From: Meridianimarinicoccus roseus
GTDB taxonomy: Bacteria; Pseudomonadota; Alphaproteobacteria; Rhodobacterales; Rhodobacteraceae
Direction: 5' to 3'
Assembly: GCF_003172915.1 (NCBI RefSeq)
Contig: NZ_QGKU01000003.1
Coordinates: forward strand, 1 to 64,000
DNA: 64,000 nt
The position numbers and the translations under genes are program-made. The notes beneath the pieces were generated by a model. That model was not told where the DNA came from, did not search any database, and was given only the letters and a program-made list of their open reading frames with translations. Shown piece after piece: positions 1 to 64,000 of the stretch (within the stretch, counting starts at the first letter, position 1; each line of letters starts with the position of its first letter).

Positions 1-3000
1 CGCCACCGGCGCGTCGTTTTGCCCGGTGATCGCGACGGTGACGGTGGCCGTGTCGGAGCCGCCCTGCCCGTCGTCTACGGTGTAGGTGAAGCTGTCGGTG
101 GCCTGCTCGCCCGCCGCCAGTGCCTCGAACGCGCCGTTCGGGTCGTAGCCGAAGGTGCCGTCGCCGTTGTCGGTGACCAGCCCCAGCGTGCCGGTGGTAT
201 CCACACCGCTCACGGCCAGCGGGTCCGCGTTCGGGTCGGTGTCATTATTCAGCGCATCGACCAGGATCGCCGGGCCATCTTCGTTCGCGGTTGCGGTGTC
301 GTCCACCCCGACCGGCGGCAAGTTCGATCCGCCTACGGTGATCGTCACAGTCGCCGTGTCGATGCCACCATTGCCGTCGGAGATCTGGTAGGCGAAAGTG
401 TCCGTGGCGCTCTGGCCTGCTCCCAGCCCGGCGAAGGCGCCGTTCTGATCGTAGCTGAACACCCCGGTGGAGGTCAGCGTGACCAGCCCGCCGTTGTCGG
501 TGGCCACGGGCGTGCCGAGGTTGATGCCGCCCTGCACCCCAACCACTGCAAGCGCATCGAGCGAGTCGATATCTGTGTCGTTGGCCAGCACGTTGCCTGA
601 CAGCGCCGCGCCGACCGCGACCGCGAAGGTGTCAGCGGCCGCGTCGGGCGCGTCGTTCACACCGTTCACCGTGACGAACACCGTCGCAAGGTCGGTACCG
701 CCCTGCCCGTCCGAAAGACGGTAGGTGAAGCTGTCACCGGCCGAGCTTCCTGCCGACAGGCTTTCGAAGGCGCCGTTCGGGTCGTAGGTGAAGCTGGCCG
801 ACGCGTCGCGTGTCACCAGCGCACCGCTGGTCAGCAGGACCGACGCGCCAATCGCCAGCGCGCCGCCGTTCACCTCGTCTGCCACGAGGATCGTTCCTGC
901 ATCCGGGTCGGTGTCCACGCCCCCGCCGTTGTTGGCCAGCACGTTGATAGCGATGCCGGTTTCCTCGTCGGTGACGACACTATCGTTGGCGGCGACCGGC
1001 GCATCGTTCACACCGGTGATCGTGACCGAGACGGTGGCCGTGTCGCTGCCGCCCGTTCCATCGCCGATGGTGTAGCTGAAGCTGTCCGTGCCGTCCGGTC
1101 CGCCGGCGGCCAGGGCTTCGAAGGCGCCGTTCGGATCGTATGTCACCGTGCCGTCCGCGTTCAGCGTTGCCGTCGCGCCCGACCCGAGGGCCACCGCCAC
1201 GCCGACCGCGGCTGCTGATCCTTCGATCGTGGTCACGCTCAGCAAATCGCCGTCGGCGTCGGTGTCATTGCCCAGCACCGCGATGTCGGTGGCTGTGTCC
1301 TCGTCCGTGGTGGCGCTGTCGGGCGCTGCGACGGGGGGCGTGCTCGATCCGTTGATCGTCAGGGTCACGGTCGCGGTGTCGGTCTGACCAAGCGCGTCGC
1401 TCAGGGTGTAGGTGAAGCTGTCCGTCGCGCTTTGGCCGTTCTGAAGCGAGTCGAACTGGCCGTTCGGATCGTAGCTGAAGGTGCCGCCTGCGTTGACTTG
1501 AAGCAGCGCCCCGGAACTCAGCGTGATCTGTGTGCCGACGGCCGCCGTACCGTTGATCAGCGACACAAAGAGCGAGTCGCCGCTGTCCGGGTCGGTGTCG
1601 TTCGCGGTGACCGACAGGCCGGTCAGCGTTGCCGTTTTGCCGACGGCGAAGCCGTCATCCACGGCGTCCGGCCCGTCATTAAGTCCCGAAACGGTGACGA
1701 ACAGCGTGGCGATGTCGGTGCCACCATTGCCGTCGGACACGCGGTAGGAAACGCTGTCCGTTCCGCTGGACCCTTGCGCGAGGCTGTCGAAGGCGCCGTT
1801 CGGATCGTAGTCGAAGGTGCCGTTGGCATTGAAGCTGAACAGCCCGCCGCCGGCCCCCGCCACAGACGCACCCGGCACGGCCGCCACGCCGCCGAACTGA
1901 TCGATCGCCAGCGTGTCCGTGCTGTCCACGTCGCTGTCATTGCCGAGCACGCCGATGCCCGAGATCGCGGTGTTCTGGTCGGTGCTCGCACTATCGTTCA
2001 GCGCCACCGGCGCATCGTTCACACCCTGCACCTCGATCGTAACCGTCGCCGTGTCCGATCCGCCGTTGCCGTCGCTGATCGTGTAGGTGAAGCTGTCGTT
2101 GCCGGTCTCGCCGACGGCGAGACTGTTGAACACGCCGTTTTGCAGGTAGGAGAACGTGCCGGTCGCAGCCACGTTCAGCGTCGCGCCCGACCCCAGCAAG
2201 AGGTTTGTGCCGACATTCGCCGCCAACCCGTTCACCGTGACCACCGTGATCGTGTCGCCGTCGGGGTCGCTGTCCGGCCCTGTCGAACCAACGAACAGCG
2301 GTGCGCCGAAAGCGTTGACGTCCTCGGTCACGATCTGCAGGTCGTCGCCCGCGACGGGGTTCTGGTTGGTGCCGTTGACCGTGATGTTCACGGTCGCGCT
2401 GTCGGTGCCGCCGCGCCCGTCGCTCACAAGGTAGCCGAAGCTGTCGCTGCCGCCGCCGGACAGCGCGCCGTTCGGATCATAGGTCACGTCGCCGGTATTC
2501 GTGTCCAGCGTGACCAGCGCACCGGTCGCCGTGACGGTTCCCTGGAACACACCGCCGCCGAGATCGGACACGCCGCTGACCGTGCCGTCGAAGCCTGTCA
2601 CGCTGACCGTGTTGGCCGTGTCCACGTCGGTATCGTTGGTCAGCAGGTTCAGCGTCACCGTCGCGGTGTCGTTCACCGTCGCGGTGTCGTCGCCGGCGAC
2701 GGGCGCATCGTTCTGCCCGTCGATCGTCACGTTGACGGTTCGCGAGGTTTCAAGCAGGCCGTCCGTCACGGTGTAGCTGAAGCTGTCGAACCCGTTCTGG
2801 AAATCCGCCAACCCTTCGAAGGCGCCGTTCGGATCGTAGGTGTAGTTGCCCGCGGCGTCGATGGTCAGAAGTGCGCCCGACAGCAACGTGAGCTGCACGC
2901 CGACATCCGCGCCCTGGCCGTTCACCGCCGACACCGAGATCGGGTCGCCCCCCGGATCGCTGTCATTGGTCAGCACGTTGCCGGTTCCGGCCGGGCCGTC

Positions 3001-3040
3001 CTCGTTCACGATGAAGTTGTCGGGCCCAGTGATCGGTGCG
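1..3040 (-). repeat. Tandem cadherin/VCBS-like domain repeats, ~340 bp each
   Basis: About nine consecutive units of roughly 113 codons, with boundaries near 3040, 2725, 2370, 2020, 1690, 1340, 1000, 650 and 310. Each starts with a motif such as NDAPVA or NxxPVA followed by D-D and TxED. Each continues through a 'NDTDxDxxDxLxV' calcium-ligand-like stretch and 'YDPNGAFEsLxxGxxxTDSFTYtvsDG', and ends in a TVTVTI-type strand. The copies are diverged at DNA level, so they are old duplications. Such chains form stiff calcium-dependent stalks in other secreted adhesins. The array continues past the window edge. Confidence 0.85.
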
Positions 3041-6000
3041 GCGTTGATGACGGTCACGGTGAAGCTGTCCGTCTCGAACGCATTGGCTGCGCCGGAATTG
3101 TCGTCGACCGTCACGGTGACGGTGAAGCTGCCTTCGCTGCCATAGACATGCGACAGGTTCGGTGTAAGCGACGTGCTGTTGAACGTCTGAAGCGCAGAGC
3201 CATCGCCATAGTCCACGGTGAAGCTGCGCGTGTCGAAGTCCGGATCGGTCAGCGTTATCTGCCGAGTCAGTGTCTGTCCTTCGCCAAGCGTCGCGTCTGT
3301 CCCCGCCTCAAGTCCCGGCGCGTCGTTCACCGGGGTCACGGTGATGTCGGCCTGCACTGCCGTCGGCGCGAAAGAAATTCCGTCCGATCCGGTCCACTGG
3401 AAGCTGTCGGCGCCGTTGAAGTCCTGGTTGCCGAGATAGACGAGATTGCCCGCGATCAGGTCGGCGCGGCTGATCTCCTGCCCGGCGACGACCGGCGTGC
3501 CTGACAGGGTGAGGGTGCCGTCATTCGGGAAGGTGTCGATCCGCACGGACTGCAAGGTGTTGCCGTTCGGGTCGGTAAAGCCCGCGTCGAACAGTGCCGC
3601 GTCAAGCACGATGGCCGTGTCTTCGGCCCCGGTCGCACTGATCGGCGACAGCACGGGCGCGTCGTTGCCGTAGACCTGCAGAAGCGTGGAGCCATTGAAG
3701 GCGACCACGAAGCCCCCGCCGGGCAGGCCGGTGATGTCTGGCTGGTTCTGTGTTCCAAGGAATGTCGTATTGACCTGGAACTGGCTGTCGAGTCGGTTGC
3801 CCGCCGCATCGTACTGCTGGGCGAAGACGCCCTGACCGCTGCCGTCGGTTCCGTTGTTGTCGGTCCAGGCGATCACGAAGCCGCCGGTATCAAGCGATGC
3901 GATCACCGGGTCGAACTGCGTACTGATGCGCTGGTCGTTGACGCGGAATTCGTCCGTCACGGCCGTGCCGGTCACGTCGTAGATCTGCGCGAAGACGCCG
4001 GTGCTGCTTTGATCCGCCGCACTGTCTTCCCACACAACGACGATGTTGCCGTTGTTCAGCGCGGTGACCACGGGGTCGGACTGGCTGTTCGCGGTGGTCG
4101 TGTTGATCCGGAATTCCGTGCCCAGTGCGTTCGCGTTGGCGTCGAAACGCTGCGCGAAGATGCCGTTGCTGCTGCCGTCGGCGGCGGATCGGTCTTCCCA
4201 AGTGACAAGGAAACCGCCATCGGCCAGCGCCGTTATGGACGGATCGCCCTGGCTGCCCGCTGTTGTGGTGTTGACCACGAACTGCCCTGCAACCGGGGTT
4301 CCGTTTGCCTCGAACAGGCGTCCCAGAACGCCCTGGCTGTCGCCGTCGGAGGCCCCGCCCGAATTGACGGATTCCCACGTCACCACGAACCGGTCATTGG
4401 TCAGCACGGCGACGGATGGCATGTCCTGGGTCGAGCTGGTCAAGGACGGGACGATGAATTCGGTGCCATCCAGCGGTGTGCCATCCGGATTGAAGATCTT
4501 CGCCGCAACGCCGGTGCTGCTGCTGTCGATCGTGCTGTCGGACCAGACAACGACCCAGCCGCCATTCGAGAATGCCGCTACATCCGCATCGAACTGGTTG
4601 CTCGAAGTGCTGACGGTGTTGATGCGGAACTCGTCCGTCACGCCGCTGGCAAGGCCTGTGCCGTCGCGCGCCACCGGGTTGCCGAGGCTGTCGAAGCGTT
4701 GTGCCAGAAGCCCGCCGCCGGACCCGTCTGCGCCGCCGCTTTCGAACACTGCGATGAAATCGCCGCCCGTGTTCGGAAGACCGGCCACTTTCGGCGCGCT
4801 TTCACTGCCGGTGTCCGTGGTGTTGATCACGCGCTCGCCGCCCACCGCAACGGCAGCGTCCGGCGTCGGGTCGATGGTCAGAGTGACCAGAGACGGGGCG
4901 GAGGCCCCGCCATCGCCGTCCGTGACCTGGATGCGCAATTCGCGCGTCGGCAGAGGATCGTCCGAAATGTTGCGGTAGGTCAGATTCTCGACAAGCCGTT
5001 CAACCAGTTCGGGGGTCGCGTTGGCGTTGAGACGCAGTTCGAACGGGCTGCCGTTCTGCCCGTCCTGCAGGATGGTGGCGACCAGCGTGCCGTCGATGCT
5101 GACGGCCGTGCCGCTGATCGTGATGCCGTCGGCCTGGCGCAGGCCAAGCTGGTCCTGGGTCAGATCGTCGGGCGCGTTGATCTGGTCGATCAGCGGGGCC
5201 GAGGACAGCACGTTCGACACCAGGATCGACCCGCCATCGAAATCGGTCGCGGTCGGGTGCGACACGGCGGCGGCCCCGTTCTCATCGATCAGTTGCGGCA
5301 GGCCGTTCAGCAGGTTCTCCGAATAAGTGACCGTGCGGTTGACGCCGTCCAGAACAGGCCCGGCGCCAAGGTTGAAGTCGGCTGGATCCCCGATCAACCG
5401 GTGGAACACACCGCCACTGTTGCCGTCGCCTGCGGTGGCGCTGGTGTTCGAGGTGAAGGACACCACGAAATTGCCGCCAGGCAGCGCTGCGATGCTGGCG
5501 TCGTCCTGGGTACTGGACGTCTCGACATTGACCTGGACCGGCCCGTCGATCCGGTTGCCCGCCGCGTCGTACTGCTGGACATACACGCCCCGGCCCGATC
5601 CGTCCGTGCCATTCTGATCGGTATAGGTGACTGCGAAACCACCGCCATCGGTTGCGGCCACGTCAGGATCGGTCTGGGAGCTATCGACTACACGGTTCAC
5701 AAGGAACTGTTCGCCGATCGGTGCCCCGCCCGATGTGAACACCTGACCGTAGATTCCGGACGTACTGGTGTAGCTGAAATCGTCGCCGATGTCGCTTTCG
5801 AACACGACGACGTAGCCGCCGCCGTCCAGCGCGGCGATGCGCGGCGCAAACTGATCGAACCGGACGATTTGGTTCACCGTTACCGGCAGGCCGAGCGCAG
5901 TGCCGTCTGCCGCGAAACGTTGCAGGAACACACCGCTGTTGTTCGCGCCCGACTCGTCCAGCGCCTGTTCCTGGAACACCACCGCGAAGGTGCCGTCGGC

Positions 6001-9000
6001 CTGTGCCGCGACATCGGCATTGGCCGCGCTGTTGCCGCCGGGCTGCGCGATCTCGAACTCGGTGCCGACCGGGCTGCCGGTATCGTCATAGCGCTGGCCG
6101 AGGATCTTGTTGCCGAAGGGCGAAGCGCGGTCCTGCGCGTGGTGAACCATGACAAAGCCGCCCGCATCGAACGCCGCAAGCGCGGGTGCGAACGGGTTCT
6201 GCGAGGTCGCGCTGTCATGGGCGGTTTCGCCCCCGACCCGCTGGCCGAGCGCATCGAACACCTGGAACACGACTTCTTCGTCGTTGTGCGAACTGGACGC
6301 GCGCGAGGTGTCCCGCCAAGCGACCACGAAGCCGCCATTGGCAAGGCCTACGACCTCCGCATCCGACTGCGATGCGATGGTGACCGTGTTCACGAGGATC
6401 TCGCCGCCCACCGGGGCGCCCGCCGCGTCGTAGCGTTGCGCGAAGATGCCAAGGTCGTTGTCGCCGGTCGCATCCTGATTGGTCGAGGTCCAGACGATCA
6501 CGTAGCCGCCATCGGCCAGTACACCGACATGGCTGTCCAACTGGTTGTCTATGGTGAAGCTGTTGGTGAGCACCTCGTCGCCGACCGGGGTTGCGCCATC
6601 GGTCTCGGGCGCGATGGACAGCGTCATGGTCTGGCGCACCACGCCGCCATCGCCGTCGGTCAACTGTATCGCGATCTCCCGCACCTGTTCGGGATCATTC
6701 GACGTGTTCGCATAGCTGACAGCGCGCAGCACGGCCTTGACCGCGTCCGCGTCCGCCGCTCCAAGAAAGGTGATCTGGAGCGGCGCGCCGTCCACCCCGT
6801 CGGACGTGATCGTGCCGACCGGCGTTCCATCCACCAGCACACTGGTTCCGGACAAAGACACGCCGGAGATCGAAATCAGCGAAAGCTGGTCTTGCGCCCC
6901 ATCATCCGGACCGATGAACTGTTCCTGAACGGTCGCGTTCTGGGTGACCGACACGGTCAGAACGCCGCCCGCGAAATCCGGACTGTCGGCATCGCCGAAG
7001 CCAAGCGCGGCGCCGATCTGCTGCGGCCCCGCGTTCACCGCCGCTTCGGTCAGCGCGAGGTCGGTCAGCCCGGTGATCAGCGGCGCATCGGACTGCGAAA
7101 GCCCGGCCCAAAAGGTCTGCTGGAAGACGCCGTTCTGGTCGCCGTCCCCGGCGCTGCCGGAGGTCACCGACGACCAGTTGACGACGAAACCACCACCCGG
7201 CAGCGCGGCCACCGAGGCGTTGTTCTGGGCACTGCTGGTCTGCGTGTTGACCTGGAACTCACCGTCCACGCGGCTGCCATCGGCAGCAAACTCCTGGCCG
7301 AATATCCCCTCGCTGGAGCCGTCCTGTGCGTTGTCCGTCCAAACGACGACCCAGCCGCCATTCGCCAGCGCGACGATGTCGGGCTGGTATTGCGAATTCA
7401 GGGCCGTTTCGTTCACGCGGATTTCGGCTCCGACCGGGGCACCGGCGCTGTCGAAGCGCTGCATTATTACGGCCGAACCGCTGCCGTCATTGCCGCTGTC
7501 GTCCCGCCAGACGACGACGAAGTCGCCCCCTGTCAGGCCGGTCACATGAGGATCGCTCTGACTATTGCCGGTTGTCGTGTTGATGGCGAATTCCAAACCG
7601 ATCGGCGCGCCTGCAGCTGTAAAGAGCCGTCCGAACAGGCCGTTCCCGCTGCCATCGCCGGCGGGCGCGGAGTCGGCCGAGGTCCAGACCGTGACGCTGT
7701 TCCCCCCAGCGAGGACCGCGACCGAAGGTTGGGACTGGTTAGAACTGGTCTGCGTGTTGACCTGCACCGAGGCGCCAAGCGCGTTCCCGGCACTGTCGAA
7801 AGCGCGCTGGAACACGCCCTGACCGCTGCCATCGGCGTTACCGTTATCCCGATAGGCAACGATGATTTCGCCGTTGCCGCGCGCGGCTATAGTTGGCTCG
7901 TCCTGGTTCGAACTGATCTGGTCGTTCACCACGAATTCGGGCGAAACGGGCGTGCCCGCGGCATCGAAGATCTTGGCAATGACCTTGGTGCCGATGTTTT
8001 GCCCGGCGGCCAGAACGGACGGGTGCGCCCAGCTGTCATCTGTCCAGGCCACAGCGAAGCCGCCTGTGGGAAGGCCGGTGACGACCGGCGACTGCTGGTC
8101 GAATTCGGTGTGCGCGTTGATCCGGAACTCTGCGCCAATCGGATCGCCATTCAAATCGAACAGTTGCGCGAAGACGCCGAAGCCTCCGTCCTGCGGGCGG
8201 TCCTGGTCGCGGCTGGCCCAGACCGACACGGTGCCGATCTGCACGCCGCCGGTGTCGAACACCGCAGCGACGGCGGGCGATTGCTGAGTATTTCTGGCCT
8301 GCGTATTGACCTGCCATTCTTCGCCTGTAGCAAGCGCTGTTCGGTCCACTTCCGGGGTCACTGTCAGCACGATGGGTGCGCTGGTCACCGATCCGCCGTC
8401 GCCATCCGTCACCTGCACGATCACGCTGCGGGCGTCTACAGGGTTGTCGGACTGCGTGCCGAAGCCCAGCCGCGCCAGGACCGCCTCCACCCGTTCGGGC
8501 GTGGCGTCGCCGTTCAGCGCGATCCGCAGGACCGCACCGTCCTGTCCGTTGTCCGATGTGTCGATCGTGCCAATCGCCGTCCCACCTACAGAAACGGTGG
8601 AACCGGAGATTGTTACGCCTGCCCCTGCAAGAACACCAAGATCGTCCGGGTTGGGCGCAAGCTGGTCGAACAGTGCGGTATCATTTGTTACCAGCGTCGA
8701 AACAAGGATCTCGCCACCGTCGAAATCAGTGGAATCCGCGTCCGTCAGCGACAGCGCTCCATCGGTGTCGATCAGTTGCAGACCTGCGTTCACGGCCGCC
8801 TCATCGAAGGTCGTGCCATCGGGCAAACCCACCAGCACCGGGGCCTCGGCGCCCGCCGCTGGGGCGGGCGAAGCGAACAGCTTCTGGAACACACCGTTGC
8901 TCGACCCGTCCCCGGCGCTGCCAGAGGTCGGGGAAACCCAGCCCGTGACCACCGTGCCGTTTGCCAGCGTCGCCATCGTCACCGAGACCTGGTTGCCGCT

Positions 9001-12000
9001 GGTCTCGCTGTTGACAAGGAAAGGCAGGCCCACGGCTGTGCCGTCGGCCGCGAATTCCTGGGCTGTCACGGCGGTGCCACTGTTGTCGGCTTCGTTGGAG
9101 AAGTCCTGCCAGGCAATAATGAAGCCGCCGCCCGGACGCGCTGCGATGGCAGCGAAGGATTGCGTGGATTGCTCGTCGGAATTGACAAGGATCTCGCTGC
9201 CCTGCGGCGTGCCGTCAAGCGCGAAGATCTGTGCGAAGATCCCGGTGCTGCTGCTGTCGGGGCCGTCCCAAGCCACCACGAACCCGCCCTGCGGCAGGCT
9301 TGCGCTGGCCCCGAGGCTGGCGACGAAGGGACTGCTCTGGCTGCCAGCCGCGACGGTGTTGATTTGCGTCTCGGCCATGGTCGCGGGCGGCAGCGCGCTC
9401 CCGTCGAAGGCCAGCGGATTGCCCGTCGCTGCGTCGAACCGTTGCGCGAAAACGCCTGCGGACGACCCGTCATTCGGGCCGAAATCGGTCCACACGACCA
9501 GAACGTCGCCATCGGGCAACGTGGCTACCGACGGCTGGCCTTGGTTCGACGAGGTCTGCGTGTTGACCTGGAACTCGCCGCCCTCGGGCACACCTGCGGC
9601 GTCGAAGATGCGAGCGAAGACGCCGCCTCCGTTGCCGTCGCCAGCGGACCCGGAATTGACCGATTCCCAAACCGCCATGAAACGCCCGGCATCGAGCGCT
9701 GCCAGTTGTGGGTGATCCTGGTTGGAGCTTGTTTCCTCGTTTAGCTGGATCACCACGCCCTGCGGCGTGCCGTTCGCGTCGAAGCGCTGCGCGTACACGC
9801 CGATGCTTGATCCGTCCCGCCCGCTGCCGTCGGACCACGCGATCACGAACCCGCCGGTGGACAAGCCGATCACGGACGGATCGTACTGCCCGCCCACCGC
9901 CGTATCGTTGGCGCGGAATTCGGGCCCGACCTTCTGGCCTGCTGCGTCATACACTTGCGCGAAAACGCCGTCGGCGCTTGTGTTGCTTTCCTGCCGGTCC
10001 GAGGTCCACACGAAGACGTAGCCGCCCCCGGCCAGCGCGGTAACCTGCGGATCGTCCTGAGCGCGCGTCTCGAAGGTGTTGACCTGTACCTCTTCGCCGG
10101 ACGCAGGGGCGACCGTCACGAAATCCCGGTCGATGGGCGCGCTCAGGCGGTTGAATTGCGTCTGGTTCCCGGCGCCGTTGGCGACCACCAGGTCCCAGCC
10201 GACGGTGTTGGTGTTGTACTGACCGTTCAGCGCGACGGTCAGCGCCTCGACAAGCGCCTCCACACTTTCGGCGGTGGCGGCGGCGTTCAGGTCGATCTGG
10301 AGCGGTGCGCCGTCCACGCCGTCGGAGGTCGCGTTCAGCGTGCCGATGGCCGTGCCGCCGAAGGTGACTGTCGTGCCGTCGAAGCCGATCTCTCCGGCAC
10401 CGGTGCCCGTGTTGAGCACTGACAGTTGCTGCGCGTCGCTACTTGAAAACACGTTGGTCAACCGCACGAAGCCGGTATCGAAGCTGGCGCCGACGAAGTC
10501 GTCGAGATCGACATCCGCGTCGATGACAAGTGGCTGGGCGTTCAGTGCGATTTCGCTCAGACGCGGAAGGGCCTGCAATTGCTGGTTCTCGGACACGCCC
10601 CAGTCGTTAAGCTGCAGGCCGGTCGTGCTGTCTGTGCCCGTCAGAACCCGGACGAATACGGATTGCGGGTCACTCTGCCCGCCCGCGCCGTCGGTGAGGG
10701 TCACGCCCACCCCTCGGGTGGTATTGGTGACATTGGCCGCGGTGTCACTGGATGCGAAGGCCAGCCGTTCGATCAGCAGCTGGACGGCGGCCGCATCGGC
10801 ATTCGCCGTCAGATCGATCCGCAGGCCCGCACCGTTGGCACCGTCCAGCGTGCCGTCTATGGTTCCGACCAGCGTGCCGTTAACGCGCACTTCGTCATTG
10901 GCCGCACCGGTGATCGTCACGGGGCCGGTGGCCGCCAGAGACAGCTGATCGGTCGCCTGCACTGGCGTGGTGTAGTAGAAGTCCAGCACACCGCCCGCAT
11001 AGGTGCCACCGTTCGGATCGACCAGCGCGACCGCGTCGTCAAGCACGCGCGCCCCCGCTGTCACGTCATTGGAGAACAGCGTCGAGAGACGGGTCAGGTC
11101 TTCGATCCGCGGGCTGCTGTCGGCGGGCGGCGTCGTCTCGAACCGGCGCAGGACCACCGCGGTGGAGCTTCCGTCGCCGGATCCGGCCGAGGTTTCCGCG
11201 TTGAACACGGCGGTGAAGCCGTCTGCCGTTTCGGCCAGCGCGATGCCGCTCTGGTTGGAGGAGTTCTCCACGTTGATCCGCGTCTGGCCGTCGATCCGGT
11301 TGCCGCTCGCGTCGTACCGCTGCGCGAAGACGCCGATGCCCGATCCGTCCAGCCCGCTCTGGTCTTCCCAGCCGATGACGAAGCCGCCATCGCTCAACGC
11401 GACAACGTCGGGGCTAAGTTGGCCGCTGTTCGTCGTGGTATTTACCCGGAACGCATCCCCGAGCGGCGCTCCGCTCACGTTGAAAATACGGGCGAATACG
11501 CCGTTGAAACTGCCGTCGGAAGTGTCGTCGGTCCAGGCTATGACGTGACCGCCACCCGCAAGGCCGACTACGGTCGGCTGCGTCTGGTTGCCCGCGGTCA
11601 GGGTGTTGACCAGCGTGTCAGGGCCAGTGGCCGCGCCGGTGGCGTCATAGGCCCGCTGGAAGATACCGAAACCGCTGCCATCACCCTGCGCGCCGCTGGT
11701 GTCCGAGGTGAAGACCACGACATGCCCGTCGAAGGCGCCCAGGCCATCGACCAGCGCGGCGATCGCCGGCTGGCTCTGGTTGCCCAGTGTGTTGGCGGTG
11801 TTGATGACCTGTTCGGCGCCGACCGGTGTGGCGGTGTTGTCGAAGGTCTGCGCCAGCACGGCCTGCGCGCTGCCATCTCCGTCCTGAGAGAAGAAGCTCA
11901 CGATGTAGCCGCTGGCGCCGAGCGCCTCGATCGCGGGCTGCGCCTGGGTCGAGAAGGTCGTGCTGTTGACCTGCACCTCGCCCGAAGTGGGCGTGGTGTC

Positions 12001-15000
12001 GGCGGCGAAGGTGCGTGTCACGACGCGCGCACCCGACCCGTCGGCGCCGCTGTCATCGCGCCACGCGACGGCAAACCCGCCGGTGGCAAGTGCAGTCACG
12101 ACCGGATTGTATTGCGAGGCGACCGTTGACAGGTTGACGGCGAATTCCGGGCCGGACGCCGCGCCATTGGCATCGTAAAGCTGCCCGAACACGCCGTAGC
12201 CGGAACCGTCCTGACCACCGCTGCGCCAGACGACGATGGTTTCCCCGCCCGAAAGGGTGGCGACATCGGGCACGCCCTGTTCGCTTTCGGTGTGGGCGTT
12301 CACTATGCGCTCGGGCCCGTCGACCAAAGTGCTGTCCGTTTCCGGCGAAATGCGGAGGTCGATGACCCGGCTTTGTGCCGCCGCGCCGTCCCCGTCGCTG
12401 AGGTCGATCTGAAGCCGACGCAGCGGCGCCGGATCGTCCGACGGGTTGGAGTAGCCAAGGTTGCCCAGGATCGCCTCGATTGTCTCGGGCGTCGCGTTGG
12501 CGTTCAGATCGAGGGTCAGCGGCGCTCCGTTCACCCCGTCCGAGGCAATGGTCGCGACGACCGTGCCATCCACGGACACAGTCGCGCCGATGCCAGTGCC
12601 CGAGAACGTGACCATCCCGTTGCCAACGTTGCCGGCAATCAGTCCAAGTTGGTCCTGCGCAAGGCCGTCCTGTCCGCCGAACTGGCTGATTTCGTTGAAC
12701 GTCGCGTCGATGCTCACGGAAAGGCGCCCGCCGCTGAAATCCGCGCTATCGAGGTCGCCGACCGCGACGGTGGCGTCCTCGTCCACCCGCACGAGACCCG
12801 CGTTCACATCCGCCTCGGACAAGGTGACATCCCGCGAAAGACCGTCAATCACGGGGGCGATGTTCAGTGCGAAATCCGCGGGGTCGCCAAAGATCTGCTG
12901 GAACACGCCTTCGCCGGACCCGTCGCCGGTGCTGCTTTGCCAGGCCGCCACGAAATTGCCGTTCGGGAGCGCCGCGACAGCGGGGAACTGCTGGGAGCCC
13001 GTGACGCCGCCGCTGATCGGGAACGACCCATCGATCCGCGCGCCGCTGGCGGAATAGAGCTGCCCTTCGACATCGACCGTTCCGCCGAAATCCTGCCATG
13101 CGATCAGGAAGCGCCCGTCGGTCAGTCCGGTGACCGAAGGCGACTGCTGTGTGCTGACCCGCTGGTCGTTGACGACAAACTCACCGCCGACGGGAACGGC
13201 CGACGCGTCGAACCGCTGCGCCGCGATTCCGGTTCCGCTGCCGTCCTGGCCGCTTGAATCGGCCCATGCGATGACGAAGCCGCCATCCGCCGTGGCGCCG
13301 ATGCTGGGATCAGACTGAGTGCTGAAGGTTTCAGTGTTGACCCGGAATTCAGGCCCCGCCGGGACGCCGGACGCGCTGAAAACGCGCGCAAAGATGCCGG
13401 AGGACGACCCGTCGCCTGCGCTGCCGGATGTCTGCGACGTCCATGTCGCCACAATCCGGCCATCGGCCAGAACCGTCAGCGCGACGTCCTGCTGCGTTGA
13501 GCTGGTTTCCGTGTTCACGACGATGGGGGCGCCGACTTGCGTGCCCGTCGCGTCGTAGAGGCGCATCCCGATTCCGTAGTTGCTGCCGTCGAGCCCGAAC
13601 GAGGCATAGCCGATGGCGAAACCGCCGCCCGGCAGCCCGACGACCGAAGGGTCCTCCTGCGTCGATCCGGTGTCGCCGACATTGACCAGTGTCTCGCCGC
13701 CCTGCGGCGCGCCGGTGCTGTCATAGCGCTGGAAGAAAATACCGAAGTCGTCGCCGTTGCCGTTGCCGTCCCACGCAACGATCCATCCGCCATCGGCCAG
13801 CGCTGCGACAGACGAGCTGTCCTGCGCGCGCGCCTCGGTGGTGTTCACCTGAACTTCGCCGCCGGTCGTGGCGCCGTCCGCCGTGAACCTCTGCTGGAAC
13901 ACCGCGGCACTGTCGTCATCCTGACCCGCCGAAGTCCATGTCACCACCCATCCGCCATCACTGAGCGTGGCGATGGCGACCTCGTCCTGATTGCCGGGGG
14001 TGAACGTATTGACCTGCGTCGCATCGCCCACCGGGGTTGCGCTGCCCGCATCGGGTTCGGCCGTGACCGACACGGTGAACACGAACGGCGCTGTCACGCC
14101 GCCCTGTCCGTCGACGAAGCTGGCCGAGAAGCTGACCTGCGCGGACGGATCGTCCGACGCAGTGGTATAGGTCAGCGCACCCAGAAGCACCTCTATCGCT
14201 TCGGCACTGGCGCCGGGCAGGAAGGTCAGCAACAGGTCTGCGCCCTGCTGACCATCCTCAACGATGGTGGCCACGTTGAGACCGTCCACAGTAAGCGTGG
14301 CGGGGCCATTCAGGCCGATCCGCCCGCCCGACGCCACCGACAGGCCGAATTGCGTTTCGTCGTCCGGCGCGTTGTAATCGAGGATGTCCTGCTCGGTCGA
14401 CACGCGCGTGACGCGCAGGCTTCCGCCGCCGAAATCGGTGGTGTCGGGGTCGCTTAGCGACGCGGCGCCGGCGGTGAACAGACGTGCGCCGAGATTGGCG
14501 TCGCCTTCGGCCAGAAAGATGGTGCCCGGAAGCCCGGAGATGATCGGTGCGGCCGAGGTTGCAAGTTCGGCCTGATCGCCCACGAGTTGCTTGAAGATGC
14601 CGCTGGAGGACCCGTCGCCCGCGCTGCCCGACGTGTCGGAGCGCCAGATCACCACGTGATTGCCGTCCGGCAGGGCGGTCATCACCGCCTCGTTCTGCTC
14701 CCCGCTCACCTCGGTGTTCATGCGCACCTGGCTATCGACCCGCGTGCCGTCTGCATCGAAGACCTGTGCGAACACGTCCGAGCCGCTGCCCGGTGCCGGG
14801 GTGCTGGTGTCGGTCCACGAGATGACGAACCCGCCGGTCGTCAGTGCGATGATCGCCGGATCGGTCTGGTTGCCCAAGGTCAAGTCGTTCACGCGGATCT
14901 CGCCACCGATCGCCGCGCCGGTATCGTCGAACCGCTGGTAGTAGATCCCGCCGGAACTGCCGTCCTGTGCTTCGGAGCGCCAGGCGACGACGAAATCGCC

Positions 15001-17493
15001 GTTCGCCAGCGTGTCAATTACAGCGCCGGACTGGTTGTTTTCGGTCGTCGTGTTGACCGCGATGTCGCCCGTCGCCGCCGTGCCGTTGGCGTTGAACACG
15101 CGTGCCACGACCGAGTTTGACGATCCGTCGCCGTTGGCGATATCGGTATCCACCCAGGTAATGGCGAAGCGCCCGCCGCTCAGCGCGGTCACTTCGGGGG
15201 TCTGCTGGGTACCGATGGTCTGGCCGTTGACGATGATCTCGCCGCCGACTGGCGCGCCCGCGGCATTGAAGATCTGCGCTATGATCCCGTTTGCGCTGCC
15301 GTCCCCGGCGCTGCCGGATGCCTGCGACACCCAGGTCACCACATAGCCGCCATTGGTCAGCGTCTCGACCTTCGGGTCGAACTGAGTGCCGCTGCTTTCC
15401 GTTTCCACCTGCAATTCGGTCACGGTCCGCACGCCTGCCGCGTCATAGCGGTTCAGACGGATTCCGGCGATGTTGTCATCGTTCCACACGACGACGAAAC
15501 CGCCATCGTTCAGACCGGCGACATCGGGGTCGCGCTGCCCGGCGCCGATGGTCGTGTTTACCTGAAATTCGGCCCCCACCGGGACCCCGTCAGCGTCATA
15601 GCGCTGTGCGAAGACGCCTTCGTTGTTGTCGCCTGGATTGTCTTGGTTGCGCGATTGCCAGACGACAACATAGCCGCCATCGGCAAGCGTGTCCGCCGCC
15701 GGGTGCTGCTGCGCATCGTTGACGACCGTGTTGACCCGCGTTTCGCCACGCACGAAACCTTCCGCGTCCAGTTGAGGCGAGATCGTGATGTCCACGACGA
15801 CAGGATCGCTGGCTGCGCCGTCCCCGTCCTCTAGCTGGATGGCGACGCTCAGCGCGCTGACCGGATCGTCCGACAGATTGGCGTAGGACAGGTTCTCGAT
15901 CAGGATCTCGACCCGGGCTGCGGTCGCGTCGGCGTTCAGCGCCACGACGAGGTCGGATCCGCCCGTGCCGGGCGAGGTGATCGTGCCGACCGCCGTGCCG
16001 TTCACGCTGACGATGCCGCCGGCGACGGACACCGGCCCGCCGGTCAGCAGGCCGAACACGTCCTGCGCGTCGGCGTCCTGTGGCGCGAAATCGTCATCGT
16101 CCACTGACCGAGACAGGCGCCCCACGATCAGCCGCCCCCCGGCGAAATCGGTGCTGTCTGCATCCGAAATGGCCGCCGCGCCGTCCGCGTCGATCCGCTG
16201 CGGGCCAACATTCAGGTCCGCCTCACTGAAGGTGCGGGTGGTGGACATTGCCTCCACCTCGGGGCGGGCCGGGGCCGCGATGAAACCGGCAGGGTCGCCC
16301 AGCAGCCGTTGTGCTATCGCGCTGCCGCTGCCGTCGCCCGCGCTGCCGGAGGTCGCGCTTTGCCACGCGATGACGAAATCGCCGTTCGGCAACGGCGCCA
16401 CGGTCGGCTGCTCCTGGTTGCCCGAGGTCTCGGTATTGACGATCGTCTCGCCGGTCAGCGGCGTGCCGTCCATGTCGAAGCGCCGCGAGATGACCCCGTA
16501 ACTGCTGCCGTCGCCTGACCCGCCCGAGTTGAACGCGCTCCAGGTGATGACGAAGCCGCCATCGCTGGTCGCGGTGATCGCCTGTTCGTACTGCACACTG
16601 GACGTTTCGACATTGACGAAAATCTCACCGGTCACGGGTGTCCCGTCGCCTTCGAACACGCGCGCGAACACGCCATAAGAATTGCCGTCCTGCCCGTTCC
16701 GGTCATTCCAGGTCACGACATAGCGGCCGTCGGCCAGCCCGGTGACCTGCGGCGCCTCCTGCGTTCCGGACAAGGTCGTGTTGACCGCGAATTCGGGTCC
16801 GACCGGCACACCGCCCTGGTCGAAGCGCTGCCCCAGAACATCACCCGCCGACTCGAACACGACGACGAAGCCGCCACTGGGCAGGCCGTTCGGCCCGATC
16901 GACGGCTGGATCGCGGCGACCGACGGTTCCGTCTCGAAGGACGACGAGCCGCCGCCGGTCGTGTTGACGGTGATTTCGCCGCCCACCGGCGCACCGACCG
17001 CGTCGAAGACCTGTGCATGTACGTCGCGCACCAAAGACGACCCGTTGCCGTAGTCGCTGTACCACGACACCACGAACCCGCCGCCCGGAAGCCCTGCGAT
17101 GGACGGATCGTTCTGAGTGCCGAGGGTGCTGCTGGGCACCAGCGTTTCGCCCCCCACCGGGTCGCCCTGCGTGTCATAGCGTTGCAACAGAATAGCAGGC
17201 CCGCTGGTATCGATCCCCGTCCACGCGATGGCGAAACCGCCATCGGCGGTGCCGGTCACGACAGGCTGGCTTTGGGAGCCGTTCCCATCTGTATTAACGA
17301 TGAATTCGATGCCGATCCGTTCGCCCTGCGCGCTGAACATCTGCGCGACGATCGTGTTGCCGCTGCCGTCCTGCCCGTCACTTGTCCAGGCGAGCACATA
17401 GCGCCCGTCCGCGAGGGCCGCGACGGAGGGCTGGGACTGGTCCCCGACCCGGACGCTGTTGACGATGTCTTCGGGAGTGAGCGGCGTGTTCAT
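1..17493 (-). CDS. Giant repeat-rich surface/secreted adhesin-like protein (3' end beyond window)
   Basis: A single frame is open on the minus strand from an ATG at 17493 to the window edge, at least 5,831 residues, with no stop. An in-frame TGA lies about 50 nt upstream of this ATG and no other start lies between. The N-terminus (MNTPLTPEDIVNSVRVGDQS) has no signal peptide or membrane segment, as expected for a type I secreted protein whose signal is at the C-terminus. From the N-terminus come about eight blocks of ~58-residue repeats of the type GGFVVAW-(T/R)-(S/D)-x-x-x-DGSG followed by AQRFDaxGxPVGxEFxVNT, separated by spacer domains. Positions 3660-3040 encode a cadherin-like and a PKD-like domain, and 3040-1 encode about nine cadherin/VCBS-like domains (NDAPVAxxDxAxTxED, then DSFTYTVSDGxGGxDTATV). 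The family is typical of RTX-type adhesins; adhesion is inferred. I saw no cysteine in the stretches I translated. The long plus-strand frames over this region are its shadows. Confidence 0.9.
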   Translation of the reverse strand, partial: MNTPLTPEDIVNSVRVGDQSQPSVAALADGRYVLAWTSDGQDGSGNTIVAQMFSAQGERIGIEFIVNTDGNGSQSQPVVTGTADGGFAIAWTGIDTSGPAILLQRYDTQGDPVGGETLVPSSTLGTQNDPSIAGLPGGGFVVSWYSDYGNGSSLVRDVHAQVFDAVGAPVGGEITVNTTGGGSSSFETEPSVAAIQPSIGPNGLPSGGFVVVFESAGDVLGQRFDQGGVPVGPEFAVNTTLSGTQEAPQVTGLADGRYVVTWNDRNGQDGNSYGVFARVFEGDGTPVTGEIFVNVETSSVQYEQAITATSDGGFVITWSAFNSGGSGDGSSYGVISRRFDMDGTPLTGETIVNTETSGNQEQPTVAPLPNGDFVIAWQSATSGSAGDGSGSAIAQRLLGDPAGFIAAPARPEVEAMSTTRTFSEADLNVGPQRIDADGAAAISDADSTDFAGGRLIVGRLSRSVDDDDFAPQDADAQDVFGLLTGGPVSVAGGIVSVNGTAVGTITSPGTGGSDLVVALNADATAARVEILIENLSYANLSDDPVSALSVAIQLEDGDGAASDPVVVDITISPQLDAEGFVRGETRVNTVVNDAQQHPAADTLADGGYVVVWQSRNQDNPGDNNEGVFAQRYDADGVPVGAEFQVNTTIGAGQRDPDVAGLNDGGFVVVWNDDNIAGIRLNRYDAAGVRTVTELQVETESSGTQFDPKVETLTNGGYVVTWVSQASGSAGDGSANGIIAQIFNAAGAPVGGEIIVNGQTIGTQQTPEVTALSGGRFAITWVDTDIANGDGSSNSVVARVFNANGTAATGDIAVNTTTENNQSGAVIDTLANGDFVVAWRSEAQDGSSGGIYYQRFDDTGAAIGGEIRVNDLTLGNQTDPAIIALTTGGFVISWTDTSTPAPGSGSDVFAQVFDADGTRVDSQVRMNTEVSGEQNEAVMTALPDGNHVVIWRSDTSGSAGDGSSSGIFKQLVGDQAELATSAAPIISGLPGTIFLAEGDANLGARLFTAGAASLSDPDTTDFGGGSLRVTRVSTEQDILDYNAPDDETQFGLSVASGGRIGLNGPATLTVDGLNVATIVEDGQQGADLLLTFLPGASAEAIEVLLGALTYTTASDDPSAQVSFSASFVDGQGGVTAPFVFTVSVTAEPDAGSATPVGDATQVNTFTPGNQDEVAIATLSDGGWVVTWTSAGQDDDSAAVFQQRFTADGATTGGEVQVNTTEARAQDSSSVAALADGGWIVAWDGNGNGDDFGIFFQRYDSTGAPQGGETLVNVGDTGSTQEDPSVVGLPGGGFAIGYASFGLDGSNYGIGMRLYDATGTQVGAPIVVNTETSSTQQDVALTVLADGRIVATWTSQTSGSAGDGSSSGIFARVFSASGVPAGPEFRVNTETFSTQSDPSIGATADGGFVIAWADSSGQDGSGTGIAAQRFDASAVPVGGEFVVNDQRVSTQQSPSVTGLTDGRFLIAWQDFGGTVDVEGQLYSASGARIDGSFPISGGVTGSQQFPAVAALPNGNFVAAWQSSTGDGSGEGVFQQIFGDPADFALNIAPVIDGLSRDVTLSEADVNAGLVRVDEDATVAVGDLDSADFSGGRLSVSIDATFNEISQFGGQDGLAQDQLGLIAGNVGNGMVTFSGTGIGATVSVDGTVVATIASDGVNGAPLTLDLNANATPETIEAILGNLGYSNPSDDPAPLRRLQIDLSDGDGAAAQSRVIDLRISPETDSTLVDGPERIVNAHTESEQGVPDVATLSGGETIVVWRSGGQDGSGYGVFGQLYDANGAASGPEFAVNLSTVASQYNPVVTALATGGFAVAWRDDSGADGSGARVVTRTFAADTTPTSGEVQVNSTTFSTQAQPAIEALGASGYIVSFFSQDGDGSAQAVLAQTFDNTATPVGAEQVINTANTLGNQSQPAIAALVDGLGAFDGHVVVFTSDTSGAQGDGSGFGIFQRAYDATGAATGPDTLVNTLTAGNQTQPTVVGLAGGGHVIAWTDDTSDGSFNGVFARIFNVSGAPLGDAFRVNTTTNSGQLSPDVVALSDGGFVIGWEDQSGLDGSGIGVFAQRYDASGNRIDGQTRINVENSSNQSGIALAETADGFTAVFNAETSAGSGDGSSTAVVLRRFETTPPADSSPRIEDLTRLSTLFSNDVTAGARVLDDAVALVDPNGGTYAGGVLDFYYTTPVQATDQLSLAATGPVTITGAANDEVRVNGTLVGTIDGTLDGANGAGLRIDLTANADAAAVQLLIERLAFASSDTAANVTNTTRGVGVTLTDGAGGQSDPQSVFVRVLTGTDSTTGLQLNDWGVSENQQLQALPRLSEIALNAQPLVIDADVDLDDFVGASFDTGFVRLTNVFSSSDAQQLSVLNTGTGAGEIGFDGTTVTFGGTAIGTLNATSDGVDGAPLQIDLNAAATAESVEALVEALTVALNGQYNTNTVGWDLVVANGAGNQTQFNRLSAPIDRDFVTVAPASGEEVQVNTFETRAQDDPQVTALAGGGYVFVWTSDRQESNTSADGVFAQVYDAAGQKVGPEFRANDTAVGGQYDPSVIGLSTGGFVIAWSDGSGRDGSSIGVYAQRFDANGTPQGVVIQLNEETSSNQDHPQLAALDAGRFMAVWESVNSGSAGDGNGGGVFARIFDAAGVPEGGEFQVNTQTSSNQGQPSVATLPDGDVLVVWTDFGPNDGSSAGVFAQRFDAATGNPLAFDGSALPPATMAETQINTVAAGSQSSPFVASLGASASLPQGGFVVAWDGPDSSSTGIFAQIFALDGTPQGSEILVNSDEQSTQSFAAIAARPGGGFIIAWQDFSNEADNSGTAVTAQEFAADGTAVGLPFLVNSETSGNQVSVTMATLANGTVVTGWVSPTSGSAGDGSSNGVFQKLFASPAPAAGAEAPVLVGLPDGTTFDEAAVNAGLQLIDTDGALSLTDADSTDFDGGEILVSTLVTNDTALFDQLAPNPDDLGVLAGAGVTISGSTVSVGGTAIGTIDTSDNGQDGAVLRIALNGDATPERVEAVLARLGFGTQSDNPVDARSVIVQVTDGDGGSVTSAPIVLTVTPEVDRTALATGEEWQVNTQARNTQQSPAVAAVFDTGGVQIGTVSVWASRDQDRPQDGGFGVFAQLFDLNGDPIGAEFRINAHTEFDQQSPVVTGLPTGGFAVAWTDDSWAHPSVLAAGQNIGTKVIAKIFDAAGTPVSPEFVVNDQISSNQDEPTIAARGNGEIIVAYRDNGNADGSGQGVFQRAFDSAGNALGASVQVNTQTSSNQSQPSVAVLAGGNSVTVWTSADSAPAGDGSGNGLFGRLFTAAGAPIGLEFAINTTTGNSQSDPHVTGLTGGDFVVVWRDDSGNDGSGSAVIMQRFDSAGAPVGAEIRVNETALNSQYQPDIVALANGGWVVVWTDNAQDGSSEGIFGQEFAADGSRVDGEFQVNTQTSSAQNNASVAALPGGGFVVNWSSVTSGSAGDGDQNGVFQQTFWAGLSQSDAPLITGLTDLALTEAAVNAGPQQIGAALGFGDADSPDFAGGVLTVSVTQNATVQEQFIGPDDGAQDQLSLISISGVSLSGTSVLVDGTPVGTITSDGVDGAPLQITFLGAADADAVKAVLRAVSYANTSNDPEQVREIAIQLTDGDGGVVRQTMTLSIAPETDGATPVGDEVLTNSFTIDNQLDSHVGVLADGGYVIVWTSTNQDATGDNDLGIFAQRYDAAGAPVGGEILVNTVTIASQSDAEVVGLANGGFVVAWRDTSRASSSHNDEEVVFQVFDALGQRVGGETAHDSATSQNPFAPALAAFDAGGFVMVHHAQDRASPFGNKILGQRYDDTGSPVGTEFEIAQPGGNSAANADVAAQADGTFAVVFQEQALDESGANNSGVFLQRFAADGTALGLPVTVNQIVRFDQFAPRIAALDGGGYVVVFESDIGDDFSYTSTSGIYGQVFTSGGAPIGEQFLVNRVVDSSQTDPDVAATDGGGFAVTYTDQNGTDGSGRGVYVQQYDAAGNRIDGPVQVNVETSSTQDDASIAALPGGNFVVSFTSNTSATAGDGNSGGVFHRLIGDPADFNLGAGPVLDGVNRTVTYSENLLNGLPQLIDENGAAAVSHPTATDFDGGSILVSNVLSSAPLIDQINAPDDLTQDQLGLRQADGITISGTAVSIDGTLVATILQDGQNGSPFELRLNANATPELVERLVENLTYRNISDDPLPTRELRIQVTDGDGGASAPSLVTLTIDPTPDAAVAVGGERVINTTDTGSESAPKVAGLPNTGGDFIAVFESGGADGSGGGLLAQRFDSLGNPVARDGTGLASGVTDEFRINTVSTSSNQFDADVAAFSNGGWVVVWSDSTIDSSSTGVAAKIFNPDGTPLDGTEFIVPSLTSSTQDMPSVAVLTNDRFVVTWESVNSGGASDGDSQGVLGRLFEANGTPVAGQFVVNTTTAGSQGDPSITALADGGFLVTWEDRSAADGSSNGIFAQRFDANANALGTEFRINTTTANSQSDPVVTALNNGNIVVVWEDSAADQSSTGVFAQIYDVTGTAVTDEFRVNDQRISTQFDPVIASLDTGGFVIAWTDNNGTDGSGQGVFAQQYDAAGNRLDSQFQVNTTFLGTQNQPDITGLPGGGFVVAFNGSTLLQVYGNDAPVLSPISATGAEDTAIVLDAALFDAGFTDPNGNTLQSVRIDTFPNDGTLTLSGTPVVAGQEISRADLIAGNLVYLGNQDFNGADSFQWTGSDGISFAPTAVQADITVTPVNDAPGLEAGTDATLGEGQTLTRQITLTDPDFDTRSFTVDYGDGSALQTFNSTSLTPNLSHVYGSEGSFTVTVTVDDNSGAANAFETDSFTVTVINAAPITGPDNFIVNEDGPAGTGNVLTNDSDPGGDPISVSAVNGQGADVGVQLTLLSGALLTIDAAGNYTYDPNGAFEGLADFQNGFDSFSYTVTDGLLETSRTVNVTIDGQNDAPVAGDDTATVNDTATVTLNLLTNDTDVDTANTVSVTGFDGTVSGVSDLGGGVFQGTVTATGALVTLDTNTGDVTYDPNGALSGGGSDSFGYLVSDGRGGTDSATVNITVNGTNQNPVAGDDLQIVTEDVNAFGAPLFVGSTGPDSDPDGDTITVVTVNGLAANVGTNLLLGSGATLNVAATGTFSYLQNGVFNSLAVGETGNDSFTYTISDGNGGSDTATVTIEVQGVNDAPVALNDSASTDQNTAISGIGVLGNDSDVDSTDTLAIDQFGGVAAVPGASVAGAGGGLFSFNANGTFDYDPNGAFDSLAQGSSGTDSVSYRVSDGNGGTDIATLFVTVSGLNDGPDAVDDGFAVGKTATLTGLSVTANDTDPDSGDSLFVSLINGTAAVGTQITLSSGALLQVNAGGTFSYDPNGQFDSLQNGQSATDSFTYTLSDALGQTDTATVTLTINGSSTPPVAAPDSATTDEDTATDIAVLGNDTDADGDLLSVTTIEGSAAAVGVAVALGSGATATLNADGTVTYDPNGAFEALAAGGPDGTDSFSYTIGDGTGGSDTATVSVTITGVNDAPVAANDSVVTDEETGIAINVLANNGGGVDTDPDAGTILVADEVNGGALAIGASVLLTSGALVTRDASASFTYDPNGAFESLSAGSSAGDSFTYRLSDGQGGTDLATVFVTVNGVNDAPDAAADTFAVAVGAALSGNVLANDTDIDSLDALAVVGVQGGINLGTPVATDNGGLVTLTSTGVFSYDQNGAFAGLGAGQSATDTFAYQISDGNGGIDTATVTITVGGSNLPPVGVDDTATANEDGPAILVDALNNDTDPNADPLAVSGVDTTGTLGLVTDNGDGTFGYDPNGAFEALAAGEQATDSFTYTVDDGQGGSDTATVTVAITGQNDAPVA
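3650..17490 (-). repeat. Hierarchical repeat: ~58-residue Trp repeats within ~1.7 kb super-repeats
   Basis: The basic unit is about 174 bp and encodes a strand-rich repeat with an AW-(T/R)-(S/D) core, a DGSG acidic turn and a VNT end. I estimate roughly fifty units. Every six or seven units are interrupted by a spacer domain with the sense 'LsEadVNaGxqlIDxDgAxxvtDxDSxDFdGGxLxVs', ending in 'LxYxNxSDDPxxxRxLxIqvtDGDGG'. Spacers lie near 16250-15790, 14570-14060, 12850-12340, 11100-10130 (double), 8840-8340, 7080-6610 and 5340-4870. This gives a regular super-period of about 1.7 kb. Confidence 0.8.
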
Positions 17494-17803
17494 CGGACTG
17501 GATCCCCGTGCGGCGGCGATCCGAAAGTTAAGCCAGTTGCCGGTTCACGCGCGGCAAGCCCGTCGCACGCACCATTACCGACCCGTTGGCCTGAGTCTCT
17601 TGATCGCCGGTCAATTCATTAACCTGAAGTAAACGTGTCTCGGTGGCCTCTGACCTGTCAATATTTACATTTGATGGTGACGGCGGCGCCCCTTTGGCTA
17701 GCATCAGAGCGAACAAAAAAGGCAATTTAATCAGATACTAAATGAATTGGTCCGGAAAACCCTACCAGAGTGTCAAAAACATTAATGGTTAATCTTCAAA
17801 GGG
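17494..17803 (-). promoter_or_regulatory. AT-rich leader of the giant gene with a CtrA-like half-site
   Basis: This intergenic stretch is clearly richer in A+T than its surroundings, especially 17640-17800. Read on the minus strand it contains TTAACCATTAA (17783-17793), whose first eight bases equal the TTAACCAT half-site of the alphaproteobacterial cell-cycle regulator CtrA. No convincing -35/-10 pair at good spacing was found. A 65-codon minus-strand frame (17725-17528, TTG start) lies here but has no recognisable product and I do not call it. The Shine-Dalgarno for the giant gene is weak (GGGGA about 10 nt before the ATG). Confidence 0.4.
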
Positions 17804-17847
17804 CCGCGACACGCCTTGCGTGTGCGCGTGTTACACTTGCGTCGCGG
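17804..17847 (-). terminator. Possible phnM terminator stem
   Basis: GCCGCGAC (17804-17811) and GTCGCGGC (17840-17847) form a perfect 8-bp inverted repeat around a 28-nt loop. On the minus strand the stem is followed by CCTTTGAAGATT. It sits about 70 nt past the phnM stop. The loop is long and the T-run poor, so this is tentative. Confidence 0.3.
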
Positions 17848-17918
17848 CGCCGTCACAAATTGCAACCCTGGCGAGAACTGGGTTGCCGACACCCTACGAA
17901 TCCGATTCGTCCGTGTTT

Positions 17919-19064
17919 TCAGGCGACCTGACGGCCCTGTGCCCAGACCCCGCGCAACACCGGAAGTCCATCGTCGAGGGCAAAGCGGATCACGTCCGCG
18001 CGCAGGCCGGGCACCACCGCGCCCCGGTCCGTCAAGCCGACCCCGCGCGCCGGCGTCGTCGTCACCGTGGCAAGGCCACGCGCCATGTCGTCCCACATCG
18101 TGCCCAGTTGCACTGCCGCCATCAGCAGCGAGGACGGCACGTAGTCGGACGACAGGATGTCAAGCAGCCCGGCCTGCGCCAGATCGGCCGCCGCGACATT
18201 GCCCGAGTGGGATCCGCCGCGGACAAGGTTCGGCGCGCCCATGATGACCCGGATACCCGCAGCTTGGCAGGCTTGTGCCGCCTCGTGCGTGGTTGGGAAC
18301 TCGGCCAGACGGATGCCGTAGGAGGCCGATACGCCAACCTGTCCGGAGGTGGTGTCGTCATGGCTGGCCAGCGTCGCGCCGAAACGGCGCGCGGCGGCGA
18401 CCGCCGCTTCCTCGTGCAGCGTGCCGACGCGAGCCTGCAGCGCGCGCAAGTCATCGAAATAGGCGCGGGTCTGTTCCTCGCTCAGCGCGTGCTTGCCGCG
18501 CAGGTAGTCCATGAACTTGCCCTCGTCGCGGAACTGGCGCTGGCCCGGTGTGTGGTCCATCAGGCTTACGATGCCGATCCGGTCATCCGGGCCGAATTCG
18601 TCCAGTTCGGCCGCCAGGGTTTCGGAACAGATCTCGGCCCGCAGGTGCAGATGATGGCTGATCTTCAGCAGCCCCGTCTCGCGGATCGCAAGGATCTCGC
18701 TGGCCATGGCGCGCGCGTATTTCTCGTATCCGGCCTTTGCATTGGAGGTGATGGAGCCGACGCGTACCGCGTCAAACACCGTGGTGATCCCGACCGAGGC
18801 AAGCTCGCCGTCATGGGCCATGATCGCGGCCTTGTGCGGCCAGTCCACCTTCGGACGCGGCGAGATGTGCCGCTCCAGGTTGTCGGTGTGCAGTTCCACC
18901 AGCCCGGGCGCCACGTAGTCGCCGCCGCAATCCACCGCGCCGGGCGGCACCTGCGCGCCGGTGTCCACGGCGCTGATCCGCCCTCCGCGCAGCACCACCT
19001 GGCCGCGCAGGGTTTCGTCGGGCAGCACCAGTGTTGCATTGGCGAGGATCACGTCGGATGTCAT
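17919..19064 (-). CDS. phnM: Alpha-D-ribose 1-methylphosphonate 5-triphosphate diphosphatase PhnM
   Basis: PhnM releases pyrophosphate from ribose 1-methylphosphonate 5-triphosphate, producing the substrate of the PhnJ C-P bond-cleaving step. The protein (381 aa from the ATG at 19064) is an amidohydrolase-fold enzyme. It starts MTSDVILANATLVLPDETL and carries the metal-binding HTDNLERH motif after a GLVELHTD strand, both hallmarks of the PhnM family. A GTG at 19091 would add nine residues; I prefer 19064 because family members begin at that point. It is the last minus-strand gene of the C-P lyase locus but is separated from phnN by a plus-strand gene, so it probably has its own promoter in the 53-bp divergent gap 19065-19117. 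Confidence 0.93.
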   Translation of the reverse strand: MTSDVILANATLVLPDETLRGQVVLRGGRISAVDTGAQVPPGAVDCGGDYVAPGLVELHTDNLERHISPRPKVDWPHKAAIMAHDGELASVGITTVFDAVRVGSITSNAKAGYEKYARAMASEILAIRETGLLKISHHLHLRAEICSETLAAELDEFGPDDRIGIVSLMDHTPGQRQFRDEGKFMDYLRGKHALSEEQTRAYFDDLRALQARVGTLHEEAAVAAARRFGATLASHDDTTSGQVGVSASYGIRLAEFPTTHEAAQACQAAGIRVIMGAPNLVRGGSHSGNVAAADLAQAGLLDILSSDYVPSSLLMAAVQLGTMWDDMARGLATVTTTPARGVGLTDRGAVVPGLRADVIRFALDDGLPVLRGVWAQGRQVA

Positions 19065-19117
19065 GGGAAGGTCACGCTTTTCTGGAAACACGGGTCACAT
19101 CGGGATCGGGTCACGTC

Positions 19118-19807
19118 ATGGGTTTTGCACGCTACGCTGTCTACTTCACGCCAGAAGGCACGGGCTGGGGTGATTTCTGCGCCGCGTGGCTTGGTTGGGA
19201 CAGTGCGGCGGGCCGCACGCTGTCGCATCCGGAGGTTCCGGGCCTGCCCGCCCCCGCCGCGGAGTTGACCGAACGTCCGCGAAAATACGGGTTTCACGCC
19301 ACGCTCAAGCCGCCCTTCCGGCTGGCGAACGGGACGGACGCGGGCGGGCTGGCACGCGCCACGCAGCGGCTTGCGGCGGATCTTGCGCCGGTGACGCTGG
19401 ACGGACTGGCGCTGGACCGCATTGGCGGGTTTCTTGCGCTTGTGCCGCGTGGCGATACGGCCGACCTGTCGGATGTCGCGGCCCGCGTGGTCGAGAATCT
19501 TGACGCTTTCCGCGCGCCGCTGTCCGACGCCGAACTTGCCCGCCGCCGCGCTGGCGGGCGCCTGTCGCCCCGCCAGCAAACACTGCTGGACCGCTGGGGC
19601 TATCCCTACACCCATGACGCGTTCCGCTTCCACATGACGCTGACCGGTCCGCTGGCCCGGGCGGATGCCGACACCGCCCGTGCCGCACTAGCGCCGGTGC
19701 TGGGGCCGCTTCTGCCGCGCCCGTTCCGGATGGATGCGCTGACGCTGCTGGGCGCCGATGACGCGGACAGGTTCCACCGCATCGCGCGTTACCCGCTGGC
19801 CGGGTAA
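19118..19807 (+). CDS. DUF1045 2H-phosphoesterase-like phosphonate metabolism protein
   Basis: A 229-aa protein of the DUF1045 family, regularly found in C-P lyase loci of alphaproteobacteria. Two HxT motifs, HATLKPPF (about residue 60) and HMTLTGPL (about residue 170), are the paired signature of the 2H phosphoesterase superfamily, whose known members act on 2',3'-cyclic or 1,2-cyclic phosphates. A role in handling the cyclic ribose phosphate made by C-P lyase (the job PhnP does in E. coli; no phnP is seen here) is a reasonable inference. The ATG at 19118 follows a GGGATCGGG purine stretch. It is divergent from phnM, and its 3' end overlaps convergent phnN by 19 bp. Confidence 0.85.
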   Translation: MGFARYAVYFTPEGTGWGDFCAAWLGWDSAAGRTLSHPEVPGLPAPAAELTERPRKYGFHATLKPPFRLANGTDAGGLARATQRLAADLAPVTLDGLALDRIGGFLALVPRGDTADLSDVAARVVENLDAFRAPLSDAELARRRAGGRLSPRQQTLLDRWGYPYTHDAFRFHMTLTGPLARADADTARAALAPVLGPLLPRPFRMDALTLLGADDADRFHRIARYPLAG

Positions 19808-20334
19808 AGCGCGGCCCGTGCCTGCTCTACGGTGTCCGACAGCGCGCCGTCGTTCCACAGTCGCGTCACCGGCACGCCCGGCGGGACCGGCGCGCCGCTG
19901 CGCGCCAGCCTCGCACCGATCGCTTTCGCGCTTTCCCGCCCGCGCCGGTGCAACCGCGCAGCCAGCACCTCGGGCGCGGCGTCCAGCGACAGCACGTGCA
20001 GCCGGGCGGCACGCGCCGCGGCATCGGGCAGCGCACCGCGCGACAGGTTCGCCAGCACGTCGCGCCCATCGACCAACCCGTGAAGGGCTGAATGCGGGAT
20101 GCCATAGAACAGCCCGTGCGCGCCCCAGTTCAGCGCAAAGGCCCCGTCCGCGCGCAGTGCCTCGAAGCGGGTCACGGTGACGCTATCGAAATCCTCGCTG
20201 CCATTGTCGGGTGGCCTGGTGATGCAGCGCCGCGCGATGTCGAGCCGCGGTTCGATCCCGGCCAGCGCGCGCATCACACTGTCCTTGCCAACGCCCGACG
20301 GGCCGACGACGGCGATCAGGCGGCCTTGGGTCAT
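19789..20334 (-). CDS. phnN: Ribose 1,5-bisphosphate phosphokinase PhnN
   Basis: PhnN converts ribose 1,5-bisphosphate to PRPP with ATP, the last step linking phosphonate breakdown to nucleotide metabolism. The 181-aa protein has a Walker A motif, GPSGVGKDS, near residue 11. It also has a guanylate-kinase-like layout including CITRPP and the GLFYGIPHSAL lid region, and it matches the family in length. The start overlaps the phnL stop in an ATGA (20331-20334), so the two are translationally coupled. Its 3' end overlaps the opposing DUF1045 gene. Confidence 0.92.
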   Translation of the reverse strand: MTQGRLIAVVGPSGVGKDSVMRALAGIEPRLDIARRCITRPPDNGSEDFDSVTVTRFEALRADGAFALNWGAHGLFYGIPHSALHGLVDGRDVLANLSRGALPDAAARAARLHVLSLDAAPEVLAARLHRRGRESAKAIGARLARSGAPVPPGVPVTRLWNDGALSDTVEQARAALYPASG

Positions 20335-21011
20335 GCCGCCACCGGGCGGAACGCGCCGACATCGACCTCGCGGTCGCAGACCGCCGCGCGCGCCTCGACA
20401 TCGTGGAAGATCCCCAGGATCGCGGCGCCCCGCGCCTTGGCTTCTTCGATCAGCGCCAGCACCACCCCGCGGTTCGTGGCATCAAGGCTTGCGGTCGGTT
20501 CGTCCAGCAGCAGCGCCGGGTAGTCGTGGGCGAAGCCGCGCGCGATGTTCACGCGCTGCTGTTCCCCGCCCGAGAAGGTGGACGGCCCGAGGTCCCACAA
20601 GGCGGCGGGCACGTTCAGCCGGGTCAGAAGCGCCGCCGCCCGGTCCCGCGCCGCGTCGGGTGCCCATCCCACCGCCAGAAGCGGTTCCGCCACCACGTCC
20701 AGCGCGGGCACACGAGGTACCACGCGAAGGAACTGGCTGACATAGCCCAGCGTGTCTCGGCGCAGCCGCAGCACGGTCCGCGGATCGGCGCCCGATACCT
20801 GCACGCCGCCCACCGCGATGCGCCCGGCCTCGGCCAGGTAGTTGCCGTGGATCATGCGCATCAGCGTCGACTTGCCCGCGCCCGATGCCCCGGTCAGGGC
20901 CACGCATTCACCGGGTGCCACCTGCAGCGTCGCGCCAGACAACACCTCGATCACCGCGCCGCCCTGATTGTGCAGCGTGAACCGCTTTGTCACGTCCTTG
21001 CAGTCGATCAT
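20331..21011 (-). CDS. phnL: C-P lyase system ABC-type ATP-binding protein PhnL
   Basis: A 226-aa ABC-type ATPase with Walker [10 protein letters not shown] (residues 41-49), signature FSGGEQQRVNIARG (146-159) and Walker B LLLDEP (167-172). The FSGGEQQRVN signature and the early HGNYL segment are characteristic of PhnL rather than of transport ATPases. PhnL is an ATPase that associates with the core C-P lyase complex in E. coli and has no known transport partner. It lies 47 bp downstream of phnK and overlaps phnN. Confidence 0.92.
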   Translation of the reverse strand: MIDCKDVTKRFTLHNQGGAVIEVLSGATLQVAPGECVALTGASGAGKSTLMRMIHGNYLAEAGRIAVGGVQVSGADPRTVLRLRRDTLGYVSQFLRVVPRVPALDVVAEPLLAVGWAPDAARDRAAALLTRLNVPAALWDLGPSTFSGGEQQRVNIARGFAHDYPALLLDEPTASLDATNRGVVLALIEEAKARGAAILGIFHDVEARAAVCDREVDVGAFRPVAA

Positions 21012-21058
21012 CGGTCCGCCCCGTTGCCTGCCTCTTTGTTCATTTCGTCAATCCGTCC

Positions 21059-21841
21059 TCAGACCTGCAGCACGGAACTGACCAGCAGCTGCGTGTAGCC
21101 GTGCTGGGGATCGTCCAGTACCTGGTCGGTCAGCCCCTGTTCCACGACGCGCCCGTCCTTCATCACCATCAGCCGGTCGGCCAGCAGCCGCACGACGGCA
21201 AGATCGTGGGTGACTATGACGGCACTCAGCCCCATCTCGCGCACGAGGCCGCGCAACAGGTCCAGCAGCCGCGCCTGGACGCTCACGTCCAGCCCGCCGG
21301 TCGGCTCGTCCATGAACACAAGCCGCGGCCCTGTCACGAGGTTCCGCGCGATCTGCAGCCGCTGCTGCATCCCGCCCGAGAACGCCGTGGGACGGTCGTC
21401 CATCCGTTCGGCTGCGATTTCAACCCGGTTCAGCCAGTCAGCGGCCCGGGCGCGGATGTCGCCGTAGTTTCGTGCGCCCACCGCCATCAGCCGCTCTCCC
21501 ACGTTCCCGCCGGCACTGACCCCCATGCGCAGCCCGTCCCGCGCGTGCTGGTGCACGAAGGCCCAGTCTGTACGCCGCATGCGTCGCCGTTCGGGCTCGG
21601 ACAGGCGCAGCGTATCGCAGAGCCCGCCGTCCATGTCGAACAGTACCTCGCCCGCGTCAGGCTCCAGGTGACCGGCAAGGCAGGACAACAGCGTGGACTT
21701 TCCGGACCCACTTTCGCCGACGATACCCAGCACCTCGCCAGGCCACAAATCGAAGCCCACATCGCCGCAGCCCAGCCGCGCGCCATAGCGTTTCGTAACG
21801 CCGCGCACTCGCAGCAGCGGTGTGTCCGTCACCGTGGTCAT
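21059..21841 (-). CDS. phnK: C-P lyase system ABC-type ATP-binding protein PhnK
   Basis: A 260-aa ABC-type ATPase with Walker A GESGSGKST (residues 42-50), signature FSGGMQQRLQIARN and Walker B LVFMDEPTGGLD. PhnK docks on the PhnGHIJ core in E. coli. The frame extends upstream to 21973 but that part is shadow of phnJ. The ATG at 21841 forms an ATGA overlap with the phnJ stop and gives the family's normal N-terminus (MTTVTDTPLLRVRGVTKRYG). Confidence 0.93.
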   Translation of the reverse strand: MTTVTDTPLLRVRGVTKRYGARLGCGDVGFDLWPGEVLGIVGESGSGKSTLLSCLAGHLEPDAGEVLFDMDGGLCDTLRLSEPERRRMRRTDWAFVHQHARDGLRMGVSAGGNVGERLMAVGARNYGDIRARAADWLNRVEIAAERMDDRPTAFSGGMQQRLQIARNLVTGPRLVFMDEPTGGLDVSVQARLLDLLRGLVREMGLSAVIVTHDLAVVRLLADRLMVMKDGRVVEQGLTDQVLDDPQHGYTQLLVSSVLQV

Positions 21842-22695
21842 GCCGCGCTCTCCGTGCCGCGATGGCCCTTCTTTTGCCGGGTGCTGCAGTAATCCGTGTC
21901 GGAACACAGGAACATGCGCCCTCCGGCGTCGTCGGTGATGACCTCGTCCATGTAGCTGTCGGTCGCCCCGCACAGGGCGCAGGGATGGTCGGCGCGTGAT
22001 GGGTCGAACGGGTGATCCTCGAAGTCGAGACTGACGACCTTTGTATGCGGCGGGAGCGCGTAGATCCGCTGCTCGCGGCCGGCGCCGAACAGCTGAATCG
22101 CGGGGCTTTCCAGCTTCGGGTTGTCGAAACGCGGGATCGGGGACGGGTCCATCACGTAACGCCCTTCCACCTTCACCGGGTAGGCATAGGCTGTGGCGAT
22201 GGTGCCGTGCCGGGCGATGTCCTCGTAAAGCTTGACGTGCATCAGGCCGTATTCCTCCAGCGCGTGCATCTTGCGGGTCTCGGTCTCGCGCGGTTCTAGA
22301 AACCGAAGAGGTTCCGGGATCGGCACTTGGTAGACGAGGATCTGGTCCTCGTGCAGAGGCGTTTCCGGGATCCGGTGCCGCGTCTGGATCACGGTTGCCT
22401 CGCGCGTCGCCTCGGTCGTGGCGACGCCGGCGGTGCGCTGGAAGAACTTGCGGATCGACACGGCGTTGGTGGTGTCATCCGCGCCCTGGTCGATGACCTT
22501 CAGCCGGTCTTCGGGCACCAGCGTCGCCGCAGTTACCTGAACCCCGCCGGTGCCCCAGCCATAGGGCATTGGCATCTCGCGGCTGGCGAACGGCACCTGG
22601 TAGCCCGGCACCGCCAGCCCCTTCAGGATCGCGCGGCGGATCATCCGCTTGGTCTGTTCGTCAAGGTATGCGAAGTTATAAGCGGCCTCGGTCAT
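21838..22695 (-). CDS. phnJ: Alpha-D-ribose 1-methylphosphonate 5-phosphate C-P lyase PhnJ
   Basis: PhnJ is the radical-SAM enzyme that breaks the carbon-phosphorus bond, releasing the alkane and a 1,2-cyclic ribose phosphate. The 285-aa protein contains the four conserved C-terminal cysteines of the family: C239 and C242 in CALCGATDSYMDEV, and C264 and C270 in FLCSDTDYC. These match E. coli C241/C244/C266/C272 in spacing. The N-terminus (NFAYLDEQTKRMIRRAILK) is also typical. It follows phnI after a 223-bp gap that carries an opposite-strand small gene, and it is coupled to phnK. Confidence 0.97.
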   Translation of the reverse strand: MTEAAYNFAYLDEQTKRMIRRAILKGLAVPGYQVPFASREMPMPYGWGTGGVQVTAATLVPEDRLKVIDQGADDTTNAVSIRKFFQRTAGVATTEATREATVIQTRHRIPETPLHEDQILVYQVPIPEPLRFLEPRETETRKMHALEEYGLMHVKLYEDIARHGTIATAYAYPVKVEGRYVMDPSPIPRFDNPKLESPAIQLFGAGREQRIYALPPHTKVVSLDFEDHPFDPSRADHPCALCGATDSYMDEVITDDAGGRMFLCSDTDYCSTRQKKGHRGTESAA

Positions 22696-22748
22696 GATCG
22701 CGGCCCCATCTGGACCGGGCCCGGCCCGCGAGGCAATGAGGACACGTC

Positions 22749-22916
22749 ATGGAGTATCACATGCTGTTCAGCATTCTGTTCATCGGCGGGATGATTGCCT
22801 TTGTGCTTCTGTTTCCGGCGCTTCTCGGCAAGGGATGGCGCATCGACCGGTTCGGCCTGGGCGGCGGCACGGGCAACAATTGCGACGGTGGGGGAGACGG
22901 CGGCGGCGGCGATTGA
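22749..22916 (+). CDS. Small single-pass membrane protein with Gly-rich tail, opposite strand inside the phn operon
   Basis: A 55-codon plus-strand gene occupies the phnI-phnJ gap almost exactly. The product has one hydrophobic segment (residues 6-26, LFSILFIGGMIAFVLLFPALL), a short basic stretch (GKGWRIDR) and a glycine/aspartate tail with one cysteine (NNCDGGGDGGGGD). A TGAGGA Shine-Dalgarno lies 7 nt before the ATG at 22749, and its stop is 2 nt from the phnI stop, tail to tail. Similar tiny membrane proteins with Gly-rich tails are, to my recollection, common in Rhodobacterales, but function is unknown. It has no clear link to phosphonates beyond position. Confidence 0.6.
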   Translation: MEYHMLFSILFIGGMIAFVLLFPALLGKGWRIDRFGLGGGTGNNCDGGGDGGGGD

Positions 22917-22918
22917 GG

Positions 22919-24034
22919 TCATTTCGCTCCCTCCGCACCCGTTTCCGCGTCGCGCCGCAGTTTGCGCACCAGCTCCAGTTCGGACTGAAAATCGACGTAA
23001 TGCGGCAGCTTGATGTGTTCGAGGAACCCTGTCGCCTGGATGTTGTCGGCATGGGACAGGACGAATTCCGCATCCTGCGCCGGCGCGCCTACGAAATCCT
23101 CGCCCAGTTCCTCCCAGCGCAGCGCGCGATCTACCAGCGCCATGGCGATCGCCTTGCGCTCGGTCTGCCCGAACACCAGACCGTATCCGCGGGTGAACTG
23201 GGGCGGTTCCGATTTCGACCCGGTGAACTGGTTGACGGTCTCGCATTCGGTCATGGTGATCTCGCCGATCTCGATGGCGAAGCCCAATTCGGGAATGTCC
23301 ATCTCGACCGCGACAGTGCCGATCCGCAACTCGCCCACGAAGGCGTGATTGCGCGCGTAGCCGCGCTGGGTGGAATAGGCGAGGCCCAGAAGGAACCCCT
23401 CGTCCGCGCGCGCCAGCGCCTGCAGGCGCAGCGCGCGGCTCGCCGGCAGCTCCAGCGGCTCGCGTGTCAGGTCGGCCGGAGCAGAGTGCGCCAGATCCGG
23501 TTCGCGCGATGCGGGTTCGATCAGCCCGTCGCGGTCGAGAAAGCCCAGAACATGCGGCTTGCGTGGCGGGTCGGCGTTACGGTCGGCCCCCTGTGCCTCG
23601 TCGGCGGCATCGCCGGGTGTGCCCTCCTCGGCTGCCAGCGCAAAATCCAGAAGCCGGTGCGTGTAATCGAATGTCGGCCCCAAGACCTGCCCGCCGGGCA
23701 CGTCCTTGAACGTGGCCGAAATGCGCCGGTCGCAGGCCATCGCAGCCGTGTCCACGGGCCGCGATGCCCCGAAGCGCGGCAGTGTCGTGCGATAGGCCCG
23801 GATAAGGAAGATCGCCTCAATAAGGTCGCCCCGCGCCTGCTTGATCGCCAGCGCGGCAAGATCCGGATCGAACAGCGACCCTTCTGCCATCACGCGGTTG
23901 ATTGCCAGACCCTGCTGCTCGCGGATCTGCGCGATGCTTAGTTCAGGCACGTCCGGGGCGCCCCGGCGCTCTTCGGCCAGCCAGGCATGGGCGCTGTCGA
24001 TGGCCCGTTCGCCGCCCTTCACCGCGACATACAT
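22919..24034 (-). CDS. phnI: C-P lyase core subunit PhnI
   Basis: PhnI attaches the phosphonate to ATP by displacing adenine (nucleosidase activity) in concert with PhnG, PhnH and PhnL. The 371-aa protein has the family N-terminus MYVAVKGGERAID, the central LARADEGFLLGLAYSTQRGY block and the FVGELRIGTVAVEM and EIGEITMTECETVNQF segments that I recognise from PhnI. Its start shares bases with the phnH stop (TGATG-type overlap at 24034), so it is co-translated with phnH. Confidence 0.95.
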   Translation of the reverse strand: MYVAVKGGERAIDSAHAWLAEERRGAPDVPELSIAQIREQQGLAINRVMAEGSLFDPDLAALAIKQARGDLIEAIFLIRAYRTTLPRFGASRPVDTAAMACDRRISATFKDVPGGQVLGPTFDYTHRLLDFALAAEEGTPGDAADEAQGADRNADPPRKPHVLGFLDRDGLIEPASREPDLAHSAPADLTREPLELPASRALRLQALARADEGFLLGLAYSTQRGYARNHAFVGELRIGTVAVEMDIPELGFAIEIGEITMTECETVNQFTGSKSEPPQFTRGYGLVFGQTERKAIAMALVDRALRWEELGEDFVGAPAQDAEFVLSHADNIQATGFLEHIKLPHYVDFQSELELVRKLRRDAETGAEGAK

Positions 24035-24600
24035 CAGCTGGTCACCTTCGTGCTGCGCGGCAGAGCCGCAAGGCGGTCGCCACAGGTGAAGAAGAAATCA
24101 AGCCCGAGCGGAAACCGCGCGGCGTTGCGGCGGAACACATCGGTTTCGGGCAGAGACAGCGCCGCCTGCCTGGCGATGCCGGGGCCTTGCAGCGTGGCGC
24201 CCGCAGGTTCCAGCCGGTCCGTTTCGACGATCAGGGTCGCGCCCCGGTCCGGGTAGTCGGACGTGCCGCACGCAAAACGATCAAGCGGCCGCAGCGCATC
24301 CCAGACGCCGATGGCAAAGCTGCACGCCCCGGCCGCGCAAAGCGGTGCGCCGGTGTGGAAGGTGATCCAGTCCCGCAGCATCGGCGTGTCATGCACGCCC
24401 GTCAGGTGGACGGGCGTATCCGCGTCGCACAGCGCCAGAACCAGCGTACCCGCGGCGGCGGAAAGCGGCGCGGGTGGAGCGGCGCCCGCCACCTGCCGGA
24501 TCCTGCCGGGCTGCGCCATCGCGGTCATCGCGGCGCGAAAGGCATGGGCGGCCTGAACGGGCGCGTCGGCGAACCCGCCGGACAGGGCGTCGGTGTCCAT
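24034..24600 (-). CDS. phnH: C-P lyase core subunit PhnH
   Basis: PhnH is a structural subunit of the PhnGHIJ core. The 188-aa product has the family pattern: FADAPVQAAHAFRAAMTAMAQPG near the N-terminus, a HTGAPLC segment in the middle, and the C-terminal LPLGxDFFFTCGDRLAALPRST-like end. Its start overlaps the phnG stop by one base and its stop overlaps the phnI start, so all three are tightly coupled. Confidence 0.93.
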   Translation of the reverse strand: MDTDALSGGFADAPVQAAHAFRAAMTAMAQPGRIRQVAGAAPPAPLSAAAGTLVLALCDADTPVHLTGVHDTPMLRDWITFHTGAPLCAAGACSFAIGVWDALRPLDRFACGTSDYPDRGATLIVETDRLEPAGATLQGPGIARQAALSLPETDVFRRNAARFPLGLDFFFTCGDRLAALPRSTKVTS

Positions 24601-25043
24601 CAGTCCTCCCCGCGCACTAGTGTGAAGAAATCGACCTTGGTGGCGGCGGCCCGCGCCGCGCGGCGGCTGCGGGTCAGGTCCAGCTCAGCGGCCAGCGGAT
24701 CCAGCACGGCGGCGCTCAGCGCGTCGGCACAGGGTGTTTGCATCAGCGCGTCGATCAATGCTGCAGTGCGGGCATGGGCCTTGTCGCGCCCCTGGACATA
24801 GCCGTGCCCGACCGCGCCGCAGGCCAGACGTGTCGAACAACGGGTCACGGTCATCTCTCCAAGGTTGAACGGCGCGCCCGTCGCCCCTGCCCGACCCCGT
24901 ACCATCACGGCCCCGATTTCGGGTGGGCGCAGCAAGGTGTGCTCCGGCTCGAGCCCGAAACCCTGCCACAGTGCCGCGAGGCGCGCGGTTGGGGCGCGGG
25001 CCAGCAGGCCCATCCATCCCTTGCGTTTCTCGATTTCGCCCAT
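24600..25043 (-). CDS. phnG: C-P lyase core subunit PhnG
   Basis: First gene of the C-P lyase operon. The 147-aa protein shows the PhnG pattern: an N-terminal RKGWMGLLARAP segment, then GAVMVRGRAGATGAPFNLGEMTVTRC split around a turn, and GHGYVQGRDKAHA. PhnG supports the transfer of phosphonate to the ribose of ATP together with PhnI. The gene begins at the ATG at 25043, 30 bp from a palindromic candidate PhnF operator. Confidence 0.93.
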   Translation of the reverse strand: MGEIEKRKGWMGLLARAPTARLAALWQGFGLEPEHTLLRPPEIGAVMVRGRAGATGAPFNLGEMTVTRCSTRLACGAVGHGYVQGRDKAHARTAALIDALMQTPCADALSAAVLDPLAAELDLTRSRRAARAAATKVDFFTLVRGED

Positions 25044-25147
25044 GCCGGACCCCTTGCAGCCGCGCGTTCATTTCTATACAACTAGACAAATATTGACCGA
25101 TCCGGCGGGAAAGGACAAGCCCGCCGGTGTGAAGATTTGGTGACACC
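25044..25147 (-). promoter_or_regulatory. phnG promoter and candidate PhnF operator
   Basis: In the 104-bp divergent gap between phnG and phnF, the minus strand reads TTGTCC, 17 bp, CAATAT, a plausible -35/-10 pair. The -10 element is followed directly by TCTAGTTGTATAGA (25073-25086 on the plus strand as TCTATACAACTAGA). Its TCTA/TAGA arms and GTATAG core resemble HutC/PhnF-type GntR operators. Placement over the start region of phnG transcription suits a repressor. The call is from pattern and position only. Confidence 0.45.
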
Positions 25148-25870
25148 TTGGCCCGAACCCCGATCTGGAGAAACATCGCCGATGCGCTGTCCGCCGATCT
25201 GGCGGCAGGGCACTACGGACCGGGCGACAAGCTGCCAACCGAGGCGCAGCTTTCCGCGCGGTTCGGCGTCAACCGCCACACGGTGCGCCATGCGCTGGCC
25301 CATATGGCCGAAGCGGGGCTGGTCCAGGCGCGGCGCGGTGCGGGCGTGTTCGTTGCCGAAACTCCGACCGACTACCCGCTGGGGCGCCGCGTGCGCTTTC
25401 ATCAGAGCCTCGCCGCTGCCGGGCGCGAGGCCGAGAAGCGCATCCTGTCCATCGACACCCGCAGCGCCGACCGCGAAGAGGCCGACGCCTTGCGGCTGGA
25501 GCCTGGCGCGGCGGTGCATGTCTGCGACGGGTTGCTGTTCTCGGACGGCAAGCCGGTCGGTCTTTACCGAAGCGTGTTTCCGGCCGACCGCATGCCCGAC
25601 TTGCCGCGCCGCCTACGGGCCGATCCGTCGGTCACGCGGGCGCTGGCGGCTTGCGGCGTGCCCGATTTCACCCGCGCTTTCACGCGTCTGACGGCGAAGG
25701 CCGCGAAGGCCGTGCAGGCACGACATCTCGACATTCCCGAAGGCGCGCCGCTCCTGCGCAGCGTAGGTGTGAACGTGGACCCGGACGGCGCGCCGGTGGA
25801 ATACGGGCGGACTTGGTTCGCGGGTGACCGTGTGTCGCTGACGGTTGGCGATCCGGATGCCCAGGGTTGA
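25148..25870 (+). CDS. phnF: Phosphonate operon repressor PhnF (GntR/HutC family)
   Basis: A 240-aa transcription factor with an N-terminal winged helix (residues about 1-70; KLPTEAQLSARFGVNRHTVR) and a C-terminal UTRA ligand domain ending in EYGRTWFAGDRVSLTV. HutC-type GntR regulators beside phnG are PhnF. It is divergent from the C-P lyase operon and probably represses it. The start appears to be a TTG at 25148, which gives the normal MARTPIWRNIADAL-type N-terminus; no in-frame ATG lies nearby and the Shine-Dalgarno is weak, so low-level expression is likely. Confidence 0.88.
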   Translation: MARTPIWRNIADALSADLAAGHYGPGDKLPTEAQLSARFGVNRHTVRHALAHMAEAGLVQARRGAGVFVAETPTDYPLGRRVRFHQSLAAAGREAEKRILSIDTRSADREEADALRLEPGAAVHVCDGLLFSDGKPVGLYRSVFPADRMPDLPRRLRADPSVTRALAACGVPDFTRAFTRLTAKAAKAVQARHLDIPEGAPLLRSVGVNVDPDGAPVEYGRTWFAGDRVSLTVGDPDAQG

Positions 25871-25929
25871 GCGATTGTGACGCTTTTGTGAAATTTCATT
25901 GCGTAAGACGTATTGCTTGGGCAACTTTC

Positions 25930-25981
25930 TTGACCCGGCGCCGTAACGACGGTTAACGAACCTTGACCATCTTCCAAGGAG
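25930..25981 (+). promoter_or_regulatory. Candidate promoter and Shine-Dalgarno of the VPLPA-CTERM gene
   Basis: TTGACC (25930-25935), a 17-bp spacer and TTAACG (25953-25958) form a sigma70-like pair. A strong AAGGAG (25976-25981) sits 8 nt before the ATG at 25990. This implies a short leader and independent transcription from phnF, which ends at 25870. Confidence 0.4.
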
Positions 25982-25989
25982 CTTTGCCG

Positions 25990-27381
25990 ATGCGTTTCGT
26001 TATCCTGTCCGCGCCCGCCGTCTCTTTGACTTCGCTGCTGTCCGGTGCACCCGCGCTTGCCGCATGTGTCGAGAACCCGGCGGGCACGTATGTCTGCACC
26101 GGCCTTCAAACCGGCGGGCTGACCGATAACGGCGACGATGTCAGCGTCACGGTGGTGTCAGGCGCCGAGGTCCAGAACGCGGGCGGCGACGCTTTGCGCG
26201 TGCGCGGCAACGACACCACCGTCGTGAACAACGGCACGCTGACCGCGGATGGCGATGGCGTGGACAGCGGCGACGATGGGTTCGGCCTGACCGTGATTAA
26301 TACCGGCAGCATGAACGTGCAGGCGCGTGGCGTGAACGCCGACAACGAGGACAACGTCACCGTCGACAACAGTGGGACGATCAACGCGCCCAACAATGAC
26401 GGCATCCGACTTGGCGATGGCGTGAATGCCACGTTCCGCAACACCGGGGTTTTGATCTCGGGCGACGAGGGCATGGAAGCAGGGAACAGCGCCACGGTGC
26501 TGAACCGCACCGGTGCCAGCATCACCGCGCTGGAAGATGCCGTGCAGGTTGGAGAAGACGCGCAGATCCTGAACGAGGGCGCGATCATCAGCACGGGTAC
26601 CGACGGCGACGGGCTCGACATGGACAGCGGTATCGTGATCAACACCGCGACGGGGACCATCGCCACCGCTGCGTCCAGCTCCGCAGGGATCGATTTCGAT
26701 GCCAGCGCCGTTGCGCAAAGCGTCATCGTGAACAGCGGCTCCATCGAGGGCGGCATAGGCATCCAGGTCGAACTGGGAGGCGCCGACCCGGCCAACACAC
26801 AAACGCAGATCGTGCTGACCGACGGGATCATCACCGGGACAGGCGGACTGGCGGTGGAACTGGGCGAAGGCGCCGATACCGTGGCGGTGTTCGACTCGTT
26901 GGCCTTCCTGTCGCAAAGTGGCGTTCCGGTGCAGTCGGGGGATGTGGTGGACGTGACGCTGGGCTCAGGAGCGGCGGCGCAGATCAATGGGCTGGTCAGC
27001 CTCGGCGCGGGCGACGATTCCGCCGGGTTTTTCAATATGGCCGATGGCGGCATGCTCTACGATGCCGTACTGGACGACATCTTCGACGGCGGCGCTGACA
27101 CCGACACCGCGTTCTTCTCTGCCGGGCTGGCGGAGCTTGCAAGCTCCGTGCTGGCGGGTGAAGTGCTCAGCCTGACCTTCGCAAGCGGTCAGATGACCCA
27201 GGTAGTGAACTTCCGCAACTTCGAGTTCTTCACCTTCGGCATCGATCCGGTTACCGGGCTGGGCGGTCAGACTGTCGCGCTGGCCGATCTGACCGCGCCG
27301 ATACCGCTGCCCGCAGGGCTGCTGTTGCTCGGCGGGGGGCTTGCCGTACTGGGCGCCGCGCGCGCCCGTCGCCGCGCCTGA
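25990..27381 (+). CDS. Secreted beta-repeat protein with VPLPA-CTERM sorting signal
   Basis: A 463-aa exported protein. It has an N-terminal signal peptide (MRFVILSAPAVSLTSLLSGA, cleavage near APALAA). The body is rich in N, G, D and short strands (patterns such as 'VxNxGTIxxxxxDGI'), suggesting a right-handed beta-helix or stacked beta-strand fold. The C-terminus has IPLPAGLLLLGGGLAVLG and the basic end ARARRRA: a PLPA motif, one membrane helix and an Arg cluster. That is the VPLPA-CTERM signal processed by exosortase-type enzymes. No exosortase gene lies in the window. The ATG at 25990 is chosen because AAGGAG precedes it; an upstream start at 25963 lacks a site. Role unknown, probably cell-surface or matrix. 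Confidence 0.82.
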   Translation: MRFVILSAPAVSLTSLLSGAPALAACVENPAGTYVCTGLQTGGLTDNGDDVSVTVVSGAEVQNAGGDALRVRGNDTTVVNNGTLTADGDGVDSGDDGFGLTVINTGSMNVQARGVNADNEDNVTVDNSGTINAPNNDGIRLGDGVNATFRNTGVLISGDEGMEAGNSATVLNRTGASITALEDAVQVGEDAQILNEGAIISTGTDGDGLDMDSGIVINTATGTIATAASSSAGIDFDASAVAQSVIVNSGSIEGGIGIQVELGGADPANTQTQIVLTDGIITGTGGLAVELGEGADTVAVFDSLAFLSQSGVPVQSGDVVDVTLGSGAAAQINGLVSLGAGDDSAGFFNMADGGMLYDAVLDDIFDGGADTDTAFFSAGLAELASSVLAGEVLSLTFASGQMTQVVNFRNFEFFTFGIDPVTGLGGQTVALADLTAPIPLPAGLLLLGGGLAVLGAARARRRA

Positions 27382-27406
27382 CAGCGGATCGCGCGCTGCA
27401 GGAGAC

Positions 27407-27434
27407 GGGCTGCCCGCCGGGGCGGCCCTTTCTT
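27407..27434 (+). terminator. Rho-independent terminator after the VPLPA-CTERM gene
   Basis: GGGCTGCC (27407-27414) and GGCGGCCC (27421-27428) form an 8-bp stem with one G-U pair and a 6-nt loop, followed by TTTCTT. It lies 25 bp after the stop codon. Confidence 0.65.
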
Positions 27435-27451
27435 GTCGCTCGCGAGGCGGG

Positions 27452-28066
27452 TTATTCGTGCCGCTCAAGGAAGGCTTCTGCGGGCAGCGTGCGGAAATCC
27501 TCCAGTGCGGCGCGCAGGCGCTCGTGGCTCCAGTCCCACCAGGCCAGCGTCATCATCCGGTCCGCGATGCCGGGCGCAAGGCGCGGTCTGACCGGCTTGG
27601 CTGGCAGGCCCGCCACAATGACGTAGGGTGGAACGTCCTTGGTGACGACGGCCCCGGCAGCGACGACTGCGCCGTGGCCAAGCGTCACCTCTGGCTTGAT
27701 CATTGCGCCGTGCCCGATCCATGTATCGTTCCCGATCACCGCGCGCCGCGACCTGCGATGCGCGAACCACACCTCGTCTGCTGCCGCGTCATCGAAATAG
27801 TCGTCTGAACGGTAGTGGAAGTGATGCAGGCTCGCCTTGTCCATCGGGTGGTCGGTCGCGCCAATCCGGGTGAAGCTGGCGATGTTGGCGAACTTCCCGA
27901 TCGAGGCATTTGCGATGTCGGCATAGCGGTCGCAATAGGAATAATCTCCGATCTCGCTGTGCGCCACGCGGCTGCCGCGCCCGATCTCGACATAGCGCCC
28001 GAAACGCGTGTCGGTGATCTCGCAATCCGGGTGCAGGAATGGCGCTTCCGCAGTCAGCCGTGCCAT
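27452..28066 (-). CDS. Phosphonate-locus hexapeptide-repeat acetyltransferase
   Basis: A 204-aa left-handed beta-helix transferase. The hexapeptide pattern is visible from SRVAHSEIGDYSYCDRYADI through NDTWIGHGAMIKPEVTLGHG and ends in VVTKDVPPYVIVAGLPAKP, the xenobiotic/chloramphenicol acetyltransferase type. This subtype travels with phnCDE and C-P lyase genes; I infer acetylation of an aminoalkylphosphonate or related intermediate, by analogy with PhnO, which has a different fold. It is the last gene of the phnCDE operon, 49 bp after phnE2. Confidence 0.82.
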   Translation of the reverse strand: MARLTAEAPFLHPDCEITDTRFGRYVEIGRGSRVAHSEIGDYSYCDRYADIANASIGKFANIASFTRIGATDHPMDKASLHHFHYRSDDYFDDAAADEVWFAHRRSRRAVIGNDTWIGHGAMIKPEVTLGHGAVVAAGAVVTKDVPPYVIVAGLPAKPVRPRLAPGIADRMMTLAWWDWSHERLRAALEDFRTLPAEAFLERHE

Positions 28067-28115
28067 GTGGCTGCTCCGGCTTGCTGCACCGTTCGCGGCG
28101 GGTTAGGGCGCGCGA

Positions 28116-29462
28116 TCACGCGTCGCCGCCCCCGGTGATGAGCCGCCGCCGGAGCACGCCCGACACCCAGTCCATGAACATGACCATAAGAACGATCAAA
28201 AAGATGTAATAACTCACTTCTTCCCAGTCCTTTTGGGTGATGATCGCCTGCGTCAGCAGCAGCCCGATCCCGCCGCCTGTGATCGCGCCGATCACGGTCG
28301 CGCTGCGCGTGTTGCTTTCGAGATAATACAGCACCTGGCTGAGCAGCACCGGGGTGACCTGCGGGATCACCCCGAAGCGGTAGCGTTGAAGCGGTTTGGC
28401 ACCCGTGCTCTGCACGCCTTCGATTTGCTTGTCGTCGACATTCTCCAGCGCTTCGCTGAACATCTTGCCGAAGCTGCCGCTGTCGGTGATGAGGATCGCC
28501 AGCGCGCCGGTCATTGGCCCCGGCCCGAAAGCGCGGCTCAGGATGATCGTCCAGATCAGCCCGTCCACTCCGCGCACGAAGTCGAACACGCGGCGGATGG
28601 CGAAACGAACCGCGCTCAGCCGGTTGAAGTTTCGCGCCGCGACGAACGCCATGGGTAGCGCCACGATCGCCGCGCCCATTGTGCCGAGGAACGCCATCAG
28701 GATGGTCTCGAAGATAGCCCATAGCACGTCCTTGTGGCGCCACATCTCGTTGTTCCAGACATCCGATGCGATGGCGGACAGGTTGCTCCGGTCCGGTTCC
28801 ACCCGGTCGCGGCTTAATGCCAGCGAAGCGAGTTCGACCGGCGACTTGCCATGAAAAGGACTGTCCAGCGTGAACCAGAACAGTTCCCAGCCGAAGGAAT
28901 AGCGGTAGACCTCGGCCCGGGCGCGGGTGACGATCGCGCGGCCGCCCTCGCCGGTGATGTCGATGCGCGCGCTGCTGGCGCTGATCCAGTCCGGCAGTGG
29001 GCCGGGGGGCGTTTCCAGGATGATCTCGCGGCCCTCGACCCGCACAAGGATGTCGCCGTAATCCGGCACCGAATAGACCAGCGATGCGCCGTCTATCACG
29101 GCGCTTTCGCCGTCGGTGAGCGCGATGCGCGCGGTATCGGGCCCGGTCATAGTGACGAAGTCTGGGGTCATGCCTTCGGGGTAGGTACCCTTGCGCTCGC
29201 CCTCCACGGCGATGCTGGTGCCGCCGTTGCGGTTGTCGTGGGTGATGTGCGTCTTGTAGCTGTAGCTGTCGGCCACCAGCACGGCCGCGTTGTCCATGCG
29301 CGCGCGTTCGGCAAGGCCGGGAAGGTCGAAGGCGAAGAACACGTAGGTGAAATAGGCCAGGAGGACGGCCGGAACGGCGAAGGCTGCGATGCGCTTGCCG
29401 CGAAACAGCGTGTCGATGTCCCGGCGCAGGTCGGTGGTGACGCCGCTGTCGGTGATGGTCAT
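28116..29462 (-). CDS. phnE: Phosphonate ABC transporter permease, long form (PhnE2)
   Basis: Second permease of the phosphonate importer, 448 aa, far longer than the usual 260-290. TM1 lies at about residues 27-48. A polar segment of about 180 residues follows (roughly 50-235, including SYSYKTHITHDNRNGGTS). Then comes a standard PhnE core with TMs from about 245 and the EAA loop ALENVDDKQIEGVQSTGAKPLQRYRFGVIPQ. The insertion is predicted periplasmic. It starts 3 bp after the phnE1 stop. It pairs with PhnE1 as a heterodimer energised by PhnC. Confidence 0.92.
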   Translation of the reverse strand: MTITDSGVTTDLRRDIDTLFRGKRIAAFAVPAVLLAYFTYVFFAFDLPGLAERARMDNAAVLVADSYSYKTHITHDNRNGGTSIAVEGERKGTYPEGMTPDFVTMTGPDTARIALTDGESAVIDGASLVYSVPDYGDILVRVEGREIILETPPGPLPDWISASSARIDITGEGGRAIVTRARAEVYRYSFGWELFWFTLDSPFHGKSPVELASLALSRDRVEPDRSNLSAIASDVWNNEMWRHKDVLWAIFETILMAFLGTMGAAIVALPMAFVAARNFNRLSAVRFAIRRVFDFVRGVDGLIWTIILSRAFGPGPMTGALAILITDSGSFGKMFSEALENVDDKQIEGVQSTGAKPLQRYRFGVIPQVTPVLLSQVLYYLESNTRSATVIGAITGGGIGLLLTQAIITQKDWEEVSYYIFLIVLMVMFMDWVSGVLRRRLITGGGDA

Positions 29463-29465
29463 GTC

Positions 29466-30335
29466 TCAGCCCCTTCCCACAAGCTTGTTGCGGTAGTGGT
29501 CGGATAACTGGTCGAAGAACACGATGGTCAGGAACAGCAGCAGGAAGATCGCCGCGACCTCGTCATAGCGACCCTGCCCCCACGAGAACGCGTTCTTCAG
29601 ATCGTAGCCGATCCCGCCCGATCCCACGAAGCCGAGGATGGCGGAGGCCCGGATGTTGATCTCGAACCGCAGCAGCGCATAGCTGAGGTAGTTTGGCGCG
29701 ACCTGCGGGATAACACCCAGCCACATCCGCTGCGTCCACGTCGCCCCGACCGAGGCGAGTCCCTCCACCGGCTTCAGACTGGCATTCTCGTTCACTTCCG
29801 AGAAAAGCTTGCCAAGCGCGCCGACCGTGTGGATCGCGATGGCGATCATGGCCGGAACCGGGCCGCCGCCCAGAATGAAGATCAGCACCAGCGCGATCAC
29901 GATCTCGGGCACCGCGCGCATCACGTCCATGGCACGGCGCACCGGGCTGATCAGCGCCGGAAACTTGGCCAGCCCGCGCGTGGCCAGCAGTGACAGGATC
30001 ACCGCAAGGATCGCGCCCAGCAGCGTGGCCGCCGCCGCGATGTTCAGCGTCTCGATAAGCGAGGGCAGGAATTCGATCATAAGTCCGGGCAGGAGTGCCG
30101 CCTTCTCGCGCGCCTCGGCCACGACCTCGCCGGGAAACTGGAAGATGTTGAGGATACCGTCCCAGAACCCGCCCGCGTTGCGGCTGTCGGCCAACATGAA
30201 GCCCGATGTCATCAGCGCGACGAACACGATCAGCAGGATGCCGCCATACATCCGCTTGGTCCGAGCCATCGCGAGGTAAGCGTCGCGGATCGTGTCGGTG
30301 TCGCCATGTGCGCTGCCCAATGACAGGTCGGCCAT
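29466..30335 (-). CDS. phnE: Phosphonate ABC transporter permease PhnE1
   Basis: A 289-aa inner-membrane permease with TMs at about 30-50, 95-120, 135-160 and two or three further segments. It carries the PhnE-family coupling motif EVNENASLKPVEGLASVGATWTQR. The C-terminal segment IRASAILGFVGSGGIGYDL is the conserved family end. It follows phnD across a 69-bp gap holding a strong hairpin and precedes phnE2 by 3 bp. Confidence 0.93.
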   Translation of the reverse strand: MADLSLGSAHGDTDTIRDAYLAMARTKRMYGGILLIVFVALMTSGFMLADSRNAGGFWDGILNIFQFPGEVVAEAREKAALLPGLMIEFLPSLIETLNIAAAATLLGAILAVILSLLATRGLAKFPALISPVRRAMDVMRAVPEIVIALVLIFILGGGPVPAMIAIAIHTVGALGKLFSEVNENASLKPVEGLASVGATWTQRMWLGVIPQVAPNYLSYALLRFEINIRASAILGFVGSGGIGYDLKNAFSWGQGRYDEVAAIFLLLFLTIVFFDQLSDHYRNKLVGRG

Positions 30336-30361
30336 GTTTCGGTGCCCCTCGGAAAGGAAAG

Positions 30362-30386
30362 GGCCGGCCCCAGGAAGGGACCGGCC
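30362..30386 (-). terminator. Intercistronic hairpin after phnD
   Basis: GGCCGG (30362-30367) pairs with CCGGCC (30381-30386), extended by three more G-C pairs after one mismatch, around an AGGAA loop. It lies 18 nt after the phnD stop. On the minus strand it is followed by CTTTCCTTTCC, so it could be a weak terminator/attenuator or a 3'-end stabiliser for phnD mRNA ahead of phnE1. Confidence 0.55.
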
Positions 30387-30404
30387 AGATGCAGTTGCGT
30401 CAGA

Positions 30405-31304
30405 TCACATCTTCGACTTGCGCGCGTCGATGATCGACAGGTAGGCGTCGTGATTGATCGGCATCAGGCCAAGCGCCTCGCCGGCCATGAAGTTGTAGGC
30501 GCAGTCGGGATCCATGGCCGGCATCGAGGCCAGCATCGCGACCATGTCGAGCTTGACGCGCTCGGGCAGCGCTTTGCGCAGCACAACCGGGCCTTCCGGG
30601 ATCGGCTTGGATTTCCAGATCTCGACCAGTTCGTTCATGTCAACGAGGCCGGCGTCTGACGCCTTGCGCAGCGCGCCCGAGTTGTACCCGTCTTCCCATG
30701 CGCCAAGACCGTCGGCCCAGGTCACACCCCCGTCCACATCGCCGTTGGCGACCGCGACGATGGTTTGTTCGTGGCCGCCAGTGAACTTGACCTCACCGAA
30801 ATAGTCGCCCGACTCCATGCTCGCGCCGGTGGTCTGCGGGATCTCGATGGAGGGGATCAGGTAGCCGGAGGTCGAGTTCGGGTCGCCGAAGCCGAAGACT
30901 TTGCCCTGCATGCCTTCGAGCGAAGTGATGCCACTGTCCTTTCGGGCGAAACCGATGGAATGATAGCCGTAGGATCCGTCCACGTTGACCTTGACCAGCA
31001 CCGGTTCGACCGCTTCCGCATCGGTCAGATAGGTCTTTGCGTAGGCCGATGCGCCCAGCCACGCCATGTCGATGCTGCCGCCCAGAAGACCCTGGATCAC
31101 GCCGTCATAGTCGGCCGGGGTGAACAGCTTGGTCGGAACGCCAAGCAGTTCCTCGGTAGCGGCGCGCACGCACTCGTTGGACGTCATGCGATCCTGCGCG
31201 TTCTCCCCGCCGAGGATGCCTATGCGGAATTCAGTGATGTCCTGCGCCATCGCGGGGGCGGTCAGCGCGGTCGTGGCCAGAACGGCGGCGAAGATTGCTT
31301 TCAT
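30405..31304 (-). CDS. phnD: Phosphonate ABC transporter substrate-binding protein PhnD
   Basis: A 299-aa periplasmic binding protein. Signal peptide MKAIFAAVLATTALTAPAMA is cleaved before QDITEFRIGILGGENAQDR. The family features GVPTKLFTPADYDGVIQGLLGG, the WLGASAYAK strand and FGFGDPNSTSGYLIPS (phosphonate-binding loop region) are all visible. It binds phosphonate in the periplasm and delivers it to PhnE1/E2. A GGAGAGAGACC stretch precedes the ATG, and it is followed by the hairpin at 30362-30386. Confidence 0.95.
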   Translation of the reverse strand: MKAIFAAVLATTALTAPAMAQDITEFRIGILGGENAQDRMTSNECVRAATEELLGVPTKLFTPADYDGVIQGLLGGSIDMAWLGASAYAKTYLTDAEAVEPVLVKVNVDGSYGYHSIGFARKDSGITSLEGMQGKVFGFGDPNSTSGYLIPSIEIPQTTGASMESGDYFGEVKFTGGHEQTIVAVANGDVDGGVTWADGLGAWEDGYNSGALRKASDAGLVDMNELVEIWKSKPIPEGPVVLRKALPERVKLDMVAMLASMPAMDPDCAYNFMAGEALGLMPINHDAYLSIIDARKSKM

Positions 31305-31366
31305 GGTCTCTCTCCAGGTTGGACTTCCGACCGATGGCCGGGGTGGTTGAAAAGGGGGGGCGGGTG

Positions 31367-32188
31367 TCAGATCGCGGCCTGCGCCGGGCGCAACATGGCG
31401 CCTGCGTCGTCCAGCGCCTCGATCGAGGTCGAGGTCGCCGCTTCGGAGAACCCGGCGTCGGCACCGTAGATGTCGCGCGCCACGCCCGTGGTCAGCTGCG
31501 CGGGCGTGCCGTCGAACACGACGCGGCCCTCGCGCATTCCGATCACGCGGTCACAATAGCGCCGTGCGGTATCGAGGGTGTGCAGGTTCGCGATCACCAT
31601 GCGCCCGTCCTCGTCATGGATGCGGCGCAGCGCGTCCATGACAATCTGTGCGTTCATCGGATCGAGGCTGGCGATCGGTTCGTCGGCGAGGATGATCTTG
31701 GGATCCTGCATCAGTGCTCGGGCGATCGCGACGCGCTGCTGCTGGCCGCCGGACAGCGCCTCGGCCCGCTTTGGGGCCTGCGCGGCGATGCCAAGCCTAT
31801 CAAGGATGTCGATGGCTCGGTGGATGTCCTCGCGCGGATAGAGGTTGAACATCGTTGCCAGCGTGGAGCGGCGGTTCAGAGTGCCATGGAGCACATTGCT
31901 GACCACATCCATCCGCGGCACGAGGTTGAACTGCTGGAAGATCATCGCACATTGGCCCTGCCAGGCCCGGCGTGCGCCGCCGCGCAGGGCGGTCACGTCC
32001 TGTCCCTCGAACAGGACATGCCCCTCGGTCGCGTCGGATAGTCGGTTCACCATGCGCAGAAGCGTGGACTTGCCCGCGCCAGAGGCGCCGATGATCCCGA
32101 TCATGGCAGGTTTCGGGAAGGTCAAGCTTACCGCGTCGACTGCGGTGTTACCCTTGAAGCGTTTCGTCAGGCGGTCGAATGTCAGCAT
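31367..32188 (-). CDS. phnC: Phosphonate ABC transporter ATP-binding protein PhnC
   Basis: A 273-aa ATPase with Walker [10 protein letters not shown] (residues 34-42), Q-loop [14 protein letters not shown], signature [15 protein letters not shown] and Walker B IILADEP followed by IASLDP. The [20 protein letters not shown] segment is a PhnC hallmark. It is the first gene of phnC-D-E1-E2-acetyltransferase. Promoter elements should lie in 32189-32347. Confidence 0.95.
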
Positions 32189-32347
32189 CTGGCCCCCGCT
32201 GTTTCATCGAGCGGGTATCCCGGCCTGCCGACCGTTTTGTGTCAGGTGCGTAACTGTTTTGTAAAATTGCACCGTGACGTCGCGGGGGCGTCTGCCAACG
32301 GTTGCGGGCCCCTCGCTTGCGCGGCAATCCGGCCAGCGGGGCGGCAC
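32189..32347 (-). promoter_or_regulatory. phnC upstream region with inverted repeat around an AT tract
   Basis: The leader of phnC contains one AT-rich island flanked by an inverted repeat, GGTGC (32245-32249) and GCACC (32269-32273), with GTAACTGTTTTGTAAAATT between. I could not find a clean PHO box (paired CTGTCAT-like half-sites) here, so PhoB control cannot be asserted from sequence alone. Confidence 0.3.
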
Positions 32348-32372
32348 GGCCTGCCCGGATAGCAGGCAGGCC
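32348..32372 (-). terminator. Terminator-like stem after putA
   Basis: GGCCTGCC (32348-32355) and GGCAGGCC (32365-32372) form a perfect 8-bp stem with a 9-nt loop, 31 nt past the putA stop. No T-run follows on the minus strand, so Rho-dependent ending or simple mRNA protection is equally possible. Confidence 0.4.
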
Positions 32373-32403
32373 GACGCATCTTGGTGCGGTTCGCGAAAGC
32401 GGA

Positions 32404-35400
32404 TCAGCCGCCTGCTGCAGCCAGCAGGCTTGCGTTGCCGCCCGCCGCCGTGGTGTCGATGCAGACATGGCGTTCCACGAGGCAGCGTTCGGCCAGATCG
32501 TCCTCGGCCAGAAGCGGCAGGATCGCGCCGTCGCGGCCTGCAAGCGCGCGGCGCGCCGCGGCCAAATCCTCCGGGCCGGACCACAGCGCCACCGCGTGGA
32601 ACCCCTGCAGCCGCCCCAGTGCCGCCCGGTCCAGCACGCCGTCCACCGACAGCGGCCCGGTCGCCCCCGGCACGACGATGACCGCGCGGCAGCCGTTTCC
32701 GCGCGCCACGCGCGCCTGCTCTGCGGCCGCGTCGCGGCTTGGCCCCAGGCACAGCACGACGCCGCGGCCATAGACCGAGAAGCGGTTGCTTTCGCCGGTC
32801 GGGCCGGGCAGCGAGACGCTGCTCAGCGCGCCGGGTTGCGCGCCGCCCGCTGCGTCAATGGCCGCCTGCACCGCCGCCTCGTCCGCGCTGTGCCCGTCCA
32901 GCGGATCGAGCCGCCGCGTGGCGGGCTTGGTGAATCGTGCCACGTAGGCCGGGCCCCCGGCCTTGGGGCCAGTGCCGGACATGCCTTCGCCGCCGAATGG
33001 CTGACTGCCGACTATGGCCCCGATCTGGTTGCGGTTGACGTAGATGTTGCCAACGCGCAGCGCCTCGGTCACTTCCGCGACACGGTCGTCGATGCGCGAA
33101 TGGATGCCGAAGGTCAGCCCGAAGCCCGACCCGTTGATCGCCGCCAGCACTTTTTGCATATCGCGCGCCTTGTAGGTGGCGACGTGGAGCACCGGGCCGA
33201 AGATCTCGCGGTCCATGTCTTGCAGGCCGCGTACCTTGATGACGGTCGGGGCGATGAAGGTGCCGGCACTGGGCACGGACAGTTCCTTCAGCACCCGTCC
33301 CTCGGCGCGCGCGGCGTCGATATAGGCGGCGATGTCGTCTCGTGCAGTTTCGGTGATGACAGGGCCGATATCGGTCGCAAGGTCCCACGGGTCGCCCAGC
33401 TTCAATTCGTCCATTGCTCCGTAGAGCATCTTCAGAACGGTGTCCGCCACGTCCTCTTGGACGTAGAGGCAGCGCAGCGCCGAACAGCGCTGCCCGGCCG
33501 ACTGGAATGCGCTTGCGAGGATGTCGCGCACCGCCTGTTCCGGCAAAGCGGTGCTGTCCACGATCATCGCATTCAGTCCGCCAGTTTCGGCGACCAGCGG
33601 CGCTGTAGGCGCCATCTTGTCGGCCATCGCGCGGTTGATCCCCTGCGCCGTTGCGGTTGAGCCGGTGAAGCACACGCCTGAAACGCGGGAATCCGAAGTG
33701 ATCGCCGCCCCCACGGTCTTGCCTGTACCCGGCAGCAGCTGCAACGCGCTGCGCGGCACACCCGCATCATGCAGGCAGGCCACCGCCAGTTGCGCGGTCA
33801 GCGCCGTGGGTTCTGCCGGCTTGGCCAGCACCCCGTTGCCTGCCGCAAGGCAAGCAGCGATCTGCCCCGTGAAGATCGCCAGCGGGAAGTTCCAGGGCGA
33901 AACGCAGGCCATCACGCCGCGCGCCGGGGCATCCAGTTCGCGCCCCCGCGCCGCGTAATAGCGCAGAAAATCCACAGCTTCACGCAACTCGCCGATGGCG
34001 TCGGCCTGCGTCTTGCCGGCCTCGCGGCACAGCACCGCGAAAAGCTCGCCGAAGCGTTCTTCCATCAGTTCGGAGGCGCGTGTCAGCGCCGCCGCCCGCT
34101 CCCCGGCCGGGGCCTTCCAGGCCTCGGCCGCCGCCAGTGCGTTCTCCACGTCATCGGGACTGGCCTCTGTTACGCGGCCGACAAGATCGTCCGGGCGGGC
34201 CGGGTTGCGCACCTCGTGCTCCGTGCCGCCCCCCGACGCGGCGGCCGCCGCCAGCACCGGCCCGGCCGACCATGTCGCGCGCGCGAAGTCACCCCGCGCC
34301 GCGTCGATTTCGCCGGTGTCCAACATGTCCCGCAAGTTCCAGCCGCGCGAATTGCGCCGCTCCGTGCCATAAAGGTCCGCCGGGGCCAGCACGGCGCGGT
34401 TGTTTCCGCCACGGTCGAAGGCGACAAACGGGTCGGCAGCGACTGTTTCGGGGGGCACGTTCTCGTCCACGATCTGATTCACGAAGCTGCTGTTCGCCCC
34501 GTTCTCCAGGAGTCGTCGAACCAGATAGGCCAGCAGGTCGCGATGTGCCCCCACCGGCGCATAGATCCGGCAGCGCGCGCCCGCGTTCTTGATCACGAGG
34601 TCATGCAGCGCCGCACCCATCCCGTGCAGGCGCTGGAACTCGAACCGCTCACGGTCGGTCCCGGCCAGTTCCAGGACCGCCGCAACAGTATGCGCGTTAT
34701 GGGTGGCGAACTGCGGATAGATCCGGTCGGTGCGGTCCAGCAGCTTTTCGGCGCACAGAATGTAGTGCACGTCCGTCGCTTCCTTGCGCTGGAAGACGGG
34801 AAAGCCTTGCAGTCCTTCGACCTGCGCGCGCTTGATCTCTGTGTCCCAGTACGCACCCTTGACCAGTCGCACCATGATCTTGCGGTCCAGCCGTTCGGCC
34901 AGCGCATAGAGCCAGTCGATCACGTGGCCCGCGCGCTTGCCATAGGCCTGCACCACAACGCCGAAACCGTCCCAGCCGGAAAGGCTGTCATCCGCCAGCA
35001 CGGCCTCGATCACATCGAGCGAGATATCGAGGCGGTCCGCCTCCTCTGCGTCGATGTTCAGTCCCATGCCCGCCTCGCGCGCCATCCTTGCCAGCGCCAG
35101 CGTGCGCGGCACCAGTTCGGCCATGACGCGGTCGCGCTGCATCTCGTCATAGCGCGGGTGCAGAGCCGACAGCTTGATCGAGATGCCGGGGTTGCGCCGC
35201 GTGTCCTTGGACTTGCATTCCGCCGCCAGCTTCCTGATCGCCCCGGCATAGGCATCGTAGAAATCCTGCGCGTCATGGGCGGTCAGCGCAGCTTCGCCCA
35301 GCATGTCGTAGCTGTAGGTGTAGCCCTTCTTCTGCATTTCGTGGCCCCGCGCGACGGCTTTCTCGATGGTCTCGCCCAGAACGAACTGTGCGCCCATCTC

Positions 35401-35889
35401 GCGCATGGCGCGGCCTACGGCGGTGCGGATCACCGGTTCGCCGAGGCGCCGCACGGCGCCGCGCAGCGTCTGCGCCATGCCGGTGCCGTCCTTGAGCACC
35501 TTGCCGGTCAGCATCAACCCCCAGGTCGCGGCATTGACCAGAGAAGACGACGAATGCCCAAGGTGGGTGCCCCATTCGCTGGGGGCGATCTTGTCCTCGA
35601 TCAGTGCGTCGATCGTGTCGGCATCGGGAACGCGCAGAAGCGCCTCGGCAAGGCACATCAGTGCGACGCCTTCCTCGGTGGACAGACCATACTCGGCAAG
35701 GAACACTTCCATCAGGCCGGGGCGGCTGTCGTTTCGGATGCCTTGGACCAGCGTGACGGCGCGCTTGTGCGTGGCGTCGCGCAGGGCCGCGTCGAAGCGC
35801 GTGGCGGGCCTGATCGCGGCGATCACGTCGGCGTCGGAAGCGAGCGTCTGGCGACGCATGGACTGGCGGATCGTTTCAAGCTCGGTCAT
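32404..35889 (-). CDS. putA: Bifunctional proline dehydrogenase / L-glutamate-gamma-semialdehyde dehydrogenase PutA
   Basis: A 1,161-aa two-domain enzyme oxidising proline to glutamate. The proline dehydrogenase half (about residues 150-470) contains TYSYDMLGEAALT, IMVRLVKGAYWDTEIKRAQ and YAPVGAHRDLLAYLVRRLLENG. The aldehyde dehydrogenase half (about 550-1,010) contains CVSPWNFPLAIFTGQ, CFTGSTATAQGINRA, VAETGGLNAMIVDS (catalytic Glu) and SAFQSAGQRCSALRC (catalytic Cys). The N-terminus starts directly in the alpha-helical arm and has no ribbon-helix-helix domain, so it is not a self-regulating PutA; control probably comes from the divergent Lrp-type regulator. About 150 C-terminal residues follow the ALDH core, as in longer PutA types. 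Confidence 0.96.
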   Translation of the reverse strand: MTELETIRQSMRRQTLASDADVIAAIRPATRFDAALRDATHKRAVTLVQGIRNDSRPGLMEVFLAEYGLSTEEGVALMCLAEALLRVPDADTIDALIEDKIAPSEWGTHLGHSSSSLVNAATWGLMLTGKVLKDGTGMAQTLRGAVRRLGEPVIRTAVGRAMREMGAQFVLGETIEKAVARGHEMQKKGYTYSYDMLGEAALTAHDAQDFYDAYAGAIRKLAAECKSKDTRRNPGISIKLSALHPRYDEMQRDRVMAELVPRTLALARMAREAGMGLNIDAEEADRLDISLDVIEAVLADDSLSGWDGFGVVVQAYGKRAGHVIDWLYALAERLDRKIMVRLVKGAYWDTEIKRAQVEGLQGFPVFQRKEATDVHYILCAEKLLDRTDRIYPQFATHNAHTVAAVLELAGTDRERFEFQRLHGMGAALHDLVIKNAGARCRIYAPVGAHRDLLAYLVRRLLENGANSSFVNQIVDENVPPETVAADPFVAFDRGGNNRAVLAPADLYGTERRNSRGWNLRDMLDTGEIDAARGDFARATWSAGPVLAAAAASGGGTEHEVRNPARPDDLVGRVTEASPDDVENALAAAEAWKAPAGERAAALTRASELMEERFGELFAVLCREAGKTQADAIGELREAVDFLRYYAARGRELDAPARGVMACVSPWNFPLAIFTGQIAACLAAGNGVLAKPAEPTALTAQLAVACLHDAGVPRSALQLLPGTGKTVGAAITSDSRVSGVCFTGSTATAQGINRAMADKMAPTAPLVAETGGLNAMIVDSTALPEQAVRDILASAFQSAGQRCSALRCLYVQEDVADTVLKMLYGAMDELKLGDPWDLATDIGPVITETARDDIAAYIDAARAEGRVLKELSVPSAGTFIAPTVIKVRGLQDMDREIFGPVLHVATYKARDMQKVLAAINGSGFGLTFGIHSRIDDRVAEVTEALRVGNIYVNRNQIGAIVGSQPFGGEGMSGTGPKAGGPAYVARFTKPATRRLDPLDGHSADEAAVQAAIDAAGGAQPGALSSVSLPGPTGESNRFSVYGRGVVLCLGPSRDAAAEQARVARGNGCRAVIVVPGATGPLSVDGVLDRAALGRLQGFHAVALWSGPEDLAAARRALAGRDGAILPLLAEDDLAERCLVERHVCIDTTAAGGNASLLAAAGG

Positions 35890-36017
35890 GGCGCAACTCC
35901 TGCGGTGGCTCTGGGCTCTCTACACCTGCTTGCCAAAGTCTGTCCGACCGAAGATAGTCAAAATGCAGTCCGATCACGTCGGATTTATGACTTACTAAAG
36001 GTCAAACGCCCATAAAA
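35890..36017. promoter_or_regulatory. putA-putR divergent control region
   Basis: The 128-bp gap between the divergent genes holds an inverted repeat, TCCGATCACGTCGGA (35969-35983; 5-bp arms, 5-bp centre), next to an AT-rich stretch leading into the regulator. Lrp/AsnC proteins bind such loosely palindromic sites, so this is a candidate PutR operator. Confidence 0.4.
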
Positions 36018-36479
36018 ATGGAAAATCGCAAACAAATCGACCAGTACGACCGCCGGATCCTGGATGAGCTGACCCGCGACGGGCGGGTGTCGGTCACGGA
36101 ACTGGCGCGCCGGGTGGGCCTGTCGAAAAGCCCGGCGCAGGTGCGGATGCAGCGGCTGATCGCCGAAGGCTACATCCTAGGTTTCTCGGCCATGCTGGAC
36201 CAGGCGCGGCTCGGACGCAACCATGTCGCCTTCGTGGAGGTAAAACTGACCGACACCACGGAACCGGCGCTGCGCGCGTTCAACGCCGCCGTGCGCGCGA
36301 TTCCGGAAATCGAGCAGTGCCACATGATCGCGGGCGCGTTCGACTACCTGCTGAAGGTACGCACCAGCGATATCGGCAGTTACCGGATGATACTGGGCGA
36401 ACAGATCTCCAGCCTGCCGCATGTCGGCAGCACCTCGACCCATGTGTCGATGGAGTCGGTGAAGGACCAGACTCTCTGA
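36018..36479 (+). CDS. putR: Lrp/AsnC-family regulator, probable proline-responsive PutR
   Basis: A 153-aa regulator with an N-terminal helix-turn-helix (DRRILDELTRDGRVSVTELA, then RRVGLSKSPAQVRMQRL) and a C-terminal RAM/AsnC ligand domain (HVAFVEVKL; IEQCHMIAGAFDYLLKVRTSD). Divergent Lrp-type activators of putA, needed for proline induction, are known in alphaproteobacteria, and this gene sits in exactly that arrangement. The symbol is given on context and family. Confidence 0.88.
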   Translation: MENRKQIDQYDRRILDELTRDGRVSVTELARRVGLSKSPAQVRMQRLIAEGYILGFSAMLDQARLGRNHVAFVEVKLTDTTEPALRAFNAAVRAIPEIEQCHMIAGAFDYLLKVRTSDIGSYRMILGEQISSLPHVGSTSTHVSMESVKDQTL

Positions 36480-36519
36480 GCGGCTTGCGCGGCGCGCCGG
36501 TCGTGGCCATGGTGCCGCC

Positions 36520-38157
36520 ATGCGCCTGACCGTTCTTTACCGCCTTGTCCTTGCCGCCCTTGCCGCGCTGCCTGCTTCGGCGCAGACCGACGCCTATCGT
36601 GCCGCGGGCCCGGTGTCGCGGCCTGTGCAGACCACCGCGCCCCGTGCCGACGGCCCCGGCCCGCGTTTTTCCGACATGCGTGCGGTCCTGCCCGGCCCGC
36701 AGCATGTCTATGGCGGCGGGTGGGAGCATTTCGTCGGCGGCGGGGTAGCTGTTTTCGACTGCGACGGCGATGCGCGGCCGGACCTACTGGCGGCGGGAGG
36801 CGCGGAGCCGACCACCGCATATCGCAACGTGACGCCGCCGGGCGGCGAGTTGGCGTTCGCGACGTTGGCAATCGCGCCGCTGGACGGGGTGACCGGGATC
36901 ACTGGAGCCTACCCGCTGGATATCGACAGCGATGGCGCGATGGACCTGTTCGTACTGCGCGCGGGTCCCAACATGGCGCTGCGCGGCGACGGGGCCTGTG
37001 GATTCCGCGACGCGACCGCCGACTGGGGCATTGCGCCGGGCAACGCGTGGTCCACCGCCTTCACCGCGACCTGGGAGCCGGGGGCGGACTGGCCAACGCT
37101 GGCGATCGGAAATTACGTCAACCGGGACGATCCCGACGGCCCCTTCGAGGCGTGCGATGACAATGTGCTGCTGCGCCCTGTCGGGTCGGGTTACGCGGGC
37201 CCGGTCGCGCTGTCGCCGGGCTTTTGCGCTCTGTCGGCGCTGTTCTCGGACTGGTCGCGCCAAGGGCGCGCCGACCTGCGCCTATCGAACGACCGGCACT
37301 ACTACGTGCGTGGTGGATCGGAACAGATGTGGCGCCTGTCGCCTTTGCGGCTTCTGGGCCCGCAGGACGGCTGGCGGCCTATCTCCATCTGGGGCATGGG
37401 CATCGCGAGCCGCGATCTGAACAACGACGGCCGACCGGACGTGATGCTGACTTCCATGGGAGACCAGCTTCTGCAATACGCGACCGACACGGCGGGCTAT
37501 GTGGACGCGCCATGGGGGACCGGCAGCCACGCCACGCGCCCTCATGTCGGCGATGACGGGCGCCCGTCCACCGGTTGGCACGCGCAGTTCGGCGACGTGG
37601 ACAATGACGGGCTGGCGGACCTGTTCATCGCCAAGGGCAATGTGGACCAGATGCCCGACAATGCGATGCGTGACCCCAACAATTTGCTGATGGGCCGCCC
37701 TGACGGCACCTTCGCCGAAGCCTCGGTCGCGGCCGGTATCGCCAGCACTGACCGCGCGCGCGGCGCCGCATTGGCCGATCTGGACGGCGATGGGCGGCTT
37801 GACCTTGTTGTGGTGAACCGTCGTGCCCCGCTGGAGTTGTGGCGCAATGTGACCCCGGACACCGGCGCCTGGCTTGCCCTGACGCCCCGACAGGCGGGGC
37901 CGAACACGCATGCGGTGGGCGCGTGGATCGAAGCGCGCCGCCCGGATGGGACGGTCGCGGTGCAGGAACGCACAGTCGGCGGTGGCCACGCCGGCGGGCA
38001 GGCCGGGCCCCTGCATTTCGGGCTGGGCGCGGCGGACCGCGCCGAGATCCGTATCACCTGGCCGGACGGAGCCGTGTCCGACTGGCTGAGCCTGCCCGCG
38101 CGGCAGGCCGTTACGCTGTGGCGCGACGGCGCGCGGCTGGCTGCGCGCAGCGACTAG
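36520..38157 (+). CDS. Exported FG-GAP/VCBS protein with ASPIC/UnbV domain (CRTAC1-like)
   Basis: A 545-aa protein with a signal peptide (MRLTVLYRLVLAALAALPASA, cut before QTDAY). A run of FG-GAP repeats follows with calcium-loop sequences: DCDGDARPD, DIDSDGAMD, DLNNDGRPD, DVDNDGLAD and DLDGDGRLD. A C-terminal ASPIC/UnbV domain (about residues 455-535; GAWIEARRPDGT ... IRITWPDGAVSDW) completes it. The fold is a beta-propeller acting outside the cytoplasm. Its stop codon overlaps the convergent di-haem peroxidase gene by 4 bp. Function is unknown; the pairing may be meaningful. No good Shine-Dalgarno is seen at this ATG. Confidence 0.85.
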   Translation: MRLTVLYRLVLAALAALPASAQTDAYRAAGPVSRPVQTTAPRADGPGPRFSDMRAVLPGPQHVYGGGWEHFVGGGVAVFDCDGDARPDLLAAGGAEPTTAYRNVTPPGGELAFATLAIAPLDGVTGITGAYPLDIDSDGAMDLFVLRAGPNMALRGDGACGFRDATADWGIAPGNAWSTAFTATWEPGADWPTLAIGNYVNRDDPDGPFEACDDNVLLRPVGSGYAGPVALSPGFCALSALFSDWSRQGRADLRLSNDRHYYVRGGSEQMWRLSPLRLLGPQDGWRPISIWGMGIASRDLNNDGRPDVMLTSMGDQLLQYATDTAGYVDAPWGTGSHATRPHVGDDGRPSTGWHAQFGDVDNDGLADLFIAKGNVDQMPDNAMRDPNNLLMGRPDGTFAEASVAAGIASTDRARGAALADLDGDGRLDLVVVNRRAPLELWRNVTPDTGAWLALTPRQAGPNTHAVGAWIEARRPDGTVAVQERTVGGGHAGGQAGPLHFGLGAADRAEIRITWPDGAVSDWLSLPARQAVTLWRDGARLAARSD

Positions 38158-39479
38158 CGTTCCACCGGCAGACCACTCGGCACGGCGTCGGGCACGCCCA
38201 GTCGCCCGGCGATGGCGGCCTCGTCGGTCAGGCTTTCAAGGAACGCGACCAACGCCGCGATCTCGGTCCCGGACAGTGCCACCCCCCAGTCCGTCGCAGC
38301 CTTGCGCAGCGCCGCGACCTCGGCCGGATCGTCCATTACCGCGAAATCCGATGCGCCCGGTAGCGCGGGCAGCACCGCCTGCGCGCGATTGTAGCGCTCG
38401 GGCGCGGCTTTCGGGTCGGCATGGTCGGCCACGAAGGCCTCAAGGTCCGAATAGGCGCCGTCGTGCCCCCACGGGCCGGTGCGCGCGACGTTGCGCAGGG
38501 CAGGCGTGCGAAACGCGAAAAGGTCCGCAGGGTTGGCCGTAACTCGGAAGCGCCCCTCGTCTCGGGCATGCCGTTCGAACCGTCCAACCTTGCCCGGGCC
38601 GATCTGCGGCATCCCCATCGCGTGAAAGCCGTGATCGGTCAGGAACGGGCCGGCATGGCAATCGGCGCAGCCGCTCGGCCCGTAGAACAATTCCATGCCC
38701 GCAGCTGCCGCCCCTTCCAGCGTGGCCTCGCCGCGCAAGTGGCGGTCGAAGGCGCTGTCGTCGCTGCGCCATTCGAAGGCCATGAAGGCGGCGATTGCGT
38801 TGGAGATGTCGGTGAAATGAATGTCCCCCGGCGCATCGAGGTGCGGGTAGACCTCACGGAACCGCGCCGAGTACTCCGGGATCGCGGCGACCCGGCGTGC
38901 GATGATGTCCCAAGCCCCGCCCGGCCCGGTGATGCGACCCTGCCGCACGGCCTGCGCCACATCGTTCTCGCTGTAGTGGCCCGCCATCTCGTCCTGGCTG
39001 AGCACGGGGAACATGGTCTGTGCTGAAACGATGCCGGAAAACCCGCTGGCCATATCATCTTCCAGCGGGGTGCGGAAGCCCGCCTTGCGCGTCGGGTCCA
39101 ACTCGATCCGGCCGTCGTGGAAAAGCGCGGGCAGATCCGCTGCGCCCAGGTTGAACAGCGCGGTGGAATTGCGCGGCAGCCGCCGTTCGGGCAGGTTGTC
39201 CGGGTCCGCCCTGCGGCTGGGGCCAAGGCCGATCCCGCCCTCGCCCAGCGTCAGCGAAACTCCGTCCGCCGTGGCGAAGCGCGGATGATGACATGATGCG
39301 CAGGAAATGTTCCGGTTGCCCGACAGGATCGGGTCGTAGAACAGCAGCCAGCCCAACCGCGCCTCGTCCTCGTTCACGGGTATGAAATCCGCGTCGGACA
39401 GCGGGCGTGGCAACCCGTCGCTGTGCGCGGCGGGTGCGCACAGAAACAGGGCCAGCAGCAACAAGCGAAAAGTGGTCAT
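38154..39479 (-). CDS. Di-haem cytochrome c peroxidase / MauG-family protein
   Basis: A 441-aa periplasmic protein with a signal peptide (MTTFRLLLLALFLCAPAAHS). Two haem c attachment motifs are present, CASCH (C60, C63, H64) and CADCH (C271, C274, H275). Between them are the family segments RNSTALFNLG, LFHDGRIELDP and SAQTMFPVLSQDEMAGH, which mark the MauG/CCP superfamily. Members either reduce hydrogen peroxide or carry out oxidative protein maturation; sequence alone does not decide. Convergent with the FG-GAP/ASPIC protein. Confidence 0.88.
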   Translation of the reverse strand: MTTFRLLLLALFLCAPAAHSDGLPRPLSDADFIPVNEDEARLGWLLFYDPILSGNRNISCASCHHPRFATADGVSLTLGEGGIGLGPSRRADPDNLPERRLPRNSTALFNLGAADLPALFHDGRIELDPTRKAGFRTPLEDDMASGFSGIVSAQTMFPVLSQDEMAGHYSENDVAQAVRQGRITGPGGAWDIIARRVAAIPEYSARFREVYPHLDAPGDIHFTDISNAIAAFMAFEWRSDDSAFDRHLRGEATLEGAAAAGMELFYGPSGCADCHAGPFLTDHGFHAMGMPQIGPGKVGRFERHARDEGRFRVTANPADLFAFRTPALRNVARTGPWGHDGAYSDLEAFVADHADPKAAPERYNRAQAVLPALPGASDFAVMDDPAEVAALRKAATDWGVALSGTEIAALVAFLESLTDEAAIAGRLGVPDAVPSGLPVER

Positions 39480-39546
39480 GACGCCACCCTGCCCCCGCCG
39501 CCCGGCCCGCGCAATCCCCCGCGATGCGCGGAGCCGGCAGGCGCCG

Positions 39547-40692
39547 TCACATCAGCGCTTCGAAAAGGGCGCGGGTGTTTTCGCCCGTCATCTCGACCGG
39601 GTTTCCGCCGGTGCTGGGATCGCGCAACGCAGCCGCTGTGAGCGCCTCGAGGTCGGGACTGTGCACCCCCAGATCTGTGAGCGTCGCCGGAATTCCCAGC
39701 CCCGCGTTCAGGTCGTCCACGAAACGGCAAAAGCCGTCGAACCCCCCGGCAATCCCCAGATACGCCGCCGCCATGTCGAACCGGGCCGCAATGGCGGGCG
39801 CATTGAACTGCAGGACGGCGGGCATGCACACGGCATTGGTTGTGCCGTGGTGGGTGTGGTGCACCGCGCCGATCGGATGGCTCAGCGCGTGGATCGCTCC
39901 AAGACCCTTTTGGAACGCGGTCGCGCCCATTGCTGCCGCTGACATCATGTGCGCGCGCGCCTCGATGTCGGTGCCGTCGGCATAGGCGCGCGGCAGGTAG
40001 TCCTTCACCAGGCGCATCCCTTCCAGCGCGATGCCCTGGCTCATCGGATGATAATGCGGGGAGCTAAAGGCTTCCACGCAATGCGCGAAGGCATCAAGGC
40101 CGGTCCCGGCTGTGATCGCGGGCGGCATCCCGATGGTGAGTTCCGGATCGCAGATCACCTGCGCAGGAAGCATCTTGGGGTGGAAGATAATCTTCTTCTC
40201 GTGCGTGTCCTCGTTGGTGATCACGCCCGCGCGACCGACCTCGGACCCGGTGCCCGCCGTGGTCGGAATCGCGACGATGGGCGCGATGCCCGCCGGGTCG
40301 GCTCGGGTCCACCAGTCGCCGATGTCCTCGAAATCCCACAGCGGGCGGGTTTGCCCGGCCATGAAGGCCAGCACCTTGCCAAGATCGAGGCCAGAGCCTC
40401 CCCCGAAGGCGACCACGCCGTCGAAGCCGCCCTCGCGCATCACGCGCAGCCCGTTCTCCACGTTGCGGCCCGACGGGTTGGCGTCCACGTCGGAAAAGAT
40501 CGCGCGGCCCAGTCCCGCGGCTTCCAGAAGGTCCAGCGCGGCGGCCGTGATCGGCAGGCCTGCAAGCCCGCGGTCGGTGACCAGAAGCGGCTGTGACATG
40601 CCGGCAGCGCGGCACGCGTCGGGCAGTTCGGAAATGCGGCCCGCGCCGAAGCGCACGGCGGTCGGGTAGGACCAGTTGCCAACCAGTTTCAT
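39547..40692 (-). CDS. Iron-containing alcohol dehydrogenase
   Basis: A 381-aa group III NAD(P)-dependent dehydrogenase. Visible are the nucleotide-binding GGGSGLDLGK (residues 97-106), IPTTAGTGSEVGRAGVIT (143-160), and metal ligands D200, H204, H268 and H282 (in TAGTGLDAFAHCVEAFS and AIHALSHPIGAVHHTHHG). It is the last gene of the seven-gene operon from 47284, 3 bp after the aldehyde dehydrogenase. With that gene it can convert an alcohol group to an acid in two steps. Substrate not predictable; see the operon finding. Confidence 0.92.
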   Translation of the reverse strand: MKLVGNWSYPTAVRFGAGRISELPDACRAAGMSQPLLVTDRGLAGLPITAAALDLLEAAGLGRAIFSDVDANPSGRNVENGLRVMREGGFDGVVAFGGGSGLDLGKVLAFMAGQTRPLWDFEDIGDWWTRADPAGIAPIVAIPTTAGTGSEVGRAGVITNEDTHEKKIIFHPKMLPAQVICDPELTIGMPPAITAGTGLDAFAHCVEAFSSPHYHPMSQGIALEGMRLVKDYLPRAYADGTDIEARAHMMSAAAMGATAFQKGLGAIHALSHPIGAVHHTHHGTTNAVCMPAVLQFNAPAIAARFDMAAAYLGIAGGFDGFCRFVDDLNAGLGIPATLTDLGVHSPDLEALTAAALRDPSTGGNPVEMTGENTRALFEALM

Positions 40693-40695
40693 CTG

Positions 40696-42069
40696 TCAGC
40701 CCTTCTTGAGGTGGTAGGATTTCGGCCGGGTCAACGCCTGGTAGCCTAGCATGGACAGGCCGGTGCCGCGCCCGGTGTCTTTGCAGCCGGTCCAGCATAG
40801 CGCCGGGTCGAGATAATCGCAGCGGTTCATGAACACGGTGCCTGTGCGCAGCCGTGCCCCTATCCGGTCCGCCGCCGCTGCGTCGCGGGTGTATATGGCG
40901 GCAGTCAGGCCGAACTGACAATCGTTCATCAGCGCGATCGCCTCTTCGTCGCCGCCGACCGGCATGATGCCGACCACCGGGCCGAAACTTTCCTCGCGCA
41001 TCACGGCCATATCGTGGGTGACCCCGGTCAGCACCTGCGGCGTCAGGTAGGCCCCGCCGTCATCGGCCTTGAAGGTCGGCACATGGGCCGTCGCCCCCGC
41101 CGCGACGGCATCGGCGATCTGGGCGCGCACAACCTGCGCGAAGCGCACATGGGCCATCGGCCCCAGCGTCGTTTCCGGGTCAAGCGGATTGCCCAGCACC
41201 ATGCCGCGCGCGACCGATACCGCCTTTTCGACGAAGGCGTCGAACAAGCTTTCATGGACGTAGATCCGTTCGATTCCGCAGCAGCACTGGCCGGAATTGA
41301 ACAGCGCGCCGTCCATCAGACCGTCCACGGCGGCGTCGAGGTCGGCATCCTCGCGCACATAGCCCGGGTCCTTGCCGCCGAGTTCGGTGCTGACCGCGGC
41401 GAAGGTTCCGGCGGCCGCGCGTTCGATCGCACGCCCGCCGCCGACCGATCCGGTGAAGTTGACAAAGTCGAAGGCACGCGACGCGATCAGGGCACTCGTC
41501 GTGTCATGGTCCAGCACGACGTTCTGGAATACGTCCTCGGGCACGCCCGCCGCGTGGAACGCTTCGGCCAGATGCTCGCCGACAAGCAGCGTTTGCGTGG
41601 CATGTTTCAGCACGACCGCGTTGCCTGCGATCAGCGCGGGTGCCAGCGTGTTGATCGCCGTCATGTAGGGATAGTTCCACGGCGCCACAATTAGCACGGT
41701 GCCTTGCGGCTCGCGGGCGATCTTGCGCAGGAAGCGGTCGCTGTCTTCGATCACGGTGGGCGCCAGCGCCTCGGGCGCGATGTCGGCCATGTAGTCGGCG
41801 CGTTCCTTGAAGCCGCCATATTCGCCGCCATAGCGCACCGGGCGACCCATCTGGTGCGCGAGTTCTGTGGCCATGCGGTCCGTCTGGGTGCCGATGATCT
41901 CGACCGCACGGCGCACCAGCGCGATGCGGTCGGACAGCAGCCGTGCGGCCCAGTCGGGCTGCGCGGCCCGCGCGCGTGAGGCGGCGTCCTGTGCCGCTTC
42001 GGCGGAGAGGATGGGGCGGCGGGCATGGACCGAGCCGTCGATGGGCGAGATGCAGTCGAGCGTTCTCAC
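40696..42069 (-). CDS. Aldehyde dehydrogenase (NAD(P)+)
   Basis: A 457-aa ALDH-superfamily enzyme with VLIVAPWNYPY (residues 125-135), FTGSVGGGRAI, catalytic E229 in STELGGKDPGY and catalytic C263 in NSGQCCCGIERIYV. The frame is open further upstream, to 42306, but that part overlaps the GS-like gene in another frame. The GTG at 42069 with AAAGGAA 7 nt before it gives the family's normal start (RTLDCISPIDGSV). It sits 55 bp after the GS-like gene and 3 bp before the iron alcohol dehydrogenase. Confidence 0.92.
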   Translation of the reverse strand: MRTLDCISPIDGSVHARRPILSAEAAQDAASRARAAQPDWAARLLSDRIALVRRAVEIIGTQTDRMATELAHQMGRPVRYGGEYGGFKERADYMADIAPEALAPTVIEDSDRFLRKIAREPQGTVLIVAPWNYPYMTAINTLAPALIAGNAVVLKHATQTLLVGEHLAEAFHAAGVPEDVFQNVVLDHDTTSALIASRAFDFVNFTGSVGGGRAIERAAAGTFAAVSTELGGKDPGYVREDADLDAAVDGLMDGALFNSGQCCCGIERIYVHESLFDAFVEKAVSVARGMVLGNPLDPETTLGPMAHVRFAQVVRAQIADAVAAGATAHVPTFKADDGGAYLTPQVLTGVTHDMAVMREESFGPVVGIMPVGGDEEAIALMNDCQFGLTAAIYTRDAAAADRIGARLRTGTVFMNRCDYLDPALCWTGCKDTGRGTGLSMLGYQALTRPKSYHLKKG

Positions 42070-42124
42070 GTCGTTTCCTTTGGATGGCGCGCCGACGCGC
42101 GGCGCAGTCGTTGCAGGGTTGCGG

Positions 42125-43486
42125 TCAGGCCTTCTCGAAGCCACGCGCGATTTCCCAGTCGGTGACGGCGCGGTCGAACTCTTCCTGCTCCCATTCCGCG
42201 CAACGGGTGTAGTGGTCAACCACCCCGTCGCCGAAGGCGGCCCGCAGCATGGCCGAGCTGCGAAGCGTTTCGGTCGCCTCGCGCAGGCTGCGCGGTACTT
42301 CCTCACCGTCGCTGTCGTAGATGTCGCCGCTCATCGGCGGCGCGAGGTCCAGCCTCTCCTCGATACCCTTCAGGCCCGCGGCCAGCATCGCCGCTTGCGC
42401 GAGATAGGGATTGAGGTCTGACCCGCCGATGCGGCACTCCACGCGCACGCCGGGCGTGCCGTCACCGCACAGGCGGAAGGCGGCGGTGCGGTTGTCCACC
42501 GACCATGCGGTGCGGGTCGGTGCGAAGGTGCCCTTGGCGAAACGCTTGTAGCTGTTCACGTAGGGCGCAAGAAAGAAGGTGTAGTCAGCGGCATAGGCGA
42601 TCAGCCCGGCAAGATAGGCGCGCATCAGCGCCGACATGCCAAGTTCGGCCTGCGGGTCGAAGAAGGCGGGCGCGCCGTCGCGCCACAGGGATTGGTGCAC
42701 ATGGCTTGAGCTGCCGACACGGCCCGGCGCGAGCTTGGACAGGAAACTGGCGGCATGGCCATGCTGCCAGGCGATTTCCTTGACCGCGTGCTTGGCGATG
42801 GTGTGGTGATCGGCGCAGGCCAGCGCGTCCGCGTAGCGGATGTTCAGTTCTTCCTGCCCGGCCTCGGCCTCGCCCTTGGTGCCTTCCACTGGAATGCCCG
42901 CTGCGGCAAGGTGATTGCGCACCGGGCGCAGGATCTTCTCCTCCTTGGTGGTGGCGAAGATGTGGTAATCCTCGTTGTACTTGCCCAGCGGGGTCAGGTC
43001 GCGGAAGCCGCCTGCCCGGATCTCGTCCAGCGACTTGTCAAACAGGAAGAATTCCAGTTCCGTCGCCATAACGGGCGCAAGGCCCATCGCTTCGGCACGG
43101 GCGACCTGTGCCTTGAGCATGGCGCGCGGGTCGTGCGGCACAGGCGCGTGGGCGTGATGGTCGAGGATGTCGCACAGCACCATCGCCGTGCCGTCGAGCC
43201 ACGGCACCGGGCGCAGCGTGTCGAGGTCGGGCTGCATGATGTAATCGCCATAGCCCTTGGCCCAGCTGGACGCGGCATAGCCGTCAGGCGTGGCCATCTC
43301 AAGGTCGGTCGCCAGAAGGTAGTTGCAGCAATGAGTTTCGTGGTGGGAATGGTCCACGAAGTTGCGGGCGTGAAAGCGCTTGCCCATCAATCGGCCCTGC
43401 ATGTCGGTGAAACATGCCAGCACGGTGTCGATGCGGCCCTCGGCCACGGCGGTCTTCAGGTCGTCGAAACTCAGCACGGCGGGCAT
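42125..43486 (-). CDS. Glutamine synthetase-like gamma-glutamyl-amine ligase
   Basis: A 453-aa GS-fold enzyme of the PuuA/IpuC type rather than housekeeping GlnA. GS landmarks are present: ATELEFFLFD (E143, E145), GEAEAGQEELNIRYADAL, GSSSHVHQSLW (H262/H264), then AFRLCGDGTPGVRVE and GGSDLNPYLAQAAMLAAGLKG. The N-terminal beta-grasp is short and there is no adenylylation-site signature. Relatives glutamylate polyamines, ethanolamine or other amines with ATP. Neighbouring ALDH and iron-ADH genes and a TRAP transporter point to catabolism of an imported amine or amino alcohol. Confidence 0.9.
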   Translation of the reverse strand: MPAVLSFDDLKTAVAEGRIDTVLACFTDMQGRLMGKRFHARNFVDHSHHETHCCNYLLATDLEMATPDGYAASSWAKGYGDYIMQPDLDTLRPVPWLDGTAMVLCDILDHHAHAPVPHDPRAMLKAQVARAEAMGLAPVMATELEFFLFDKSLDEIRAGGFRDLTPLGKYNEDYHIFATTKEEKILRPVRNHLAAAGIPVEGTKGEAEAGQEELNIRYADALACADHHTIAKHAVKEIAWQHGHAASFLSKLAPGRVGSSSHVHQSLWRDGAPAFFDPQAELGMSALMRAYLAGLIAYAADYTFFLAPYVNSYKRFAKGTFAPTRTAWSVDNRTAAFRLCGDGTPGVRVECRIGGSDLNPYLAQAAMLAAGLKGIEERLDLAPPMSGDIYDSDGEEVPRSLREATETLRSSAMLRAAFGDGVVDHYTRCAEWEQEEFDRAVTDWEIARGFEKA

Positions 43487-43515
43487 GGGTCTTCCTGCTT
43501 GTGGTCGAAATAGGC

Positions 43516-43542
43516 GCCGACCCCGTGCGATACGGGGTCGGC
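43516..43542 (-). terminator. Intercistronic hairpin after dctP
   Basis: GCCGACCCCGT (43516-43526) and ACGGGGTCGGC (43532-43542) form a perfect 11-bp stem with a 5-nt loop, 17 nt after the dctP stop and 29 nt before the GS-like gene. Only TATTT follows on the minus strand. It is a strong candidate for partial termination or 3'-end protection of the binding-protein mRNA. Confidence 0.6.
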
Positions 43543-43559
43543 CGATGTGTAGGCGGGGA

Positions 43560-44600
43560 TCACTCGAAGTTGTAGGGCGGTCCGGCCTGGTTGATGACCT
43601 CGTTGTAGTCGCGGAAGATCTGCACGATCTTGGCGTGGGTCTCGCTTTCCTCGGCGATCTCGTTCCAGAACTCCTTCGCGGCGTCTTCGACCACCGCCCA
43701 TTCGTCGGCCGGAACCGACCGCAGCGCCAGCTTGTCGCCCTGCGCGCGCAGTCGTGCCTCGCCGCCCCAGTACCACTGGTTGCGGTAGGTGTGCCCGGCT
43801 TCGATCGAGGCCATCACAAGCTGCTTGAGGTGGTCGGGCAGTTCTGCCCAGCGTTCCTGGTTCACGAAGAATGATCCGATCCACGCGCCCGAGATGTTGT
43901 TGGTCAGGAAATAGTCGGTCACATCCGCCCAACCGACGGTGTAATCCTCGGTGATGCCGGACCAGGCCATGCCGTCCAGTTCCCCGGTCTGCACAGCGAC
44001 TTCGGCATCCTCGTAGGGGATGTTCACCGACACGACGCCGAACTTGGCAAGGAAGCGGCCCGCTGTCGGGAAGGTATAGAGCCGCAGACCGTCGAGATCG
44101 TCGACCGACGTGATTTCCTTGGTGGTGTTGAAGTTGCAAGGGTCCTGTCCCGCCGCCGACAGCCACTGCACGCCGACCTTGGCGTATTCCTCGCGCCAGA
44201 TGTCGGCAAGACCGTACTGGTTGAACAGCACTGGCACGTCGAGGATGTGCTTGGTGGCGAAGGGGAAGTAGCCGCCGAACACGCGCAGCGGCGTGGGCGA
44301 GGCCATGCTGTCGTCGTCCGAATGCACGCCGTCGATGGTGCCGCGCTGAAGCGCCTGGAACAGCTCGCCCGTGGGCACGATCTGGTCAGCGTAGAACAGC
44401 TCGATCTCCAACTCGCCCTGTGCGGCGGCGTTGATGTAATCGATGATCGGCTTGGTCACCTGCTCGCCAAGCGCGGCGCCGGCATAGGTCTGGAACCGCC
44501 AGCGGATCGGGGCCTGCGCCTTGACGATGGCCGGGGCCGCCAGCGGTACCGCCAGCGCGCCAGCGCCGGTCGCCGTCAGGAACTTGCGTCTCGTTGTCAT
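43560..44600 (-). CDS. dctP: TRAP transporter substrate-binding protein DctP
   Basis: A 346-aa periplasmic solute receptor of the DctP family. The N-terminus MTTRRKFLTATGAGALAVPL has a Tat-type twin-arginine motif (RRKFL) and a cleavage site near IVKAQA. Family features include QTYAGAALGEQVTKPIIDYI, FYADQIVPTGELFQALQRG and the central LDGLRLYTFPTAGRFLAKFG. The upstream frame to 44708 is rejected: AGGAGAGAGAGTGAC directly precedes the ATG at 44600, which yields the signal sequence. It lies between dctM and the GS-like gene. Ligand unknown. Confidence 0.92.
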   Translation of the reverse strand: MTTRRKFLTATGAGALAVPLAAPAIVKAQAPIRWRFQTYAGAALGEQVTKPIIDYINAAAQGELEIELFYADQIVPTGELFQALQRGTIDGVHSDDDSMASPTPLRVFGGYFPFATKHILDVPVLFNQYGLADIWREEYAKVGVQWLSAAGQDPCNFNTTKEITSVDDLDGLRLYTFPTAGRFLAKFGVVSVNIPYEDAEVAVQTGELDGMAWSGITEDYTVGWADVTDYFLTNNISGAWIGSFFVNQERWAELPDHLKQLVMASIEAGHTYRNQWYWGGEARLRAQGDKLALRSVPADEWAVVEDAAKEFWNEIAEESETHAKIVQIFRDYNEVINQAGPPYNFE

Positions 44601-44670
44601 GTCACTCTCTCTCCTGTTGGTAAGGGGTCGGATCGGTCCTTGCAGTGTCCCGTTCGCCGGGATCGTTGTA

Positions 44671-45996
44671 TCAGTTTCCATAGACGACACCCGGCAGCCA
44701 CAGCGCAAGCCCGGGGAATACCATCACCAGCACCAGCGCGCAGACCATCACCAGCACAAAGGGTGTGATCGACCCGTAAATGTCGCGCAGCGTGATCTCG
44801 GGCGGGGCCATCGCCCGCATCAGGAACAGGTTGTAGCCGAAGGGCGGCGTCATGTAGGCGATCTGGCAGGTGATCGTGTAGAGGATTCCGTACCAGACAA
44901 GGTCGAAGCCAAGTTGTCCGACCAATGGCACGTAAAGCGGCGCCACGATGACCAACATTGCTGTATCGTCAAGAAACGTGCCCATCAGGATGAAGCTGAG
45001 TTGCATCAGTATCAGGATCACCCAGGGATTCAGCCCCAGCCGTTCGGTAAAGAGCGCCTCGATGGCCTTCACCGCTCCAAGACCGTCGAATACCGCTCCG
45101 AAGGCGAGCGCGGCAAGGATGATCCACATGAACATGCAGGTGATCCCGAGCGTGTTGCGCACGCTCGTTTCGAACACGTCGCGGGTCATGCGGCCCTTGG
45201 CGACCGCAACGAGGAATGCCGTGATCGCCCCGATGGCCGAGCTTTCAACCAGCGAGGTCCAGCCGTTGACGAAGGGCACCATCATGGCCGCGAAGATGCC
45301 CAGCGGCAGCAGGCCCGCACGCAACAGGCGGAGCTTCTCGGCCCGGCCGACATCGCGGTCCTCGGCGGGCAGCACGGGGCCGAGTTCGGGTTGCAGCCGA
45401 CAGCGCACGACGATGTAGAGGATGAAAAGCGCCGCCATCATCAATCCCGGCACCACCCCGGCCAGCCACAACTGCCCGACCGGCTGGCGCGCGATCATCG
45501 CATAGAGCACGAGCACCACCGAAGGCGGCACGAGGATGCCGAGGCTGGAGCCCGCCTGGATCACGCCAGTGACCATCCGCTTGTCATAGCCGCGTTTCAG
45601 CAGTTCTGGCAGCGCGATGGTGGCCCCGATCGCCATGCCCGCCACGCTGAGCCCGTTCATGGCCGACACCAGCACCATCAGTCCGATGGTGCCCACTGCC
45701 AGTCCGCCCCGCAGCCCGCCCATCCAGACATGGAACATCCGGTACAGGTCGTCCGCGATGCGGCTTTCGGACAGCACGTAGCCCATGAAGATGAACATCG
45801 GCAGTGTCAGCAGTGGGTACCATTTCATCAACTTCATCGCTGCCGAGAAACCCAGGTCGTACCCGCCTCGGTCGCCCCACAGCAGAAGCGCGGCCATCAC
45901 CGCAACGAAGCCAATGGCCCCGAAGACGCGCTGCCCGGTCAACAGCATCAGCATCATTGTTGAGAACATCAGTGCCGCGATCATCTCGTAGGGCAT
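44671..45996 (-). CDS. dctM: TRAP transporter large permease DctM
   Basis: A 441-aa membrane protein with about 12-13 hydrophobic segments. DctM-type motifs are visible, such as LPMFIFMGYVLSESRIADDLYR, the SAMNGLSVAGMAIGA and GSSLGILVPPSVVLVLYAMI blocks, and near the C-terminus MGTFLDDTAMLVIVAPLYVP and TPPFGYNLFLM. The ATG at 45996 overlaps the dctQ stop by one base; the longer frame upstream is dctQ in another register. Together with DctQ and DctP it forms a sodium-coupled importer. Confidence 0.93.
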   Translation of the reverse strand: MPYEMIAALMFSTMMLMLLTGQRVFGAIGFVAVMAALLLWGDRGGYDLGFSAAMKLMKWYPLLTLPMFIFMGYVLSESRIADDLYRMFHVWMGGLRGGLAVGTIGLMVLVSAMNGLSVAGMAIGATIALPELLKRGYDKRMVTGVIQAGSSLGILVPPSVVLVLYAMIARQPVGQLWLAGVVPGLMMAALFILYIVVRCRLQPELGPVLPAEDRDVGRAEKLRLLRAGLLPLGIFAAMMVPFVNGWTSLVESSAIGAITAFLVAVAKGRMTRDVFETSVRNTLGITCMFMWIILAALAFGAVFDGLGAVKAIEALFTERLGLNPWVILILMQLSFILMGTFLDDTAMLVIVAPLYVPLVGQLGFDLVWYGILYTITCQIAYMTPPFGYNLFLMRAMAPPEITLRDIYGSITPFVLVMVCALVLVMVFPGLALWLPGVVYGN

Positions 45997-46505
45997 CAGA
46001 CGGGCTCTCCCTTCAGGCGCAGGATGTCCTTGGCCAGTTCGGATAGCGCCTGCAACAGCATCAGCGCGATCGCGAAAACCATGATGCACTTGATCGGCCA
46101 CAGGTAGGGGCGCCACGCCGTCGGGCTGCGTTCGCCGCCGTACTGGAACGAATAGATCGTGCTGTCGATCCCGCCCCACAGCAGAATGCCGAGATAGGTG
46201 ATCAGGAACAGCACGGTCAGCGCGTCGACCTGTGCCTTGCGACGGTCCGACCAGTTTCCGTACAGCAGATCCATGCGCACGTTCGACCCCATCTGGATCG
46301 AGTAGGGTCCTCCCAGCATGTAATAGGCGACCATGGCGAACTGCGCCATTTCGAGTGTCCAGAGCGACGGCACGAAGAAGGTCTTGGACACGGACGACCA
46401 CAGCAGGATCGCCATGATCACGAAGATGCCGTACATCACAACCCGTCCGATGCGGTAGTTGACGCCATCGACAACGCGCACGAAGCCCCGCAGCGCCCCG
46501 GTCAT
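45996..46505 (-). CDS. dctQ: TRAP transporter small permease DctQ
   Basis: A 169-aa protein with four predicted membrane helices (about 20-42, 54-70, 94-114, 134-154) and the DctQ motifs FFVPSLWTLEMAQFAM and GSNVRMDLLYG. It starts in an ATGA overlap with the stop of the amidohydrolase-like gene and ends overlapping dctM, so the four transporter-operon genes are co-translated. Confidence 0.92.
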   Translation of the reverse strand: MTGALRGFVRVVDGVNYRIGRVVMYGIFVIMAILLWSSVSKTFFVPSLWTLEMAQFAMVAYYMLGGPYSIQMGSNVRMDLLYGNWSDRRKAQVDALTVLFLITYLGILLWGGIDSTIYSFQYGGERSPTAWRPYLWPIKCIMVFAIALMLLQALSELAKDILRLKGEPV

Positions 46506-47284
46506 GCCGACCCCTGTTCGGTCACGCCGAGGTCGGCCAGCGCAGTGCCCAGCAGCGCCGACAGGCGGACCACCGCAGCCCCTACGCCCTGCTGGTCGCG
46601 GATCAGGTCGTTGCGCAACTCGATCATCACGTTAAGCATCCCCTGCGGTGCAGCATGTCGGTCGAGCGTGTGCAGCACCCCGTCCTGCGGACCGTAAGGC
46701 GCATTCAGTGCGCAAAGCCAGCCCGTCTGGCCCGTGTGCACCAGCATCGAACGTGCCAGTCTGTCGTCGTCGCCATGTAGCAGGCCCAGTTCCACGTCCC
46801 GCGGTGTGCCGTTGTAGACTGGTGTGAAACTGTGCACCGTCACCAGGACGGTCGGCCGGGTCCGCGCGGCCAACAGCGTGGCAAGCGCGTCGTGGAACGG
46901 TTCGTAGACCAGAGCCGTGCGGCGCGCGCGTTCGGCCTGCGGCAGATCCTGGTTTCCAGGGATCTCGAAAACCTCGCTGCGGGCGGGGATCGCGTCATGC
47001 GCCTCGGGTGGGCGGTTGCAGTCATAGACCAATCGCGAAAGGCGCCCGGCAACCAGCGGCGCATCGAGCCGCTCGGACAGCCCGCGCGCCAGATCGAGCG
47101 CGCCGATGTCCCAGGCGACGTGCGACTGCGCCGCGACTGGGCCAAGGCCCAGTCCATCGAGCGCGGGCGGGATCGTGCGGCTGGCGTGTTCGCACACCAG
47201 CACGATCGGCGCGCGTCCACCGGGGTTGGAAACGGCCACCGCAGGGCCGAAGTCGTTGTCGGATCGGGAAGGAGAGAACCGCAT
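46502..47284 (-). CDS. N-formylglutamate amidohydrolase-like zinc hydrolase
   Basis: A 260-aa member of the N-formylglutamate amidohydrolase family (HutG/FGase fold). Visible are LVCEHASRTIPPAL with a likely zinc histidine, SHVAWDIGALDLARGLSERL, VYDCNRPPEAHDAIPARSE, VTVHSFTPVY and the C-terminal NVMIELRNDLI. The known reaction releases the acyl group from N-formyl-L-glutamate in histidine breakdown. No hut genes are nearby; it leads the TRAP/GS-like operon, so the real substrate may be a different acyl- or glutamyl-amide. Confidence 0.88.
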   Translation of the reverse strand: MRFSPSRSDNDFGPAVAVSNPGGRAPIVLVCEHASRTIPPALDGLGLGPVAAQSHVAWDIGALDLARGLSERLDAPLVAGRLSRLVYDCNRPPEAHDAIPARSEVFEIPGNQDLPQAERARRTALVYEPFHDALATLLAARTRPTVLVTVHSFTPVYNGTPRDVELGLLHGDDDRLARSMLVHTGQTGWLCALNAPYGPQDGVLHTLDRHAAPQGMLNVMIELRNDLIRDQQGVGAAVVRLSALLGTALADLGVTEQGSA

Positions 47285-47285
47285 G

Positions 47286-47301
47286 TGTAGACACCACTAC
47301 A
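47286..47301. promoter_or_regulatory. Operator 1 of the RpiR-controlled operon (inferred)
   Basis: TGTAGACACCACTACA, an inverted repeat with TGTAG/CTACA arms, lies directly before the ATG of the amidohydrolase-like gene. It shares the pattern GTAGAC-n4-CTACA with the second site 43 bp away. Overlap with the start of the operon mRNA suits repression. Confidence 0.6.
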
Positions 47302-47328
47302 TTATTTCAAATCCTGTCAAGAAATTTT

Positions 47329-47344
47329 CGTAGACGGGTCTACA
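47329..47344. promoter_or_regulatory. Operator 2 of the RpiR-controlled operon (inferred)
   Basis: CGTAGACGGGTCTACA contains the perfect palindrome GTAGAC-GG-GTCTAC (47330-47343), 23 bp upstream of the regulator's start. The start-to-start distance of 43 bp from operator 1 is about four helical turns, so two regulator dimers could sit on the same face. Confidence 0.6.
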
Positions 47345-47366
47345 CTGCCTCACTACCCTTGCCGCA

Positions 47367-48263
47367 ATGGTGAAGAACAAGGCAATCGATGTGCCCGTTA
47401 ACGGCAAGACGGTAAAATCGCTCATGCGTGACAGGATGGCCGACTTGACGCTTTCAGAGCGTCACCTGGCCAGCGTGCTGATGCAGGACTACCCGATCGC
47501 GGGGCTGCAATCGATCACGGAACTGGCCCAGGCGGCGCATGTGTCCACCCCGACCGTGGTGCGTATGGCGCGCAAGCTGGGCTTCGACGGGTTCTCGGCC
47601 CTGCAGGAGGCGCTGCGCGCCGAGATCTCGGACCAGATCAAGAAACCGATCTCGAAGCTGGACGAAATCTCGGGCGAGGATCAGGCTGCGCACAAGCTCT
47701 ATCGCTTCGCGGCGGCCGTGTTCCGCAACCTGCATGAAACGCTGGCGCGGATCGACGAGAGCGAATTCGACGCGGTCGCCGCCCTGCTTGCCGATCCTTC
47801 GCGCGCGATCTTCATCGAAGGTGGCCGGATCACCCGGTCGAACGCGGACTACCTTTTCAACCACATGCAGATCATCCGCCCCGGTGTCACCGCACTTGGC
47901 CGGAGTCCGGGCATCTGGCCGCAGTTCCTGCTGGACATGGATACCTCCTCCGTGCTGGTGCTGTTCGACATCCGCCGCTACGAAAGCGACCTTCTGAAGC
48001 TGGCCAAGCTGGCAAAGGCACGGGGCTGCCGGATCGTTCTGTTCACCGACCAGTGGGGGTCGCCCATAGGGCAGCTGGCCGATCACAGTTTCCACGGACT
48101 CGTGGAAGCGCCGTCAAGCTGGGACAGCACCATCGCCCTTATGCTGCTGATCGAAGCGCTGATCGCCGAGGTGCAGACACGGCTGGCGGGCGAAAGCCGC
48201 ACGCGGATCGAGCAACTGGAATCGATGTTCACCGCCACGCGGATGTTCCGGGACTTCAACTGA
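47367..48263 (+). CDS. MurR/RpiR-family transcriptional regulator
   Basis: A 298-aa regulator with an N-terminal RpiR helix-turn-helix (about residues 20-85; LTLSERHLASVLM, then SITELAQAAHVSTPTVVRMAR, KLGFDGFSALQEALR) and a C-terminal SIS domain (about 130-260; AIFIEGGRITRSNADYLFNHM, VLVLFDIRRYESDLLKLA). SIS domains usually sense a phosphosugar or related metabolite. It is divergent from the TRAP/GS-like operon with two shared palindromic sites between, so it is its likely regulator. The start at 47367 gives MVKNKAIDVPVNGKTVKSLM; an internal start at the LMRDRMADL segment is possible. Confidence 0.87.
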   Translation: MVKNKAIDVPVNGKTVKSLMRDRMADLTLSERHLASVLMQDYPIAGLQSITELAQAAHVSTPTVVRMARKLGFDGFSALQEALRAEISDQIKKPISKLDEISGEDQAAHKLYRFAAAVFRNLHETLARIDESEFDAVAALLADPSRAIFIEGGRITRSNADYLFNHMQIIRPGVTALGRSPGIWPQFLLDMDTSSVLVLFDIRRYESDLLKLAKLAKARGCRIVLFTDQWGSPIGQLADHSFHGLVEAPSSWDSTIALMLLIEALIAEVQTRLAGESRTRIEQLESMFTATRMFRDFN

Positions 48264-48335
48264 CCGCGCCCGCGGTCTCTTGAACCCGTCATGGCAAGGG
48301 GCTACTCCCGCACCGGATATCACCCGGAGGACCAT

Positions 48336-50507
48336 ATGACCCAGCAACCGACCCAGCCGCAGATCGACCGTGTGGACCGCGCCGGCCTTCAGGTCGCGCG
48401 TGTGCTGGCCGAGTTCATCGAGGATGCGGCCCTCCCGGGCACAGGCGTTGCCGCCGACGCATTCTGGTCGGGCCTTGCCGCGTTGCAACACGATCTGGGC
48501 CCGCGCAACGCCGAGCTACTGGCGACGCGCGACGCGCTTCAGAAGCAAATCGACGCGTGGCACGTAAAACGGCGCAACCAGCCGCACGACCACGAGGCCT
48601 ACAAGGCGTTCCTGACCGAAATCGGCTATCTGCGCCCCGAAGGCGGCGATTTCTGCGTCGAGACAGCCAATGTCGACCCTGAGATCGCGACTGTGCCGGG
48701 TCCGCAGCTTGTCGTGCCGATCACCAATGCCCGCTATGCGCTGAACGCGGCCAACGCGCGCTGGGGCAGTCTGTATGACGGGCTCTACGGCACCGACGCG
48801 ATGGGCAGCCTGCCGCCGGCGGGCGGATATGACCGGGGCCGCGGCGCGCGGGTCGTGGCACGGGTGCGCGTCTTCCTCGACGAGGCGTTTCCGCTTGAAG
48901 GCGCGAGCCATGCCGACGCGCGCCGCTACCACGTCCATGACGGTGCGCTTCTGGTCGATGACATGCCGCTGTCGCAGCCCGAGAAATTCGTTGGCTATCG
49001 CGGGCATCCCCGCGCGCCGGAGGCGGTGCTGCTGCGCAACAACGGGCTGCACGTGGAACTGGTGTTCGACCGCACCCACCCGATCGGCAGCCGCGACCAG
49101 TGCGGCCTTGCCGATGTTCGGCTGGAAAGCGCCGTGTCCGCGATCATGGATTGCGAGGACAGCGTCGCCTGCGTCGATGCCGAGGACAAGGTGCTGGCCT
49201 ATCGCAACTGGCTTGGTCTGATGAAGGGTGATCTGACCGAAAAGGTCGAAAAGGGCGGCCGCACCATCACCCGCGCGCTTAGCCCCGATCCGGTCTTCAC
49301 AGCGCCACACGGAGGTGAGGTCGCGGTCAAGGGCCGGGCGCTCATGCTGGTGCGCAATGTCGGCCACCTGATGACCAATCCCGCGATCCTCGACCGCGAC
49401 GGCAACGAGATCTTCGAAGGCCTGATGGACGCTATGATCACGGCGCTCATCGCCAAGCATGACCTGGCCAAGACGGACGGACCGCGCAATTCGGTGGCCG
49501 GGTCGGTTTATGTGGTCAAGCCCAAGATGCACGGTCCCGACGAGGTCGCCTTCGCGGGCGAGATCTTCGCCCATGTCGAGAAAGTGCTGGGCCTTCCGCC
49601 CTATACCGTAAAGCTGGGTATCATGGACGAGGAGCGCCGCACCTCCGTCAATCTGAAGGAGTGTATCCGCGCGGCGCTGCACCGGGTATGCTTCATCAAC
49701 ACCGGATTTCTGGACCGCACAGGCGACGAGATCCACACCTCGATGGAGGCCGGACCGTTCTCGCGGAAGGATTTCATCAAACGCAAGGGCTGGATCACCG
49801 CCTACGAGAACCAGAATGTCGATATCGGGCTGGAATGCGGCCTGTCCGGCCGCGCGCAGATCGGCAAGGGCATGTGGGCCATGCCCGACCGGATGGCGGC
49901 GATGGTCGAAACCAAGATCGAACACCCGAAAGCGGGCGCCAACTGTGCCTGGGTGCCAAGCCCCACGGCGGCCACGCTGCACGCGCTGCATTACCACCGG
50001 GTCGATGTGTTCGCGGTGCAGGACACGCTGAAAAAGGGCGGGCGCCGGGCTTATGTGGATGCGCTTTTGGGCATCCCCGTTGCGAGCTTCCGCAAGTGGA
50101 GCAGCGCGCAGATCCGGCGCGAGGTCGAAAACAACGCGCAAGGCATCCTCGGCTACGTCGTGCGTTGGATCGACCAGGGGGTCGGGTGTTCCAAGGTGCC
50201 CGACATCAACGACGTTGGTCTGATGGAAGACCGCGCGACCTGCCGCATCTCTGCCCAGCACATCGCCAACTGGCTGCATCACGGCGTCATCGGCGAGGCC
50301 GAGACGATGGAGATCATACAAAAGATGGCCGAGGTGGTGGACCGCCAGAACGCGGGCGATCCGGCCTATGTGCCGATGGCGCCCGGATTCGACGGGATCG
50401 CCTTCCGTGCGGCCTGCGATCTGGTCTTCCTCGGGGCACAGCAGCCGTCGGGCTACACCGAACCGGTGCTGCACGCGCGGCGGATTGAACGCAAGGCGCA
50501 GGCCTGA
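48336..50507 (+). CDS. glcB: Malate synthase G
   Basis: A 723-aa single-chain malate synthase of the G type, joining glyoxylate and acetyl-CoA to malate. Recognisable regions are [34 protein letters not shown] split across strands, the Mg/catalytic acidic stretch [53 protein letters not shown] and the C-terminal [15 protein letters not shown] with [13 protein letters not shown]. The ATG at 48336 has GGAGG 9 nt upstream; the frame extends to 48291 without a ribosome site. It is followed closely by a GlcG-like gene, which fits glycolate/glyoxylate use. Confidence 0.97.
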
Positions 50508-50568
50508 GCGACGGGCGGGGCGCGCCGGACTGGCGCGGCCCCGCGACACGGGGAGGAGAGGACCGGAC

Positions 50569-50997
50569 ATGAACAGGATCACCCACGACGCGGCACGGCG
50601 CATCATCGCGCAGGCGCTGGAACAGGGCCGCGCCCTTGGCCTCAAGCCGCTGTCGGTCATCGTGCTGGACGCGGGCGGCCACCCGCTGGCCTTCGAACGC
50701 GAGGACGGCGCCAGCCCGGGTCGCTTCGCCATCGCGCAGGGCAAGGCCTATGGTGCGGTCATGCTGGGCATGGCCGGCACCGCGCAGATGCAGCGCGCCG
50801 AAGCGCAGGCCTATTTCATCACTTGCGCCAACGCGGCCTTCGGGGGGCAGATGATCCCGGTGCCGGGCGGTGTTCTGGTGCGCGACAGCGCGGGCGACGT
50901 TGTCGGCGCGGTCGGGGTGACCGGGGATACCTCGGAAAACGATGCCGCGGCGGCAGTCGCGGGGATCGAGGCTGCAGGCTTCACCGCCGAGATCTGA
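50569..50997 (+). CDS. GlcG/HbpS family (DUF336) protein
   Basis: A 142-aa protein with the family signature LGLKPLSVIVLDAGGHPLAFEREDGA, a central PVPGGVLVRDSAGDVVGAVGVTG and the SENDAAAAVAGIEA end. Members are associated with glycolate loci (GlcG) or haem binding (HbpS), and some act as small sensors. It lies 61 bp after glcB with a strong GGGAGGAGAGG ribosome site and probably forms an operon with it. Biochemical function uncertain. Confidence 0.85.
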   Translation: MNRITHDAARRIIAQALEQGRALGLKPLSVIVLDAGGHPLAFEREDGASPGRFAIAQGKAYGAVMLGMAGTAQMQRAEAQAYFITCANAAFGGQMIPVPGGVLVRDSAGDVVGAVGVTGDTSENDAAAAVAGIEAAGFTAEI

Positions 50998-51063
50998 CGC
51001 CGCTTTCCGCCGCCCGGTCCGATTTTCATTGAGCAAGCCGCGGTTCTTGCCTATTCGGGGGGC

Positions 51064-51189
51064 ATTCTCAGGGCGGGGTGAAATTCCCCACCGGCGGTAA
51101 TAGCCCGCGAGCGCCCTGCCGGTTCGGCAGGGGTCAGCAGATCCGGTGTAATTCCGGGGCCGACGGTCATAGTCCGGATGGAAGAGAAT
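51064..51189 (+). ncRNA. FMN riboswitch (RFN element)
   Basis: The conserved RFN core is plain: AGGGCGGGGTGAAATTCCCC then ACCGGCGGTAAT and AGCCCGCGAGCG, then GTCAGCAGATCCGGTGTAAT, TCCGGGGCCGACGGT, CATAGTCCGGATGGAAGAGAAT. The closing stem P1 is ATTCTC (51064-51069) with GAGAAT (51184-51189). It lies 80 nt before ribH and should lower its expression when FMN is plentiful. The region between riboswitch and start has no obvious terminator, so translational control is likely. Confidence 0.96.
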
Positions 51190-51269
51190 GGCGCGAGGCG
51201 CGGGCCCCGGTCCGTGTTCTGTGTCTAATTCGCTCTGGGATTCTGTCACGTGGTGAAAGGAACAGAGCG

Positions 51270-51749
51270 ATGACAAAATCCCCGAAGATCGCCTTCATCA
51301 AGGCGCGCTGGCACGCCGCGATCGTGGACCGCGCCCATGAAGGCTTCGCGCAGCGGATGGCCGAACTGGACCCTGCGGCGGAGGTCACGGCCTTCGACGT
51401 GCCCGGTGCGTTCGAGATGCCGCTGCTGGCCCAGCGTCTGGCCCGGTCCGGAGCATATGACGTGATCGCCGCGGCGGCGCTGGTCGTTGATGGCGGGATC
51501 TACCGGCATGATTTCGTGGCGCAGGCTGTGGTGACCGGCCTGATGGACGTGCAACTTGCGACCGGTGTGCCGGTCCTGTCGGTGTCGCTGACACCGCATA
51601 ATTATCAGCCAACGCCGGATCACGAAGCCTTCTTCGCCTCGCATTTCGTCGAGAAGGGGGCCGAGGCAGCCGAGGCCGCGGTCGCGGTCACCGCGCTTGG
51701 TTACGCCGCGCGGCCCGATGCTGCCGGACTGCGCAGCGTCGGCGTCTAG
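51270..51749 (+). CDS. ribH: 6,7-dimethyl-8-ribityllumazine synthase (type II-like)
   Basis: A 159-aa lumazine synthase, penultimate step of riboflavin synthesis, joining the ribityl-uracil and dihydroxybutanone phosphate precursors. Visible are FIKARWHAAIVDRAHEGF, the substrate-binding AFDVPGAFEMPLLAQ, and the catalytic-His stretch GGIYRHDFVAQAVVTG. The frame extends upstream through the riboswitch, but AAAGGAACAGAGCG precedes the ATG at 51270. It stands alone without other rib genes, as seen for RibH2 paralogues in alphaproteobacteria, so it may be a second copy. Confidence 0.94.
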   Translation: MTKSPKIAFIKARWHAAIVDRAHEGFAQRMAELDPAAEVTAFDVPGAFEMPLLAQRLARSGAYDVIAAAALVVDGGIYRHDFVAQAVVTGLMDVQLATGVPVLSVSLTPHNYQPTPDHEAFFASHFVEKGAEAAEAAVAVTALGYAARPDAAGLRSVGV

Positions 51750-51750
51750 C

Positions 51751-51782
51751 AAAAGCCCGCGCGCCCCGATGCGGGGCGCGCG
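51751..51782 (-). terminator. Strong hairpin between convergent ribH and the GDPD gene
   Basis: CGCGCGCCCC (51758-51767) and GGGGCGCGCG (51773-51782) form a perfect 10-bp stem with a 5-nt loop. On the minus strand the stem is followed by GGCTTTTGC, so it can end the ugp/GDPD transcript; on the plus strand it directly follows ribH and may protect or end that mRNA. Confidence 0.65.
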
Positions 51783-51788
51783 GCCGCA

Positions 51789-52736
51789 TCATTCGAACCG
51801 CCAGCCAAGGCCCATGCCCGCTAGCACGTTCTGCGCACGGGCCGGAAGGTCGGTGATGATCCCGTCAACGCCCATACGTGCCACGCGCGCGATCTCGTCC
51901 GCGTCGTTCACGGTCCAGACATGCACCGCCAGCCCCAACGCTTGCGCGCGCTCGAGATCGGCCTGCGCAAGGTCGGTGACATGCGGGCACCAGACGTGAG
52001 CCCCGACCTGCGCCAGCGCATCGGGCATCCCGCCGTCCCGTGCCGCCGCTTCCAGCCCGTCGAGCCAGGGTGATCCGGGATACACTGTTGCCTCTGTGTC
52101 GGCACCGGGCCTGTCAAGCCGGGCGAGATAGCCGCGCAGGATGTCGGGCGCCTGCGCCTTGCAGGCGGACAGGACGCGCCAGTCGAAGGATTGCACCAGC
52201 ACCCGGTCGGCCAGCCCATAGCGGTGCACCGGGTCGAGCACCGCGGCCAAGAGCTCGCCCGGCGGTGGCGTCAGGTCAGGTGCATTGGCGAAGGACTTGA
52301 TCTCGATATCCAGAAACATCGCCGGTCGCGCCTGTGCCCATGCGCAGAATCGCTCCAGGCTTGGAATCTGGACGCCGCTCAGCCGGGCCTGTTCGGGGAA
52401 CCGGGCGTGATAGGCGCTGCCCGTGCGGATCGCGCCGACATCGTATTCGCGCAGCGCCGCCCACGGCGTCTCGATCAGCTTGGGTCCCTGCCCGTCCAGC
52501 CAATCGCCCTTCCCGTCGCGGGTGGTATCGGCCAGCAGGTAAGGGTTGTGGGTCAGCACCGGCACCCCGCCTGCCGCGCACAGCACGTCGAATTCCACAG
52601 CCTGGATACCGATTGAGGCAAGGTAGTCGAAGCCCGGCATCGTGTTTTCCGGAAACGCGCCGCGCGCGCCCCGGTGGCCGTGGAGCAGCACCCGGTCGTC
52701 GCGCCGGCGCAGGCGGTTCAGTGTGTGCGCGTTCAT
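51789..52736 (-). CDS. ugpQ: Glycerophosphodiester phosphodiesterase (UgpQ-like)
   Basis: A 315-aa cytosolic TIM-barrel enzyme hydrolysing glycerophosphodiesters to glycerol-3-phosphate and an alcohol. Motifs: [20 protein letters not shown] (catalytic HR and EN), VEFDV and VLTHNP, then FLDIEIKSF and [20 protein letters not shown] with GIITDLP at the end. No signal peptide. It overlaps ugpC by 4 bp (ATGA) and completes the ugp operon. Confidence 0.93.
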
Positions 52737-53785
52737 GTCAGCCGAAGACCGCTTGCGGGATCGAACAGGTGAAGGTGCCCCGGTTGCACCGAAAGGCGCA
52801 GCGTCTCGCCCCCCGCATCCAGCCTGCGCACGCCAGGCAGGCTGGCGGTGAACCCGATGCCGGTCGGGCCCAGCGTTCCATGCAGCAGTGTGTTCGCGCC
52901 CAATGGTTCGGCAAGATGTGCCCGCAGTTCCAACGGTCCGTCCGGGTCGAGCGCGACATGTTCCGGGCGGATACCGAGACTCACCGGTCCTGTCCGCGCC
53001 GCAGCGTCCCCAATGAACGCCTCCCCGACGCTGATCCGGCCATCCCGCGCCTGCGCGTCGAGCAGGTTCATCGACGGGCTGCCGATGAACTGCGCCGCGA
53101 ACAGCGTGCGCGGACGTTCGTAGACATCGAGCGGGGTTCCTATCTGCTCGGCCCGGCCATCGTTCATCACAATCATCCGGTCGGCCATCGTCATCGCCTC
53201 GACCTGGTCGTGGGTGACGTAAAGCGCGGTCACACCCATCTGCGACTGCAACTGCCGGATCTCCAGCCGCATCTGCACCCGCAGCTTGGCGTCGAGGTTC
53301 GACAGCGGTTCGTCGAACAGGAACACCGATGGCGCGCGCACGATGGCCCGGCCCATCGCCACCCGCTGGCGCTGCCCGCCTGACAATTCGCGCGGTTTGC
53401 GGTCGAGATAGTCGGTCAGTTGCAGAAGCGCGGCTGCCTCACGTACCTTGCGGTCGATCTCGTGCTTCGGTAGGCGTGCGATCTTCAGCCCGTAGCCCAT
53501 GTTCTGCGCCACGCTCATATGCGGGTAAAGCGCGTAGTTCTGGAATACCATCGCGATGTCGCGGTCCATGGGTTCCAGCGCGTTGACGACCCGGTCGCCG
53601 ATCCGCACCTCGCCGCCGCTTATGGTCTCGAGTCCCGCGACCATGCGCAGAAGAGTGGACTTGCCGCAGCCGGACGGGCCGACGATGACCACGAACTCGC
53701 CATCGGCGATGTCGATGCTGACGCCGTGGATCACGTCGGTCTTGCCGAAACGCTTCCGGATATCGCTGAGTTGCACGGTGGCCAT
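52733..53785 (-). CDS. ugpC: sn-glycerol-3-phosphate ABC transporter ATP-binding protein UgpC
   Basis: A 350-aa MalK/UgpC-type ATPase with Walker [10 protein letters not shown] (near residue 37), signature [14 protein letters not shown], Walker B VFLFDEP then LSNLDAKLR, the H-loop [15 protein letters not shown] and a C-terminal regulatory TOBE-type domain. Its permease partners UgpE and UgpA lie directly upstream and ugpQ overlaps its end, which favours glycerol-phosphate or glycerophosphodiester over a sugar. Confidence 0.9.
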
Positions 53786-53788
53786 GAC

Positions 53789-54646
53789 TTATTTCTCGCT
53801 GTCTACAAGGCCGCGCACGAACAGCCGCTGCATGGAGATCACGACGAACACCGGTGGGATCATCGCCAGGATCGAAGTCGCCATGATGACAGGCCAGTCC
53901 GCCACGTCGTCGCCCGAGGGGAACATCTGGCGGATACCCATCACGATCGTGTTCATTTCGGGGTCTGTGGTGATGAGAAGCGGCCAGAGATACTGGTTCC
54001 AGCCGTAGATGAACAGGATCACGAACAACGCCGCGATGTTGGTGCGGCTCATCGGCAGCAGGATGTCGAGGAAGAAGCGCATCGGGCGCGCCCCGTCCAC
54101 GCGGGCGGCCTCGGCCAACTCGTCTGGCACGGTCAGGAAGAATTGACGAAACAGGAAGGTCGCCGTGGCTGACGCGATCAGCGGGAAGATCAGCCCCGAA
54201 TAGCTGTTCAGCATACCGAAGCCCGCGACCACCTCGTAGGTCGGCACGATACGGACTTCCACTGGCAGCATTAGCGTCAGGAATATAAGCCAGAAGAATA
54301 GCGTGCGACCGGGAAAGCGGAAATAGACGATGGCGAAGGCCGACAGCAGCGAGATGACGATCTTGCCAAGCGCGATCCCCATAGCCATCACGAAGCTATT
54401 TAGCAGCATCGTGGCGACGGGCACGTTCACTCCCGACAGCAGCGCGGCGCGGTAGTTGGCAAGGAACTGGTCACCGGGCCAGAGCGGCATCGGCGGGCGC
54501 ACGATTTCGGGCTGAGTGACGGTGGAAGCGACGAAGGCCAGCCAGATCGGAAAGAAGATTACCAGCACCCCGGCGATCATCCCCAGATGGGTGAGCCACA
54601 GCCCTGCCCCACGCCGTTCGACCATGCCAGTGCGTTCGCGCGCCAT
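53789..54646 (-). CDS. ugpE: sn-glycerol-3-phosphate ABC transporter permease UgpE
   Basis: A 285-aa inner-membrane permease with six predicted helices and the EAA coupling loop [21 protein letters not shown]. The stretch [12 protein letters not shown] followed by [21 protein letters not shown] closely resembles UgpE. It shares its first base with the ugpA stop and precedes ugpC by 3 bp. Confidence 0.91.
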
Positions 54647-55527
54647 CAGTAGTGCACCCGCTTCTCGATATACTTGAACTGCACCACGGTCAGCGCGCCG
54701 ACCACGACCAGCAGGATCACCGACTGCGCCGCAGACGACCCGAGGTCCTGCCCGACGAATCCGTCCGCGAAGACTTTGTAGACCAGGATTGTCGTCGATT
54801 GCTGCGGCCCGCCGCTGGTGATGGTGTGGATCACCCCGAAGGTTTCGAAGAAGGCATAGACAACATTCACCACCAGCAGAAAGAATGTGACGGGCGACAG
54901 CAACGGCAGCACGATGGTGAAGAAGCGCCGCCAGAAACGCGCGCCGTCGATCGCGGCGGCCTCGATCACGGACCGGGGCACCGCCTGCAGGGCGGCGAAG
55001 AAGAACAGGAAATTGTAGCTGATCCGCCCCCAGGCGGAGGCGACGACGACAAGGCCCATCGCCTCGCCGCCGTTCAGGACGTGGTTCCAGTCATAGCCGA
55101 GTTGTCCGAGGTACCAGGAAATCACGCCGACGCGGGTGTTGAACATGAACATCCACAACACGCCCGCGACGGCCGGAGCGATGGCATAGGGCCAGATCAG
55201 CAGCGTGCGGTAAACCCCGGCTCCCTTCAGCAGCCGGTCGGCCATCACCGCAAGGAACAATGCGGGCACCATCGAGACAAGCGTCACAAGTGTCGAAAAG
55301 ACTGCCGTCGTCACGAAGGATTGCCGATAGAACGGATCGGATAGAAGATATTCAAAATTGCCCAGCCCGACATACTGCATTGACAGGCCGAACGGGTCGG
55401 GGATGAACAGCGACTGCCAGATCGCCTGCCCCGCAGGGTAGAAGAAGAACACGGCCGAAATGGCGACCTGCGGTGCGATCAGCAGCAGCGGCAGCAGCCA
55501 GCCCTTGAATGTGACGCGTTTTTCCAT
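54646..55527 (-). CDS. ugpA: sn-glycerol-3-phosphate ABC transporter permease UgpA
   Basis: A 293-aa permease with six predicted helices. UgpA landmarks are [41 protein letters not shown], the EAA loop [18 protein letters not shown] and the segment [23 protein letters not shown] near the end. It follows ugpB after a 61-bp gap that carries an 11-bp GC hairpin. Confidence 0.92.
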
Positions 55528-55546
55528 CGGTGCTCCGGCGCGGGGG

Positions 55547-55574
55547 ACCGGGCGGGGGCAGTGCCCCGCCCGGT
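55547..55574 (-). terminator. Intercistronic hairpin after ugpB
   Basis: ACCGGGCGGGG (55547-55557) and CCCCGCCCGGT (55564-55574) form a perfect 11-bp stem with a 6-nt loop, 14 nt past the ugpB stop and 19 nt before ugpA. No T-run follows. Same placement as the hairpins after phnD and dctP. Confidence 0.6.
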
Positions 55575-55588
55575 GGCGTCAGTTGGGA

Positions 55589-56902
55589 CTAGCGGTTGGC
55601 CTGCTCGAAGCGGCGCAGCAACTGGTCGCCACGCTGCACGGCGCTGTCGAGTGCCGTCTGCGCGTCCTTGTCGCCGGCCCAGACCGCTTCCAGTTCCTCG
55701 TCGATGATGCCGCGGATCTGGTCAAATGATCCAAGGCGCAGGCCCTTGGAATTGCCCGTGGGCTCGTTTGTGGTCATCTGGATGACGGCCACGTCGGTGC
55801 CCGGGTTCTCGTCGTAGAACCCGGCTTCTCGGGTCGCCTCTCCCGCTTCCGTGGTGATCGGCAGGTAACCGGTGTCCTGATGCCACTTGGCCTGGATCGG
55901 GGTGGAGGACAGGAACGACAGAAACTCGGCCACGCCCTGGTAGTCGGCCGTGTCCTTGCCTTCCATCACCCAGAGCGATGCGCCGCCGATGATCGTGTTC
56001 TGCGGAGCGCCTTCGACGCCCGACCAGTAGGGCAGTGGGCGCACATCGAAGTCGAACTGTGCTTCGGCCTTGATACCGGCATACCCGGCCGAGCTTTCGG
56101 TGAACAGCGCACATTCGCCCGCGCGAAAGTTTGCCCCGCCCTCGTTGCGGCGCCCGGCATAGATGAACTTTCCGTCCTGCGCCCACTGGCCCATCGCGCC
56201 CACATGCGCGACCTGCACAGGGCCGTTGAAAGCCAGTTCGGTGCCGAGTCCGCCGAAGCCGTTGTCCAGCGTGGCGAACGGCACGTCGTGATAGGCGGAC
56301 AGGTTCTCAAGGTGGATCCAGCTTTGCCATGCTGTGGTCAGCGGGCAGGTGCTACCGGCCTCCTTCAGCGTGTCGAGGACAGTGCCGACCTGTTCCCAGG
56401 TGGACAGGTCCGTGTCGGGGTCGATGCCCGCAGCCGCCAGCGCGTCGCGGTTCACCCACAGCACCGGCGTGGACGAATTGAACGGCAGCGACAGCATCTG
56501 CCCGTCCTCGGTAGTGTAGTAGCCCTTCACCGCGCCGATATAAGCGTCCGGGTCGAACGGCGCATCGTTCTCGGCCATCACCTCGTAGACCGGCTTCACC
56601 GCGCCTTCGGCGGCCATCATCGTGGCCGTACCGACTTCGAATACCATCAGGATATGCGGCTGTTCGCCGGCGCGGAAGGCCGCGATACCGGCGTTGAGCG
56701 TTTCGGAATAGTTGCCCTTGTGCGATGCCACGACCGTGTAGTCGGACTGGCTTGCATTGAAAGTTTCTACCTGTTCGGCGACCAGTTCGCCAAGACGGCC
56801 AGTGAACGCGTGCCAGAACTGGATCTCGGTCTGCGCCATTGCGGCGAAGGGTGCGGCGATGGCGGACCCGGCAAGCAAAGCGCCGATTGCGGATAGCTTC
56901 AT
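55589..56902 (-). CDS. ugpB: sn-glycerol-3-phosphate ABC transporter substrate-binding protein UgpB
   Basis: A 437-aa periplasmic receptor. Signal peptide MKLSAIGALLAGSAIAAPFA is cut near AMAQ/TEIQFWHAFTG. UgpB-type residues are visible in EIQFWHAFTGRLGELV, FNASQSDYTVVASHKGNY, PFNSSTPVLWVNRDALAAAG, the tryptophan-rich CPLTTAWQSWIHLENLSAYH and LPYWSGVEGAPQNTIIGGASLWV. First gene of ugpB-A-E-C-Q; the divergent LysR gene is the likely regulator. Confidence 0.93.
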   Translation of the reverse strand: MKLSAIGALLAGSAIAAPFAAMAQTEIQFWHAFTGRLGELVAEQVETFNASQSDYTVVASHKGNYSETLNAGIAAFRAGEQPHILMVFEVGTATMMAAEGAVKPVYEVMAENDAPFDPDAYIGAVKGYYTTEDGQMLSLPFNSSTPVLWVNRDALAAAGIDPDTDLSTWEQVGTVLDTLKEAGSTCPLTTAWQSWIHLENLSAYHDVPFATLDNGFGGLGTELAFNGPVQVAHVGAMGQWAQDGKFIYAGRRNEGGANFRAGECALFTESSAGYAGIKAEAQFDFDVRPLPYWSGVEGAPQNTIIGGASLWVMEGKDTADYQGVAEFLSFLSSTPIQAKWHQDTGYLPITTEAGEATREAGFYDENPGTDVAVIQMTTNEPTGNSKGLRLGSFDQIRGIIDEELEAVWAGDKDAQTALDSAVQRGDQLLRRFEQANR

Positions 56903-57032
56903 TGTCTTTCCTCCCTGAGAGGCAGCAAATTTAGGTTTCCCCAGAACGCCACGTTGCCCGTGTGCCCTGCGCTGCCCGTACTATCGCTACTCTATGACAT
57001 GTATAAGACAACCCTATTTTTTCTTGCCACAT

Positions 57033-57049
57033 CATAACATAGTGTTATG
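57033..57049. promoter_or_regulatory. Palindrome between ugpB and lysR (candidate LysR operator)
   Basis: CATAACATAGTGTTATG has perfect 7-bp arms around TAG and contains the T-N11-A core expected of LysR-type sites (TAACATAGTGTTA). It lies 35 bp upstream of the regulator start in an AT-rich part of the 182-bp divergent gap 56903-57084, a usual place for autoregulation and activation of the divergent operon. Confidence 0.55.
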
Positions 57050-57084
57050 GTTCCGCAAAATCCTCGACGGGAAAAGGAGTTGCG

Positions 57085-58005
57085 ATGCGCCCCTCGCTGC
57101 GGCTGCGCCAGCTTGAGGCGCTTAAAGCGGTTTCAGATCACGGTTCCATGACACGAGCGGCCCAGGAACTGGGGATTTCCCAGCCGGCCGTGAGTCGCCT
57201 TTTGGCCGACCTTTCCACCGGGCTTGGCTTCGACCTTTTCGACCGTCGGCAAGGCCGCCTCGCCCTGACCCAGGAGGCGCGGGTGATGATGCCCGACATC
57301 AACCGCCTTCTCGAGATGATGACCCATATCTCGGATCTCGGACGCAACCTGACCGAACGCAAGGCGGGCCATCTGCGCATCGCGTGTCTGCCTGGCTTCG
57401 CCACGAGCCACTTGCCCGGCGTGCTGGCGCGGTTTCTGGCGGACCGTCCAGGGGTGACCGCGACGCTTGAACCGGACCGCCCGGAACGCATCCTCGAATG
57501 GATCATCGGAGAACAGTACGATTGCGGTATTACCGACGGATTCGACGGGCACCCGGCTGTGGACAGCGAAACGGTGGCGATCCGGTCGGTCTGCATCCTG
57601 CCGGCCGGTCACCGCCTGCTGGCGCGCGACCGGATCAGCCCGGCGGACCTGCACGAGGTACCGCTGATCCATACAAGGCGCGACAGCACCTTCTTTCGCG
57701 AACTGTCGGAAGCCTTCGCTGCCGAAGGCGCGGCGATGACGCCGATCGTGGAAACCCGCCAGTTCACGGCGGCATGCGAGATGGTGGCGGCGCGCGTCGG
57801 TGTGTCGGTGGTTAGTGAGCTTGACGCGGCGGGGTATGGCGGCGCGGGGCTGGACTACCGTCCCTTCGTGCCCGGGGTGCCGCACCGGTTGGCGCTGGTG
57901 CGGCCGGTTCACAAGCGCCCATCCATGGTGACGCTCGAATTCATGGACATGTTCCGCGAATCCCTGCGCCCGTTCGAAGTCTTGCCGGTGCAAACGCAGG
58001 CCTGA
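57085..58005 (+). CDS. LysR-family transcriptional regulator
   Basis: A 306-aa LysR regulator with an N-terminal helix-turn-helix (RLRQLEALKAVSDHGSMTRA, then AQELGISQPAVSRLLADL) and a ligand-binding domain from about residue 95 (GHLRIACLPGFATSHLPGVL). An AAAGGAG ribosome site sits 8 nt before the ATG at 57085. It is divergent from ugpB, which makes it the probable regulator of the glycerol-phosphate/glycerophosphodiester operon and perhaps of the downstream GDPD and PLA2-like genes. Effector unknown. Confidence 0.88.
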   Translation: MRPSLRLRQLEALKAVSDHGSMTRAAQELGISQPAVSRLLADLSTGLGFDLFDRRQGRLALTQEARVMMPDINRLLEMMTHISDLGRNLTERKAGHLRIACLPGFATSHLPGVLARFLADRPGVTATLEPDRPERILEWIIGEQYDCGITDGFDGHPAVDSETVAIRSVCILPAGHRLLARDRISPADLHEVPLIHTRRDSTFFRELSEAFAAEGAAMTPIVETRQFTAACEMVAARVGVSVVSELDAAGYGGAGLDYRPFVPGVPHRLALVRPVHKRPSMVTLEFMDMFRESLRPFEVLPVQTQA

Positions 58006-58068
58006 TGCGCCGGTTTACATGCGCCGCCGCAGACGCATGATGGTGGCACGAAGCCGAAGGGGATGCCG

Positions 58069-59940
58069 ATGACGATCCTTGCCGACCTGCGCACAGGGCT
58101 GCACACCGCTGCCGGGAACCTGCGGGCCTTTTTCGTGGTGCATCTTGCGATCAGGCTGATCGTGATGGCACTGATCGCGCCGCTTGGTTCGATGCTGCTG
58201 GCGGCGGCGATCGCGACCTCGGACCAGAGCGCGCTGACCGACCAGGACATTGCCCGATTCCTGCTGACGCCCTGGGGTTTCGCGGCGGCATTGGCCGTGA
58301 TCAGCCTTACGATCTGCGCCGCAGTGCTTGACCTTTCGGTGATGACGGCGATCCTGCGCCACCGGGCGCGGGGCGGCGCGCGGGCCGGGGCACGGCGCGC
58401 GCTGAACATCGGGTTGCACATGGTGTTGGCCCGGGCGGGGGCGCTGCTGCATTTCGCGGCGCTGCTGGTGCTGCGGATCGCGCTGATCGTGGCGCCCTTC
58501 GCACTGGCGGCGGGCGCCATCGCCGCCGTGACCCTGCGCGCCTATGACATCAACTATTACCTGACCTACATGCCGCCGGGCTTTGTCGCCGCGGCGGCTG
58601 TCGGCGCGCTGCTGGCGCTGGGGTTGGCGCTGGTTCTGCTGCGGCGGTTGTCGGGCTGGGCGATCGCATTGCATTTCCTGCTGTTCCGGGGGGCCGCTCC
58701 GCGCGAGGCCTTCGCCCAAAGCACTCGGCGGCTGGCCGGTCATCGCCGGGCCGTGCTGCTGCGCATTGGCGCCTGGGCAGGGGTGCGAATGGCCATCGCC
58801 GCCGGTGTCAGTGCGCTGGCCGGTGCGCTTTTGTCGGCGGTGCCTGGCCTGTTCGGCGCGCACCTTGCGACGGCGGCGGCGGCAAGCCTTGCGATCCTGG
58901 TCGTGTGGGGTTTGGTCGGCGCGCTCGTCTCGGCGCTGGCGAACGCGACGCTGGCGGACATGCTGGACCGGCTGTTCGTACGCGTGACGCCCGAAGTCCC
59001 TCGTGCGCCCCTGCCCGAGGCTTGGCGCCGTACCGCGGGCGCGCTTCCGATGGCCGCGCTGGCGCTGGCGGCGCTGGCGGCCATCGGGATAGGCGCGTTC
59101 CATGCCGATGCGCTGCTGTCCACCGTGCGCGATACGCGGGAGGTTGCCGTGATCGCCCATCGCGGCGCTGCCGCCACCCGGCCCGAGAACACGCTTGCCG
59201 CGGTGGAAAAGGCGCTGGAGGACCGCGCCGACTGGGTCGAGATCGACGTACAGGAAAGCGCGGACGGCGAGGTGATCGTGGCCCATGACAGCGACTTCAT
59301 GAAGCTGGGGGGGGATCCGACCAAGGTCTGGAACGTGACCATGCCGCAACTGTCGGGCATCGACATCGGCAGTTGGTTCGACCCGTCTTACGCGGACCAG
59401 CGCACGCCCACCTTGCGGCAGGTGCTGGACACCGCCAAGGGCCGCGGCAAGGTGATGATCGAGCTTAAGTATTACGGCCATGACGTGCGGCTTGAGGAGC
59501 GCGTGGCCGAAATCGTCGAAGCCGCCGGCATGGCGCAGGACGTGGCGGTGATGTCGCTGAAGTATTCTGGCGTGCGGAAGATGCGCGCGCTGCGTCCCGA
59601 TTGGCGCTACGGTGTGCTGGCGGCCACCTCCATCGGGAACCTGTCTGGCCTCGAGGCGGATTACCTTGCTCTCAATACCGGACAGATTTCGATGCGGACG
59701 CTCCGCCGCGCCCATGCGCAGGGCAAGCAGGTCTATGCTTGGACGGTGGATGACCCGGTGACGATGTCGCGAATGATCTCCATGGGGATCGACGGGCTGA
59801 TCACGAACCGCCCCGATCTCGCCCGCGAGGTGATGGCGGCGCGGGCCGCGCTGTCCGTGCCCGAACGGTTGATCCTTTGGGTGACCGACAGGTTCCGCAT
59901 CGGTCGGTTCGACCTGCAGGTGAACGGGGTCGATGCCTGA
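58069..59940 (+). CDS. Membrane-anchored glycerophosphodiester phosphodiesterase
   Basis: A 623-aa two-part protein. Residues about 1-350 are a membrane domain with several long Ala/Leu-rich helices, of the type found N-terminal to membrane GDPDs. Residues about 355-600 form a GDPD domain with VAVIAHRGAAATRPENTLAA, VEIDVQESADGEVIVAHDSDF and a C-terminal AWTVDDPVTMSRMISMGIDG followed by LITNRPD. The catalytic HR, E-x-D and H are present. Of two close ATGs (58063 and 58069) I choose the second because AAGGGG sits 6-7 nt before it. It overlaps the PLA2-like gene by 8 bp and probably degrades phospholipid head-group diesters at the membrane. Confidence 0.88.
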   Translation: MTILADLRTGLHTAAGNLRAFFVVHLAIRLIVMALIAPLGSMLLAAAIATSDQSALTDQDIARFLLTPWGFAAALAVISLTICAAVLDLSVMTAILRHRARGGARAGARRALNIGLHMVLARAGALLHFAALLVLRIALIVAPFALAAGAIAAVTLRAYDINYYLTYMPPGFVAAAAVGALLALGLALVLLRRLSGWAIALHFLLFRGAAPREAFAQSTRRLAGHRRAVLLRIGAWAGVRMAIAAGVSALAGALLSAVPGLFGAHLATAAAASLAILVVWGLVGALVSALANATLADMLDRLFVRVTPEVPRAPLPEAWRRTAGALPMAALALAALAAIGIGAFHADALLSTVRDTREVAVIAHRGAAATRPENTLAAVEKALEDRADWVEIDVQESADGEVIVAHDSDFMKLGGDPTKVWNVTMPQLSGIDIGSWFDPSYADQRTPTLRQVLDTAKGRGKVMIELKYYGHDVRLEERVAEIVEAAGMAQDVAVMSLKYSGVRKMRALRPDWRYGVLAATSIGNLSGLEADYLALNTGQISMRTLRRAHAQGKQVYAWTVDDPVTMSRMISMGIDGLITNRPDLAREVMAARAALSVPERLILWVTDRFRIGRFDLQVNGVDA

Positions 59941-60532
59941 GCGGCCGGAGTGTTTGGGCCGCCCGCGACCGCCGGGTCGGCGTGTTGCGGCGCTGCTGCT
60001 GGCGCTGGCCGGGGGTCTGACGGGGGCCACTGCTGCGGCGCAGACCCCCGGCCCGGTCCCCGAAAGCCTGCAGCGCGTGCTGGAACTGCCCGGGCAGCGC
60101 GGCCTGATGCGGGTCATCGACGCCATGCGCGGCGTGCCCGGCCCGTTCACGACGGACGGGTGCAGCGGTGGGCTATCGGCGGGCTGGGCTCTGTTGTCGG
60201 ATGTCGTGCCCGGCTTCACCGATGCCTATGCCCACCGTCCCCCGTGGGAGACGTGCTGCATCGCCCATGACCGGGCTTATCACGTGGCTGGCGGTGCGCG
60301 AGAGGCCGAGCAGGGTTATGCCGCGCGGCTTGCCGCGGACATGGCGTTGCGGGCTTGTGTTGCGGCGACGCCTGCCACGGAAGGCGCGGGCAGTCCCTCC
60401 GGGACCGCGCCGCCATATGCCGATCTTGCCGACGCGATGTTCGGCGCGGTGCGGCTGGGCGGTGGGCCGTGCAGCGGGCTGCCTTGGCGCTGGGGCTACG
60501 GGTTTGCGCCCTGTATTCCCGAGTTGCCCTGA
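59933..60532 (+). CDS. Secreted phospholipase A2-like protein
   Basis: A 199-aa protein with a basic N-terminus and a hydrophobic signal segment (RVAALLLALAGGLTGATAAA). The mature part has the pattern FTTDGCSGGLSAGW ... PPWETCCIAHDRAYHVAGG: a cysteine/glycine loop (C77) and a CC-x-x-HD helix (H112-D113), as in the calcium-loop and His-Asp dyad of prokaryotic phospholipase A2-type enzymes. Further cysteines could form disulfides. It overlaps the membrane GDPD gene by 8 bp, so the two are co-translated, consistent with sequential deacylation and head-group release. The family call is by motif only. Confidence 0.65.
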   Translation: MPERPECLGRPRPPGRRVAALLLALAGGLTGATAAAQTPGPVPESLQRVLELPGQRGLMRVIDAMRGVPGPFTTDGCSGGLSAGWALLSDVVPGFTDAYAHRPPWETCCIAHDRAYHVAGGAREAEQGYAARLAADMALRACVAATPATEGAGSPSGTAPPYADLADAMFGAVRLGGGPCSGLPWRWGYGFAPCIPELP

Positions 60533-60542
60533 TCCGCGCCGG

Positions 60543-63023
60543 TCAGGCGATGAACATGAAATCGTCGGTGTAGAACGGGCGGTCAGCATCCTGCGCGGTA
60601 CCGTCCAGGAACATCTGCGCAAGATCGTAGGCATCCGCGCCGACCTGTCTGCCGAGCGCGCGCCCGTTCATGTCACCGTCGTTGAAATGAATCCCGCCGT
60701 AGAGCCGCGACAGCCCTGCCTCGTCCGCCGCGTCCGAAAACGTGTCCCAGGACAGGGTCGTTTCGGCGAAGGGCACGCCGGGTTCGAACTGGATCGAGTC
60801 CGGGGCGAAGGTAACGAACCCCCCGAAATCGTCCGACCCGGTGAAGCGCAGCAGGACCTCTGCCCCGGCCGCACTGAACCCGCTATGACCCGAGGTGTAT
60901 TCCGAGAAGGGCGGCGATGCGTCACCGTTGGGTCGCTGAAAGGTTACGAAATTCTCGGCCAGGATCGTTCGGGTGCCGCGTCCCGCGCCCGTCTCGTCCA
61001 GCCCGCCCCACGCCTCGATCACGTAACCTTCTTCGCCGGTGACCTCATCGGTGCCCCATTCGCCGATCAGGCCAAGCTCGCCCAGATCGCGGATCGCGCG
61101 GACCGGGCGGGCATAGTCATATTCGACCTTGGCATGCCAGGTTGCGATGCCGGCATCAAAAACCGCGTTGCCCATCGCCAGAAACATCGCCGCGTCCTCG
61201 TCCAGCGTATGCCCGTCGCGGGCCGACACGAACTGCGCGAAGGTCATGAACGTGCCCGGCGGGAAGGCGGTCTGGCCCGCGTCTTCCCAGAATTCGGCAA
61301 TGATTTTCTGCTCGTCTGTCAGGGCTGCCGAGATATCCACCACTTGCATCGCCTGGTCGATGAATCCCTGGTTGATGACTGTGCCGATCAGGTCCTTGGA
61401 AACGGGGATCACGTCACCGGCCATGTAGTCGGTCCCGTCCAGCGATAGGGCCGCAGACAGCGTGATGGTCTGCGCCCCGAAGTCGAGCTGAGAGCCCGCG
61501 AAGGCGTCGGTGAAGAAGTCCTTGGGCGGCGGCGGCAGGGTCGCGCTGAAATCGGTGTCGCCCGCCGCGTCCTCCAGCAGCGCGAAGCCCTCGACGTCCT
61601 CCCATTGCGGGGTCAGGAAGGATTGCAACGGCAGAACCCCCTCCGGGTCGATGGGCACGCTCTCCGGGGTCCATGCTGTGATGTCGTTGATCTGGTCGGG
61701 TCCGGGGTTCGTGGGCGTGAAGCTGCCCGCATAGCCGCCCGACTGGTTCGCGCCGTCGTTGATCCGCAGGCCCAGAATATCCTCGGCGGCGTCGATGCCG
61801 ATCGCCGCCTCGACGCTGCCGTCGTCGGTCAATTCATAGCCAAGCCGGTCCTGCATCACGGTTTCCAGCAGTGCCTCGTGGCCCGGCAGCAGGTTGGAAA
61901 GCACCGTGTAAGCGGCATAGCTCATCGCTTTCGCCTTGTTGGCTTCCGTTGCAACGGCAAGCGCAAAAAGCCCGTCATTGTCCCCTTCAAGGTCGAAGGA
62001 CACGCGCACTGCCACGTCGTCATAGCTGGCCCAGGCATCGTAGATCGCCGTGTGCACCATTGCGTAGGCGCGGGATGCGACGGTGGGTCCGTTTGGGCCG
62101 ACATTCTCGATGATCATCTGCTGCACGGTTCGGTCCCAGATCACGCTGACCGTGGGATCGGTGTCGTTGACTGTAACCGTCTGCGTGCCGCCACCCACGC
62201 GGATAACAGGTACCTCCGGATCGGCATAGATCGCCGCAAGTTCATCAATGCTGAGGTCCGCGTCGGCGAAGCTCACGTTCTCGAACCCCTTTGCGGTGAA
62301 CACCTCGCCCGAGAACCGCCCCGTAAAGCTGACCTCATGCCCACTGATGGCGATGTCGTAGCTGCCCAGGTGCCCGGTCAGAACCAGCGTGTCGGTTCCG
62401 GTGCCACCGAAGGCCGCGCCCGCGCTGCCATCGGTGGTCAGCCGGTCGTCGCCGCCGCCGAGCCGGACAAGACCCGCGCCTGCCTCCAGAGTAACGTCGT
62501 CGTCGCCCGACCCTGCATCCACCGTTGCGACATGCGCCTGCGCCAGTAGCATGTCGTCGCCCGAGCCCAGCCGGATTTTCCCGCCGCCGCCGTCCAAGGT
62601 GACGGTGTCATCACCCGACCCCGCGTTCAGATCTTCGACAGTCCCGGCCGCGTCCAGCCGGTCGTCGCCCGACCCGAGCGAGACCCGCCTGGCCCCGTCC
62701 TGAAGAGTGATATCGTCGTCGCCCGACCCGGCGCGCAACTGGTCGACCCGCCCTTCGGCCAAAAGCGTGTCGTCACCGCGCCCAAGATCAACCCATCGTG
62801 CGCCTTGCATCATCGTTGCGGTGTCGTCGCCGTTTCCGGCGCGAAGGCTCTTCAGCGCGCCAAGCGCCGTCACCGTGTCGTTGCCGTCGCGCAGCAGTGA
62901 CGAGATTACTCCAGTGCCCAACGTGACGGTGTCATCGCCTTTCGTGCCGAAATGCAGACGATCGTTGACCACCTGTGGTGCGAAAAAGCCCGGCGTGGCA
63001 GCGGGAGTGCGGTCTCGTCTCAT
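60543..63023 (-). CDS. Vanadium-dependent haloperoxidase-type protein with N-terminal RTX-like repeats
   Basis: An 826-aa protein. Residues about 25-210 hold about ten acidic G-x-GDD repeats every 18-19 residues (GNGDD, GRGDD, GSGDD), RTX-like but with a longer period than the standard nine. The C-terminal part (about 300-826) is a PAP2/haloperoxidase fold. The full vanadate signature is present: K632 and R639 in KVEYDYARP, S711-G712-H713 in YTSGHSGFS, and R773 and H779 in SRLYGGIH. Such enzymes oxidise halides with hydrogen peroxide, or act as phosphatases. There is no signal peptide, suggesting type I secretion. An AAAGGAT ribosome site precedes the ATG at 63023. Confidence 0.85.
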   Translation of the reverse strand: MRRDRTPAATPGFFAPQVVNDRLHFGTKGDDTVTLGTGVISSLLRDGNDTVTALGALKSLRAGNGDDTATMMQGARWVDLGRGDDTLLAEGRVDQLRAGSGDDDITLQDGARRVSLGSGDDRLDAAGTVEDLNAGSGDDTVTLDGGGGKIRLGSGDDMLLAQAHVATVDAGSGDDDVTLEAGAGLVRLGGGDDRLTTDGSAGAAFGGTGTDTLVLTGHLGSYDIAISGHEVSFTGRFSGEVFTAKGFENVSFADADLSIDELAAIYADPEVPVIRVGGGTQTVTVNDTDPTVSVIWDRTVQQMIIENVGPNGPTVASRAYAMVHTAIYDAWASYDDVAVRVSFDLEGDNDGLFALAVATEANKAKAMSYAAYTVLSNLLPGHEALLETVMQDRLGYELTDDGSVEAAIGIDAAEDILGLRINDGANQSGGYAGSFTPTNPGPDQINDITAWTPESVPIDPEGVLPLQSFLTPQWEDVEGFALLEDAAGDTDFSATLPPPPKDFFTDAFAGSQLDFGAQTITLSAALSLDGTDYMAGDVIPVSKDLIGTVINQGFIDQAMQVVDISAALTDEQKIIAEFWEDAGQTAFPPGTFMTFAQFVSARDGHTLDEDAAMFLAMGNAVFDAGIATWHAKVEYDYARPVRAIRDLGELGLIGEWGTDEVTGEEGYVIEAWGGLDETGAGRGTRTILAENFVTFQRPNGDASPPFSEYTSGHSGFSAAGAEVLLRFTGSDDFGGFVTFAPDSIQFEPGVPFAETTLSWDTFSDAADEAGLSRLYGGIHFNDGDMNGRALGRQVGADAYDLAQMFLDGTAQDADRPFYTDDFMFIA

Positions 63024-63453
63024 CGAAAATATCCTTTCGGACGCTTAATCGCGCTGGGTCGTCCCGATCTTCCAGCCTGATCATGCTGCCGGGAGCAACC
63101 TGAAGTGCAGGATCACATACGCGTTGCAGGCTAGTGCCTCCGCTTGAGGATATCAAAGGAGCGAAAGAGTATAGGATGCGGCAATTTCGAGAGTCGTACC
63201 TCTACTTTAGAACGTCTGAGCATCAAAGGAGTGGGGCCGCGGTCACGGCCATGCGACTTCCAGTTGGGGGAAGGAAAGCGGTTTGCCGCGCGCCACGGGG
63301 CGGGGCAAGTGCAGCCAAGACCTTGTTTCAGTTGGTTGCCCGGCACCTTGGCTCGCGCGACGGTGCGTCGTTCCGGCCACCGCGGGTGCCGCCGGTGGGA
63401 AATGGACCTGCCAGCTGCAATCGTGCGTGTCTGCGGAGCGTGCGCGCCGCCTG
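63024..63453. other. 430-bp intergenic region, no gene recognised
   Basis: No convincing gene. It contains two copies of ATCAAAGGAG 70 bp apart (63152-63161 and 63222-63231) within a less GC-rich stretch (63110-63230) that probably holds the haloperoxidase promoter. Short frames on both strands here have no recognisable product. The part near 63370-63400 has a CCACCG/CGGTGG inverted repeat that may end the CoA-transferase transcript. Confidence 0.5.
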
Positions 63454-64000
63454 TCAGGCGGCGCTGTGCAGTTTCGCGCCGTCCGGTCCGCGCACGATGC
63501 CACGGTCGAAAAGCCGCGCGATCTCGGTGTCGTCCAAGCCGGTCACGTCGCTCAAAATCTCCTCGGTATGGGCACCCAACACCGGTGCCGCGCGCGGCGG
63601 ATCGCGCTCCAGCGCCGAGAAACTGGCGGCGTGTCCGGGCACCGGGAAGCGGCCTAGCTGTTCTTGCGCGAGGTCTGTGAAGATCGGGTTGTCGGGCCCT
63701 AGATCAGGGTCTTGCGTCACCGCCTCGTGGACGGTGCGGAATTGTGACCAGGTCAACTTCGCCTCGTCGAACAAATCGGCAACAACCTTGGACGGACGGG
63801 CGGCGAACCACGGGCGCAGGATTGCGGTGATCTGCGCGCGCAGTTCCCAGCGCGCGCCCTCGTCGGCCAGATCGCGGCCCGTGCGGCGGGCCAGCCGGTC
63901 CATCTCGGCCTCGGTCCCCGTAACCTGTACAAGCCCTGTCCATTGCCGCGCGGTCAGGCCGATCACCATGACCCGCTGCCCGTCGGCACACACAAAGTCC
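63454..64000 (-). CDS. CaiB/BaiF-type CoA-transferase, C-terminal part (5' end beyond window)
   Basis: The frame is open to the right edge, so the N-terminal half is missing; about 182 residues are visible. They begin DFVCADGQRVMVIGLTARQW, the stretch found at mid-protein in class III CoA-transferases. They continue with ILRPWFAARPSKVVADLFDEAKLTWSQF in pieces, a DPDLG segment and the C-terminal PVLGAHTEEILSDVTGLDD typical of the family. A GTG at 63993 could be mistaken for a start, but the frame continues above it. Substrate unknown. Confidence 0.85.
   Translation of the reverse strand, partial: DFVCADGQRVMVIGLTARQWTGLVQVTGTEAEMDRLARRTGRDLADEGARWELRAQITAILRPWFAARPSKVVADLFDEAKLTWSQFRTVHEAVTQDPDLGPDNPIFTDLAQEQLGRFPVPGHAASFSALERDPPRAAPVLGAHTEEILSDVTGLDDTEIARLFDRGIVRGPDGAKLHSAA

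Follow-up and report, generated by a model that had tools for sequence, protein, structure and literature searches.

A probable ethanolamine (eto) operon in Meridianimarinicoccus roseus, with a diverged type of EtoX and a candidate RpiR operator

Gene content and layout of the locus

The window analysed here is a stretch of 64,000 nt from Meridianimarinicoccus roseus (assembly GCF_003172915.1, contig NZ_QGKU01000003.1, positions 1-64,000 of the forward strand). Pfam matches and the placement of open reading frames locate seven minus-strand genes at 39547-47284, and a gene for an RpiR-family regulator runs divergently from them on the plus strand (47367-48263; PF01418 and PF01380, HTH_6 and SIS; counterpart MED193_10021). 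The gene nearest the regulator encodes an FGase-family hydrolase, a predicted gamma-glutamylglycine amidohydrolase (GGAH; 46502-47284; PF05013, 1.8e-42). It is followed by the components of a TRAP transporter, namely the small permease EtoV (DctQ; 45996-46505; PF04290), the large permease EtoW (DctM; 44671-45996; PF06808) and EtoX, a predicted ethanolamine-binding protein (DctP; 43560-44600). The remaining genes encode a GS-like ligase, the predicted ethanolamine gamma-glutamylase (ETAGA; 42125-43486; PF00120, Gln-synt_C), an ALDH predicted to act as gamma-glutamylacetaldehyde-amide dehydrogenase (40696-42069; PF00171, Aldedh; GTG start at 42069), and an iron-ADH that is the predicted gamma-glutamylethanolamide dehydrogenase (39547-40692; PF00465 and PF25137). 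Both the Pfam matches and the coordinates thereby confirm the layout described in the initial annotation, in which seven same-strand genes with short gaps or overlaps, including an ALDH gene with a GTG start, lie under a divergent RpiR gene. With the chosen starts, the FGase gene and dctQ overlap by 4 nt and dctQ and dctM by 1 nt, and the remaining gaps measure 70, 73, 55 and 3 nt; these sizes depend on the start codons of the DctP, DctM and ALDH genes, which were picked from several open ones. A sigma-70 scan of 38000-48400 found no promoter, and terminators in the same interval were not in excess (5 versus 5.4 expected).

Conservation of the gene set in relatives

Using the FGase protein as query, we collected 80 loci (the best 80 of 114), a sample that is biased towards close FGases. 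The initial annotation had proposed co-conservation of the gene set as a check on its reading, with absence counting as refutation. The gene set proved to be co-conserved: by tblastn best matches, 39 of these best 80 loci keep all eight genes with order and orientation unchanged, which argues that the arrangement is not due to chance. A further 30 of the 80 carry RpiR-FGase-GS-ALDH-ADH and no TRAP genes; in L017, the one locus of this kind that was opened, an AA_permease_2 transporter fills the gap, and in L035 there is no gap at the TRAP position. Nine of the 80 loci reach a contig end at the last matched gene or no more than about 100 nt past it (L007, L008, L016, L033, L052, L062, L071, L077 and L079). 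That leaves L031 and L057, in which the FGase and TRAP genes alone are present; the genome of L031 carries GS-ALDH-ADH together at another site, and L057 is a short contig. A second etoX-like match was found at none of these best 80 loci. The MauG-like, FG-GAP and malate synthase G genes that neighbour the operon in the window were considered as further members. Membership is unlikely because, with matches accepted at E up to 1e-20, they lie beside the operon in only one of the 80 loci (L006), 66 of the 80 (again the best 80 of 114) extending more than 1.5 kb beyond the ADH gene.

A candidate operator in the RpiR-FGase promoter region

Alignment of 12 RpiR-FGase regions yielded the pattern TGTA-N8-TACA. 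The window holds one exact copy (O1, 47286-47301), which ends 1 nt before the ATG of the FGase gene and is aligned in relatives, and the same alignment marks a candidate second site with one mismatch (O2, 47329-47344); a TTGACA box lies between the two. O1 is the sole exact match in the 64-kb window. The intergenic set comprised 77 of the best 80 of 114 loci, as L031 and L057 have no RpiR match and the gap in L076 exceeds 400 nt. The 17,833 intergenic bases contain 17 exact matches and the remaining 1,463,860 bases of these loci contain 2, counts that refer to a pattern chosen after alignment and are thus not blind. The exact site is present in 11 of the 77 loci and absent from 66, and its occurrence follows the transporter: 11 of 45 loci with a DctM match have it, compared to 0 of 32 without one. 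In 6 of the 11 site-bearing loci the sites are paired, 43-44 nt apart, L015 and L033 representing two assemblies of one species. The exact half-site TGTAGAC/GTCTACA was also tried and set aside, as it gave 4 matches in the 77 intergenic regions and the looser TGTA-N8-TACA performed better. We regard TGTA-N8-TACA as a candidate operator of the RpiR regulator. Our literature search returned no source joining an RpiR operator with ethanolamine and a TRAP transporter, and the word operator does not occur in the available part of PMC10132767; a paper on a neuraminic acid sensor that also came up does not mention ethanolamine.

EtoX and its two types

The best PDB chain for EtoX is 4UAB (E 1.1e-143), with 207 of 317 aligned residues identical (65.3%). 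We take 4UAB to be the ethanolamine-binding protein Csal_0678 of C. salexigens (Chromohalobacter), and 4XF5 to be assigned likewise. An equivalent of Arg-147 is present in 96.8% of 6142 DctP-family sequences, and Csal_0678, which binds ethanolamine, is without it (PMC4646407, in part). In the alignment, Tyr175 occupies this position in the EtoX of the window, so that the usual carboxylate-binding arginine is missing here as well. Eight of the 12 other DctP proteins of the genome could be aligned (L086, L092, L094 and L096 were unmatched), and seven of these eight have Arg at the position and one has Ala. These features suggest that the EtoX of the window is an ethanolamine binder.

A tree and alignment of 46 EtoX rows, made up of the window and 45 of the 80 loci (L008 and L077 were left out with coverage below 85%), splits into two types with 100/100 support and 21 segregating positions. 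The window belongs to the rarer type, which accounts for 11 of the 46 rows. At the Arg-147 position the 46 rows have Phe (34) or Tyr (12): Tyr is found in 11/11 rows of the rarer type and Phe in 34/35 of the others, the exception being L076, which has Tyr yet groups with the commoner type. Position 152 separates the types fully, with Gln in 11/11 rarer-type rows and Trp in 35/35 others. 4UAB, which is not one of the 46 rows of the tree, has the Phe and Trp typical of the commoner type, in contrast to Tyr175 and Gln152 in the window. The type found in the window is also more distant from 4UAB and from the Phaeobacter relative than the other type is; Phaeobacter sp. B1627 (L054), our stand-in for strain MED193, carries the first type, whereas the window carries the second.

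The pedigrees of EtoX and of its operon do not always agree. In L041 and L047, which are near-copies and whose mutual comparison was excluded from the nearest-locus search, the RpiR, FGase, DctQ, DctM, GS and ALDH genes are nearest to L052 and the ADH gene to L072, although L052 and L072 carry the other EtoX type. Identities to the nearest locus are 77-81% for FGase, 98% for RpiR and 95% for GS, whereas the EtoX of L041 and L047 does not exceed 69% identity to any EtoX of the other type. The regulator, the FGase and the three enzymes of L013 and L028 are likewise nearest to other-type operons; DctQ is not, and DctM is about even. Because the flanking genes are nearest to other-type operons while EtoX is not, the exchange appears to have involved EtoX alone in L041 and L047, and perhaps DctQ as well in L013 and L028. 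The window itself is no mosaic: for all eight of its genes the nearest locus is L006, whose EtoX is of the same type.

Relation to the published ethanolamine operon

The gene set and order of the window, RpiR / FGase-DctQ-DctM-DctP-GS-ALDH-Fe-ADH, are those of eight genes that Westermann et al. 2023 (PMC10132767) present as the ethanolamine operon of Phaeobacter sp. MED193 (Fig. 5: RpiR, GGAH, EtoV, EtoW, EtoX, ETAGA, GAADDH and GETADH; 10021-10056), with RpiR likewise at the head and the same proposed pathway. According to the part of that paper available, phosphorylethanolamine raised five proteins of the MED193 operon, GGAH included. EtoX was also raised without any phosphorus source, and induction is therefore not by ethanolamine alone. 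The MED193 EtoX binds ethanolamine with a Kd of 7.9 uM and does not bind the analogues PE, G1P, G3P and PC. The pathway is labelled 'predicted' in the figure legend, the FGase step resting there on prediction and proteomic induction, and the genes are described as close relatives of ones proven functional in C. salexigens and A. tumefaciens, with earlier work credited (PMC10132767). The C. salexigens pathway shares its four enzyme families with the window (PF00120, PF00465, PF00171 and PF05013; PMC9397018, Table 2), in addition to the 65% identity of EtoX to 4UAB. In the actinobacterium S. coelicolor, the GlnA4 cluster SCO1611-1615 resembles the window in its GS-like ligase, two dehydrogenases and predicted FGase-family gamma-glutamylglycine amidohydrolase (PMC6529630), and a TRAP importer is not mentioned in the available parts of PMC6529630 and PMC9397018.

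Taken together, we assign the locus to the ethanolamine (eto) operon, with EtoX and EtoVW serving uptake and the enzymes breakdown to glycine and glutamate, at a probability of about 0.92. By analogy with the published systems, ethanolamine would be bound in the periplasm by EtoX and then imported by EtoVW. The GS-like ligase would use ATP to join the amine of ethanolamine to the gamma-carboxyl of glutamate, and the iron-ADH would oxidise the hydroxyl group. The resulting aldehyde would be converted by the ALDH to gamma-glutamylglycine, from which the FGase-family enzyme would release glycine and glutamate, the latter to be recycled. Control probably lies with the divergent RpiR protein, which would respond to ethanolamine or an intermediate via the TGTA-N8-TACA sites in the shared promoter. 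Vetting et al. (2015) reportedly demonstrated the function of the genes for ethanolamine gamma-glutamylation in both C. salexigens and A. tumefaciens.

This assignment leaves the initial annotation partly supported. Its chemistry, glutamylation of an amino alcohol, oxidation by iron-ADH and ALDH and amide cleavage by an FGase-family enzyme, matches the published ethanolamine pathway. The substrate it called unknown most likely has a name, since an ethanolamine operon with the same genes and order is in print (PMC10132767). The two features it held to be new, the FGase-fold step and the coupling to a TRAP importer, are both already in that paper, and the former also appears as a proposal in PMC9397018 (Table 2) and PMC6529630. 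The operon type is thus already known, and our follow-up strikes out the claim of novelty and supplies the proper name. Ethanolamine is a piece of membrane lipids, and the naming ties the locus to the marine use of phospholipid headgroups.

Alternative readings

At the level of Pfam family names alone, the locus could also be read as a HutG/GlnA housekeeping set that makes glutamine or degrades N-formylglutamate and lies next to an unrelated TRAP transporter. We reject this reading as wholly improbable, since the FGase protein scores 24.3 bits against HutG (TIGR02017; cut-off 278.75) and the GS-like protein 237.2 bits against GlnA (TIGR00653; cut-off 429.15), both far below the cut-offs, and the acids of glutamine synthetase are absent. 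The genome moreover has one other FGase (253.8 bits to PF05013) and another GS (444.4 bits to PF00120). The sole PDB match of the FGase protein is 2ODF (Atu2144; 125/239 identical, 52.3%). For the GS-like protein the best PDB chain is 5DM3 (321/449, 71.5%), and its score against PuuA (NF045547) is likewise far below the cut-off (202.2 versus 650 bits). In the columns that we take to be D50 and E327, located by GS motifs, the best-scoring GS of the genome (L001) has Asp and Glu and the GS-like protein Gly and Phe; the alignment is poor around the D50 column, and the Y179 column, which coincides with a gap, was not used. GlnA4 and PauA7 are also described as being without these two acids, which a true glutamine synthetase needs (PMC6529630, in part). 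The residue test thus speaks against glutamine synthesis. It does not point to ethanolamine in particular, because three further GS-like proteins of the genome are without the same acids in the alignment and the D50 column is poorly aligned.

A closer competitor keeps the same steps and changes the substrate to a relative of ethanolamine, such as alaninol, 1-amino-2-propanol or 3-aminopropanol, the diverged EtoX marking the change. The separate, fully supported clade of the window EtoX, with its clade-specific Tyr at the Arg-147 position and Gln152, would fit such a shift. L041 and L047, however, have a window-type EtoX among seven genes nearest to other-type operons, and L013 and L028 repeat this for the regulator, the FGase and the three enzymes, if not for DctQ. 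Such mixed pedigrees are to be expected if both types serve the same pathway, which is the simplest reading of the two types, and we consider a changed substrate improbable. Between that and the ethanolamine operon as published, one may imagine that the second EtoX type has a reshaped pocket and a ligand range other or broader than ethanolamine, so that the range of uptake would shift by exchange of EtoX while the enzymes stay; this we think doubtful, though less so than a pathway for another amino alcohol.

What the analysis adds to a known operon is modest, namely the two types of EtoX and the candidate operator; surveys that use etoX as an ethanolamine marker would have two diverged types to reckon with. 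A search of plasmid records for EtoX returned 17 records, which were uninformative on function. EtoX is widespread and not universal: at E <= 1e-60 it occurs in 23 of 61 genomes, a set made up of the genome of the window and 60 relatives, and within the genus of the window 5 of 7 genomes have it, its own included.

Start of the FGase gene

At the FGase start and just upstream of it (47284-47320), the candidate operator (TGTA-N8-TACA, 47286-47301), the putative RpiR site, ends 1 nt before the FGase ATG, leaving no space for a ribosome-binding site. A TTGACA box starts 36 nt upstream of this ATG. In an alignment of 12 such regions, three loci fetched with the window's FGase protein (L006, L009 and L028) share an ATG at this position. 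The FGase mRNA may lack a leader, or its start codon may lie further inside the gene.

Genomic surroundings of the eto operon and its relatives

Downstream of the ethanolamine (eto) operon, 67 nt past its end and on the same strand, lies a gene for a CCP_MauG-type di-haem cytochrome c peroxidase (38154-39479, minus strand), which is adjoined by a convergent gene for an FG-GAP/UnbV_ASPIC protein (36520-38157, plus strand). At the opposite end, a malate synthase G gene (48291-50507, plus strand) directly follows the RpiR gene. Among the best 80 of the 114 loci, L006 alone showed both the peroxidase and the FG-GAP/UnbV_ASPIC gene beside the operon, and it was likewise the only one to show malate synthase G behind the RpiR gene.

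In Ruegeria spongiae (L009), the eto operon itself includes a gene (13782-15497) for a Na+/Pi-cotransporter that carries a PhoU domain. It is located between etoX, which encodes the predicted ethanolamine-binding protein, and the GS-like gene, an arrangement that would fit the import of both halves of phosphorylethanolamine. L028 has an additional ORF (about 12600-13365) between dctM and dctP of the operon.

Searching plasmid records with the window's EtoX (43560-44600, minus strand) as the sole query (E <= 1e-80) identified relatives on 17 records, seven of them from Paracoccus. The closest relative, at 92.8% identity, comes from Rhodobacteraceae bacterium SC52, where the record that encodes it is 391 kb long.
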